From Bolinopsis microptera (lineage: Eukaryota > Ctenophora > Tentaculata > Lobata > Bolinopsidae): DNA of 64,000 nucleotides. The stretch lies in NCBI RefSeq assembly GCF_026151205.1, contig NC_087072.1:19310103-19374102 (forward strand). The letters run 5' to 3'. The translations under genes were made by a program, and so were the position numbers. The notes under the pieces were generated by a model, which saw nothing but the letters and a program-made list of their open reading frames with translations, ran no database searches and was not told the DNA's origin. Positions 1 through 64,000 of the stretch are shown in pieces (within the stretch, counting starts at the first letter, position 1; each line of letters starts with the position of its first letter).

Positions 1-720
1 GAAAAGGATCTTGGAGTTCTAACTACCAGAAACCTGGACTGGAGTGATCATATAGATAAGTCCGTGAAAAAAGCAAAGTCTGTTATAGGCTGGATCAAAC
101 GAAGTTTGATCTGCCGTAACAAATTTGTTATGCTAAATGTCTACAGAACTCTAGTTCGACCTCACATCGAATACGCTGTGCAAGTGTGGAATCTACCAGC
201 AGAGCACGGAAACTGGAGGACTATTAAGAAGATAGAAGACGTTCAGAGAGAATTTACACGAATAATCGACGGGATTGGTATCCTACCATACGATGAGAGA
301 CTGAGAATCCTCCAGTTAACAACACTACTGGAGCGCCGTATGAGGGGTGATCTTATTGAAACCTTTAAAATAACGACGGGTAAAGTGGACTATGGACAAG
401 ATCTTTTCAGGATATCACGTAGCGGTACCAAGATCCTAAAAGATAAAAGAGGAAATCAGGTCCTCAGTAACCGTGTTGCCAATTACTGGAACAAAGTACC
501 AAGTTCGGTTAAAGAAGCCAGTTCAGTAGACGCATTCAAAGCTCGACTTCAATGTTATAAAAATGAACTGATAGCGAGTGGAGCATCGTCAAAGGGTCAC
601 TTCTGGGATCTCAGCGAAACCTTGATGTCAAAAATAAATACATGTGAGCATGATTCATATGCACATTTCATGTCTAATAACCCATTGATTGCTAAATACC
701 GAGGAATCAATGTTTCTTGA
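1..720 (+). pseudogene. LINE reverse transcriptase C-terminal fragment (CR1/L2-like)
   Basis: The frame is open from the first base of the window to the stop at 718-720 (about 239 codons). It begins EKDLGVLTTRNLDWSDHI, the region just after the RT thumb in jockey/CR1/L2-type LINEs. Further on are the usual VRPHIEYA motif (near residue 52) and NRVANYWNKVPSSVKEA (near residue 158), followed by a DAFKARL segment. The catalytic palm and the endonuclease lie left of the window, so only the C-terminus is present and autonomy cannot be judged. No stop or frameshift interrupts the visible part, so the insertion is fairly young. The clade is inferred from motif style, not from a tree. Confidence 0.85.
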
Positions 721-895
721 TTGTTAAATTCAGAACTACATGTTAACGTCCTAAAAATAATTAATCATTAAATGTTCCGGATAGGAACATTTTTCTTTTT
801 GATAATATTGTGCGAACTGCAATAGCGTAGAGTGCAGTTGGGTTTCAAGTTTTGTCGAGATGGCCATGTGGCCATAATCCTATTATTATTATAAA
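1..895 (+). mobile_element. 3' end of non-LTR retrotransposon with (TTA)n tail
   Basis: The RT fragment is followed by a short 3' UTR that ends in a small hairpin (ATGGCCATGTGGCCAT, 859-874) and a short ATT/TTA microsatellite near 881-893. Such 3' stem-loop plus microsatellite ends are typical of CR1/L2-like LINEs. The exact 3' boundary is estimated. Confidence 0.6.
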
Positions 896-1796
896 GGGTC
901 TCAATAAGAGGTCTCGACTGCCTAGGCGTCAGACCTTGGCAGTCGGTAGTTTTCTTCTGGCCCGGGATCAGCTGACCCTAGGGACCAGAGGATAAAGGTG
1001 TAGAAACTATATGTATCTACAAAACTTTCAAGGTTGTTTTTACAAGAGACAGGGCTTGCTGCGCAAGGGAAGAAAAGCGGGAGAAACACTCACAAATTAT
1101 ACAAATAAATATTATAAAACATAGCAAAAAGAAATTCAAACAATCCTACACTACTACAAATGTTTATTACATACTACAATGTGATACATGATAATTATAT
1201 GCTGTATAGACAAGAAACAGGGCTTGCAGGGCAAGAGATGGATCAAAGGGACTAGTCACAGAGTGTAATATACAGTGATTCAGCAAGAACCCATTGCTGA
1301 ATCTGGCACACAAAATACCACAATCAAAACAAAAATATACAATATTATATCAAACAATATGTTTATACAAGAATCAGGGCTTGCAGAGCAAGAGAAGAAA
1401 AATAAGAGAAAACTACCATCAACTGTATATACCGTAGTCCATCAGATAGGTAATCATTACTAATACACTTATTATTATTATTATTAAAGCCCAAATATTA
1501 CAGTGAAAAGAGAGAGCCAAAAATTCGGGCATATTTTATTTCAGTGAAATATTTGAGTGAAAATTTGCCCATGGAACTAGATGGTAAATCCTTATGATAT
1601 AGGGGTTGTTCACCCCTTAGACTTAGAGATAATTTTTATCACCGAAAAACAGGCCATTTTTAAACAGCATGTATGTGATAATTTCGGTAATTTTTATAAC
1701 TCAGTAATATCGCTCCGTTAAATATTTATTTCCAGTTTTTACAGTAAATTCGGGTTTCTTTTCATCTTATTGTACCCCAAACCAAAGTATTGAAGT
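896..1796. repeat. Degenerate repeats upstream of the dioxygenase gene
   Basis: No gene is seen. Three diverged copies of a core like ACAAGARACAGGGCTTGC occur near 1042, 1210 and 1366, about 160 bp apart, which suggests an old tandem array. A second motif, CCTTATGATATAGGGG followed by GTTCACCCCTTAGA, lies at about 1591-1625 and recurs near 5755-5790, so that part is a dispersed repeat. A promoter for the gene starting at 1797 must lie here or nearby, but no specific element stands out. Confidence 0.45.
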
Positions 1797-3232
1797 ATGT
1801 TGCTGTCTCGTCTTCATAAATTGAAACCCATCCTTTCATCTACAAAACAGTTGCTGTTTCGTTCTCATTTTCCTAGTGGAAGACACCTCAGTGAACTTGT
1901 CAAACTAACAGAACACGGTATCAGAGACAACGACAGAGACCTCCTGCACGTGGAAACACGGAATATGTGCCGCTGTGAAACCTGCTTCGGCAAACACAAT
2001 CACCAAAAAACAGGACAACCGTTCAGAACTGGGAATCTTCATCCTGGGGTGAAGGTTACTGATATAGGGAACGTTTCAGAGCACTATGTAAGTCTGACTT
2101 GGAGTGATGGACACACAGGGCTTGTTGCCAGGACAATTCGTGGAGAGTACGGTCCTGAACCAGTCCCAACAATCCTGGACAAGTATCTTGACCTCAGTAT
2201 GAGATACAACAGGTGCCAGGAGTTTTGGAGCGCTAAAACGGACGAAAACTCCAAGGTATTCGACTACAACACAGTTATAAGCAGTGTGGGAAATACAAGA
2301 GATTTTCTAGCTCACTACATGATCCATGGTGTAGGATTTCTGACAGAAATACCTGCCAACAAAGAAATGCTCGATATCATCGCTGATTTGAAGTGTGGGC
2401 CGATAAGGGAGACAATATTTGGAGGGGTGGATGTGGTGAGGGTTAAACCTAATCCTGCCAATGCTGGGTATGGTAGTGGGAGCCTAGCTGGTCACACGGA
2501 TCTGAACTATTACTACCAGGTATTGATCGAGGTTCAATTTTATTTTGACATTTTGTGTTCATGATTTTTATAATCTCCACAAATAAAAGCTTTTTCTATA
2601 TTATCATCTATATTATCCTCTTTGTCTGTACTAGCTATTATTGAATTTAAGCTATGTTTTCATTCTCAGTTTTTCAGAATCCCCATGTAGAGTTCTTCCA
2701 TGCTATGGAGAACACGGTTGAGGGAGGAGATAGTTTCTGGGTTGACACCTTCTCAGCAATCTCAGAAGTCCGAGAAGAGAGACCAGACTACTTTGATATC
2801 CTGTGCAGAGTGCCAATATACCACAGATTCACCCCACCCGGTACAGACCACTACGTCAGAAGTCACCACACCCTAGTGACCATGTTAGGAGAGGATATTT
2901 TCCAGATAAGTGACAACCCCTGGTCCACAGACACACCTCTAGCTACATACACCCTGGATCTGGAGACTCGGAGACAGTGGTGGGAGGCGTACCTGTACTA
3001 CAGAGCCAAAGTGGAGGATCAGAGTAGGTGGATCATGAGAAAGTTAGAGGGAGGGGAGGTTGTAGTGCTGGATAACTTCAGGGTTTGTCACGGGAGGAAG
3101 GAGTTTGGGAGGACGGAACAGGGGCAGGAGAGGATGGTCGGGACGGCTTATGTTAATTGGAATCATCTCCAGAGGGTCTTGCTGAGCCCGGTGGAGGCTG
3201 AACCGTGCTTTCTTGAGACAGAGAAACATTGA
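1797..3232 (+). CDS. Gamma-butyrobetaine/trimethyllysine dioxygenase family protein (BBOX1/TMLHE-like)
   Basis: There are two exons, 1797-2519 and 2678-3232, joined in phase 0 across a GT-AG intron (2520-2677) to give 425 residues. The N-terminus is basic and amphipathic (MLLSRLHKLKP), compatible with mitochondrial import as in TMLHE. Cys58, Cys60, Cys63 and possibly His82 match the zinc-binding N-domain of the family. The Fe(II) triad is His233-x-Asp235 (GHTDLNYYY, at the exon junction) and His379 (VCHGR). Arg393 in ERMVGTAY is the likely 2-oxoglutarate ligand. The family hydroxylates trimethyllysine or gamma-butyrobetaine in carnitine synthesis. Exon 2 (VEGGDSFWVDTF) looks closer to BBOX1 and the leader closer to TMLHE, so the substrate is undecided. 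The length is normal and all catalytic residues are present, so the gene looks functional. Confidence 0.9.
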
Positions 3233-3565
3233 CTGTGTCAGTGTGTCAGATGTATTATAATTATAAATTGATCATCTGTTGAGTTAAGATCAGTCATCTG
3301 CTGGTAAATCAAACTCTTTGCATTCAAATATCTTGGTTTGATTTGAAAATTGCATCATAAAATATCTCATCGTGTTTTATTATATTGTAGTCACTTACCT
3401 GACTCACTGCACCAGGAACAATCAATTGGTCGCACTTACTGAAACATATGACCCTAAATTCTTTGAGAGTTTGAGCTGTCATGTGGTGACGAAACGATAC
3501 GAAACACTGAATTTACTACCCCCCTACTATGCGACAAAGATATTGTATTTTTTATTTGAAAATTC
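3233..3565. other. 3' flank of the dioxygenase gene; no gene seen
   Basis: AT-rich sequence with only short frames and no recognisable protein or clear AATAAA. It probably holds the 3' UTR of the upstream gene before the repeat block begins. Confidence 0.4.
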
Positions 3566-4227
3566 AATTAATTATTTGACCAAAACCCATAATCAATAAT
3601 CATGGGTAGAGTGGACCGCTGCCAGTGTCTCTCTGCTCTCTTTCCCAAACAAAATGAAGTGATATTAATTTGATTGACCGTTCTCAAATGCAAATGATAC
3701 CGAGAATGAAATCGGTCGCTCGCTTTTCCCATATATGTATATATATGTCCCGACAATCTGTCGTAAAACAGGGGTTCAAGAAAACCCATTTCCCGATGCT
3801 CCTGAAACCTGAAACCTTTTTTGCAGTCGATTGGGGCAACGTCTAGACGCCCTGCAAAGTTTCATATCTCTAACTCAATTGTGACATGGTTTTTAAGGCA
3901 CCTGAATATGGCGATTTTGGGTTTTTTACCGAATTTCGTATAACAGTGCTGGCACGTATTTTATGCAAATTTCTTAAAAATCTCCACATAACTATTTCTT
4001 ATTCCTGTCATCTTTGACATCAAATTAGAATGTTTTGAACTAAAAATAAATCTGCCGAACGACTTCGGATGAGTCTTAATGCATGAAAAACTCCGGCCGG
4101 AGTGCACGCTTCGCGTGCACGAAAGAGGCTTGTAATTACGTGTACCAAAGGGGGTATAATTATAGTAAAGGGGGTACATAGTATACGCACATAAAGGCAA
4201 CGGTCGTGCTTGCCAGCACTGTGATTA
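3566..4227 (-). mobile_element. Repeat modules: half of hairpin module C plus module A
   Basis: 3566-3720 matches one arm of a hairpin repeat (module C: TTTGACCAAAACCCAT, then GGGTAGAGTGGACCGCTGCC) found as complete inverted pairs near 42.4, 45.4, 47.3 and 58.4 kb. 3735-4227 matches module A in minus orientation, which holds an inner MITE-like unit with inverted ends CAGTGCTGGC (about 3943-4227). A GC hairpin, CTCCGGCCGGAG followed by TGCACGCTTCGCGTGCA, sits at 4091-4119. Short frames here are not genes. Confidence 0.7.
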
Positions 4228-4228
4228 T

Positions 4229-5144
4229 ATACCTTATCGGACCTTATTTGGACGGACATTACTTGAACGCTGGAGGCCCTAGCGTTCATCTTAATGTCCG
4301 TTCAAATAAAGTCCGTTCAATTAATGTCCGTCCAAGTTAAAGTCCGTTGAAATTTTTTCAAAAATTTTTCCATTTCGAACTTTTTGTCCAGAATATGACA
4401 ACTTTGAGAACTTTATTGTGCCGTAAGTTAACGACGGAAAGGTTCTCCTTGGTCTGCACTGCCGGAGGCACAGAAAACTTTACTAGTATATGATGTTTTC
4501 AAGGGTCACTTGGTGGAAAAAAGTCAACAAAATTATGGCACTCAACAGTCAACAACATAGTTCATGAGCTAGTCCCCGCCAACATGACAAACTTGTTCCA
4601 GCCTCTAGATATTACGGTAAATCGTGATTCGTGTTGCCAAGGACATTGTCCGACGTTGTTATAGTTCATATTACTGAGGGGAGGTAATGAAACAGTGCTA
4701 GGAAAGCTCTACGTGATGTTAAGGTTAACCTAAAGTTGTCTAAGATAAAACCATTTCACGCCGAATGGCTTGTAAAAGTTAACAATGAAATGCAGGACCG
4801 GGGTAGTTTGATAAAAAAGGTTTCCACAAAGCTAGAAATCACTGATGCTTGTTTAAGCATGGACTATTTCATGCACGAAAACCCATTTAATGAATATGAT
4901 ATGTGATATTAGACACTGATCATGTACACATATTTTAACATTTTTACTGCTTAATGACTGCTTTTCTTACTTATTGTATGAAAAATGGATTAAAAATCAT
5001 TTGCTGAAATTAAAAAAAAGTCAAAAAACTGAAAAAAATTCGGATTTTTTATGGTTTTGAATGCCTTCGAGCGTTCATATTAATGTCCGTTCACAATTAT
5101 GTCCGTTCATGTAATGTCCGTCCAAATAAGGTCCGATAAGGTAT
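4229..5144 (+). mobile_element. Pogo/Tigger-like DNA transposon relic
   Basis: The ends are inverted repeats of over 30 bp starting TACCTTATCGGACC, flanked by TA. Several subterminal copies of TGTCCGTTCA follow inside each end. Plus-strand fragments at about 4555-4905 resemble the end of a DDE_1 (pogo/Tigger/jerky) transposase: LVPANMTNLFQPLDITVN, then, in another frame, a KIKPFHAEWLVKVNNEM-like piece. Frameshifts and stops separate the pieces, so it is dead. The class rests on the QPLD motif and the TA target; a profile search of the translated pieces would test it. Confidence 0.65.
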
Positions 5145-5341
5145 ATAAATCAAGCGTTACATTTCAGCCATGCAAAATTACAATGACATATTTTGATATA
5201 CTAATTGAAAAATGGTGCTGCAATATAAGATGCTTATTGTTGATTGTGTGGCCGGATGACAACTAACTAGAAAAGAAAAATAAACTTGATTATATAATAA
5301 TTAATTCGGCTGAACCAACACATAGCAAGAGCCACATTAAC

Positions 5342-5427
5342 GTTGGGGCCGTATAAAATATAACTAAATAATTTACACAATACGGTTGGGGCCGTATAAA
5401 ATATAACTAAATAATTTACACAATACG
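5342..5427. repeat. 43-bp tandem duplication
   Basis: Two essentially identical copies of a 43 bp unit starting GTTGGGGCCGTATAAAATAT lie head to tail. The short minus frame across it (5267-5473) is only a repeat artefact. Confidence 0.85.
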
Positions 5428-7026
5428 GTGCCCATGTCTGAGCGGCTCTCCTCAAAATACTTTTTCTCTTCATCGGAGCCGAAAGTTAAAAACAAAACAC
5501 GGATCTCATAAAATCAACAAACACTAAATAATGTTAAACTTAAAGAGATAATATCAGATTAACTGTCGCAAAAAATTTTAACAGTTTACATACAATTTAC
5601 TTGATCTTATTGACACACCGAGAAAAACTTAAAAAAAAAAGAAATGGATACTCGAAAAAATTACACAAAAAAGACAATAATAAAATCAAAAATGTAAGGC
5701 GCGTTACCTGAACCATCATGAAAATGTGATTTTAAACTATATAAGCGACAGTGACCTTATGATATAGGGGTCGTTCACCCCTTAGAGATAATGTTTTTCT
5801 GGCCATTTTTTTGTAGCGCGATGCACTACTGGGTCGCGCGCGCGCATCAATAATGCAGATCGGCGAGATGCGAAGGATGACATCGTGAATCAAGCCATTT
5901 TTTTGGAGAACGAGGTAGGTTGGTTTAAATATGTCGTCAGTCCTTACTTCTTTACTGCCGTTCGTTACCATGGCGTTTTAATTCGCGTTTTTGACACCAC
6001 TTGGGGGTCCAAATTGTGGGCACTAAAATTCTTATTCTTTGGCCAATTTTTTAAAGGCCATTAAAGCATTTGAACCAGTCAAAAAAAGTCGTGTTAAAGA
6101 TGATGCCGTGGTGTCAGTAAAATGGTTCGGATGTATAAACATGTATATATATCGTCTCGCTTTGCCTTTAGAAAGGACTACTATAACACTTGGGACAATA
6201 ATATTCAAATACTAATAGGATCCTGTTGACTCCTATTGCAGGATATTTATGGGAGCAAATAAAACGTCAGTACTTTGCAGTGAAGGTAAACTATTTGCAG
6301 TGTAGTTTAACTATTTGCAGTGAGGGACTGTCACGTGAATGAATCACGTCTAGGTTTTTAGATAGGACCAATTGGGAGCTTACAATGATATTTTTTAAAT
6401 AGGATTTATCTGCAGTTAAATTAACTAAAGTAAAATGTACATTTAGACGGTCTGCAGAGTCAAACTGTATGACGTCATAGTAACCCTTTTTATAGTAATC
6501 AAAATATAAAGTCCTTAGTATCTGCTACAATTCATTCATTTTTGCACCCTCTTAGAGATCTATAATTGCTGTGACTGTGAAGTATACACACTGAGCTCTT
6601 TGTTTTAATATTAATGTTTGACGGATCATCGGAGCTTAAATAGTTGGTACGATAAACTGAAATCTTCAAACATATGGTTTCTTGTTATTAAGCGAATCGT
6701 CTGGTACTATACACACTGAGTGTAATCACTGAGTGTAAACAAATATATGGGACACACCTTATAGTTATAATATTAGGAACACTTAATTAATAACTGGTTT
6801 TAGCAGCGTTATATAAGTATAACCGATATATAAGTATAACCGATATATAACCGATGTCCCTCACGTTCTGTCAGGTCTGTTACTATAGCAACGTCCGGGG
6901 AAAAGTTAAAGAATTTAACATAGAATCTTGTTCAGTCTTTAAAATCATACCTCCAGTAAGCAAACAAGTATGGTAAAAACATTACTGCCACTGACTACAA
7001 GTTTGCCACTGACTACAGGTTTGCCA
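5428..7026. other. Repeat-rich intergenic DNA without a gene
   Basis: Contains a dispersed repeat near 5752-5910 (CCTTATGATATAGGGG; then TGTAGCGCGATGCACTACT, shared with about 8310-8440 and, reversed, 7470-7490). It also has a small duplication of AACTATTTGCAGTG (6285-6325), a tandem ATATAAGTATAACCGAT (6811-6855) and a duplicated TTTGCCACTGACTACA (6988-7026). No coding potential is recognised. Confidence 0.5.
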
Positions 7027-7206
7027 CGTTAGTGGCGTAATACAAAGGCCGGCGCCGCTGACCCCGCTTAGCTGTGCAGGGGGCACTATCTTAGAAGGTG
7101 CAAAATTGTCGTTCGCGTTTGAATGTGGGACAATTTTGAAAAAATTAGCTTTTTAAAAGATTTTACCGTGTATCCTCTAAAATCACCTAATTTGTTCAAT
7201 TGCAAT
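7027..7206 (-). mobile_element. Truncated copy of the hAT-type MITE
   Basis: It starts with the terminal GTGGCGTAA and matches the reverse complement of the complete MITE at 8803-9088, including GCTGACCCCGCT, GAATGTGGGACAATTT and TAAAATCACCTAATTTGTTC. The other end is cut by the GC-rich inverted repeat beginning at 7211. Confidence 0.7.
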
Positions 7207-7210
7207 TTTA

Positions 7211-7638
7211 TTACCTGAGTGCTGAGGACCCCAGGCTTTAATGTTGTTAAACAATAGAGATTAGGCGGAATGACCGGCTGAGCGCGGCCCAGTAAGGCGA
7301 GGCCTAATGGTGCATTGGTGCATCTACGTGGTTGCGAGAAGAATTGTTTGATGCGCGGCACGGCCCAGTACTAGTGCATCTTACCTGAGGACCCCAGGCT
7401 ATTATGTTCATTAACGAACGAATAAAGATTTGGCGGAATGACAGGCTGAGCGCGGCCCAGTAATAGTGCATCGCGCTACAAACTTGTAAAATGCAGCAAT
7501 TTCATTGGACGGGAGCAACTGCATATCATGAGGTTAACAATTAATTGCTTATGGCGACAAATGGTTACTGGGCCGCGCTCAGCCGGTCATTCCGCCTAAT
7601 CTCTATTAACAACATTAAAGCCTGGGGTCCTCAGGTAA
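7211..7638. mobile_element. Inverted-repeat element with GC-rich core (family D)
   Basis: Arms at 7211-7290 and 7566-7638 are inverted copies running TTACCTGAG...GGACCCCAGGC to GGCGGAATGACCGGCTGAGC and GCGGCCCAGTAA. A third copy in forward orientation (7381-7473) lies between them. Related pieces occur at 19265-19345 and, for the GCGCGATGCACTA part, near 5815 and 8315. It is a short non-autonomous family of unknown class. Confidence 0.6.
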
Positions 7639-8802
7639 CACGCTACACGTCGCACGCTACTTTTAAAAACTTTGGACGAGTATCCTCCGTCATTAACTTA
7701 TTATAACCATTGATACAAAGGCCATAATCTTTCGCCAGCTCTCCAATATCTACCTTGAAGCTGCACTTTATATCCTTGAACTACACAATATAAACTAAAG
7801 TATGTTTTAGTGTAGACTTTTTGTCACAACAAGACTGCAACCTATAGTAACAACTATAAACAAAACACCTAATGTCTACTAACAAATTTCTTGTAGTCCT
7901 AATATGAGCCTTGTCTCTAAAAACCTAACTGAACTAGCGTTTCGGTGTGTGCAAAAGCTTTCACATGTCAGGCACGCGCATTCCTTGCCCCGTTAGTTAC
8001 CTGTCCAGTGTCCTTCCAAACCCAAACTAGCAGTCTGCAGTCAAGGACAAAAAGTCACACACTAAATGGGCATTATATATTATGAATTATTTTACATCTT
8101 TTTAGTCTGTAAAATGTGCTAAAATTAAATTTCTTGTTTCATCGAAAATTTCTTGTTTCATTGATTAACTGTACAATTATTTAATCGCTGTCATGTCACT
8201 GGTAATATTGAATTAAAGTCAAATGCTATCTTTTGCCGCCTTCGGCGGCGCGCGCTTCGCGCGCGAAAAGTGGCATGCAACGTATGTCAAAACTCCATGA
8301 ATTACAAATTTATTTGTAGCGCGATGCACTACTTGGCCGCGCCGCGCATCAAATAATTCTTCTCGCAACCTTCCGTAGATCGGCGAGATGCACCACTGGG
8401 CCTTGCCGAGCTGGGAAGGATTGACATCGTGAATCAACAAATTTATTTATTTACAATTATTTCATATTTGTTTTTTTACTTTACTTTACTTTACTTTAGA
8501 AGAAGAGTAATTGTAATAAAGAAAAGTTTGAATTAAGAATAGTTTTAATTAAATGATTATGTGTTAATACCTTGGTCTGTTAAAAGTATTGTATAACATT
8601 TGTTGTGATGTGTGATTAGCATTCTTTCTATGCCTTGATAAATTTATATAATTGACGAAATTTCTCGGTGGTATTTGGTATTGTTTGATACTCACATGTT
8701 TTTTATATCCAATTTGAATTCTAATAAAGACCCTAAGCATTATGATCAAATTTTTAGTACAATAGTTATATCAGGGTTGACATCTATGATTAATATTATA
8801 AC
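7639..8802. other. Intergenic DNA with diverged repeats
   Basis: 7867-8140 is a diverged duplicate of 9228-9480 (shared CTAGCGTTT-GGTGTGT, CATTCCTTGCCCCG, CTGTAAAATGTGCTAAAA). At 8230-8262 two GC hairpins stand side by side (GCCGCCTTCGGCGGC and GCGCGCTTCGCGCGC). 8310-8440 is a family-D-like piece. A (TTTAC)n run lies near 8473-8498. No gene is seen. Confidence 0.45.
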
Positions 8803-9088
8803 CAGTGGCGTAACGTTGCCTGTTGGCGCCCCCTGCCGAAAAGGCGCCCCCCTGTTGGCGCCCTCTCCCCTTTTGGAGCCCCTCCCTAAAATTGAACAAA
8901 TTAGGTGATTTTAAAGAATACGCCGGTAAAATCTCTAAAAAAGTGTGTATCTAGAGCAAAACACGCAGTTTTGCTAGTACTTTAGTTAAGTTTTCGAAAT
9001 TGTCCCACATTCAAACGACGATTTGGCGCCCCCTAAGACGGCGCCCCCCTGCACAGCGGGGTCAGCAGGGCCTTTCGTTACGCCACTG
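8803..9088. mobile_element. hAT-type MITE with 8-bp target duplication
   Basis: The 286 bp element has perfect terminal inverted repeats CAGTGGCGTAACG / CGTTACGCCACTG. It is flanked by the direct repeat ATTATAAC (8795-8802 and 9089-9096), the 8 bp target duplication typical of hAT transposons. Internal GGCGCCCCC blocks recur near both ends. No transposase is encoded. Confidence 0.9.
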
Positions 9089-9501
9089 ATTATAACCCAA
9101 TATTCATTTCTTTTTCTCCCTTAAATTTAAACCCCCGGCCCCCATTGAACACCCAAAATACCTACCGTCCTTAATAATCGTAAAGACCATTTGTTACAAA
9201 ATAGCTGCTAGAATAATGCATGCCAAATATTCCCTCTTACACCCACAAATTATAATGCCTTCCTATCAACGCCTCTAATTTGGTCATTAATCAACCAGAC
9301 TAGCGTTTTGGTGTGTACAAAAGCTACCAGCCAGTACATTCCTTGCCCCGCTAGTTGATTGTCAAAAAATCATACAGCTCAGAACAAACGGCCATTTACC
9401 ACTAAGAGCATTATATGTTTTCATTTGTTTAAATTTTATGCTGTAAAATGTGCTAAAACTTTGATTATTTGTTTACTTGTAATTGTATAGGGACCACTAA
9501 A

Positions 9502-12248
9502 CACCCCCCGCGCGTGAGGGCACGTTTTTGCTAGTAATTTGCGACATTACTTTATGGATATCGAATCTCGCGACTTCAACGAAGTGCTGGGGACAAGTTT
9601 TCAATAATTCATAAACTTTTCAGTTCCTATCGTTTTAAGCATCGTTAGGGCTTTCCCAGAAACTAACTCTCATCATCCTAGGATAATCATGTGTCGCACA
9701 GCACTTGTTTCAGTAAAGAGTGTACTCGCCTTTACGAGAGAATGACGTGTACGTTTCGGTCACCTGCGGAAAAAGGAAGTGAGATATCGAAAATCTGAGA
9801 TAAACCCGATCGATAAAATCCTTTCAGGTAGGTGCTAGTCAAGGTTTCATCTCTTTAGACATTAAGATGGCTTCAAACACCTCACAAAAAGTTTTCAAAA
9901 GTAAAATTGACTCGCGACCTACAAATACCACCATAAAACTTGCCCTCATATATTTTTGAGGGCAAGTTTTTGAGCGCGCCGCGTGACTTTGTCTCAGCAA
10001 CAGCAAGACATAGTTACAATCTCGCAACTATGAACAGACAAGGAAAATATTGTATTAATATCTGTCAAAGGAATTTAATGTATTTTAACAACTTGTTCTA
10101 ATAATGCTAATAACTAATCGATGAACCTCATAAATGGTCGGCCCGGTGTGAGTGTATAGTATGGATTGTGCTCTGAAATGGGGCGCTGTTATTGGTTAAT
10201 ACATCGGCCAATCAGGATCGAGCTGGTTTGTGGCTGCAGTCCAAATTTAGGATCATATCTGATTAGGTACCTAATTAGTGATTATGCACTTTAAAGTAAG
10301 ATTAACTCGGTATTCACAATCCACATTAACAATTGTCTGCAACCAATCAAGGTCAAGCTGACTACTTAACGTGAAAACCATATTATTATAATATAGTGTT
10401 TGTATCATTATAAGACGACTCATGTTTCTGATATGTCACTTGTCAGTTAAGAGGTGAAATGAGAAGACAGTTAGACTCTCATATGATGTACACATTTTTC
10501 TGAATTGTACATGTAACAATCTTTATCGGTAATCTGTAATCAGCATATAAATCACATACCAATGTATCAAAGTGAAAACTGAAATCTTACCTGACAACAC
10601 AAATTATAATAGTACCATTTTAACTCTCATGCAAGTTTACTCTTCTACTGCACTGGTTTTAATTGAACTTCCAAGAACTGTCCGGAAAATAAATCAGTCA
10701 AAAGCAAAGCCCCCGAATGCACTGTACACAATCTTTGTAATTACCCAATGTATTTTATCGTGTACACTGTACAGACAGTTCCAATAAAATGCAGAAGAGT
10801 TGTTTTATGTTCCCACTTCCCAATTACAATCATAACAAACTCAAAATTGAGGATTGTATGCGGTACTAATTTCTGCCAAATAAGCACTATATAGACATCA
10901 CAATTTTAATTAGCGTATATCCCGTGTGGCGTGACGGCTAGAGCGTCGAGTGCCTCACAGGGCGGTCGCACGTTCGATTCCCCGTGGAGTTGGAATTAAT
11001 TTTTTGCCCAGATCACTCCGAGCACAATCATTTTTCATGATAAATAGAACATAAACAAAACTGACATGGGCCTGGCTATATCTAATTTTAAAACATAACC
11101 CAGGCCAGAATTTTCTTGAATAACTGTTGGCGGTGGAGATGCAAGACATTCTTGGCCTGGTAGCACTCCAGCTCGGAACCCAACCCAAGTAACCCAAGTA
11201 AGTAAGCATCAGTAACCAGTGCAGAAAAAGAAAAGATATTTATCTCACTCCACTCTTTCTGCTGTTCTTACTGTAATTCTCCACCTCTGTTTTAGTGTCA
11301 TTAACCGCTGCTGGTTCTTCTATCCTGAATGCTTGTTAAACCGGGGACCTGTATAAATATATAAGTTACAACTATTTTTTAAAGTTACAAATATCAGCTG
11401 ATTTGCAAAATGTAGCGATTTAATGTGGATTGTGAATACCGAGTTAATCTTACTTTAAAGTGCATAATCACTAATTAGGTACCTAATCAGATATGATCCT
11501 AAATTTGGACTGCAGCCACAAACCAGCTCGATCCTGATTGGCCGCTGTATTAACCAATAACAGCGCCCCATTTCAGAGCACAATCCATACTATACACTCA
11601 CACCGGGCCGACCATTTATGAGGTTCATCGATTAGTTATTAGCATTATTAGAACAAGTTGTTAAAATACATTAAATTCCTTTGACAGATATTAATACAAT
11701 ATTTTCCTTGTCTGTTCATAGTTGCGAGATTGTAACTATGTCTTGCTGTTGCTGAGACAAAGTCACGCGGCGCGCTCAAAAACTTGCCCTCAAAAATATA
11801 TGAGGGCAAGTTTTATGGTGGTATTTGTAGGTCGCGAGTCAATTTTACTTTTGAAAACTTTTTGTGAGGTGTTTGAAGCCATCTTAATGTCTAAAGAGAT
11901 GAAACCTTGACTAGCACCTACCTGAAAGGATTTTATCGATCGGGTTTATCTCAGATTTTCGATATCTCACTTCCTTTTTCCGCAGGTGACCGAAACGTAC
12001 ACGTCATTCTCTCGTAAAGGCGAGTACACTCTCTACTGAAACAAGTGCTGTGCGACACATGATTATCCTAGGATGATGAGAGTTAGTTTCTGGGAAAGCC
12101 CTAACGATGCTTAAAACGATAGGAACTGAAAAGTGATATGAATTATTGAAAACTTGTCCCCAGCACTTCGTTGAAGTCGCGAGATTCGATATCCATAAAG
12201 TAATGTCGCAAATTACTAGCAAAAACGTGCCCTCACGCGCGGGGGGTG
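9502..12248. mobile_element. Foldback DNA transposon with ~828-bp terminal inverted repeats
   Basis: Arms 9502-10329 and 11420-12248 are near-identical inverted copies; a 62-codon frame at 9839-10027 (-) reappears exactly at 11722-11910 (+). The ends read CACCCCCCGCGCGTGAGGGC and are flanked by TAAA (9498-9501 and 12249-12252), a likely 4 bp target duplication. Each arm holds an inner hairpin (AACTTGCCCTCA with TGAGGGCAAGTT, 9936-9969 and its mirror). The 1.09 kb spacer encodes no transposase, so it is non-autonomous. The superfamily is not clear from the ends. Confidence 0.85.
10925..10992 (+). repeat. tRNA-derived SINE-like head (pol III A and B boxes)
   Basis: TGGCGTGACGGCTAGAGCG resembles the pol III A box, and GTTCGATTCC, 37 bp downstream, is a clean B box. 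The acceptor stem does not pair and the T stem is distorted, so it is not a functional tRNA but the head of a SINE or a tRNA pseudogene. It lies in the spacer of the foldback transposon. Confidence 0.6.
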
Positions 12249-12252
12249 TAAA

Positions 12253-12895
12253 CAAGCATTGTCACAACATCTACAAAGCTGCCATATAGCCTGACTGACA
12301 ATTTTCTCGACTGACTGACAATGTTTCTTCTTTTCCCCATTTAGAATACAAAGATTAGTACATTTTAGCTTATGATTAATATTATATTTTTACCTATAGT
12401 TTACCTAGATTGTATAGATTATATCATATTTATTGGTTTCTATTTTTGATATGAAATAAGTAATAAAATAATAAGCATTTAAAATGTTGCATTAACTCAG
12501 AGTGCCTTGTATTAAACTGAAAGACACATTTATTGGCCAGTAGGAAATTTCGCCATGGCCTTTGGGTCTAATTAGTATTCTGAAAGTAGAACGAAGAGCT
12601 GTTGCAAGTCTGAAGCCCTTTTTACTGCAGTGAAATGCCAAACGATTTTTGTATTGACTGGGAAATTTCATTTTAGAGCAGTAAATGTTATACAAATTTG
12701 CAAACGTTAGTTCTTACTACTGATCTCTCCTTTTGAGTCACAATTGTGACATTAATTACAACTGAAAAACCATCACACTTCTTTCTCATGAATAAGATAC
12801 TCCATACAAATTTTCTGCTTGTTAAGCTATCTGTCTTTCATATCATAATTAGACTAGATTAAAAATAATGCAATTTAATAATAATAATGACGGCC
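12253..12895. other. AT-rich gap without features
   Basis: Nothing recognisable lies between the foldback element and the Ty3 insertion. Confidence 0.5.
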
Positions 12896-12900
12896 CTTAT

Positions 12901-13010
12901 TGTTGGGATTTGGGGATTGCGGGTAGTAGAAGTGAAACCAGTACTTAGGACTAAGCTCTAAAACCTAAAAGGGATAAAATAATAATTAGTAATATTAACA
13001 TATTACAACA
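12901..13010 (-). repeat. 3' LTR (110 bp)
   Basis: Identical to the copy at 17622-17731. It has TGTTG...CAACA ends and is preceded on the minus strand by the polypurine tract AAAGAGGGAGA (13011-13021). Confidence 0.95.
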
Positions 13011-13368
13011 TCTCCCTCTTTATAAAAACTCGTTAGATATCACGAGGTTGCGCGGCTTTATTCAAAATAAAATAAAAACTGAAATGCTGACACTGTGAGT
13101 AGATCTAAAATAAAAACGCTTCCGCGCGTTACAAAACAAACTGTTAACACGAGGTCATATCAAGCTCTGTACTATCCTCTTTCCTCTATGAAATAACATA
13201 AAATACATAAAATACATTTACGTTCCGTCTATAATAATCTTTACTAAATTTTACTGGTCAAACAATTCGGTTTATATATATACACCGCAAGTAGTACAAA
13301 ATAACTTATCATCACTGTATGTGTGGTTAAACAATTTGGATTATACCGTAAGTACAACATCATTTTAA

Positions 13369-16300
13369 TTATCGGCAGCATGACAACCGGCACTTGGAGG
13401 TGTGCTGACGGACTCTCGCTGATCTACGCAGCCCAGGAGGCTGGGGCAGCACTCCAGCAGGCGCTTGAGCAGGGGAAACGGGATCTGCTGCAGTGGTCAC
13501 GGAGGCTCCTGCAGCACTACCACCTGTCAAAACACCAGACGGGGCAGGTGCAGTAGCTGGTACATTAACAGAACTATCCGGTACAACGGGATCTGTATTT
13601 GCTGTTGGTATGTGGTAATCCTGATCTGGGATAACAGTGAGTTGACGACGGGTATAGTCTGTAGTCAATAATCTCTTGTTTCTCAGTATCTGGTTTCCAG
13701 CTTGCGAAAGCAGTACATATGATCTACCGTTAGCATCAGATCTTGGTGCTAGGATTTTACCTGGCTTCCAAATCTTGTCAGATAGGTTGTCTCTATAACA
13801 GACTAACTGTCCTGGAACAAAATCATCTCTCGGAACGGTATGCTGGTTGTAATGCTGTTCCATATCAATTACACGTTTCTCTAAGACACGTCTGTATCTT
13901 TTATCATTTTCAGTAATCAATAAACTTGAACATGTTGGCAATTTCGTGCGCAACTCTCTGTTAAATAATATTTTTGCGGGACTCGGCAACTCGTTAGATA
14001 TCGGAGTGTTACGATAATTTAACAAAGCTAAATGAATATCATCAGATTTCAAAATCGTGTTCTTTATCGTAGCTACATGTCTTTCAATAAAACCATTAGA
14101 TTGAGCATAACCAGCTGAGGACAACGTATGTGTAATATCATACTTTTTTAAGAAATCTTTAAACTCTTTACTGGTATATAAAGGATCGCCATCAGATCTT
14201 AGCTTTTCTGGTAAACCAAATCTCGACACAACTCGTTTCAGTTGTTGAATACAATGATAAGAAGTAGGGTTTACTGGCAACATTTCAACTTCCACATATT
14301 TCGAAAAATAATCTGTACTAAGCTGGTACTCTCTACCTTTAGCACTGAACTTGTCTACCGATATTCTCTGCCAAGCCCGTTCAGGGACACTGTCTGGTCG
14401 CAGAGGTTCCTTTTTGGGGAAGCTGCGCTTCATCAAACAAGGTTCACACTTGCGTACCATCTCATCAATGTCTTGGTTCATGTGTAACCAATACACACTT
14501 TTACGTGCCAAGCTCTTACACCTAGATTGGCCTTGATGACCAACATGTATCCTCTCTAAGAGCTCGGGACGTAACTTTCGCGGAATTATGATCCTGGTAC
14601 CAAAAAGCAGGATATCGTCGACGACAAACAAATTATCTCGCTGACTGAAATAAGACTTGGCAGGCAAGAGTCGTAGCAGCAGTCTTTGTATCCTTGGCGG
14701 TGCTTCAGCTATGGTTTGTTTGTTGACTATACTCAGCAAGGGCTTGTGATCAGTGTGTACCTGTATCTGTTTTCCGTACACATACTGGTGAAATCTTTCA
14801 CAACCAAATACAATCGATAGTAATTCCTTCTCTATTTGGACGTATCGTACTTGTACTTGTACTGGTGTGAGACTTCTCGAAGCATAAGCTACTGGCTTGC
14901 CATCTTGCATCAGGCATGTACCCAAACCATACTGACTCGCATCACATAGTAGAGTCACTTCTTTCTTTGGATCATAGAATCCTAGAACAGGCTCACTGGT
15001 GAGTATCTTCTTGATGTTGTCTAGTGCCTTGTTCTGTTCGTGTGTCCAAATAAATTCTGTATCTTTGACTAACAGGGCTCTCAGTGGTGTCGTGAGCGTG
15101 CTCATGTTGGGAATAAACTTCGCAAGGAAATTGATCATACCCAGGATCCTGTGAACTCCTGTTTTATCGGTAGGATTGGGCATATCTAGAATATCCTTAA
15201 TCTTTTCTGGATCTGGTTTTACTCCGTCAACACTGATTACACGACCCAAATATGTGACTTCCTGTAGTCCAAATTTGCACTTGGTGTCATTGAGCTTTAC
15301 TCCGGCTTCACGTGACCTTTGTAGTGCAGCCTTTAAACGGCTATCATGTTCTTCTCTCGTAGCACCATGTACTAAGATATCGTCAAATACTACCTCTACA
15401 CCTTCAAGTCTCTCGTAGACTTGCGACATTCGTTTCTGAAAGACTTCATTGGATGATTTTAATCCAAATGGAAGTCGGAGGTAGCGGAATCTTCCAATCA
15501 ACGTATTAAACGTTGTCAGATAACTAGCTTTCTCTGTTAGAGGGACTTGCCAGTATCCGTCTCGAGCATCTAACTTCGAGAACAACACTGATCCACCCAA
15601 TCTCGTCATAATCTCTTCATCTGACGGCAGCGGCGAATGTTCTCTGATAATAGCTCGGTTTAGGTCAGTAGGGTCTAAGCATACCCTTATCTGTCCGTTA
15701 GGTTTCTCGGTTACAGTCATAGAATTCACCCACTCGGTGGCTTCGTCCACCTTCTTTATCACCTTGAGCTTCACCATTCTATGCAGCTCATTCTTGACTT
15801 TATCTGCTAGTGTGAAAGGCGTTCTTCTAGGTGCATGCACTGCTGGAGTGGAGTTCTCTATTAGTTTTATATCGTAGGGCTGGCTGATACAACCAACTTG
15901 TTGGTTGCTGAAGACATCTGCAAACTCTTTGCTCAGCTCCTCGTACCTGAAAGTGTTAGTGACTTGGTCTACTACACGGTCTGAACTCTCACACGCCTGA
16001 ACAGAGGGGTATGGATTGGGAATGTACTGTTTTAACCCATTACTCTTCACCTGCTCTCTGTTCGACTCACTTTGCACCCGACACTTATTCACCCGAATCT
16101 TCTCACACTGCTCCTCACTCTTCAGTGAGCTCTCTGCACCACCCTGGTGGTGTTGTGAGTGGCTTAGTGAATGATCTATATCCTTGTGATTATCAATCTC
16201 ACATCTCTTGAATCTGTTGTGAGTTCCTGAAACCTTAATCTCTTCACTCGTGCTACCACTGTGCTTCTCTCTACTCTCACTCACAGCTGAAACTGATGTA

Positions 16301-17622
16301 TTTGGGTTAACTAAACCAAGTTGATAACTAGTGTGTAAACCTAGCACTGGTTTTACTTCCAGTGGAACAACAATAAACTTGGAATTAACATTATTATTCT
16401 TTATCTTGCAATCTAAATTTACCTCACCGGAAACAGGAATATTTGCACCCCCGTAACCAGTCAACTTAACAGTGGAACCAGACAAATAACTGTCACTCCT
16501 AAAACATTTTGTATACAGTGAAAGCGGCAAAACATTTGCTTGTGCTCCGGTGTCAATTTTAAACTGCACTTGAACATCTTCTAACTCGGCATTTTCAACC
16601 CAATCTACACAGTCAATATCAATCTCTTTGCGGTGTTTACACTCGCACTTACAATCACATTGATTATCACTAGATACTGATGTTGTGGTTGTGCTGATCA
16701 ACAGTCCCATAAACATAGAATCACTGTTGGAGTGGTCGCTGAAGCTTGTGGCGCTCTCTTGTTGAAATTCGTGTACTTTCTTGGTCCGACATTTCTTTCC
16801 ATAATGTCCTACAAGTTTGCACACATGACAGGCAGCTTTGGAAGCTGGACACTGTGATCTGCTGTGATTTGGTCCACCACATCGTCCACACTCACCTGTT
16901 TTGTGAGTTTTAACACTCTCATTGCTACTATAACATTTCGATTGAGGTTTTGATTTTGAAGATTGGTGAAAGTTTTTGTTATTATATTTTCTGTTCACCT
17001 TGTCTATAGACAATGCACTCTTTTGATTGAAGAGTTTTTTCACATGGTTGTTGGCTGTTTCAACAGCCTTGATGCTCCTAATTGCAGAATCTAATGTCAA
17101 GTTTCTCTCGCGAAGAAGCTTTGCTCTAGTGTTTTGGTCATGAATGCCGCAAACTAAACGGTCTCTGATGAACTGATCTGAAATGTCTGTTTCTGCCTCC
17201 AGGACTTGTTCTTCAGGGGGATCAGCATCGTTCATGTATGTGTGTCTGTGGTTCACGACAAACTTACATTTAGCGGCTTGCGTTCTCAACTTGGTAACAT
17301 ACAGGTCTATCAGTTCTCCAGCATCCTGATTCATGCTGTTGAACTTGTGTCGTTCAACTGTAACATTAACCGATGCTTGAAAATGTGCTATGAGGGATTC
17401 CTTTATATGATCAAAACTGTCTTTCTGATTTTCTGATAGATTGTTTATTACTGTTTTTCCTTCATCACCAATAAATGTTGCTAAACAGGCTTTTCTTCGC
17501 GCATCTGACACATCGTCTCCATATAGTGCGAGTACCGCATTCTGGAAATCATTCATCCAAATGTCTATTTCCGTGTTTTGATGCGTGTATGGTTGAATCA
17601 CCTCTTGAAGTCCTGACACCAT
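13369..17622 (-). CDS. Gag-Pol polyprotein of Ty3/Gypsy retrotransposon
   Basis: One frame of 1417 codons without the usual gag/pol frameshift. In order: a gag-like region (1-240); two CX2CX4HX4C zinc knuckles (Cys245-Cys258 and Cys265-Cys278); aspartic protease with Asp357-Thr-Gly-Ala; reverse transcriptase (about 600-790) whose YxDD box reads VVFDDIL (Asp747, Asp748); RNase H (Asp894, Glu933, Asp958); integrase with zinc site His1026, His1029, Cys1059, Cys1062 and catalytic Asp1090, Asp1144, Glu1180 (DD35E spacing); and a basic tail with GLRRSARVRQ. The order RT-RNase H-integrase is diagnostic for Ty3/Gypsy. The ATG uses the last base of the 5' LTR. No stop or missing catalytic residue is seen. 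Confidence 0.96.
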   Translation of the reverse strand: MVSGLQEVIQPYTHQNTEIDIWMNDFQNAVLALYGDDVSDARRKACLATFIGDEGKTVINNLSENQKDSFDHIKESLIAHFQASVNVTVERHKFNSMNQDAGELIDLYVTKLRTQAAKCKFVVNHRHTYMNDADPPEEQVLEAETDISDQFIRDRLVCGIHDQNTRAKLLRERNLTLDSAIRSIKAVETANNHVKKLFNQKSALSIDKVNRKYNNKNFHQSSKSKPQSKCYSSNESVKTHKTGECGRCGGPNHSRSQCPASKAACHVCKLVGHYGKKCRTKKVHEFQQESATSFSDHSNSDSMFMGLLISTTTTSVSSDNQCDCKCECKHRKEIDIDCVDWVENAELEDVQVQFKIDTGAQANVLPLSLYTKCFRSDSYLSGSTVKLTGYGGANIPVSGEVNLDCKIKNNNVNSKFIVVPLEVKPVLGLHTSYQLGLVNPNTSVSAVSESREKHSGSTSEEIKVSGTHNRFKRCEIDNHKDIDHSLSHSQHHQGGAESSLKSEEQCEKIRVNKCRVQSESNREQVKSNGLKQYIPNPYPSVQACESSDRVVDQVTNTFRYEELSKEFADVFSNQQVGCISQPYDIKLIENSTPAVHAPRRTPFTLADKVKNELHRMVKLKVIKKVDEATEWVNSMTVTEKPNGQIRVCLDPTDLNRAIIREHSPLPSDEEIMTRLGGSVLFSKLDARDGYWQVPLTEKASYLTTFNTLIGRFRYLRLPFGLKSSNEVFQKRMSQVYERLEGVEVVFDDILVHGATREEHDSRLKAALQRSREAGVKLNDTKCKFGLQEVTYLGRVISVDGVKPDPEKIKDILDMPNPTDKTGVHRILGMINFLAKFIPNMSTLTTPLRALLVKDTEFIWTHEQNKALDNIKKILTSEPVLGFYDPKKEVTLLCDASQYGLGTCLMQDGKPVAYASRSLTPVQVQVRYVQIEKELLSIVFGCERFHQYVYGKQIQVHTDHKPLLSIVNKQTIAEAPPRIQRLLLRLLPAKSYFSQRDNLFVVDDILLFGTRIIIPRKLRPELLERIHVGHQGQSRCKSLARKSVYWLHMNQDIDEMVRKCEPCLMKRSFPKKEPLRPDSVPERAWQRISVDKFSAKGREYQLSTDYFSKYVEVEMLPVNPTSYHCIQQLKRVVSRFGLPEKLRSDGDPLYTSKEFKDFLKKYDITHTLSSAGYAQSNGFIERHVATIKNTILKSDDIHLALLNYRNTPISNELPSPAKILFNRELRTKLPTCSSLLITENDKRYRRVLEKRVIDMEQHYNQHTVPRDDFVPGQLVCYRDNLSDKIWKPGKILAPRSDANGRSYVLLSQAGNQILRNKRLLTTDYTRRQLTVIPDQDYHIPTANTDPVVPDSSVNVPATAPAPSGVLTGGSAAGASVTTAADPVSPAQAPAGVLPQPPGLRRSARVRQHTSKCRLSCCR
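17607..17621 (-). promoter_or_regulatory. Primer-binding site, probably for tRNA-Leu
   Basis: Directly after the 5' LTR the minus strand reads TGGTGTCAGGACTTC. TGGTGTCAGGA is complementary to the ...TCCTGACACCA 3' end carried by many animal leucine tRNAs. It overlaps the gag-pol start codon, so the site is itself coding. Confidence 0.75.
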
Positions 17623-17731
17623 GTTGGGATTTGGGGATTGCGGGTAGTAGAAGTGAAACCAGTACTTAGGACTAAGCTCTAAAACCTAAAAGGGATAAAA
17701 TAATAATTAGTAATATTAACATATTACAACA
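17622..17731 (-). repeat. 5' LTR (110 bp)
   Basis: Identical to the left LTR. At 110 bp it is short for Ty3/Gypsy. The minus-strand start codon of gag-pol begins on its last base (17622). Confidence 0.95.
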
Positions 17732-17736
17732 CTTAT

Positions 17737-18841
17737 GTTACAGCTTTCACTGTAGTATAGGTGGCTGCAACCCCAAATCCATATAAACTTTTGTAATTTT
17801 TGAAGCTCTAATGAGAGCCTCTACCATTTGCACCATGGTCACACTGGGAAGCAAACTTTGTGTTAACCACAACACTGTCCGGCCGACATAATGTAATTTG
17901 ACAATCATAATAAGTGTTAACTAATATGTTATAACAAATAATACAATTATCAAGTGTTTTTGATAATTTACAAATTGCTAAATATTTAATTTTTCCAACG
18001 ACCCAACCTAATCTCAAACAGAACGTATGCCATCAAATCCGATTATAAACTCCTAGGTGCTGCTTTCTCTGGGAATCAATCCTCCTACTGGCACTAACAT
18101 TTGTTTTTTGTGAGAATAATAATACGTTTATTAATTTGGCACAGGTGTTCCTTGGGTTGTTGCACAAAACGTTATGTTTTAGAATTTAGAATTGTGCCTT
18201 CATTTTTGAAATGTGAAGTTAACTTTCTTCGAAAAATCGAATTTGGGGTAAATTCAACCTCATATTTCAAGAACAAAGGCAAAACACCCCAAAAAACACA
18301 TGTTTTTTCCCTGGCTGTGGTCAGTCTTTTCCCGAAAAGGAGGTTTACCTTTTTTGAGTTAAAGTTAAAGTTTTACATGTAATTACAGTTAAACCTCAAT
18401 ATTTGGCGCGCTATATCTCAAAACACAAGGTCAGATTTCGGTCCGGTTCTTGTTTGTCTCCAGCAGCTCAGATCAAATATGTGAAAACTGGAAAACGATT
18501 TTTACCCCCCCCCCCCCCCCTCTGGCCTTAATAAACCTGTTTTCTATTTGTTTGTCTAAATAACTTCATTCATCAAAAGTTAAAATGACCTGGTAATGCT
18601 GACATTTATGGACGACGACCCTTATGACAAGAACCTGAGTCCCAGATACCCCAAAAACAAAGGACACCAACATGGTAAGACATTCAGAAGTCTCACTCTA
18701 TTCACAAAACAATGATAAGCATTAAGCCAGAAGTTCTTGGCAAGCAAATAATTAAGTGTGAAAATCATAATTAACATGACCATTGACCAAACTAATTTAC
18801 TAAATTTATTATGTAACAATGATCCATTTTCTTGATCATTG
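17737..18841. other. Gap without recognised gene
   Basis: AT-rich sequence with a C homopolymer near 18506-18521. Short frames here show no family motif. Upstream exons of the gene ending at 20282 might lie here, but none could be picked out. Confidence 0.4.
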
Positions 18842-19140
18842 ACTATTAAGCTAGCTCATTGAATATCATTTTTTCCCGATCCATGACTCAAAGTGCCGAA
18901 GGCACAAAGAGTCAAGGACAAGGGTTAGCGATCGAGGTTTTTTTGGGATATGGTAGCCTTGCGACCGTACGTGCCTGCGTGCCTGCGTGCCTGCCTGCGT
19001 ACGTGTCGCCCACGTGTCTGCCTGCGCAAAGTTATTTTGCGCGAAAATCTGAATTAAACAATTGTTGGCGCGCGGTGCTGAAATGTTCAAGTACATTGTT
19101 AATTTCACCATGTACGCATCCCGCTAGAGACTAATTGATA
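18842..19140. repeat. GC-richer repeat with GAA-loop hairpin and CGTG/CCTG tetranucleotides
   Basis: Contains the hairpin GTGCCGAAGGCAC (18893-18905) flanked by inverted GACTC/GAGTC words, then a run of CGTGCCTG units (18968-19025) and GCGCAAAGTTATTTTGCGC (19024-19042). It looks like a mobile or simple-repeat unit. The frames at 18859-19134 on both strands come from this composition, not from a gene. Confidence 0.45.
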
Positions 19141-19264
19141 GCATAGTATTATTATTTTGACTTAGTATTACTATTTTGCACAGATCCGTGTCAGGTTGCA
19201 TAAACAATAAACATATGGTTACATAGAAATATACACGATTTTCAAATTAAATATGGAATTATAT

Positions 19265-19345
19265 CAACTGGGCGGCGCTCGGCCTGTCACTCCGCCATAT
19301 CTGCATGCTTATAAACAGTAAAGACTGGGGTCCCCAGGTGGTATG
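19265..19345. repeat. Single arm of family-D repeat
   Basis: GGCGGCGCTCGGCCTGTCA ... ACTCCGCC ... CTGGGGTCCCCAGG matches, with substitutions, one arm of the inverted element at 7211-7638. Confidence 0.5.
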
Positions 19346-19583
19346 GAATATGATCAAATACTCCATCACGGATCGGGAAATTGAGCGGCCATCCACAAAA
19401 GAAAAGCGGCCGCATTTCTTGTTATACACACTTTCAAAAGGAATGAAGGATCCCAGTAAATAGATAGATTGTAGTTATGTTTTGCACTCATATATATTGC
19501 ATAATATTTTTAAAATATTTTCGTGAGTATGTGATACAGCCTTTTGGTTTTGGGTGATTAAAATATTTGCAATTCAGTTGCAG

Positions 19584-20282
19584 AGAGTGACAGACGATAC
19601 CCTTCTACCTTCTACCACACTCCACCTAACTACGGAGATGAGCAGTTCTTAAATGATGACCCCTTGCTATCCAGCACCAACGAGGTACCTCCATCCTTCC
19701 TATATTTTAGATTCACTTGTGTTTGCTAATTGCCATGCAGCTCATTGTACTTTTTTCAAGTTCATTTTGCTGCTGCAATATAAGAATCTTGTAAACTTAC
19801 CCAATTCCCAATTGATGATGTAAGTGTACAGTCTGTACACTTGCGAAAACTTACCTGAGAAAGCACCAAAAGTTTATGATACTTTGTAACTTTGTTGGCC
19901 TTTTCATTCACAGTAATAATTGATCACACTCACTGACTGATTTTGAACTTTTAAAAATATTTCCCTATTTTGCAATCAAGTAAAAAGTGTACCTTTATTA
20001 TATGTGTTGAAACCATTTGATCAGGCAGTTGCTGTTAAAATATTAAAGTAAAAGGGAATTGTATCTTGGGTTTGAATATGCTGCAATAGTTTTATTTTCA
20101 ATATTATGAGGGTTGAATACTGTATAGTGTATTAACAAACAGCCCCACACACTCAATCAATCTTTCCCTGAATATCATCCTATTTGAATAAGAAACATTT
20201 AAGTGGCCACAAGATAATATACAATCTTGCTGCTCTCATTATTTGGCAGGAGCAAAACAATTATACACAGATAGAATATTAA
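19584..20282 (+). CDS. C-terminal two exons of an unrecognised protein
   Basis: Exon 19584-19684 follows a good acceptor (TTCAGTTGCAG), enters in phase 2 and ends in phase 0 at GAG|GTACCT. Exon 20250-20282 follows TTTGGCAG and ends in TAA. The joined tail is 43 residues: SDRRYPSTFYHTPPNYGDEQ, then FLNDDPLLSSTNE, then EQNNYTQIEY-stop. It is polar, proline- and tyrosine-rich, with a terminal YTQI that fits the YxxPhi sorting pattern and a DDPLL acidic-dileucine-like piece. That suits a membrane protein's cytoplasmic tail, but this is inference. Upstream exons were not found, and the Ty3 insertion lies 1.85 kb upstream, possibly in an intron. No family is recognised. Confidence 0.5.
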
Positions 20283-21268
20283 GGTGAGTGGGACTTTATT
20301 TCGCCCAATCCTCTCATCACGACGATGTTTCAGTTTTTCAATAAAGAACTTAACCCAGCATGCTTGCTGCAGTTCATTCTGCAGTTACGGGGTATCCTAT
20401 AATATACTTTACAATACATTATTGATTATACTATTGCAATTTATTTAACTTTCTCTGAACCTCTCTTGGAACCTATTTAACATGAATAACTTAACATCAA
20501 AAACAATTGTACTGTTTCCTGAAATGTCACGGTAAAATAACAGACTGCAGCCAAGGTAAAACTCTGTAAAAATTGCTAAATATGACGTGACCACTACCGT
20601 GATAGTACTAGTATGTATATTATATTATGTAAAAAGATAGAATATATTCAACTATTGCTTTTCGTGATTGGGTATTTAATGGTAACTGGCTGAACTAAGG
20701 GCGCTATTTGATTTTGCTAGAACCTGGAAGTGAAATGAAATTAATGTTAGAAGTGAAATTCCGGCTTTAATTACTTTAAAATGAAGGCAGAAGGATGTCT
20801 GTCCGAGTTAAATAGTTGTATGTATTTGGAACTTATATATATAACATGCATGTTTCCAATATTTGTCCAGCTGTCCATATCTCATTAAATCATCACAATA
20901 TTACATAACAGCAGAACTGGTATTTATTCTACATTAGATCACTGCTACCCACTTCATTACTTAATATTCCAAATTGTTGTCATCATCAGCCTAATCCCAT
21001 GATCTCCCCATAACTTTACTAGCCTACAGTGAGTATTGTGCGAGAATGAAAAGCAAGTGCAATCAATAGCTTGTGGTTGGAGCAGCGGGACTGGTAACAT
21101 GACACTGTCATCCTATACACCAGTTTACATCAAACATATTTACCACTCCTACCTTATCTATCCTTTGTAGATTAGGCTAGCAACACTTTAGCTTCCGTCC
21201 CAACCGCCTTGCTTCGTCGAACACATATTTGCTCACATTTTTGCCACTTTTTAGTACGAAACCTAATC
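20283..21268. other. Intergenic gap
   Basis: AT-rich; no gene seen. It probably holds the 3' UTR of the preceding gene (a GTGAGT follows the stop codon at 20284) and the 5' flank of the MiT/TFE gene. Confidence 0.4.
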
Positions 21269-21298
21269 ATGAGCTCTTTTGGTGCTGACTACGTTATG
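21269..21298 (+). CDS. Candidate alternative first coding exon of the MiT/TFE gene
   Basis: ATG opens MSSFGADYVM and ends in phase 0 at a strong donor, ATG|GTGAGTACT. Spliced to the phase-0 exon at 28849 it would give MSSFGADYVM-VESALDNP. This mirrors vertebrate MITF-M, whose short first exon joins the same position of the protein. It cannot pass through the exon at 27512, where the incoming frame meets a TAG. RNA evidence is lacking. Confidence 0.4.
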
Positions 21299-21855
21299 GT
21301 GAGTACTGCCTCGACTACCCTCATATTATTATGTAGGAGTAATATTTATTTAATTTATCATTTTATTTCATTAATGAGTTAAACGGTATTAAACAATTTC
21401 AATTCAATCTCAAAGTTTCTATTTCTATTTCATTTGACGCAAATGTCTGTCTGCAAGTAAAAATACTGCCACCGCAGAGGTCGTTACAACAGACTCTGAA
21501 GATTACCTTATTTATGACCTCACCTTATGTTTGGATGGCCTGCAGAAGATATGAATTTTACACATATTACATTTATTATTTATAATATTACATATTATTC
21601 ATTATTTCACATGTGTTCATTATTTCACATAATTATTATTTAACATATTCATTGTTTTATCACGGTGTTTATCAAGTTAGTACGTGAGTTAAAACAAAAC
21701 GATCGTAGGTTATCATTAGTTCATTAAACTTACCAATTACGTAGTATAGCTGTTGTAAGTTGTATCACATACATTGAATGTAAGACAAAAGAAATTGGAA
21801 TCGCGTTATAAACAGATTTGGCACAATATTTAGTCTCCCATTTAATGAGCTGAAG

Positions 21856-21870
21856 ATGTTCGGAATGATG
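21856..21870 (+). CDS. Second possible short first exon (MFGMM) of the MiT/TFE gene
   Basis: ATG TTC GGA ATG ATG followed by the donor GTATGT, again phase 0 and compatible with the exon at 28849. Five codons are weak evidence on their own. Confidence 0.2.
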
Positions 21871-22599
21871 GTATGTACGTGTTATTCGCTCCCGCTCTAA
21901 AGTGTACACTTGCCAGTTTTAGTACCTTACCCGCTGTTGAAGGTGTTTATCCAATATGAGCAGCTGAAAGTTTGTACAAATATTCACAAGCTGCATAACT
22001 TTAAAAGCCCGGATATAATACGAGCATGTATTTTAATTTGTAACTCTCAGTGCTGGCTCCTTGCCAATAACGAGTTCTACTAATTGCATACTCATAGTTA
22101 CTCTAAACTGTTAATTGGACTATGTACACTGTTCCGCTTATTGCCTTTATTCTCTTCATTATTTCTCAGCTCTGTTGTTTCATTAACTTTTACACGTGCA
22201 AATTATAAATATTGGCAGGTCCAACAGCACGTGTGTACACTGTACAGGGCCAGTGTGGTGTTACTCACCTTGTCACCTTATATACTATGTGAGTTGTCAA
22301 GCTATACTCTGATGATGCACTCTCGGAAGCGGACCAGGAATCCTGCCAGTATGCATAACCATTCCTCACACGAGAGATGCTTGGAACCTAGCCAAGAATC
22401 CTGCCAAGAATATGTGGACCGGAACTAACACTACCGGATTATTATCATTATATTATTGTTTCTGGGGCTTTTTAAATTCTACATTATCTCCTGATGTTAT
22501 GAGAAGGTGAGATGTTTAGGATATATTGTTAATCTTATGTACGTAGCTTCATTCAGTAACGTAATAATGAATAATGTACAGTTATAGCATTATTATTCT

Positions 22600-22762
22600 A
22601 CACGCCGTAGTAACAGTGGTCAACACACTGTACCATGTAACCCACTAGCTGGTACACGCCGTAGTAACAGTGGTCAACACACTGTACCATGTAACCCTCT
22701 AGCTGGTACACGCTGTAGTAACAGTGGTCAACACACTGTACCATGTATCACACTAGCTGGTA
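22600..22762. repeat. 54-bp minisatellite, three copies
   Basis: A unit starting CACGCCGTAGTAACAGTGGT begins at 22601, 22655 and 22709, with few substitutions. There is no spacer structure, so it is a simple tandem array. Confidence 0.9.
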
Positions 22763-23633
22763 CGTGCTGGAATGTAATGGTGATGTCACCGCTATGTTTA
22801 CCAGGAAGACTGAATAGTTGGCATGGAATTTCTGAAATTCTTTCAGTCTCGACTTGAGATCAACTACCGTACAACTACATGTTGTTGTTAAGTGTAGGCC
22901 TGCTTTTTTAACATTAATTTATTTGTTATATGTTAAAACTTGTTACATTTTCATATTCTGCAGCTCCAATTCTAAATTCTAATGTCAGTGTTAAAATGTG
23001 TTATTCGATATTCTACAAGCTACTACAGAATTATACCATAATAATATTTAGCTGCAGTCAAAATAGCAGTCCCATGTTGGCGCCTGATTTTTAGAAGTTA
23101 ACAATTATCCAATCTCTAAGTGTTAAAGAATTTGTAATCGTTTAAAAGCTCGTACAGTTACAAGATTACTTATAATGAATGTAAGTTACAGGAAGAATCA
23201 TCTCGAAAGGGGTGTAAATATCTTGTACATGACCTATTATATGGAATATCAAAACACAGAGATGTGCGAATTTGCACTTGCAAAGTTGAAAGTATGGCCC
23301 CACAAGTTGACCATTTTATTTTATGATAAATTGTACACCACTTTTCACAGTTGTACAGTTAATTTCACATCACTGTTACACCTCGCACATAACCTCAGTA
23401 ATATTGGTGTATTAAAGAATTAGCAGCATGGTTACCCCTCTAATATTCAATGGTCACTCCCCCATCATGAAATGTTTACTTCTCGAATAATACCACTAAT
23501 TCTAAAGAAATGAAAACAAGGGTCTGGAAATCACCAGATGGTTCTGTATTTGTTATGATATCGTCAGGATAACATATATGACATATGTGATACGAGTAAA
23601 TACAGTATGCTTATAATATTGGCTGTTACTCCC
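22763..23633. other. Intron sequence without feature
   Basis: AT-rich; the frame 23175-23423 has no recognisable domain. It lies between the candidate first exons and main exon of the MiT/TFE gene. Confidence 0.4.
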
Positions 23634-23798
23634 CAGACACACAGCAGTTACGCTAACCTACACTTTAATACTAATAATGGCACTCAGTCAGACACGCAGC
23701 AGTTACGCTAACCTACACTGTAGTACTAATAATGGCACTCAGTCAGACACGCAGCAGTTACGCTAACCTACACTGTAGTACTAATAATGGCACTCTGC
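23634..23798. repeat. 55-bp minisatellite, three copies
   Basis: A unit starting CAGACACGCAGCAGTTACGC begins at 23634, 23689 and 23744. It is unrelated in sequence to the 54 bp array 1 kb upstream, though both keep almost the same period. Confidence 0.9.
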
Positions 23799-24332
23799 CA
23801 GCAGTATTAATATCCGGGTATTTGCATTGTTTGAGACATAATAACACTACAACACTGTTGTGAAGGTAATGAGGTTGTCTGGTAGACGGACGGTAGTTCA
23901 GTAGTTGCTCACGTGATATTTACAGGAAACTAACACAGACACTTTTGTTTTATATCTCGTCTCAACAAATTGTTGTGATGAGTGAATAGAGGGGGTAATG
24001 GAGGGTTTAATTTCAAATGTTCGGAAATACAGTAGATTTTAGTCACGTATATATATATATATTTGAGACATTCAGTGAAACAGTAAAACACGAAATTCAC
24101 ATTAAGCTATCGATTGTGTAATCTTTACATGTCTCATTCTGAAAGCAAGTTTATTAAAATAACTGTTCTATGAAGTAAATTAAAAGCATGACAAAAATAG
24201 ATCAATACTGAGATGGGAAATTTGTGAGTAAGTCTCATTCAATCATAAGATATAAACAAAAGATGCAGAGGTGAAAGTAAACATCAAAATGCAAGTGTCT
24301 GTGGAAAGATTAATATTAAAACATATCATATA

Positions 24333-25023
24333 AAGGTCAATTTTTTATTTCATTAAGAGCACTACGTTTATTAAGTCCTCCAAAGTCACTGAGGGTCATA
24401 AGCTGGTTTTGCCAAAATGATTCTCTTTCTTTAGCAACCCTACTTCTATCTTCTAAGGTTAAACATTTTATAAAATCTAGCTTTTCAAAAATAATAACCT
24501 CTATCTGATCGGATAACTCATTGTCAAACGTTTTTAAGGGCTCTTTGGTAAGATTATGGAACTGGTTATCGTTAATCTTTCTTTAGCAACCCTACTTCTA
24601 TCTTCTAAGGTTAAACATTTTATAAAATCTAGCTTTTCAAAAATAATAACCTCTATCTGATCGGATAACTCATTGTCAAACGTTTTTAAGGGCTCTTTGG
24701 TAAGATTATGGAACTGGTTATCGTTAATCTTTCTTTAGCAACCCTACTTCTATCTTCTAAGGTTAAACATTTTATAAAATCTAGCTTTTCAAAAATAATA
24801 ACCTCTATCTGATCGGATAACTCATTGTCAAACGTTTTTAAGGGCTCTTTGGTAAGATTATGGAACTGGTTATCGTTAATCTTTCTTTAGCAACCCTACT
24901 TCTATCTTCTAAGGTTAAACATTTTATAAAATCTAGCTTTTCAAAAATAATAACCTCTATCTGATCGGATAACTCATTGTCAAACGTTTTTAAGGGCTCT
25001 TTGGTAAGATTATGGAACTGGTT
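24333..25023 (-). mobile_element. Penelope-like GIY-YIG endonuclease fragment expanded as a 152-bp x 4 tandem repeat
   Basis: Copies start at 24425, 24577, 24729 and 24881 and look identical; the last is a few bases short. On the minus strand the terminal copy runs into ERESFWQNQLMTLSDFGGLN and a stop near 24340. The unit itself encodes FDNELSDQIEVIIFEKLDF and LEDRSRVAKER. The R..E..W...L.TL..GLN pattern is the C-terminal end of GIY-YIG endonucleases carried by Penelope-like elements. Because 152 is not a multiple of 3, the frame breaks at every junction, so nothing is translated through the array. Element identity is inferred; the tandem structure is seen. Confidence 0.7.
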
Positions 25024-25792
25024 AGATTTGGATTTTTACCCAAAAACTTGCTCAATATCACCTGTTCATCACATTTTACCGTGTTATTTTGACGACGTTA
25101 TGTTAATGTAGGGGTATTTGCCAGGCTACTTGACATTCCAGCTAGTCACCAGCTGACAACCCATGTTAATTAACTGAAACCCCGGTTACACCCACCTTTT
25201 TAATCAAATCGTAATTTGATCACCAAGTTTTGGTGGTAGATTTACTGTTCTGTAGAACCTATATTCTTGCTATTATTTCTCGGTTAGAGTTAAATAAATG
25301 GCCGGTAGTTTTACATTTATTTTACACAGTTTGTTTAATGTGATTGTGAGCCTGCAGTCTGCACAAAAAGTGTAGATAACGTCACATTACAGTGGGGTTT
25401 TTCCCCGTATTACATGTATTATTGGCGTGCCTTGACATGCCACACCCTCGTGAGACCCACTCTACCGTGTAATAATTTAGTATCCTGGTACAAATCAATA
25501 GTAATTAATACTAATAAGTAATATGCAACAATATTGAATATTAGCATTATATCCTTAATATTATCCCGTACGTGTTATCCAATCTTACTTTATAGAACTA
25601 TTATATTATGTATTATAATACTATGTGTATAATAATATCATGTATACTACAAGTTACCCACTACCCAGCTTCTGCACGCTTTGTGAATAAAACCTACGCA
25701 AGCTTTCTCCATTATTTTAATAAAAAATAAAGATTTAAGTTTCTTAAAACAACTTCTGAAAACAGCTCTCAAGGTGGGCCATATTATTTGTA

Positions 25793-26395
25793 ATACTAGT
25801 GTCACCCGGCCTTCGGCCGGGATTTCACTGCTGCAGTTAAAAAGAATAGGAGCATTTACCCGTTGAGTCAAAACCCGAATTAGGTGAGCAATTCTATTCG
25901 GAGTGCCCTCACGTATCCAATGGTATCTTAAGCAATAGTAATAGTATCTTAAACAATAATCAATAGAAATTAACCCTTAACACCACACCCGCCTATCATA
26001 TTTGTGAACACGCATAACATTGTCGTATGAAAGTATGAACTCTCTCTGCAGTCCAAACAGTGCCCCCTCCCCTAAAGAGATTATAGTCTATAATCTTACC
26101 CGGGTAACTCAATTACACTAATTATGCAGCTACATATGCGAGCCCCGTAACTCTTACCGTTCTGCTCAAGCCATTTTATGTAACATTTGTGGTACAAAAC
26201 CATCAATTAAACCACTTAGCAACGACCGATTTAAAAAACCTTTATCATTTAACTTTGTCAGAGTTTTGTCGGCACTTTACCGAAAAAATCAGTCCCGCAA
26301 CTCTTACCGTTTTCTTGATTAAGCCGCTCGGAAATTACAAACAGACAGACAGACAGACAGATAACACACATTCTGGGATTATTAGTTAGATAGCG
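25793..26395 (+). mobile_element. Non-autonomous repeat: TACTAG/GC-hairpin 5' end, CAGACAGA 3' end
   Basis: It begins TACTAGTGTCACC followed by the hairpin CCCGGCCTTCGGCCGGG (25807-25823) and ends with (ACAG)n at 26340-26360, then TTCTGGGATTATTAG. This 5'/3' arrangement resembles short non-autonomous retroelements seen in many invertebrates. A second example with the same layout is at 49311-49640. Confidence 0.5.
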
Positions 26396-27511
26396 GAAAC
26401 TTTCATTCCTCTTGCCAATATAGGGTAAGGGAGTGGAGATTAATTCGTAAGTTCTGCGGATCTTCTGTTTTTTACAAGATTTCAACATCATTCTGTTTGT
26501 AGCTCTTTGCAACGTAGCAACAGTTTCAATGTTTTAGATAAAGAGATAAGATACTCTTGTTGCGTCGAGCTAATTATGCTTAATTCAAATATAGGCTTAA
26601 TTCAATTTACACCTTAATATTATCTAATGCATGATGTAATGTTAAATTCCATGCATAATGACCAGTGAGTAGCCCGTTACTTTCGCTTTCGACTCTTACA
26701 TTTGATTTTTTGTCCAGAATTTTTTGTCCAGAATTTCTTCTGAAATAGCGCTTTACTCGTGAGTTAGTTGTTCGAACCATAGACTATGATCTGAAAATAA
26801 GAAATATTTAACTTCCAATTATATCGATTAGTCTTATTCTTAGTGTTTACAGCTCTGACACTGCATAGTTTGACAGAGACTGAGAGTTCCCACCATAGTG
26901 TGTAACATTAACTGTTTAATTTATGTTGCATATTTTGACACCAAGGGAAACACACAATATGAGGCTTGAATTCTTCGTAAAATCTTTTGTTTAATCTAAC
27001 TGTTTAATTTGTTGAATCTTTAGCGGGAATTAAAAGCCGCATTATATATGATAACCACAAACTCTCAAGATAACCGCTAACTCTCAAATTCTTGAATTTA
27101 AATTCCACTCAAATGGAACACATTAAAACTCGAACACTATTCACGACTCCGACCGAAAAAGCATAAATAATGAACCACAGCGATATATATATTATATAAG
27201 ATATAGATATTATAGATATTACCATCTCAATACAAGATGCATAATACTCTTTTAAACCCACATTCTTTGCATTTCTCCGCCGTTCATGCACAGTACTGTT
27301 AAACTACAAGCTATGATATGCTGGCTATTGTTTGGCAGTTTTAAACGTTGAAGCTGTTGGAAAGTTGCACAGATCAAGACGACGGACAGCTGGACATGTC
27401 AGCTGATTTAGCCTGCCACTGCTTTGACTGTCTGGAGCTTGTTCTGACTTCACTTCAGCTCTCTTCTTCTTCTTCTCGCTGTTTCTCCTCTACTTTTACT
27501 TTACTTTGCAG
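26396..27511. other. 5' flank/intron upstream of the main MiT/TFE exon
   Basis: No gene seen. 27461-27479 is a CTT-rich tract, and a strong acceptor (TTTACTTTACTTTGCAG) ends at 27511, showing that a non-coding upstream exon can splice in here. Confidence 0.4.
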
Positions 27512-30500
27512 TCTGTGTAATAGTAGTAGATCTTGTTAACTGTATTATATCTGCATTGTTATGAAGCGAAGGTTTTTACTTGTTGATGAATCAGACGAGG
27601 TAATCCAAGCGTTCAAAAGTGGTCGGACACCATCTTCTCTACTCGATGTGGACGTGGTTAATGACAATGTAAGTGTAGTGGTTTTTGGCATTGTCCATCA
27701 CCGGATATCGTTTTGTTGGATCATTTCCAAGTTTCAACACTCTCCATCTTAATCTTCCGGATGTCAAGCTTTTAGTTGTAATGCGAGGGTAGTCATACAT
27801 GATAAACCTCCTACACTTGCGTGATACGACCCCAGCATGTCTCAAACGTGAAGACAGCAGACGACCACCTTGTTTTTATTAACGTGCTAAATCTGCAATC
27901 ATTACTATGACTTAACTCTAATTTTTATTATAAGGTTATTTTACTTATATAGACATAATTGATTCATTTTCTGAACGTTTAATGAAGTTATTAGCACCTA
28001 CATATTTCAACAGCTAATTACAATGTTGCCGCTGTTAATTAGTTAATTAGTTTACCCATCCTTCACACTACGTCACACTGCTGGCATTATACTACTACTC
28101 CTTACAATCTGACTCATTTATAACACATAATAATACAACAACTCAAGGTTTTCACAGCTGCTTGTTATTGTAGACATGTTGTCTGCGTATTTTATTACAT
28201 ACGAATATTTTTGACTGATGGGAGATCGCTTTTAAACTTTATAAACGTTATAAATTTAGATAAATATAAATTTGAAGAATGAAATCCTCTTCGCCAGAGA
28301 TATTTAAGTCAATAAAGAATAGTAGAGTTCATTTTGCATAAGCGCGCGTTACAGCAGACCATAAGTTTCTAAGTATCTGATGGTTAATGGCTATGAAATA
28401 AGCCAATAAGGACAGGGCAAAGCAAGGACAGGACGAAATCTCTAACTTTTGTTTCCGTTTTGAGGGTTCAAGTTACGGCATGGTATTGATAGCGCACAAT
28501 GGTTCATTTTAGTAATGATAATAACCGGTCTTACTGTATTACGAAAATATTAGATCACAATATCATAAATTCAAGAGAATTCTGGAGAACCTTTGTAGAT
28601 GAAATTTATAATTCAGGTAGATAGTAGAAAACAACCAGACCAAATTCGATTGATATTCTCAAATTTCCATACCTCTCATATCCCATTTCTAAGACAAAAA
28701 GTCAGGTCCACTCATTACAATCTAGCCTTTGCAACATTCACTTCACTTTCCTACAACACGCTTTCAGTAAAACAAAACAATTTCCAGAAACTCGACTGAC
28801 CCCAATATTTGTCTGTGAAAGTTAACTAACTCTACTCTCTCTCTGCAGGTGGAGTCAGCTTTAGATAACCCGACCCCTTATCACCTGAAGGAGAATCAGA
28901 GGAGGCAAATACAACAGTACATGTCCAGCCAGCTAACTCCTGCTAACCCTCAGGCTCAATCTTCCAGCTCCATGCTGTCTCCCAGTAGTGAGTCTCATCT
29001 TCTTTATTTTATTAAATACTTGATTAATAATGATGCAACATTTGCCCAACATTTCTAGTGATTCCGTTTACTATTTCCTTTTCCTGAAAAAGAGCATTTT
29101 TTCTTGTCGCAACAAACGGAATTGTTATAAATTTTGCATCAGAATCATTACAATAATGCGAGTTTAATGCGACTAATAAACGAGGATACTTTATACTGAA
29201 GAAAATATGAACAATTTATTTCACTTCTTAATGAAAAGCTCTGATATAGAGAAATGTACAATTATCATCGGAGAATAGTAATCTCCAGCTTATGAGAAAA
29301 TAACACATCCAACATAAGTTTGTCCCTTAATAACGCATCTAACATAAGTTTGTCCCTAAATAGCACATTCAAGATAGGTTTGTCTTTAAAGACAATGACG
29401 TTTTTAGGCATCCAGTTGAGAGTATTGTCTTGTCTTGGCAGCTATTATAAACTTATATTGCTAATCGATTACAGAGATAAACCGACTATCTTTTGTCATC
29501 TAACTATACATCACATCACAACAAAGAGAGTGTGTCTATAGGCTAATACCATGCTTCACGGCTAACAAACTTAACTGGGTTTCCACTGTCTAGTCACCGG
29601 TGTCTACGGAGAAGACGCGAGGAAGTTGGGTTGTTAAAAATTAGCAAATAAAAGTGAGGTCTTTGTGTACCCTTTGTGCCAAATACTAGCGTGTTTCTGC
29701 CCTTTTTCAGTGTATCTTTACATGTAGTTTGTAACATGATATTGATACAGTCTACAAAATGAAACGACCGGTTGAGTCAGACAAATGTTTCAATCATGAT
29801 ACAAAACCATGATATCATCAGTGACAACTGAGGTATAGGAACTAAAATCAAAATTACAAAGCTAAAATTTAACATAAACAATCACTCGTGAAACAATACT
29901 AGGGGTTAGATGTATGAGTCATTAGATTATAAAAGGAATTTCCGTTTATGGCGGCATTTTGTGAGGATTTCCGTCCTGGAGTTAAGTAAGTGTGGGTCAG
30001 AGGATCGAAGTAAGATTTCTAATTTCTCAGACGTGCACAGATCGCAGCTGTTCTGGCCGGCTCTGTATCCGTGTCCACGTCTGATTATTTTCCATTCGAT
30101 CCTGAATTCTAACCCACGGTCTTTGAAGGACCAGATCTTCTCCGACAGTTTGGTTCTATTTCGGTACCGCTCCAGGCGAAATGATGACGTGTGCCCGTTG
30201 TACCGGTCCTTGAATGTGCCCTCCGTCATTCCGATGTAGTGGTGCTTCTCATTTTCCGTACGGAGGGTCGCCATGTATACCACAGACTTCGATAGGCACT
30301 TTCCGTCTAGTGGGCAGGAGTTCCTGGAGCGGCAGTTGCACTGCCGTGTGGTGGGTTCCTGGGTTTCCTGGTGCTGACGAAGCAACTGCTTGTTCCGGGA
30401 TTTTATGAGGCATTCCATGTTTTTCATACAGCTGTATGAGACTTTTACACTGTTCCGGTTCAAGATCTTGTGTAGTGGATTGTCCTGAGGGAAGTGTTTC

Positions 30501-32938
30501 TCCAACAGATTGAAGAATTTCCTTCCAACATTGGTCTCCACAGTGACAGAGAAGGGGGGATTTGATACAGTCTATACCGCCGCTGCAGAATCTGCTTCTT
30601 ATTCCAACTGCTTGCGGAGTTATAAACATGTTCGCAATTTCAGGACTTTTTCTTAAGAATGTTAACTGAATGACGTAAAAGTACCAAGATTAAGTTTTAT
30701 CTGTGAATTATGACGCTTGCATACCTCTTATCAATACAATGGTTTAAAGATAAGGTTAATATAGACCCCTCCATCCTAAATTTCTGGAGATAAATTCTAA
30801 ATGTTGTATTAGTTCTGTGTGTTTGGTAACTGGATATCCTGGTGATGGGAGGCACTGGTGACGTTTACAGTTTTGTTCATCCTTGTTCCTGGTTTTGATA
30901 ACTAATTTTAATCTGTACTTGGAGTAATCATAGTTATTTTAAAGTTTGATCTCAGGCGGCTTTATTGCGTAGATTATCTCACAGAATATTACTAATTTAG
31001 TGACGCACTTTGAAGTCATAGTATAGATAAGAGGTTTCTCTGAGTTTGAGGGTTGGAAACCGCAGATAGTAGGATTTGTAAGATCATGCAGCTTACTGCT
31101 ATTGTACGGTTACTTAGCTAATATTTAATAGCCATGTGAAACGTGATTGTTGGAATGATCGAAATAGAATAATAATGAAGAAATTGCATTTAAAGGAGCG
31201 TCTAAACTGACAATTTTCAGCGCCTTTTCACATTGATCATGAAATTATTCCATTCTTGACGATTGAGAGGCCAAACTCAATAACCTTAATTTAAACGTTT
31301 TAAACTAAACATAATTCTCTCACCTCACCAAAATGACGAGCATTCGAGAGCAATTTCTGAAGAAGCCTCATTTTGATTGCACGACTCTGGTTGGCTATTA
31401 GAACTTTGTATACTACATATTATTGTATATCCCGTACTGCAGTTAAAGATGTAAAAAATCAAAAAAATTCCTCGAATAGTTTCAATTCTTGGAAATGGAA
31501 AAATTACATGAATATCAAAATATTGAATCTGATTACTGTTATTGAGGTATATTGAGTTTGGTATCCCAACTGTTGAAATTGCATACATAGGTCATAATCA
31601 GTCCTCAAGGTTACAAATTGTATCTATTTATAGGCTCGTAACACTGTTACAGTGTAGACTGTAGAGTGCTGAGTAGAGTACATGGCTGAATAATAACATA
31701 CATTATGGTCACTTATTGGTCACTCAATTTCATGCGGCCCCTGAAATACACACAGCTTGTACTTCATGATGGACGTTGGTACTTTGGTGACAAAATCATC
31801 GAAATTTTGTATTATAATTGCATCATATTATAAAGTCATTGAATTGTTGATATATTTCGATTTCGTATTGAGTTGTGATAAATAAATTTCTGATGACTTG
31901 CTTTCCCAAGTGCGTCAGCAGGCTTTTTACTACGCAAATCTCGGTAATGATACAATTTTTCGTAGCGTTTTAAAGATAGTAAGGGTCATTTAACTTGCCG
32001 TGGTAAGATCTACTGAATCCTCGTATTAAATAACTCTACTCAGAAACAGATTACAGTGGTTATTTCGCCTCCACATATCCAGATCACGCTATGATATCAG
32101 TAGATATGATAACTATAGAGATATGATCACAGTTCCTACCCTTTATTATATATTTATTATATATAATAAAGGAGGATATATATATCCTCCTAACCCCCTT
32201 TCCTCAGGACTCTCCCCCAAGTCGATGACACCAGACACCCCACTCTCTCCCGACGATCTGAACATGAACTTTGGTAACTTTGAGATAGACTCCATCCTTG
32301 AGACTATATCCTCCCATGATAACGAGGATCAGCAGATGAATATTGAGATACCGATAAACTCCCTGCCGTCCTCCTACACATTTAGCCAGACAGTGCCCAC
32401 TCACCCTCCCCCCGGCTCCATGTTCAACTACTTCCCCCACTCTCCCAGCACCTCCAACTTCAATGTCATGCCCGGTCAGACTTCAGCTGTCATGTCGTGT
32501 CCGGCCCACCTGGGCCTTCAGAAACCAGAGAACTACGGTGGTCAGCTCGATATGAAACAGTACACTAAGGACCGCCAAAAGAAGGACAATCACAATGCGA
32601 TCGAGAGGAGGCGGAGGTTTAACATCAATGATAGGATAAAGGAGTTAGGGACACTCCTACCCAAACAGGATCCGGAAATGAGGCCTAATAAAGGAACCAT
32701 CCTCAAGTCCTCGGTCGATTACATACAGTCACTGCAGGGTGAACAGTTGCAATGGCAGCGGGAACGCGAGGCCATGACCGCGCGCATCAGCCAACTGGAG
32801 AATTGTCTGCGTAAGCACGGCATCAGCGATAAAGAGTGGGTCGCTCCTTCAGAATACAATGAGATCACGGCACACCACCATCAAACTTTCTCCATCAAAA
32901 TCAAGCAGGAACCAGACCAATCGTTTTACAGTGATTAA
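27512..32938 (+). CDS. MiT/TFE-family bHLH leucine-zipper transcription factor (MITF/TFEB/TFE3-like)
   Basis: Coding exons are 27561-27668 (exon from 27512), 28849-28987 and 32208-32938, joined in phases 0 and 1 with GT-AG borders, giving 325 residues. Exon 2 has VESALDNPTPYHL and RRQIQQYMSSQL, the conserved MiT N-terminal block. The last exon has an acidic segment (FEIDSILETISSHDNED) at the place of the MITF activation helix. The basic region DNHNAIERRRR and helix-loop-helix lie at about residues 205-261. A zipper (LQGEQLQ ... LENCLRKHGI) and a terminal IKQE sumoylation site, as in MITF, follow. The family binds E-boxes/M-boxes as dimers and controls lysosome and pigment-cell genes. The N-terminus lacks the Rag-GTPase-binding SRxxLRxQLMRE-type motif. 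The whole DNA-binding domain is in one exon. AATAAA lies at 33320-33325. Confidence 0.93.
29301..29385. repeat. Diverged tandem repeat, about 31 bp x 3
   Basis: Three copies of a unit like AACATAAGTTTGTCCCTTAATA lie in the last intron of the MiT/TFE gene. Confidence 0.7.
29927..30580 (-). pseudogene. Penelope-like retroelement fragment with complete GIY-YIG endonuclease
   Basis: The minus frame opens after a TAG near 30575 and reads NPPFSVTVETNVGRKFFNLL, the linker after the RT of Penelope-like elements. Then come KVSYSCMKNM, a Cys cluster (CNCRSRNSCP), and the nuclease core: VVY near residue 88, YIG near residue 102, Arg in KDRYNGH, the catalytic Glu in CTSEKLEIL and Asn in LLNSRTE, ending CRHKRKFLL. 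These elements use the domain to nick target DNA. The RT itself is missing and the upstream frame is stopped, so the copy is 5'-truncated. It lies antisense in the last intron of the MiT/TFE gene. The overlapping 126-codon minus frame is a shadow. Confidence 0.88.
30581..32140. other. Intron sequence without feature
   Basis: AT-rich remainder of the last MiT/TFE intron; small frames lack motifs. Confidence 0.4.
32141..32191. promoter_or_regulatory. Two back-to-back hairpins at the last 3' splice site of the MiT/TFE gene
   Basis: CTTTATTATATA (32141-32152) pairs with TATATAATAAAG (32160-32171). It is followed directly by the perfect 22 bp palindrome AGGAGGATATA/TATATCCTCCT (32170-32191). The acceptor AG is at 32206-32207, so these structures occupy the usual branch-point zone. 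A role in splicing is only an inference. Confidence 0.5.
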
Positions 32939-33420
32939 AACCCAGTGGATCTTTTACTATTTTGTGAGTTGTGCAGTAAATTATAATTATTATTTGCATC
33001 CCATCCCGCCAGAAAAAGTGCATGGTAGAACAAATTTCAACATGTTAAAATATTGCGTGAGATGTTAAGCTAATTTATTCTTTCTGTTATCTTGAGAGAT
33101 TTTTTGGCTCTTGATTTTTCAACAGCCTGTTGACCCCCAGCGGAAACAGCTGGCAAATTATTCGTTGAGAAATCCATATTATAATTTTTATGGTAAGTTT
33201 GTAGAGGTTTATAACTTTACGATGAATCTTAACAGAAGAAGATTTTAGTTGTATTTTGTTAATTTTGTGTTAAAACATATGAAGGGTTATGATTTATTAA
33301 AATGCTGTGTTGCATTCGTAATAAAATGTTTTTTGTTGTTTAATTCGTTATTATGAATTTGTAAATACAGCGATTCATCCGTCTACTTGTATATAATAAA
33401 AGACTGTGAATGTATCTTCA
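32939..33420 (+). promoter_or_regulatory. 3' UTR and polyadenylation signal of the MiT/TFE gene
   Basis: AT-rich sequence after the stop codon, with AATAAA at 33320-33325 and a further AATAAA-like word near 33396. The cleavage site is not known. Confidence 0.5.
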
Positions 33421-35801
33421 AAACTAATATCCTTAAAAGTTTATCTTGATATGATTTAAGTGTTTATTTTGTCAGTTTCTCAATTCATTGTATTTAATTG
33501 CTTTACAGACGATATTTAAGATCTTCAAAAGACTTTCCCTTGGAAGATATTTTATCAGAGGGTGGTTCCTGATATACCGATTTTATAAGGGAATACCTCA
33601 GTAAAATATTTTTAACTCATTTATGATCTCATTTTTATCTTCTCCAAACCTTATCTGCTGGCTATCATTCAGCAACTTTTAAAGATTTTTACGTTTGCTT
33701 TAATGATGGAAGGTATCAACCCATGATGATGGTATTTTAAATAGTTTTTATAAGTTTTAAACTTCTCATAGACTAATTTTGTTTCCAAACTTAATTTGTT
33801 ACTATTTTCATTTAGACCTTATAACGAGGAGTTTTTGTGTTTTAGACTAATTCAGTGTAAAGTAAAACATCTAGAACTTTCCGTATGTGCTAATTATAGA
33901 ACCACATACACGTCTTTTGGACGGAACGCGCGAAGCTCAATTATTGTTACAGAAAACTCAGCAGCGCACAGCAAGAAATGCGCGTTCCAGTGCGATGTAA
34001 ACAAATAAGCAAATTTAAGCGTGTAGAACGGAAGGTACACTTCGAATGTCGAACAAATTCCTGATTTCATGCCAAAATTTGTACGCAATGAACCGTTGAA
34101 TATGTAGAGCTTACTAGTGGTTACAAATACTTTCAACACTACTATCTAAATTATAACAAATAATTCGAGCTCACTGTTTAAGCTTGAAACTGGCCAGAGG
34201 GGGTTCGTAGTCCACCGGCATGATCAATGGCACCGCATAGCAATAAGCAAACATTTGCTTCATGTTCTAAGAAACAAGCAGCACAGTGGAATAATTAACG
34301 TGTATGTGATTAATGATTATCGACTAAACACGATACTCCATAGTAGTAAATAGATGATTCCCCGAATTGTAACCAGTATTCGTACTTATACGACTACCAC
34401 AATTCGGGCTATACCTTAATATTTAATACCCTTAATCGACCAACATTGTCACAAAGTTACTTCTAGCCCTTAACTTTTAGGTATGGTTAGAGGGGGTATC
34501 CACATATATGATATAGTATCAAGTGTGACTTACTTAATGAAGTTATGGGTGATGAATTGTCATTTTAGTAACCAAGTGTCATATTGTGATAACTAAATGA
34601 GTTGATATTGTAATAAACTTGCTCGTAGGGTTGATATATCGTCAAAAAGCGAAGTTTCATAATCAAATGTCACATCTGTGACACTTTGTTATAATAAAAT
34701 TTGACTATTGTTACAGTTATTACCATTTACCACGTACGTGGTATGGGTCAATAATGAGATTGCAAAACACTTACGGACTTAAAGATATTACAACTATCAA
34801 TATCCTACAGGCAAGACCATTTGTGATAATATCATTCCAACAATGTCACAATATGCAACATTGCCACCTTTTACGTTCCGTCAAATGCGTGACATTCATA
34901 ATATGGACGTGACATTCACTGTAGACAATTTGAATGACCATATCTCAACCCTAGACGTGATTTATTAACAATATTAGCTTATTTTGTGTAACACGATATG
35001 ACAATGGTTACATTTTAGTTAAAATTTAGGGAATCGTCAACTCACCATAATTATTCTATTTACATAACTAAATCACATTACTCACATTAACAAGTGTTAT
35101 CTCGCGTATTACCATGGTGGAAATACCGATAAAGCAACAAAAACGCTTTTTTTGTTTAAATACGCTTCAAATTGGTTCAATCATAAAGTACACACAAACA
35201 GTTAAATTTTGTTAAACGTCCTATAACGTTAATTTATTATCAAATTTAATTGTGACGTTTTCTTTACACGTAATTTGAAATTAAATAATCTAAACGGCTT
35301 CAAAAATTCTCTGCTCTCCGTCTCAAATTACGTTATAATATATATGTCACTGAAGACAACTACAAAGTTAGTGTCATTAAAACATTTCATCACTTAGAAG
35401 ATACATGTGTTCAGTAAACATTTGTTAAATGTGAGGAAAAAGGCGAATGGGTAGCTCTCAAGATATGATTTTAATGGTTGTAACCTTGCTAATGCATTAT
35501 ATGGAGTAGCTGAAACAGTCGATATAAAACTAAAAGTATCCCTAAAATCTTAGTTGTGCTGTAGTAAATCGACGTTAAACATCGATAACACTGTTAAAAG
35601 AACTTAAATTTTGAAAAAGGATTAAGATCTTCGAAAAAATAGTACACCACACTAATTGCAACGAAGTAAAATAAATGATGAATGAGTTAGAATTAATGAG
35701 TGTAAATTCCCAGATATAACAACGGTTAAATAATAAAAGCAGCGGTTTATCAATATCAACTGTGAAGATTAAGCATTAGTTCACGCGAGCGCGCACTTTT
35801 T
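33421..35801. other. Intergenic region between convergent genes
   Basis: No gene recognised. From about 34440 to 35010 the words TGTCAC/GTGACA and close variants recur about ten times on both strands. Confidence 0.45.
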
Positions 35802-38800
35802 CTATTTGAAGAGATGAACACAATTGGCAAACTCTACGAAGCTGATGTATCCGTCGTTGTCAAAATCAACCTGAAATAAAGATAAGGAATATACTGAAAT
35901 AAATAGGAATATACTGCAATCAGATGGCCTGAGCAATAGCTGGCTATGTTTATTTCAAAAATACAAAATATGTAACGACCAAGTTACAATTTGAATATCA
36001 GTTAGGGCTACAAACAAAGGAATTAAGAGTGAAATACTTGATTCCAATAGGTTACGGTGCCCAAATTGCTTTAACTATACCTCAATCATAATTTTGTCCA
36101 GTTCAGAGGCTGATACTTTTTTGTTTCCGTAGAGCTTTAACGCTTTCTTCAGCTCAGTCTTGCTTATTCTCTTGTTACCTGTAATATGTTACAATGACAT
36201 CACTACCACTAGGAGGTGCACCATAAAAATAAACTTGCTCGGATTTTAAAAATTTTTGTACCATTGTTTTCTAGAGACTGTGAGAATTTTCACAATACCA
36301 AATTTGTTTTACCTTTTTGGAAAGATCAGTGAGTTTTGCCTAGGTGCCATATATGGCACCTAGGCAAAACTCACTGATCTTTCCAAAAATATATTTGATG
36401 GTGCGCGGCTTTTGGAGCAAAATTAGCTGTAAAAGTCGCGTAATTTGACCAAATTTGACCAAATTCGTTGATTTTTGATTTTTGTCGTATTATTTGGATA
36501 TATCTTCAGTTCCTTGAATGAGATCATTCTGAAAATTGGTGACGACCTTCCAATAGGGCTTTTACAACTGTCCGAAAAATTTGGTGGATATCGGAGTTGA
36601 TATAGTGATCAAAATGGGGCAAAATACGCTGCTTTTAGCTGTAACATAATGTTTGATGGTTGGATATGCATTATGCTTTAAACTTTTCGGACACATTTCT
36701 TGTAAGTCTATGAGTAAGCTTACCAATTTTTGTTGCAATCGGAGGTCGGGAAGAATACTTAATATCTATTTGTTTGAAGAAAATTGTGCTGGCCGAAATT
36801 AGCGCTAAAAAACCATCCCACAGTCGGCACGCGCGGCTCACTGTCGATGGCGCACTACCTACTACCACATTAGCCCTGTAAAATGTGTTGGCATCGCAAA
36901 ATATCTTTTTTTTTCACTTGATATCGAAAACATCGATGCGATAATCTTTAAAAAAATCGAAATAAAAAAGTATTAAACCAACCGTCTTTATCCATGACTT
37001 CGAAGACCTTTTGTAGGTTCTGTGACTCCCTGCTCTGTTTGTGCATCCTGATCATGATAGTGAGCATCTCGGAGAAGTTTATAGCTCCGTCACCGTCCTG
37101 GTCCACCTGGAGGGAGACGAGGGACATTAGACCACATTGGAAGTTACACATGAGCATTGACGAGGCACTAATTAAGCCTCCTTCGTTTTGTCACAGTGGA
37201 CTTAGTCAGTGTGTACGTTATGTGTGCATTGTATAGGTTATAATTATATAAAGTTAAAACACTCAACCAGAAAATAGTTGAGTAAAACTGAAGTTTTACA
37301 AACAAAACATCGCTTCTCCCCGCCTGCCCTCTCCTCCTCCCCCCAAGTTTTAATTCTTAATACACTACCTCGTTCATCATGTCCTTTAATTCGTCATCAG
37401 GCATGCTAATACCAAGCTCGTGGAAACCAAGTCTTAGATCAGTGAAACTGAGTCTACCGTCCTTGTTCCGGTCTATGGCGGAGAATATGGCTGACACGTG
37501 GCCGTGGAGGTGCTCTCGGTCTACCATCTTGAGGACAGGTGCTTCTAATGAGGCTAGGTGGGACGGCTAGTGGTTATTGGTAGGTACTGATTGGTTACTG
37601 ATGGTGATAACCAATCCAACTGTGCAAAATGGAAATATTTGATTTTCACGTCCCCAAAATTGAACTAAGAACACATTTGACATTGTTATCGCGTTTACTT
37701 ACAGCTAATTGTTTGGTTTAAGATTAATTTATGATGAAATTAGATAATTTTATAGTCCATTTTTTAGCGATTAACAAGGCCATCCAGAAGGGGGCCGGGC
37801 CCTTTATAGGTAGTGACGTAAGAAATGGCCATGCAAATTTCCGGAGCGGGGCTGCGACTAAGCAAGAGCAACAACCACGAAATACCAGGACGGTGAAACA
37901 GAGCTGACAAATTAAACTTAAAGCAGTAATGTTCGCATGGTTTATTTACTAGTAAGTTAGCCCTACAGAACGTAAAATGAGTCTAACAGTAGTATAACTA
38001 GGACAATGAGATGATCACTCCTTTGTGGGGACGAGACTAAGCAACTAAGAAACTATCACCTGCTATTGTTCAACTTATAGTTTAATTACAACATATTAAC
38101 ACAGTCAGACCTCTATTATTACATAACATACGCGGAGTAAAACCAGCTATGAATCTTACTAACAACTCGATACTATTGGTCCGCGTATCATGGAGACAAC
38201 GGACCAGTTCAGAAAGGATGGGAATTGAAGGACACCAAAAAATCTCCATATATGATACAGCTATTTTTATGCCTATTGTCTGTCATCTCTAGCATTGAAT
38301 TATAATATTTTGAACTAAAAACAACCCGCTGAAGCCTGAACAAATTCTGATGCGTCTAAATGAAACAAATATATATAAAGACTCAAAGAGGGTATAAGGG
38401 TTGACGGTCGTGCTTGCCATCACTGTGATGTATTTCGTACTGTTAAAATATCAAATTAAGCGGCATTCATATTGAAGCTTCAAAGCTTTATGGGTAAAAT
38501 TAAATGGGTGCACCAGATTAGGGCTCCAAAAAACTCCGTTGAACAACATTAACAGAAAAACGAATAAAAGAATTGATTGGTAGGCCGTATAAATATAACC
38601 ATTTAAACCATGAATATATAAAGTTTCGTCAATTGTAGATCTTAAAATTGGGATAACTGGTACAACGTACTATACTAAACTATAGAACGAAGTACGAACC
38701 ATATTGCTATAGTTGTATGCAGTGCGAGCTGTATTATAGTATTATAACTCCCGTAAGGCGTATTACTAGTGTGTACCTCATGGAAAATATAGTGTAGCTA

Positions 38801-41800
38801 GTAGCCACAGTTTAGTGGACGACAAAACGCCTTTTTCTCTCTGACTATCTATCTCTTTGAATGGTAATAACCTGCTGACACATCCATCAGAAGGGAACAT
38901 TTCAGCTACAGATCTATCAGAGCATTTAAACAGTAGGCTCCAGTGAGCTTCCTATCAGTTGCCAAACATTCGTCTTCTTATTTCATGGAAACTTGCCTTT
39001 AATATTAGGCTAACAATGAGTTACAAATAGCTCTGTCACACTTCAAACAAAGTCATTGTTAACGACCAGTTTCCTACCATTTTAAACGATATATGACTAG
39101 TGACTAGTGACTACACGGACGCTTTTCTAAATGAGCAAATGAATGAAAGAAAGCTCTTATCCGACACTAGCGTCCCTTGTTAAAGCCCAATCAGATTGAT
39201 AAAATTTAAAAAATTTAAAAATGCCTCATGAAAACAGAAAAAACTTGAATTAAGAGTAAGTACAGACTACAGGTACACTCACTGACTAGGCCTGGAAATT
39301 GAACTGGGATGTTTAATGAGACTACTGCTGCTTTGAGACAGAACATTAGTATCAGGTTCCGCCCTTGATCCACCATTATACCGATCTACAAAACACTGAG
39401 CTAGTGTATTGAGTACCAGAACTCTACAATCTGCAATTGTATCACAATCAAAATACCCCTATTTATATAATATACCTATATATTATAGGCGATCGTAAAT
39501 GATATAAATAGTATAAATAGTTTACAAATCGGGAGAAATCGTCATATAAGAGTCAAGTAATTAGTAATTTGTGGAAATCGCCGCTGACTCAGAAATAGGA
39601 TTGTAGGCCACTGGCCAATGCTAGCTTAGATTAGGAGGGGGATCTCTGCAGCCTTTCCATCTGAACACATGGTGACCTGGCCAATTATTGTAGACAGATT
39701 ATAGAGTGTCATTATAACCCATGTAATCGGGAACTGCAAAGAGGGGCCGCGAAAGAATACGATTGATAAAAACAGCTGATGCCACGAAGGCCCAATGCAT
39801 CAAGATTTCAGTCAATCTGTCTTTATGCGCTTATACAATTATATTATACTAGCCGGGTTGAATAGACCAACATAAAGTCAGCGTCAGTAATTTAGATGGA
39901 GCAGCTCGAGACTTGCAACTTAATGACTCAAGTTGAGTTATTAGATCTAGCCACTGGATTTGAGATGAGGAGACTGTTTGGTTGTTTATACTATAGACAT
40001 TGAATACAATTTCTCTGGAGGTTCACTGAATCTTTCCATTGGATCCATACCAACACGTTCAATAACGGATGAAACGCAGTAGACAAATATCGAAAATATT
40101 CTACTGCGAATTCAATTGTGTGAAAATTTACTTTTTTCAGACTTGGATGAATAGTGACTGAAAGTGAACTCAATGCTCCAAATTAGATGAATGATTTAGC
40201 GTTTTGATGCTGCACAAACGGAAGTCCGCCGACGAAATTACAAATCTTCCAGATTAGATCTTGCGAAGTATCAGAAGAATATTCTGAACAAATCAAATTA
40301 CAATCTCAATCGCGATGCTGAAAGCAAAACAAAATTTCCCATGGTAAAAAATATATAACAAAGGCTATCCAAATGTAAGCACAATGATCAGACGCAGAAG
40401 AAAAGTGAAATATCTACAGCCCTATAGCAAACGACTGGTTACAAATGTTCATTGTGTAAGAAGAATGTTTGGCTGAGCAGAAAACAATAGTTTCATCAGT
40501 CCACCCTACCAACATCCAACAACACACAATTACACACAATAACACATAATTCACCCCACAATGAAATATGTCCAGGACAAGATATTGTGTCTGGGTTCAT
40601 TATAAGCTGCAAAGATCGTATTGGGAGCAGCTGCCCAAGAATATAAAGCGACAGAATAATGATATCTATGACCTATGTCTGGTATTATATATAATTTTGG
40701 CTGTCATGGACTGCACGCAAACTGTTCTCTTGCACATGCCTTATTAGTCATTACATAAGTTATCGATCCATGATCTCTAAAAGGTTGGAGCATTGCTGAG
40801 GACTGAGGAGCAATGAGCATTACTTATGATCAGTGCTGCAATTTCCGGAGAATGGTTAATATCTCCATGATGAATGATTCCAAACAAGGTTGTTAAATTT
40901 GACGTATTTAACAACCTTGATTCCAAATAAATATTCCTCAGAATCGCTCCATACATTTTATTTTACATCCAAGGTTTAAAATGATGAAGAAGGAAATTTT
41001 TTAATTATGAACAGCAACAAATTAAACATTAATGGAGCTGCAGAGTCGTATACCAGAGTTATATCACGACAGAACGGCCATTCTATAGTAATAAATTAAT
41101 ATCAGTTGACATTCAAATTTATTGAGGAGCATACTGAACAGGAGATGCCGTGAAAATAACAATTTTACACAATGTTATAGTAATAGGTGTCCGTAAATTA
41201 TATTTGTGCTATTCGAAAGATTTTCAAATGTCCAGGACCTGAAACGAATATATGAAAAGAGCGTAGAAACTTTAATAAAGCAGGCTAAATCTCGCATACA
41301 TATTACATAATAATATGGTCTATATTGCTTAAATTTTATCCTAGACAACAGCATAACTCGAATATGGTCCTCACACATTGCAGGTCTCTGCAGGGCTGCT
41401 CCTCTACTCTATAAGTACATGTCATTTTTCACATTTAGATACTATAATCTCATTGTTGATGCAAACTATGAGCAAAGATATATTAGCAGTTCATTTCTCC
41501 GATGTTTAAGTTTAATGATAAGGTGGTGCTTTTAAGCTTTTTGAATATTATTTTGCAATATTCAGTTGCAATCATGAAACAAAAAATACGATTTCTACTT
41601 TTGCAATTCCGTATTAGTATTACTATTAACCGCGTAACTATATATGCAACTAAACCAGAATATGTATAAGGGAGATTAAAACTAACAAACTATTTCCACA
41701 ACTAATAGTAATATTAATAGTAATATGGAACATCAAATGCGTAAGGGGCAATAGCAAGAGCAAGGGCTGACAATCTGTATGGACAAAAAATTGAACTAAC

Positions 41801-44800
41801 GATAAGATATATTACCAGAACCAATTATACCATACGATTTAATCTTAATCTATCACAGTGCTGGCAAGCACGACCGTTGCATTTATTGTGGGTATACTAT
41901 GTTCCCCATTTACTATTATACCCCCTTTACTATTATACCCCCTTTGGTACACGTTACAAGCCTCTTTTGTGCACGCGAAGCGTGCACTCCGGCCGGAGGC
42001 GGCGGCCGAAGGCCGCCGCCTCCGGCAGGAGTTTTCCAGGCATTAAGACCCATCGGAAGTCGTTAAGCAGAATTATTTTTAGTTCAAAACATTCTAATTT
42101 GATGTCAAAGATGACAGGAATAAAAAATAGTTATGTTGAGATTTTTAAGAAATTTGCATAAAATACTCGCCAGCACTGTTATACGAAATTCGGTAAAAAA
42201 CCCAAAATCGACATATTCAGGTGCCTTAAAAACCATGTTAAAATTGAGTAAGAGATCTGAAATTTTTCAGGGCGTCTAGACGTTGATCAAATCGACTGCA
42301 AAAAAAGTTTCAGGTTTCAGGAGTATCGGGAAATGGGTTTTCTAGAACCCCTGTTTTACGACAGATTGTCGTGATATATATATATATACATACATTTGAC
42401 CAAAACCCATAATCATGGGTAGAGTGGACCGCTGCCAGTGTCTCTCTTTCCCAAACAAAAGGAAATGATATTAATTTGATTGACCGTTCTCAAATGCAAA
42501 ATGATACCGAGAATGAAATCGGTCGCTCGCTTTTCCCATTCATTCACGGCTTAAGAATTGTAATAAGTTTCGATTGATTAGGGACATCAATCAGATGCTG
42601 TAAAAATCTCTTTGGGTTGCGTTCGGGTCGATACTTAGTATTTCGGGGTAAGGGTGGTAGTTATTACTTATTGAATTAGCTGAAGTTTATTGAATCTTTA
42701 TTGCCGAGTACAGCTGCCTTTGGGTAGTTCTTCGTAATCTATTACAATTGTAAATGAATGGGAAAAGCGAGCGACCGATTTCATTCTCGGTATCATTTTG
42801 CATTTGAGAACGGTCAATCAAATTAATATCATTTCCTTTTGTTTGGGAAAGAGAGACACTGGCAGCGGTCCACTCTACCCATGATTATGGGTTTTGGTCA
42901 AATATCATCTCTTTTTGATTATAATGTCAGGGTACTTTATAAAGTCGAAATATAGACTGATATCTTCATTAATAAGTTAATAAGGAGGAAGTTTCAACAA
43001 TTTCGAAATTTTTCCTTTAAAAACATTTCCTTGTGTTTAGGTAAGTATATCGGTCGATCACTGACTGAATATGCCACTTAATACTCATTCAAGTTGGCAT
43101 TAAATTCATATATAATGACATTAAACTGTCGTGGCAAAGCAGAATTTGTTGGAAATCACGAATGAGCAAAATTCTCACTTTTCGCACGTGCAAACTTTGA
43201 GCGGACGTCGCGTGCGCATCCAATATTGAATCGCCGTAAATTTTTGCGTGTAATTGTTTTATATATAGCTTGATAAGCATGCAAAGTTTCAAAGTATTTC
43301 AAGAAGAACTGTAATCACAACGGCACTCTAAAGTTGACAGAAAATGACGAAAACAGCAATTTTCAGTGATTTTAGCAATTTTCTATCAATTTGGGCGTGT
43401 CCCCACGTGTGCAACTTTTCGATTTTCAACTTTAAAACTAGCCTAATGCACAATTTATACCTATAGAAAGCAGAACTGAGCTCCACAACCCAAGGCATGG
43501 CCCAACACCAGAGAATACTAAATCGCAAAATTGACGTTTTTATAAAATAATTCTTCAAAAAAGCACAAACTTCAATCAAGAATATCTTTATGAAGGAGCA
43601 AGCTAGAAAAACTTTCCGGTAGATTTTCAGAATGCTTGAACAATTATCTAAGATAAAAAATCCCTCAGATTTTGAATTCAATTACTTTTTAATGGTGTAA
43701 AATCATTTTTAAAAGTTATTACTTTGTCAAAAATCAAGTTTTAAAAACGGTTAACTTGATGACGTCATCAAGGGGTGTTCATGACGTCAAATAATTTGTT
43801 TATACAATGTAAACTAAAGTGTAAACAATTATTTTCAAGACCTGTGGTCGGAAATTGCTATATCTTTTATACTTTTGAATCTATGGACAATTAAAAACAG
43901 GCTACATTTGACTGGCAAAGCGTCTATCCCTGAATATCACAATGCTGGCAAGCATTACCGTCGCCCTTATATTCACAACACTATTTACCCCCTATACGAT
44001 TATATCCCCTTTATTGTTTTCCAGGCATTAAGACTCATCGAAAGTAGTTCAGCAGGTACATTTAAGTTCAAAACATTCTAATTCAATGTTGAAGATGACA
44101 GGAATAAGAAATAGTTGTATGGAGGTTTTTAAGAAATTTGCGCAAAATACGCGCCAGCATGTTATACGAAATTAGGTAAAAAACCCAAAATCGCCATATT
44201 CAGGTGCCTTAAAAACCATGTTAAAATTGAGTTAGAGATCTGAAACTTTGCAGGGCGTCTAGACCTTGTCCAAATCGACTGTAAAAAAAATGTCATGTTT
44301 CAGGAGTATCGGGAAGTGGGTTTTCTGGAACCCCTGTTTTACAACAGATTGTCGTGAAGATATATATGTATGTATAGACGCTTTTTGCAGTCAATTGTAG
44401 CCTACATTTAAGTGTCCGTAGATTCAAAAGTATAAACGATACAGTCATTTCGAACCACAGGTTTTAAAGATAATTGTTTAAGCTTTAGTTTACATTGTAT
44501 TGAAAAATAATTTAACGTCATCATCATCACTTGATGACGTCATCAAGTTAAGTGTTTTTAAAACTTGACTTTTGACAAAGTAACAACTTTTTAAATCGAT
44601 TTTACACTATTAAGGAGTAATTTTATTCAAAATCTGAGGACATTTTCATCTTAGATAATTGTTCAAGCATTCCGAAAATCTACCGGAATAGTTTCCTACC
44701 TTGCTCCTTCATAAAGATATTTGCTATTGAAGTTAGTGCTTTTTTGAAGAATAATTTTATAAAAACACAAAAGTTGTGAATTAGTATTCTCTGGTGTTGG

Positions 44801-47800
44801 GCCATCCCTTGGGTTGTGGAGCTCAATTTTGCTTCTTAAAGGTGTAAATTGTGTTATAGGCTAGTTTTAAAGTTAAAAATCGAAAAGTTGCACACGTGGG
44901 GACACGCCCAAATTCATTTAAAATCGCTAAAATCGCTAAAAATTTTGATTTTCACGATTTTTATCAACTTTGGAGTCCCGCTGTGATCCAAGTTCTTTTT
45001 GAAATCTTCTGAAACTTTGCATGCTTATCAAACTATATATTAAATACCACTATGCAAAAATTTACGGTGATTCAATATTGTATGCGCACGCGACGTCCGC
45101 TCAAAGTTTGCACGTGCGAAAGGTGAGAAATTTGCTCATTCGTGATTTCGAATATATTCTGCTTTCCACGATATTTAAATGGCATTATATATGAATTTAA
45201 TGCCAACTTGAATGAGTAAAAAGTGCCATATTCAGTCGGTTATCGACAGAAATACCTAACTAAACACAAGGAAACGTTTTCAAAGGCAGAATTTCGAAAT
45301 CGTCGAAATTACCTCCTTGTTAATGAAGTTTCGACTAGCTGTGTAAATTATCCTGACATTATAATCAAAAAGAGATGATATTTGACCAAAACCCATAATC
45401 ATGGGTAGAGTGTACCGCTGCCAGTGTCTCTCTTTTCCAAACAAAAGGAAATGATATTAATTTGAGGAACAGTCCGCTAATGCAAATTGATACCGAGAAT
45501 GAAATCGGTCGCTCGCTTTTTCCATTCGATCACGGCTTACGAATTGTAATAAAGCTTATTGATTTGAAAAAGCGAGCGACCGATTTCATTCTCGGTATCA
45601 ATTTGCATTAGCGGACTGTTCCTCAAATTAATATCATTTCCTTTTGTTTGGAAAAGAGAGACACTGGCAGCGGTACACTCTACCCATGATTATGGGTTTT
45701 GGTCAAATATGTATATACTTATATAGGTATGTATGTATCACGACAATCTATCGTAAAACAGGGGTTCTAGAAAACCCATTTCCCGATGATCCTGAGACCT
45801 GAAACTTTTTTTGCAGTCGATTTGGTCAACGTCTAGACGCTCTGAAAAATTTCAGATCTCTAACTCGATTTTAACATGGTTATTAAGGCTCCTGAATATG
45901 GCGATTTTGGGTTTTTTACCGAATTTCGTATAACAGTGCTGGCGAGTATTTTATGTAAATTTCTTAAAAATCTCAACATAACTATTTTTTATTCCTGTCA
46001 TCTTTGACATCAAATTAGAATGTTTTGAACTAAAATTAAATCTGCTGAACGACTTCCGATGAGTCTTAATGCCTGAAAAACTCCTGCCGGAGGCGGCGGC
46101 CTTCGGCCGCCTCCTCCGGCCGGAGTGCACGCTTCGCGTGCACGAAAGAGGCTTGCAACGTGTACCAAAGGGGGTATAATAGTAAAGGGGGTATAATAGT
46201 AAAGGGGGTACATAGTATACCCACAATAAATGCACCGGTCGTGCTTGCCAGCACTGTGATATTCAGGGATAGACGCTTTGCCAGTCAATTGTAGCCTGTA
46301 TTTAATTGTCCATAGATTCAAAAGTATAAAAGATAAAGCCATTTCCGACCACAGGTCTTGCAAATAATTGTTTACACTTTAGTTTACATTGTATAAAAAA
46401 ATTATTTGACGTCATAAACACCCCTTGATGACGTCATCAAGTTAACCGTTTTTAAAACTTGATTTTTGACAAAGTAATAACTTTTAAAATTAATTTTAAA
46501 CCATTAAGGAGTAATTTTATTCAAAATCTGAGGAGATCTTCACCTTAGATAATTGTTCAAGCATTCTGAAAATCTACCGGAAAGTTTTTCTAGCTTGCTC
46601 CTTCATAAAGATATTCGTCATTGAAGTTTGTGCTTTTTTGAAGAATTATTTTATAAAAACGTCAATTTTGCGATTTAGTATTCTCTGGTGTTGGGCCATG
46701 CCTTGAGTTGAGGAGCTCAGTTCTGCTTCCTATAGGTATAAATTGTGCATTAGGCTAGTTTTGAAGTTGAAAATCGAAAAGTTGCACACGTGGGGACACG
46801 CCCAAATTGATAGAAAATTGCTAAAATCACTGAAAATTGCTGTTTTCGTCATTTTCTGTCAACTTTAGAGTGCCGTTGTGATTACAGTTCTTCTTGAAAT
46901 ACTTTGAAACTTTGCATGCTTATCAAGCTATATATAAAACAATTACACGAAAAAATTTACGGCTATTCAATATTGGATGCGCACGCAACGTCCGCTCAAA
47001 GTTTACACGTGCGAAAGGTGAGAATTTTGCTCATTCGTGATTTCCAACAAATTCTGCTTTGCCACGACAGTTTAATGTCATTATATATGAATTTAATGCC
47101 AACTTGAATGAGTATTAGGTGGCATATTCAGTCAGTGATCGACCGATATGCTTACCTAAACACAAGGAAATGTTTTTAAAGGAAAATTTCGAAATCGTTG
47201 AAACTTCCTCCTTATTAATTAATGAAGATATCAGTTTATATTTCGACTTTATAAAGTACCCTGACATTATAATCAAAAAGAGATGATATTTTACCAAAAC
47301 CCATATTCATGGGTAGAGTGGACCGCTGCCAGTGTCTCTCTTTCCCAAACAAAAGGAAATGATATTAATTTGATTGACCGTTCTCAAATGCAAAATGTTA
47401 CCGAGAATGAAATCGGTCGCTCGCTTTTCCCATTCATTTACAATTGTAATAGATTAAGAAGATCTACCCAAAGGCAGCTGTACTCGGCAATAAAGATTCA
47501 ATAAACTTCAGCTAATTCAATAAGCAATAACTACTACCCTTACCCCGAAATACTAGGTATCGATCCGAACGCAACCCAAAGAGATTTTTACAGCATCTGA
47601 CTGATGTAATCAATCGAAATTTATTACAATTCGTAAGCCGTGAATGAATGGAAAAAGCGAGCGACCGATTTCATTCTCGGTATCATTTTGCATTTGAGAA
47701 CGGTCAATCAAATTAATATCATTTCCTTTTGTTTGGGAAAGAGAGACACTGGCAGCGGTCCACTCTACCCATGAATATGGGTTTTGGTAAAATAGTTTAA

Positions 47801-50800
47801 CTATAATTATTATAATTCTGCCGCATCAAGGATAACCTTTTAATGTGTTTATATACACATCAAATATTAAGTAAATGTATACTGTATAGTATATTATACA
47901 TTATAGTACAACCATAAAAACAGCATTAAATCTATATATTTCACGGACTCACAAAAACTTGAGTTAACAAATTATGTCATCATATGGCCGCCACAATGTC
48001 AATACTCTTCATAACCAGTATAGTAGCTGCACGGGGTTCGAACGGAAATTTAAAAGTATCGAATTGGCAAACAATTAACGGTTAAACGGTATAACTTATC
48101 GGCTAAAGAAGTACAACATGTCACATGAAAACACCGCAGAAATGTATAAACGTGTTCATAGGAGACTATAAATGTATAATATTACTATACACGATGAGTA
48201 TACAAGGAGACAGGAGTATAGTGCAACACTACATGTGATAGTGATACTACTTCTGTTATAGATCAAGTGTACGAAAGCTAAAACATTTTATCAGGGAGCT
48301 GGAGACGCACCGAGAAAACCTCCGCTAAAATGGGATGTAAATAATTAAGAAATGATAGCCACAGTCCACACTCAGTAGTAATATAGCTGATCAGTGTCCG
48401 GTAAGAGACGGAGAGGCCGGTGTTTAGTCCCGGGGCGGGGAGTTCACTTTCAGACTTCAGTGTAACCACCGGTGCGAACAGCTGGCACACAGACAAAACA
48501 GTTCGGGGGAGAGTCGGGACCATGCGGCCTTGAGACGTAGTTTCTGAGGGGTCGTGAAATCTTAGCGCCTTTCGGTGCCCGCGCGGGACAGCAGAATTCC
48601 TCAAACATGAATTTTTTCTACAAGCTTCGATAATGGTGATACGGTACTTAATATTATAGTGTAAACTGACGGTGAGCGTCCGGAAAGGAGACATCCTTTT
48701 TATGTTACTGGTGTCTGGTCCTAGATTGCCTGCTTTTTCGGAAGTCAAAATTATAACTAAGGTTTACTAAACATCAAGGTAAACCACCTCCATCTATTGT
48801 CAGAATGGCAGCATTCTGGAATTTGGTGTAGCAGATGGCAAGGGCTTGAGCAGTATAATACGGCTTAAAATAGGTTGGCGCATACATAACAGTGGCTACA
48901 AGCTCTTAGTCAAATGAAATAACATTCTTGTATTATCAAACAACAAAGACTTGTGACCATTTCACTTATTAAATTGCATGTCCCAGACTAGGCTATGATA
49001 TTGATCAATAAACCTACACTCTATAATCTATATAGGCTACAATGGAAAAGTTTATCAGAATAGTCCATGATCAATAAAGCTATGAGGCTATAATAAACCT
49101 ATACGCTGTATAATGGACTAGTTTACTGTGCAATAAAATGTGTTTGTTCGATAAAACCTACACCAGCATTGTGTGGTAAATAACAGCAATTAACACCGAG
49201 CTTTTCAACAAACAACTCCACAAGGCTCCAAACCCTCGGCTAAATAGAATGAGCAGCTGTGCTCCATCTATTATCATCTGAGTTTGCAGCTGATAACTAC
49301 ATTATATTGTACTAGAAAGCCCGTGGTAACAGGGACGAAGCTAGTAGTATTCTTCGAAAGAAAGTTTTAATCGCATCAAAAAATATCCATCCCAACCGAT
49401 GATACAGCCGATTTAAATTTAAAACACTTTAAACACAACGTAATTACCACAAAACCGATCAAAATGACGTTAAAACAATCTTTGCAGTTTGCACGTGCAT
49501 GTGTGCATTAAAACACCGTTGCTATGGAACCTTTTGGTTGTTACCTAAATTCCTGTTTTTCATCTAATTTGCACGTGGGCGGTCGTACAGACAGAAACAT
49601 CAGAAATAATTCTTTGAATTATAGTAGAGATACTCGTCAGTGAACTATTGACAGTCTGAACCAATCTCATCACTGACAAACCTTATCATTAGGTAGTAGG
49701 TACCCAAACTAATAATACAGCAGCACATTAACAAAGCGGCCGATATTGGGCACGGGCCTTCCCCAAAACTCACCGCACCTGTTTTAATCATAATAATGAA
49801 GGTGGTGAAAGTTGGAGAGATTGGGGTTGGTGTCGAATGATCTGCATTCTGTAGAACAGTTTGCCTATTGCACTTTACAATATTGATTATTAGGCAGTGA
49901 TATCACATGAGATTCAGAGTAATATCTCATCAGGTTCACACCATGGTTGATGGTTTTCTGCACTCCTAATAAACGTATAGTGCAGCTATTTGTAGTGGCT
50001 ATAACTAACGTAACTTGCTATAAGGCAGGTGAGGACTGAGTAGCCATGGGTCACAGACTTGTGAAGTTAAGAAGTTAATTACTAGCCTCTGAGAGGGTAG
50101 TAGTAGCCTCTGAGAGGGTAGTAGTAGCCTCTGAGAGGGTAGTAGTAAGCCTCTGAGAGGGTAGTAGTAGCCTCTGAGAGGGTAGTAGTAAGCCTCTGAG
50201 AGGGTAGTGGTAGCCTCTGAGAAGTTAATGACTATCTTCTCAGTATACCTTACAAGACATATTTATAACGTACGAAATGCGACGGTTTTCCCGAAATTTC
50301 GCCATATTTTTGGACCGCCAAAATTTCGGTCGTCGTAATAGAATCCGTCGCATTATTTTTAGCTCATTCCAATAATTGTGGCTTCATCGATTCATTTTGT
50401 TTTTGAAAAGTTAGTGATATGATGGTGGGACAAATAAACACAATATTCCATGATGAATTTAATGTCAAGTAATACGCTTATGGAGTACACTGGAGAACAG
50501 CGAGAAACTGAAAGAGTCGAGCCGGACCCCTTAAGTATAGAGGAAGATGAAGAAATCGATTTATAAGTTTCATTTTGTTTCAACATGATTTTACCGATTT
50601 TTAGAAAATTTTGAATTTCCTTTGTGTCAGAAAACAAAATGATGAAAAATACCCTTATTTTCTGTGACGTCCGAAATGTGACGGTTTTTGTTCAATTTCG
50701 CCATATTTTCGGACCGCCAAAATTTCGGTCGTCGCAAATTGGTCCGCCACAAAAAAGTCTTGTAAGGTAGTCGATTTTAACATACAGCTAGTTCTCACGA

Positions 50801-53084
50801 CAATAAAACACAAAATAGTGTATCTATGACCTATGTCTGGTATTATATATAATTTTTGCTGTCATGGACTGCACGCAAACTGTTCTCACTTCTCTTGCAC
50901 ATGCCTTATTAGTCATTACATAAGCTATCGATCCATGATCTCTAAAAGGTTGGAGCATTGCTGAGGACTGAGGAGCAATGAGCATTACTTATGATCAGTG
51001 CTGCAATTTCAGGAGAACGATTAATATCTCCAGGATGAATGATTCCAAATAACTATACTTCAAAATCGCTCCATACATTTTCTTTTACATCCAAAGTTTA
51101 AAATGATGAAGAAGGAAATTTTCAGGATTGACTTTTAATTATGAACAGCAACAAATTAAAAATTAATGGAGCTGCAGAGTCGTATACCAGAGTTAAATCA
51201 CGACAGAAGGGCCATTCTATAGTAATAAATTAATATCAGTTGACATTCAAATTTATTGAGGAGCATACTGAACAGGAGATGCCGTGAAAATAACTTTGTT
51301 AAAGTTCAATTAATTAACGTAATGACTATAATAGTGACTCATAATTCGTACGTATGCTACCTCATGGCACCGAAATGGTAGCATTCCATTAAATGGTCAA
51401 ATAGGGGCCTTTTTTACAGAGCAACCAACATGTAAACCTGAATAATATTTATAGAGTACATTATTATTAAATTGTTATCAATTTGCTGTACAACGTCACT
51501 GCTCATTATACAGAGACCACGTTAAAGGTACCATGACGAACAATTTTTGCTTAAATGCAACCGACGCGCTTATTTGAGCAATTTTCCCTTCTCCGCTTAT
51601 AATTGTGCAGCCTTTTCATAAATTGAGCCTCTCTCAGGTTGAATTTGATCCGCTCAAATTAAGGCCGATAAGGTAACGAGTTCAAGGGCAAAAACAGAAA
51701 AAAAATTGCAGTAAAACAGATAGTGATGTTATGGACAACGTCCTCCGACCGTGGCCTTATGACACGGAAGTAATCCACGTGATTATAATGTGTTGATAAC
51801 TATCGTCCTACAGCAGCACTCAGCAGTGATCTCATTTTACCACGTGCAGATAGGCGGGTATCTCATTATACCACGTGCAATTGCATGAAATAGGTGGGTA
51901 TCTCGTTGTACCAAGTGCAAATCGGTGGCGGACTTTGGGTTATGAAACTGATCCGGCCTCCAGAGGGATCATATCATGCTAGCTCCTAGCTGCTCTACTC
52001 GTAGATCCAATAAGGGACGGGATTCGGGAACCCCTACTCGGGGAGTTTTCGTATCATGAGAGCATGAGACGTGGGACGAATCGGCGTCATATAGAAATAA
52101 AATATTGATTTTGATAAATATGGTAATTAAAATATTGAAATACGCCGAGGAAAATACTCAATATCAACGACACGTCGTAAATTCAATGCAAAATTCCTTT
52201 TAACTAATTAACTGCAACACTATTACGTGTGAAGTCGTTATATGAAAGTCTGAACGTTCGGAGATTAGACATTTTTACTTCTCGAAATTCTTACCATAAA
52301 CAATAAAGCAGTTCTATAATTTATAATTTACAATTTACTTTTAGGTTTGATGGTTAGGGTTGTACGTCAAGGGTAACCGTAATGTATTATAAATTTTCAT
52401 CAAGATGCAAGAGTCCGTCTGCGTTTTTAAGTAGGTACGCAAATAGGCGAGTAATTGTACCACTTGAATTAATATGCTGGTACAACTTTTCATACGTATT
52501 CTTCCGAAACTCATTGCGAAATAATTATAGTACCACCCTATGACGCCCCTTTCTTTACCCATTTAACTCTGAATATAAATTATAAACATGCCAATATATA
52601 GTCAGTTTTAAATATCAACTCACGTTCTGAACGATAACGGACAGTTCCTCCTTGTCAATCTCATATCCGTTCTTAGTGAAGGTTCTGTAAAACTCGTCAA
52701 CTGTGATCAATCCGTTCTCATCGTGGTCAAACAGCTGCGGGATAAGAAACGATTCAAATATCGCCGAATATTGTCAAATATCATCAAATCGTTAAAAATC
52801 GTATGTTGTGGATAATTACAATATAAATCAATGAACGATATACGCGGTAATGATAATCGTTGATAATTCATCCTTTTGTAGCTATGGAAATTTGTTGAGC
52901 TGTCAATTTTATCGAAATATACGATTAATTAAGGAGACCTAATCTGACATGACCTCGCCTTAGCGACCTTATAAACATGCCACCACTGGGTGTGTTCAGT
53001 GTAACATCCATGTGACTAGTTTATAAAACTCACCCCCATAGCAATATGAGCGTCGGTCTCGACCTCTTCGTAAGTCTTTGCCAT
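35802..53084 (-). CDS. Calmodulin/troponin C-like EF-hand calcium-binding protein
   Basis: Six exons on the minus strand: 53084-53034, 52734-52624, 37527-37369, 37106-36983, 36178-36081 and 35870-35802. All have GT-AG borders and matching phases, giving 203 residues and a TAG stop. Calcium loops are DHDENGLITVDE (exon 2), DRNKDGRLSFTD (exon 3), DQDGDGAINFSE (exon 4), DKDGNKRISKTE (across exons 4-5) and DFDNDGYISFVE (exon 6). The last four form a standard four-hand calmodulin-like body; the first is an extra N-terminal hand without its usual partner. The spacing from loop 1 to loop 2 is 54 residues instead of about 36. A further exon may hide in the 15.1 kb intron 2, or exon 3, which begins with ATG, may also be a start. 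The partner and tissue role are unknown. Confidence 0.9.
36315..36390. repeat. 76-bp perfect palindrome without loop
   Basis: Every base from 36315 to 36352 pairs with 36390 to 36353; the centre is CCATATATGG and the arms contain GATCAGTGAGTTTTGCC. It lies in intron 4 of the EF-hand gene, inside a longer repeat-like stretch (about 36210-36900). Confidence 0.97.
37528..40662. other. Start of the 15-kb intron 2 of the EF-hand gene
   Basis: Mostly unannotatable AT-rich DNA. 38235-38432 is a decayed minus-strand copy of module A (it ends GGTCGTGCTTGCCATCACTG). No EF-hand exon was found. Confidence 0.45.
40663..41160 (+). repeat. Copy 1 of a ~490-bp direct repeat
   Basis: It begins TATCTATGACCTATGTCTGG and ends GAGATGCCGTGAAAATAAC, matching 50821-51294 closely in the same orientation. 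It differs by small indels and by the 35 bp insertion at 40885-40919. There is no coding potential. Confidence 0.92.
40885..40919. mobile_element. 35-bp micro-MITE (hAT-like) with 8-bp target duplication
   Basis: The insert is a hairpin, CAAGGTTGTTAAAT / ATTTAACAACCTTG around TTGACGT. It is flanked by ATTCCAAA at 40877-40884 and 40920-40927. The sister repeat has a single ATTCCAAA at 51042-51049 and no insert, so filled and empty sites are both visible. The 8 bp duplication points to hAT transposase. Confidence 0.85.
41855..42385 (+). mobile_element. Module A copy (MITE-like core with GC hairpins)
   Basis: The core at 41855-42181 has inverted ends ACAGTGCTGGC, and its middle holds palindromes TGCACGCGAAGCGTGCA and CTCCGGCCGGAG followed by an 18-bp-scale GGCGGCGGCC-GAA-GGCCGCCGCC hairpin (about 41967-42025). 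Overlapping short frames are repeat artefacts shared by all copies. Confidence 0.75.
42393..42906. mobile_element. Hairpin module C, long form
   Basis: The arms (about 150 bp) are inverted copies bounded by TTTGACCAAAACCCATAATC; the loop is about 210 bp. The same long form, reversed, is at 47286-47797. Confidence 0.85.
42907..43925 (-). mobile_element. Module B copy
   Basis: About 1 kb, closest to the inverted copy at 46262-47285. It holds the palindromic CRE-like TTGATGACGTCATCAAG and ends toward module A with TGGCAAAGCGTCTA. Confidence 0.8.
43930..45715 (+). mobile_element. Complete A-B-C composite repeat
   Basis: Module A 43930-44366, B 44373-45378, C short hairpin 45378-45712. The order and sequence match the separate copy at 56950-58762, so A-B-C is one mobile unit. 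The GC hairpins of other module A copies are missing here. It may have inserted into the older array around it. Confidence 0.75.
45720..47797. mobile_element. Composite repeat with inverted A module (A-minus, B-plus, C long)
   Basis: Module A lies reversed at 45720-46258, B forward at 46262-47285 and long C at 47286-47797. The reverse complement gives the order C-B-A seen from 42393 on, so the two halves form a multi-kb inverted repeat around the element at 43930-45715. Confidence 0.75.
47798..49310. other. Intron DNA with a GC-rich patch
   Basis: 48380-48760 is GC-richer than its surroundings (CCCGGGGCGGGG, GCCCGCGCGGG) and holds a 156-codon minus frame that starts at TTG and has no recognisable domain. 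No exon could be assigned. Confidence 0.35.
49311..49640 (+). mobile_element. Second TACTAG/CAGACAGA-type repeat
   Basis: It begins TACTAGAAAGCCCGTGGTAA and ends near CAGACAGAAACATC followed by TTATAGTAGAGA, the same arrangement as 25793-26395. Class unknown. Confidence 0.4.
50083..50225. repeat. 21/22-bp minisatellite, about seven copies
   Basis: Units of AGCCTCTGAGAGGGTAGTAGT, some with one extra A, sit in intron 2 of the EF-hand gene. Confidence 0.95.
50270..50765. repeat. Inverted/direct short repeat pair around CGCCATATTTT
   Basis: 50278-50355 (GACGGTTTTC ... TTTCGCCATATTTTTGGACCGCCAAAATTTCGGTCGTCG) is repeated with few changes at 50670-50740. The stretch between them is AT-rich with no exon. 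Confidence 0.55.
50821..51294 (+). repeat. Copy 2 of the ~490-bp direct repeat (empty site)
   Basis: Matches 40663-41160 but has a single ATTCCAAA at 51042-51049 instead of the 35 bp insert. Confidence 0.92.
51770..51930. promoter_or_regulatory. Cluster of CACGTG E-boxes in a short diverged tandem repeat
   Basis: TCTCATTTTACCACGTGCA is followed by two diverged copies (TCTCATTATACCACGTGCAA and TCTCGTTGTACCAAGTGCAA). A further CCACGTGAT lies at about 51777-51785. CACGTG is the core site of MiT/TFE and related bHLH-zipper factors. Any function is inference. Confidence 0.4.
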
Positions 53085-55744
53085 GACAACGCTTTGTAAA
53101 CAGCAGACAGCAGTCCTCAGCTATATCACCGTATCATTCTCCAACTAAACAAGAGCAAATTATGAGAAGGAAAGCTGCAAAACAGAATTACAAGGACATA
53201 AACAAAGCTTGTTTAGGAACAAAAGATAAGGATGGTATAGAGGTATCAGCAGCAGCTGCCTCTCCATACTCAGACTCTATACAACAATGATAGCAATTCT
53301 TGAGCCTTCTTTAAATATATTCAATCTATAAGGTGCTCATTATGACCAGCCTTTATGCAGCATAAACCTATGATACTCCTTAAAAGCTATTATAAGTATA
53401 GATACTGGATAGCTCCAAGTTAATTAGTTGTAAAAAGCTGCAATCTTGAAGACACAACAATCGTTCTTATCAGACTATTCTAGATTAGTCTGATAAACAA
53501 AGTCTAATAATGCGGGATAAAAGACAAAACATACTACTTTATTACTGGATAGAGTATGTGAGGACTGATGAGCATAAAAGCAATTGGAGGACATGTGAAG
53601 CTAACACAATCTCTAGAAGCCGGCCGGGCATGAGGTCTCTAATTATGTGGGAACGTGCAGCAGATGTGCGGACTATTTGATGCAATGTGAGTCTCACTGC
53701 AAAAAGTGAGACAGAGGCTGGGAGAGTGGGAGAGGGAGAGCGGTCTTTTGTAATGTAACCAGAGTTAGGTTAGCAAACACTTGGTACCACACTGTGACCT
53801 GTGTTAGAATCAGCCAAATATTAGCATTAGTAGCAGCCGGTAGCAGTTGGTTGCAAATATCAGTACTTCAAAGCAATACAGAACAATCGTGGGGGAAGGA
53901 GTGGCAAAAAACTGTGAACTGTTGAGTGTTGAACAATGAAATTTCTAGAATTGCGAAAGCGTAGTATAAGAATTCTAGTATAAACGGGAAGGGAGATATT
54001 GGACAAAGCTCCTTCATGAGTTCAGTCAGGTGCTTTTGACTATAATTGTCAAATATAATGCTTATACTGATAACTGATAAGGGCCGTAAGACGTATGTTA
54101 AATTGCCATGGCAATAGTGTGTTTAGTTGCTTCACCTCTCACAAAAGTAAAACAGCTGCTGTGTAAAGCAGTTATTGGCCCATGTTTCAACCAGCACAAC
54201 TCCATCAAGAGAATATTAAGTTTACAGGAAGATCTTTACTTTCACTTCATTAACAAAGCTTTGTCAATCTACTCAAGCGTCAACGGACTACACTCACTAT
54301 TACCATAGTAACAATAAAAATACGTTCCCATAGCAACTATATAACCACTATCCCAGAACCATGCAGCTAGAGAACAGTAATATCATTGCTAGGTCAAGGT
54401 GGTCCCGCACTAACTTAATGTTGCGCAACTGCAGCCAGTTGTAACTATATGGAACGCAGCTTCTAATTCTTATCTCTTTTACAGCACGACAATATGGGTT
54501 AGACGATTGAAAATATGGCTACGAAAAGAGGCACTATTCTCCGATACATTACATACCATAGATTCTACACAAACAGCAAGTAGCATCCAACAAAAGAACT
54601 GAAGTCTGAACTGAAACAAAGTGTCGAATTAAAACTGAACTAAGAAATGTAATGTTCTATGTGGGTCGAGCTGTTTGGAACGGGATAATGTTAATACTTA
54701 CAAAAAAAACGAAAGTGAAATTTTAGTTTTTACTATTCGTTAGGTAAGAAGATGAGTAATGAGAAATGAAAACGAGCATATTTAGTATAAAAGCTGGCTG
54801 CAGTTAAAGCATTAAATCATGGTCAAAGAGGCGTACTAAAAGCTTAAAAGGCAGCGCGAACGTGTCTGTGTAGGCTAAAGATACGGTAGTTAGACAATAC
54901 AGACCATATTAGAGCTTTAAGTTTAGAGGGTGAGATAGTCGTCACTAAACAGTTCTTAAACGATCACGAGCCCGAAAAGCATACAAACTGCTTAAAACAC
55001 TAAACAGACAAAAAGTGGTATTTTTATAAATATACGTATCTTGACCTTGTAAGGTGGCCGCAAAAATGATGATTAACATCTTATTTTTCAAACTTATAGA
55101 AAACCGAGTTTCTTGGTGTTTAGTGTATGCTAGTCAAGCTCTAGTCACGAAGCACGAAACGGCAGGGCGTACCGTATGGTAGAAATGAAACGAGTATATT
55201 AAAAAGGATAATTAATAAAAGGAGAAAGTAATACAAAGTGAACGTCAACAGAGAAAACTTCCAAGTGTTCGCTCCAAGCGATTGCCGTGAATATAGATCA
55301 CACTACGTGTCTAGTCACAGAGAATAGTACTCAGTTAAACTGGCTATTGACAATCGAATCCCTTAAAATGATTAAGGGGCAACTGTATACATTGCCAGTC
55401 AGTGTAACTTCGTTTAACTTGATACCTGCCACCATGGACTATGAATGTTTCTAGACACTATCCTTTTGATATTTAGATATTGGTATCTCAGATCACGTGT
55501 ACACCGTTCCTTTTTTTATGACACAGTAATTTATTGACACTCACAGCTATAATTTTAATCATTGAATCAGTATTTTTATCTATTAACTTATTACACATTT
55601 GTGCTCTGCTTTAGCATCACTTGACTATTAAAAAAATTGTTTGTTCAGGCCATGACCTTATAGTCAGCCAATTGGCCATTGCTATATTATGTATATATTG
55701 TTTGTAATACTTTTAGAAAAAAAGTTTGACCACTTAAGGGGCAA
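53085..55744. other. 5' flank of the EF-hand gene; no other gene seen
   Basis: The EF-hand ATG is at 53084-53082. The flanking sequence holds no clear TATA box or recognisable exon; short frames (54108-54308) show no family features. Confidence 0.4.
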
Positions 55745-55975
55745 CTAAGAAGTGAGCTCTCCACTTCCGGCTCTCCGGGTATACTCTCAAAACTCGTCAC
55801 GCCACACTGCGTGACGGCACAACGCATCTGCTTGCACCACGTGACACGCCGTCTCGCCAATGAGCACTCCACTAGCAGTCACCCTGTGTCCGCGAGGACC
55901 AACCACAGGTCTGGCTGTTAGTCAGGTGCAAAGTGAGCGGACGGCTCGTTACAGACAGTTAGTATGACAGTAGTT
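55745..55975. promoter_or_regulatory. GC-rich promoter-like segment
   Basis: It is richer in CpG than its surroundings, with CGTCACGC ... GCGTGACG as an inverted pair (55795-55816), an E-box CCACGTGACA (55838-55847), and CCAAT (55857-55861). It lies between the minus-strand EF-hand gene and a candidate plus-strand first exon, so it could serve either. Confidence 0.35.
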
Positions 55976-56505
55976 GTGCCAGCCAACCGACTTACACTCA
56001 AAATGTGTAACTCCCAAATACGAACATATAAAAACATTGGTTATTATATAATACCCGGAAACACATACTAAATTCTACGTCCCGTAAACGTTATACTAAA
56101 ACTAAGATATCCTAAACATGTAAAAGATATCTCTAAATACCATATTACAACAAACTCGTTGATGCTATGGTTAACCAGCTGTTCAACAAAGTTGGATTAG
56201 TATTGCTAAATTTCACAAAAGCTGTTTACTTAATGTTACTGTTAGATGAAGAGTTCTAATCCTCTTCGCGTTGTATTAAATAACATCCACATTCCACATA
56301 CTATCACAGCTAAAACAGCACATATATGAACTATGAAGTGAGAACATTTGAATTGTAAAGCATTTCACCAAACTCCCACGAAGATAACGAGGATTTAACT
56401 GGTGGAGATGCCACTGCCAGGGGTACATCTATAACCCGGGGTATTGCCCCCTTCTAGCACCCTGTCCCTCAATTGAAGGACGTCTGTCAAGCAATAAACA
56501 TTATT

Positions 56506-56550
56506 ATGATGAGCGCGTCAGGTAGTAGTAGTGAGGAGGACCCCATGGGG
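56506..56550 (+). CDS. Candidate first coding exon of an unknown gene
   Basis: Two ATGs open MMSASGSSSEEDPMG, which ends in phase 0 at a strong donor (ATGGGG|GTGAGC). The serine/acidic composition is common for protein N-termini. No following exon was recognised to the right, so this may be spurious. Confidence 0.3.
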
Positions 56551-56949
56551 GTGAGCTGTTCTATTCAACCGAACACGTCTACTTTTAATTTCAAGTCAAA
56601 TGCGGTGTCATTTACCGGACAGGGCCGAAATCAGCCGACGAGGAATTGGGCCAAATTAATCATGGACATGGCACGACCTGCGACCATCATCGCGACATGG
56701 TAATCAGTGGATCTCCTATCATCACTGATAATCATGTCTGTGAAATGAAATCAGACCTTCCAAATATTACCAGTACCACTATATACGCGTACGTGATATG
56801 GGCCATATCACGAAGTAATTTGATTTCGATCCAAAAGTAAGTTTCCTGATTAAATGAAATGACAAAACTTGATATGCTTTTAATACTCCTCTATTTGTTA
56901 ACACACCTATAACAGTACATAAATCAATATTAGTAGAAAACGAAAGAAT

Positions 56950-58762
56950 ATCAATATCACAATGCTGGCAAGCATGACCGTCGCCCTTATATTCACAATA
57001 CTATTTACCCCCTTTACTATTTACCCCCTTTACTATTTACCCACCTTTACTATTTACCCCCTTTACTATTTACCCCCTTTACTATTTACCCCCCTTACTG
57101 CTCACCCCCATTCTAATTCAATGTTAAAGATGACAGGAATGAAAAATAGTTATGTGGAGGTTTTTAAGAAATTTGCGCAAAATACGCGCCAGCATGTTAT
57201 ACGAAATTAGGTAAAAAACCCAAAATCGCCATATTCAGGTGCCTTAAAAACCATGTTAAAATTGAGTTAGAGATTTGAAACTTTGCAGGGCGTCTAGATG
57301 TTGACCAAATCGACTGTAAAAAAAGTTTCAAGTTTCAGGAGTATTGGGAAGTGGGTTTTCTGGAACCCCTGTTTTACAACAGATTGTCGTGAAGTATATA
57401 TATGTATATATATATAGACGCTTTGACAGTCAGTTGGAGCCTACATTCAAGTATCTGTAGATTCAAAAGTATAAAAGATACAGTCATTTCGAACCATAGG
57501 TCTTGAAGATAATCGTTTATACTTTAGTTTACATTATATCAAAAAATAATTTAACGTCATCATCACTACTTGATGACGTCATCAAATTAAGCGTTTTTAA
57601 ATCTTGATTTTTGACAAAATAACAACTTTTCAAATCAATTTAACACCATTAAGGAGTAATTTTATTCAAAATCTGAGGAAATTTTTATCTTAGATAATTG
57701 TTCAGGCATTCTAAAAATCTACCGGAAAATTATCCTACCTTGCTCCTTCATAAAGATATTTACTATTGAAGTTAGTGCTTTTTTGAAGAATAATTTTATA
57801 AAAACACAAAAGTTGTGAATTAGTATTCTCTGGTGTTGGGCCATCTCTTGGGTGGTGGAGCTCAATTTTGCTTCCTAAAGGTATAAATTGTGTTATAGGC
57901 TAGTTTTAAAGTTGAAAATCGAAAAGTTGCACACGTGGGGACACGCCCAAATTGATAGAAAATTGCTAAAATCACTGAAAATTGCTGTTTTCACCATTTT
58001 TATCAACTTTGGAGTCCCGTTGTGATCCAAGTTCTATATGAAATCTTCTGAAACTTTGCATGCTTATTAAACTATATATAGAATACTGCTATGCAAAACT
58101 TTACGGTGATTTGATATTGGATGCGCACGCAACGTCCGCTCAAAGTTTGCAAAAAGTGAGAACTTCACTCTCTTTATTTCGATTAGATTTAGTTCCTGCT
58201 TTAACAGTAACATGACAGTTAAATGACATTATATTTGAGTTTAATGCCAACTTGAATGATTATATAGTTGCATATTTAATCAGTGATCGACAGATATGTT
58301 TACCTAAACACAAGGAAATGTTTTTAAAGGAAAAATTTCGAAATTGTTGAAACTTCCTCCTTATTAATGAAGATATCAGTTTATATTTCGACTTTATAAA
58401 ATACTCTGACATTACAATCAAAAAGAGATGATATTTGACCAAAACCCATAATCATGGGTAGAGTGGACCGCTGCCAGTGTCTCTCTTTCCAAACAAAAGG
58501 AAATGATATTAATTTGACTGACCGTTTTCAAATGCAAATTGATACCGAGAATGAAATCGGTCGCTCGCTTTTCCCATTCACTCACGGCTTAAGAATTGTA
58601 ATAAAGCTTATTGAATAGGAAAAGCGAGCGACCGATTTCATTCTCGGTATCAATTTGCATTTGAAAACGGTCAGTCAAATTAATATCATTTCCTTTTGTT
58701 TGGAAAGAGAGACACTGGCAGCGGTCCACTCTACCCATGATTATGGGTTTTGGTCAAATTTC
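56950..58762 (+). mobile_element. Isolated A-B-C composite repeat
   Basis: Module A (about 56950-57410; its GC hairpins are replaced by repeats of CCCCCTTTACTATTTA, 57006-57100), B (57416-58430) and the short hairpin C (58430-58762, arms of about 150 bp around a ~40 bp loop). As the only isolated full copy it defines the unit that is rearranged at 41.8-47.8 kb. Confidence 0.75.
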
Positions 58763-60254
58763 TACCCTCGAAAAATCAGTACATTTCAAACTTCAATCCA
58801 GGTAGCGGACTGTTAGTGTTATAGTTCGAACTTCAGGGCTTGTCGAATTTAAGTGCGGGTTGAACTTCTTTGATATATCGAAATTCGGATTGAATCATGA
58901 CTAAAAGTAAATCATGACATCTTTACTGAGATATTGAGCAGCGAAGATTAAATTAAACCAGGGCACTACAACTTGAACTACAAGATCAACGTGAATTGCG
59001 GACGTGACCTCGTATTTCATTAATCTTATATCGACGTTCAAACGCCGATTTACGGGATTATTTACACTTACAGCAGAGAGTCACGTCCACGGTTTGCAGT
59101 TTCTAGTTCTGATATCAGATATTCTGATTAACAAATTCACCTCAGCAGTCAGCTCCACAACTACTATAACTCATAACTTTTTGTAGTTGAGAGCATATAA
59201 ATTAATTATAGGTATGGGGCTGATAATTTAGTCTTTAGGGACCAGGGTGTATGCACGAAAGTCATCAATAATCAATATGCGATAGCTCCAGAAATATTTG
59301 GTAAGCAGGCACCCTTGTCAGCTCAAACACAAACTCATATCACATGCAGACGATAAACTCAATTTGACAAAGGAGATTGCAGCGTGGTATTCAGGTAGAA
59401 TCGGGGGACCGACGCCTCTTCCACATTCTTGAATCTAGAAATGTAAGGGACCTCATAGCTCCTAATAATTCCTAGTGCCAGCGGAGGAGGCACTATTATG
59501 CGCACGATATCTTGATGCACAAACATAATAACTGATTACAACTATCTACTATGTGGTACGTTATCATCCTCGTGTTACTTTTGATATAACCGTGTTCCAA
59601 GATGTGAAATGATTACGTGACTCAGTCCAATTTCATTCGCCTTTGCTTTCTTCAGAACTAAGCTGTTTTCACTTATGCTCTTAGTCAGAGTCTTACTTCT
59701 GCTCAATGAAACTTATTATAGGTGTGGAACTGGGGATCAGTACTAATTACTACTATTTTATAGTTCAGTTAAGCTTATACTCAGTACTACGTATTATTAT
59801 TATGTAACAGCTGGAACTGCTACAGGACAGGTGTAAGTATTATAACAAACGATAAAACATCACATAAACATGAAACCTACAATCATAAAGAAAGAGTGTC
59901 AAATGTGGAAAGAAGAACTGTCCATTCCGTACAATTACACCGTATATAGATGTCGAATAACCTTGACCTAATACAAACCTAATATAAAAGTATTACTGTT
60001 AGATACGGTTTAAGTTATTGTTAGACTTTTGCACCTCGACCTACAGTGCCAACAAACACATCGCAATAAAATTTTATAAATTAGGATATAAATATAATAC
60101 GTATCCGGTATCTGTCAAGACCAAAGACGACATGATATGACAGCTGCAGCTGGAGATGGTGGTAATCCTTACAGTTACACAACCTGATAATGATATAAGT
60201 ACCTCTGTGGTGGCGTCCACGTAAGCGTATCTTAATAGCAAGTAGCAACTAGGT
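58763..60254. other. Gap without recognised gene
   Basis: AT-rich; no motif-bearing frame or clear repeat seen. Confidence 0.4.
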
Positions 60255-60461
60255 CTAGATCATCTCTCTACATAAACTGATAGATATCATGACGGTTATT
60301 ACTAATTTATTAATCGTTGGGCGGGGGGCCGGGGGGGGGGGGGGTATGGGCCGAGGAGGAGGTTTCGTCTGTTTCTTGAGCTGTTTAAACTTGATCTCGA
60401 AATAGCTGTTGTCCAACTCCAACCTGGACCAATTTGAAGTTTTTTTTTGATGTCTTGGCAG
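60255..60461 (-). CDS. Possible proline-rich terminal exon
   Basis: After an acceptor-like GAGCTGCAG (exon start 60461) the minus frame reads LPRHQKKTSNW, LELDNSYFEIKFKQLKKQ and then PPPRPIPPPPP before a stop. The first half looks coding and PPPRP is an SH3-ligand-like motif. The proline run comes from a C homopolymer (60331-60345 as G on the plus strand), whose length errors would shift the frame. Family unknown. Confidence 0.25.
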   Translation of the reverse strand: MPRHQKKTSNWSRLELDNSYFEIKFKQLKKQTKPPPRPIPPPPPAPRPTINKLVITVMISISLCREMI

Positions 60462-60465
60462 CTGC

Positions 60466-62278
60466 AGCTCAACATATAAATATAATAATATCCTAAAAGT
60501 AAACCATCGAGATTCGTATTCAGTCATTTTAAAGTCGAGGACAAACAATTTGAAATTGAAAGAATTAAAGACTCTTAAACCATCTTTAATGTTTCGGAAT
60601 AAAATGTTTTGACCATTTTAATTTATACAAGTGCAAAGTAAAAAGTACTCATGGTTGTAGTACTAGTAGCTTAGTAGATAATGGGTACAATTTTTAGAAT
60701 TTTATCGCGATGTAAATCTAAACAATTTCGATCAATACAAAAAACTAAAAGGATATCATGAATACGGCTTGTGCGTTCATCTGGAGACATACTTTTCTGT
60801 CACCAGAGTGATCGTCTGCAACAAAAGAAGTTGCTGTAAAAATAGAATAGTTGGAGCTTCAGTATTCATGAAAAAGCTAGAGATGACTATGTTTGATGTT
60901 ACAGATTGTGGTAACATTAAATGCAGAAGAAACTTTTAACACTTTCAACCGTGTTAGACATGGAAACATTGTCGAGATAGCCAATAAAGAGTTTATATCA
61001 CAAATTTGTGTTAAACTTTAAGACACTTTACTATCAAGTGTTACTGTTAGAAGCAAAAGTAGCTGGCGCGTTTGTTTCTAAGAATACAGTTAGAGAAACT
61101 ACAGTACTACTACTAAGAAAAAACAACCACTTTGCATGTGTCTCCACTAACTAGCAGGTTCCGATGAGATAAGGGGTTAGAGCTTCGTCATTCTTTTAGC
61201 TTTTTCAAGTTCAGAGTTCGGATATCATTAATGTTATTAATGAGTGCAGTCAGCAGGTTCATCAATCGTTTAAAATATAGGCCCACTTAAATTCAACTAA
61301 ACTTCATGCCGCTCTCGAGATAATTCTTCTCTCCATGGCTTATTTCTATTTCATCCACCAGCATGATAGCAGCTAATTTGAATCTTTCCAAAAAAAAAGA
61401 GCAGACGTGAGGAGAAATTAGAGCAAAGTGAGAGCGGAATATGCCAAATTAAATAATTACTCCGTGTTTTAAAACAATGTCCTCTCCACCAGTCGCAGAT
61501 TCCCCTTCCCCACCAGCTTAGTAGGTTCGCAGCGCTAATTTTAATTTCAGCCACATAAGGTTTGAAAATATTTTAGTTAATCACATTTTCGAGAGATATT
61601 ACACTTATAGTAACATTCTGTCGAAAAATTACTTTCACTGAGAGAATTTGTATTATATTTTTGAATTTGTATTGCATTTGTATCACATTTTTGAGACTGG
61701 TAAGAACAAATGAAAGGAGTCGGATTGGGTTAAAAATTGATAAGAAATAATCTATTCGGTTCCAAACAACCACATTTACCTAGCTAAAATAAATCAATCG
61801 TTGAAAAAGTAAAATACTCCGTGATTCTTCACCAAAATGAACGAATTTTAAAAGACAACTCGTTTTGGATCTAACTATAAAACCGTATATGAATCTTCTT
61901 TAAAAGGCAAGACATTTCAGGGAAAAAAATTCAAAATTTGTATCCATGGTAAGGCTATGTAAGGTAAAAACTCGTATATCAAAGTCGACCCAAAATAACT
62001 ACGGGAAGTATGGAACCTAATCGTCTAAGGAAAAAGGTACTATTCACTTCGGTAAATGTAACATTATCAGTTATAATCCCGTAGCTTACAGCTTCAGCGC
62101 CCAAGTCCCAACCTATACAAACAACATCGTGTAACCACGGCAACACTACCTAATATGGTAATGTAACGGGCCTGTTGTACACACTCTCGCCTCTCTTCTT
62201 CTTTTTACACGTTTATCATGATATTTGCAGTTTTTCTAAGAGTTTTGTTCTACAGCTAAATAACTAGTTGGTCCAGGA
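60466..62278. other. Gap without recognised gene
   Basis: AT-rich sequence; short minus frames at 61351-61773 have no recognisable features. Confidence 0.4.
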
Positions 62279-62719
62279 TTATGACTCCTCTGCTGCTGGA
62301 GCCTCCTCAGCTGGTGCCTCTTCAGCAGGTGCAGCTTCTGAAAAGGGTTTTTGTTAAAGTCAGTTTCAACCTTTAAAAGAACGATCTGACCTCAGAAGAT
62401 TCAAGGTAAAGAGAGGTAACATCGTGTAAGGTATGTTAAGTATGCAAAGTATTTAAAGTGTGCTGAGTCTTAAGACTTGAGGTGAGTACAACTGCAATGT
62501 TATTTAGCTCAAGGTTACAGTGACCAATTAAAACATTGTAAGGGTCTAAAAAGATGATATAGACAATTGTCAGGTGTCTATCAAAAGATAAAATAATTAG
62601 AGATGATATAAAAGGATAACAGATAATTGTTAATTAATTAACGAGAATGTAAGCAGTGATCACTTACCTTCCTCAGCGGCGGCCTCGACGGCGACAACGG
62701 GTACTTCTTCAGCATCAGC
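62279..62719 (-). CDS. C-terminal exons of an Ala/Glu/Pro-rich protein (gene runs off the right edge)
   Basis: Exon 62719-62668 (acceptor TTTGCAG, donor GTAAGTG) reads ADAEEVPVVAVEAAAEE and ends in phase 1. Exon 62337-62279 (acceptor CCCTTTTCAG) completes the codon and reads EAAPAEEAPAEEAPAAEES-stop. The phases agree, so the 37-residue tail is well supported. Such acidic, alanine-rich tails occur in many unrelated proteins, so the family cannot be named. Its earlier exons lie to the right, at least partly beyond 64000. Confidence 0.65.
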
Positions 62720-64000
62720 CTGCAAAGATATGTTGTTAAAGTGAATGATGAAGACGTTAGCTCCACTCGTGTGTGTGTAAATGAATAGATGTGTAAATAT
62801 GTAGATGTGTAAATGTGTAGAAAAGTAGATTATAAGGAGATTTTAGCCGGACGATCATAGAAAAGGAGCTCTCTTGGTAGGTAGCTAAGAATGTGAGGTA
62901 CATTTTAATTGTTAAGTATAATTTGTCACACCTCACCAACTCAAAGTTGTGACAAAGCGCGGGAGACTCTTAAAACCACGTACTGACTAGACCACTGCAC
63001 TTCCCATGCTAATTTAGGAGCCGTCTAAAACCACCCGGTAAAATACCTCTCCTGTTTTATTATCTACTCCTAAAATCCACACGTGGTACACACGTGGACA
63101 CCTCCCCTCCTCCTCTCATGACTCATCCTCTCCTGACCCAGCTCTCCAGGCTGGGACGGAGAAGTCTAGATATCTTGACAGGAAATATTTTAACAGGGAG
63201 AAGCGTTTGACACGAGGTGGTGATTACAGTTTCCTAAAAGTGATAACCCCTGCCCTAACTTATAACTACTGTAATTATTTTAACGTTCCTGTCCAAATAT
63301 ATATGTTCGACAAATTAGTTCTGGTAGTTTGGCAGGAAGCCACGTAATGATCATGTGAGCGATCGTCTGGCTTCCTGCCAACTTCCGTAGATGCGGAGGT
63401 ATTGGTGTCTAGGAAATCTTAAAACATGCTAAGTAAAGGGGTCGGTAAGTATGGGCCCTTAATAATGGTTACGGGTAGTCAAGGCAACAAAATGATCTGA
63501 TGAATACCCCAGTTCGCAACAGCCATAGCCTAGCATCTATAACAGTTCTCGATTTAAAATTCCGAGCTTATATTTGAGAGCCACCATCATTAGAGATTCA
63601 GATTTCACAGTTATAGCATGATATGGATTACTAATATTTGTGAATATAAGGCGAGAAAAAAGCCAAGGTTTAAAGATGCTCACTGATTAGAAAGCTACAA
63701 ATTGAGGTTCATCGCATCCTTCTTTAATTGAGCTACGAACTAATAAATTTCAGCAATCAAAGCCTTGAAGTGAAGAAAATGTGGAGGTTTATTAAGTTTA
63801 CATTCCTGAGCGCTCATCTGACTTAAAACTGCCTAAAATAGAGGCCTTACCCCTTACTTTATAATTTAATTCACTCTGATGGAAGTGGAATGTGAACCGA
63901 TACTATAAAGTCAGTAAGTCAATTAGTGGCTGATAGGGTTAATTGAAAGGGTGATTGAATGGTACCAGCATTCACACAGGTCCACTAATCTGACATTTAC
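62720..64000. other. Intron or flank of the Ala/Glu-rich gene
   Basis: No exon recognised. A degenerate ATGTGTAAAT repeat lies at about 62770-62822, and a stable hairpin is at 63327-63384. Confidence 0.4.
63327..63384. ncRNA. Pre-miRNA-sized hairpin (candidate only)
   Basis: TTGGCAGGAAGCCA (63329-63342) pairs perfectly with TGGCTTCCTGCCAA (63368-63381). A second stem (ATGATC with GATCGT) extends it to an 8-base loop. Size and shape fit a microRNA precursor, but it could equally be a small transposon remnant; no known microRNA is recognised. Confidence 0.3.

Follow-up and report, generated by a model that had tools for sequence, protein, structure and literature searches.

By gene content, the window (the whole 64-kb stretch of DNA analysed here) looks like animal genome: it carries a bHLH protein, a Ty3/gypsy-type retrotransposon at 12901-17731 and a gamma-butyrobetaine-hydroxylase-like gene represented by two nearby frames. 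The retrotransposon has an open frame of 1438 aa between identical 110-bp repeats and reads CTTAT on both sides, flanks that suggest a probably very young insertion. Another frame, at 29927-30571, had no Pfam match; judged by eye, we take it to resemble Penelope-like elements in their GIY-YIG nuclease part. Searches of the window for RNA families and tRNAs found none. An inverted repeat at 9501-12249 has arms of ~830 bp, 99.5% alike, around ~1.1 kb, and a nested family of direct and inverted repeats occurs in several copies that are ~78-99% alike (41850-47800, 56950-58760 and 3590-4225). A perfect palindrome of 76 bp at 36314-36389 has neither a loop nor a flanking direct repeat and may be an element or an assembly artefact. 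A G+C-rich hairpin of 35 bp (16/3/16) lies at 41992-42026, with paralogues at 46081-46113 and about 4091-4102; it occurs in two paralogues and is missing in the third, where a CTCC repeat stands at the joint and the absence reads as a slippage deletion.

The structure studied here is a different, 35-bp hairpin, which interrupts one of the two copies of a ~490-bp direct repeat (Table 1). Pairwise alignment of the two copies gave 440 identical and 15 different positions among 455 ungapped columns, with gaps of 43 bp, 7 bp and 12 bp and a further 1 bp at the alignment edge. The 43-bp gap consists of the 35-bp hairpin plus a second ATTCCAAA, both extra in copy A; copy B has one ATTCCAAA and no insert, that is, the empty site without duplication that is looked for in MITEs. 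The 7-bp and 12-bp indels are accompanied by a TTCTC repeat and a TT repeat, respectively. A sequence-only reading had placed the hairpin between ATTCCAAA duplicates in one repeat copy and had described the sister copy as empty, which coordinates and alignment bear out to the base. As for the ~490-bp repeat itself, no target duplicates of at least 6 bp were found near its edges.

Table 1. Coordinates of the hairpin insertion, the two repeat copies and a second hAT-like element in the window.
Feature	Position	Strand	Remark
Filled copy A of the ~490-bp direct repeat	40663..41160	+	alignment to copy B
Left target-site duplicate ATTCCAAA	40877..40884	+	10 bp TGATTCCAAA if 40875-40876 counted
Left terminal inverted repeat CAAGGTTGTTAAAT, 14 bp	40885..40898	+	
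7-bp centre (loop) TTGACGT	40899..40905	+	
Right terminal inverted repeat	40906..40919	-	exact reverse complement of left
Right target-site duplicate ATTCCAAA	40920..40927	+	
Empty copy B of the ~490-bp direct repeat	50821..51294	+	alignment to copy A
Single ATTCCAAA, the unoccupied site in copy B	51042..51049	+	
286-bp hAT-like nonautonomous element	8803..9088	+	ends CAGTGGCGTAACG, 8-bp duplicate ATTATAAC

The hairpin (40885-40919) is a perfect 14/7/14 structure whose arms pair at 14 of 14 bp without mismatch, as expected of the inverted repeats of a hAT element; written as a search pattern, its end pair is CAAGGTTGTTAAAT...ATTTAACAACCTTG. When the hairpin strand was folded as DNA, its stability stood at z = -5.2, and none of 200 shuffles was as stable. 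How long is the flanking duplicate? The two bases before the left ATTCCAAA are TG, which is also how the hairpin ends, so that the direct repeat around it is 10 bp long (TGATTCCAAA) when these two bases are counted. The earlier claim that the insertion, its ends and an 8-bp duplication are all visible was confirmed, with this correction to the length. On sequence alone the duplicate may measure 8-10 bp, and it narrows to 8 bp only on the assumption that the element ends are the symmetric ones: a duplicate of 9 or 10 bp leaves an element of 34 or 33 bp in which end symmetry is lost, and matching ends are obtained only at 8 bp. An insertion with target duplication is well supported, with the qualification that, in a comparison of two copies, precise loss in B and insertion in A after the copies split would look alike.

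Assuming independent bases, the number of such structures expected in 64 kb is ~6e-7 (5.9e-7), for a definition that was set after the case had been seen (arms of at least 14 bp, loops of at most 40 bp, exact 8-bp flanking repeats). Two comparisons within the window set the hairpin apart. Among its nine exact hairpins (arm at least 11 bp, loop at most 40 bp), 40885-40919 is the single one with a flanking direct repeat longer than 4 bp. Likewise, the 35-bp insert is the only one of nine indel rows between window repeats that combines a direct repeat longer than 4 bp with inverted ends, the rows being indels of at least 12 bp taken from BLAST alignments of at least 70% identity, where at least two pairs represent one event each, seen in two copies. 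A scan of the window for inverted repeats with 8-bp duplicates returned 13 rows, of which 2 were retained; the other 11 were dropped because the "duplicate" was self-complementary inside a long inverted repeat. In the shuffle control, one of 10 shuffles gave one hit. The same scan at 9, 10, 6, 5 and 4 bp gave 0, 7, 29, 6 and 98 rows, with inspection limited to the first 20 rows per length; all seven 10-bp rows fall in inverted or tandem repeats.

At the 8-bp reading, ATTCCAAA fits nTnnnnAn, as expected of a hAT duplication, and the hairpin ends start with CAAGG, in agreement with the hAT end pattern YARNG. A hAT-style scan of the window yielded three candidates, namely the 35-bp hairpin, the element at 8803-9088 and a third, trivial one that falls within a long inverted repeat (control: one of 20 shuffles with one hit). 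The ends of the 8803-9088 element look hAT-like to us, its 8-bp duplicate also reads nTnnnnAn, and at 286 bp it has the appearance of an ordinary hAT-like element. It likely records past hAT-type transposition in this genome, by a family that differs from that of the 35-bp element. The pattern nTnnnnAn is the reported target of Hermes (PMC10368747, PMC2803484; these and the other papers cited are drawn on from excerpts). The hairpin is best read as a hAT-type insertion.

What is the origin of the hairpin? From the hairpin, the flanking duplicates and the empty sister site, which are all observed directly, we infer insertion by a transposase and the superfamily to which it belonged. Probably, the hairpin is a tiny terminal-inverted-repeat element, whole or in remains, that was inserted by a cut-and-paste transposase, most likely of the hAT type. 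A transposase supplied from elsewhere would have made a staggered 8-bp cut at ATTCCAAA in copy A, and the two 14-bp arms would be the element's two ends, with almost nothing between them. We suggest, tentatively, that the element arrived already in its short form. It is almost as likely that a longer element collapsed in place; an element shrunken in this way would leave the same picture as a short insertion. Short-form arrival is placed slightly ahead because collapse needs both breakpoints within 7 bp and both arms left perfect. Rather more doubtful is the idea that a hAT end folded back via a 7-nt loop and that the resulting 35-bp unit was itself inserted by a transposase. This would account for both arms being identical and, if true, would set the lower size limit of hAT transposition far below the measured 100-200 bp per end.

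Several other routes could lead to a hairpin between direct repeats. An insertion by a transposase of another superfamily with duplicates of 8-10 bp (Mutator-like, P, Merlin or Novosib type; the duplicates of the last three lie within this range) is quite unlikely. The direct repeat of 10 bp, obtained with the two preceding bases, would suit such an enzyme, given that Mutator elements duplicate 9-10 bp and hAT elements 5, 6 or 8 bp (PMC6245586). However, a duplicate of 9 or 10 bp breaks the symmetry of ends that match only at 8 bp, the window has a second 8-bp hAT-like element (8803-9088), and its scan gave no 9-bp rows and 10-bp rows only within inverted or tandem repeats. An origin without any transposase is unlikely: a staggered break of ~8-10 bp would have been filled and joined around fold-back filler, by polymerase-theta type or patch repair, leaving a hairpin between duplicated flanks. 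Fold-back synthesis would account for perfect arms with a small loop, the hairpin is known from one copy only, and the two other indels between copies A and B (7 bp with TTCTC, 12 bp with TT) resemble slippage or repair. Yet flanking sequence would be expected as one arm, whereas the arms begin exactly at the duplicate and no exact arm match within 2 kb exceeds chance, the longest being 9 bp, a length equalled by 45% of 500 shuffled arms. A small point for repair is a gapped likeness to the arm, CAAGGTTTAAAAT, at 40970-40982, 50 bp downstream of the insert; the likeness is one base better in the filled copy, because copy B reads CAAAGTTTAAAAT where A reads CAAGGTTTAAAAT. Within 100 bp, 6% of the 300 shuffled arms scored at least as high, as did 3% of 58 other places; the shares rose to 27% and 22%, respectively, within 500 bp and to more than half within 2 kb. 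We thus regard this likeness as borderline, weakly above chance at 100 bp and not in the wider flanks, and it left our weighing of the repair route unchanged.

Loss in copy B only, in which a hairpin old in the repeat was removed by slipped replication between the flanking repeats, is highly improbable as an origin of the present arrangement. Slippage acts well on a hairpin that is flanked by 10-bp direct repeats, and the G+C-rich hairpin of the window offers a parallel: two paralogues have it, and in a third a 4-bp repeat marks the joint where it is missing. In that case, however, the second repeat sits inside the arm, unlike in the 35-bp insert. Moreover, loss could account for the empty site but not for the exact 8-bp duplicates abutting the hairpin, so that an earlier insertion would still be required. 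A sequencing or assembly artefact, or chance, is hardly credible: the 76-bp palindrome without loop could be a chimera, but an artefact is not expected to create an exact 8-bp duplicate for which a paralogue has the matching empty site, and the expectation of ~6e-7 speaks against chance.

Does the hairpin occur elsewhere? The 64-kb window yielded no second copy: arm matches with at most 3 mismatches numbered 19 (both arms included) against 15.2 expected, and viral contigs scanned with 14-bp and then 12-bp arms (gap 0-30) gave 0 and 0. A scan of prokaryotes with 12-bp arms returned one locus, in Desulfosporosinus (L001), which we took as unrelated: the hairpin there exceeds ours in length, with arms of 18 bp by eye, and no direct repeat was seen beside it. 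A 10-bp match to the hairpin end at 1029 was set aside as isolated, 0.27 matches of this 10-mer being expected by chance. In the material searched, neither a transposase nor a full-length relative was found. In the open-licence literature, the titles and abstract starts among the matches listed mentioned no hAT element this small, and a search with the first 13 bases of the hairpin end retrieved no paper. The palindrome had been called mobile and hAT-like on first reading; the insertion with its duplication stands and hAT-like is the best fit, while neither mobility nor a size near the smallest that a transposase could move, as that reading also proposed, follows from the single copy known. 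Since the window and the viral contigs hold no second copy and the prokaryote hairpin is unrelated, mobility is deduced from one insertion. The present finding is modest: a single insertion whose sister site is empty.

Could 35 bp of DNA transpose? The end sequence needed is 200 and 150 bp in Tol2, ~100 bp per end in Tag1 and ~200 bp in Ac and Hermes (PMC10368747), and a total of 35 bp falls short of the ~100-200 bp per end of studied hAT elements. This requirement is not strict, because some Ds1 elements move even though they lack the usual subterminal repeats (PMC3260210). Ds1, a maize hAT element, has little in common with its parent beyond the 11-bp ends, and the copies that transpose include some without AAACGG repeats; it is, however, ~400 bp long as against 35 bp here (PMC3260210). 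When 0-37 bp separated the abutting ends of Hermes circles, no integration was detected in flies, and circles with at least 80 bp integrated well, whereas in vitro integration occurred at all spacings tried (PMC2803484); this spacing is an analogy only, because it lies outside the element ends. For bacterial cut-and-paste transposons, the minimum cited is 64-70 bp (PMC3464196).

The excised elements (IESs) of Paramecium show length peaks at 26-28 bp and then from ~45 bp, with a "forbidden" peak between them (PMC3464196). In the model of its authors, ends 26-30 bp apart touch directly and elements of more than 44 bp loop, while DNA of the depleted class between is too long for its ends to meet and not long enough to form a loop (PMC3464196). 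The 35-bp length falls in this gap. IESs of 26-30 bp are at least partly transposon-derived, consist of nearly bare ends, are processed by a domesticated transposase and are described as decaying after insertion; unlike the 35-bp element, they are removed during development, by an enzyme of the piggyBac type, and lengths of ~30-44 bp are depleted among IESs (PMC3464196). A 35-bp unit that had moved in this form would be a natural test of the minimal DNA for a hAT transposase, and of joining ends ~12 nm apart with no loop between them. Should the element have collapsed instead, it would be a well-marked example of shrinkage to bare ends.

With hAT MITEs the 35-bp element has in common terminal inverted repeats, an 8-bp nTnnnnAn duplicate and no coding capacity. 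It differs from them in having no subterminal sequence and one known copy, and in its length: MITEs are given as 50-800 bp (PMC6245586) and ten viral MITEs measure 116-422 bp (PMC6004678). Pieces so short fall under the 50-bp lower bound for MITEs and may be overlooked (PMC6245586). hAT reactions also leave short end-repeat-related pieces at the junctions of hobo and Hermes episomes, where they are ascribed to resolution of terminal hairpins; the hobo pieces stood at the circle junctions of 3 of 38 sequenced episomes and are not inserted elements (PMC2803484). Very short hairpins that are thought to be mobile are known as mitochondrial double-hairpin elements and palindromic repeats, which are G+C-rich and belong to organelle DNA, a setting unlike that of the 35-bp element (PMC10085805).
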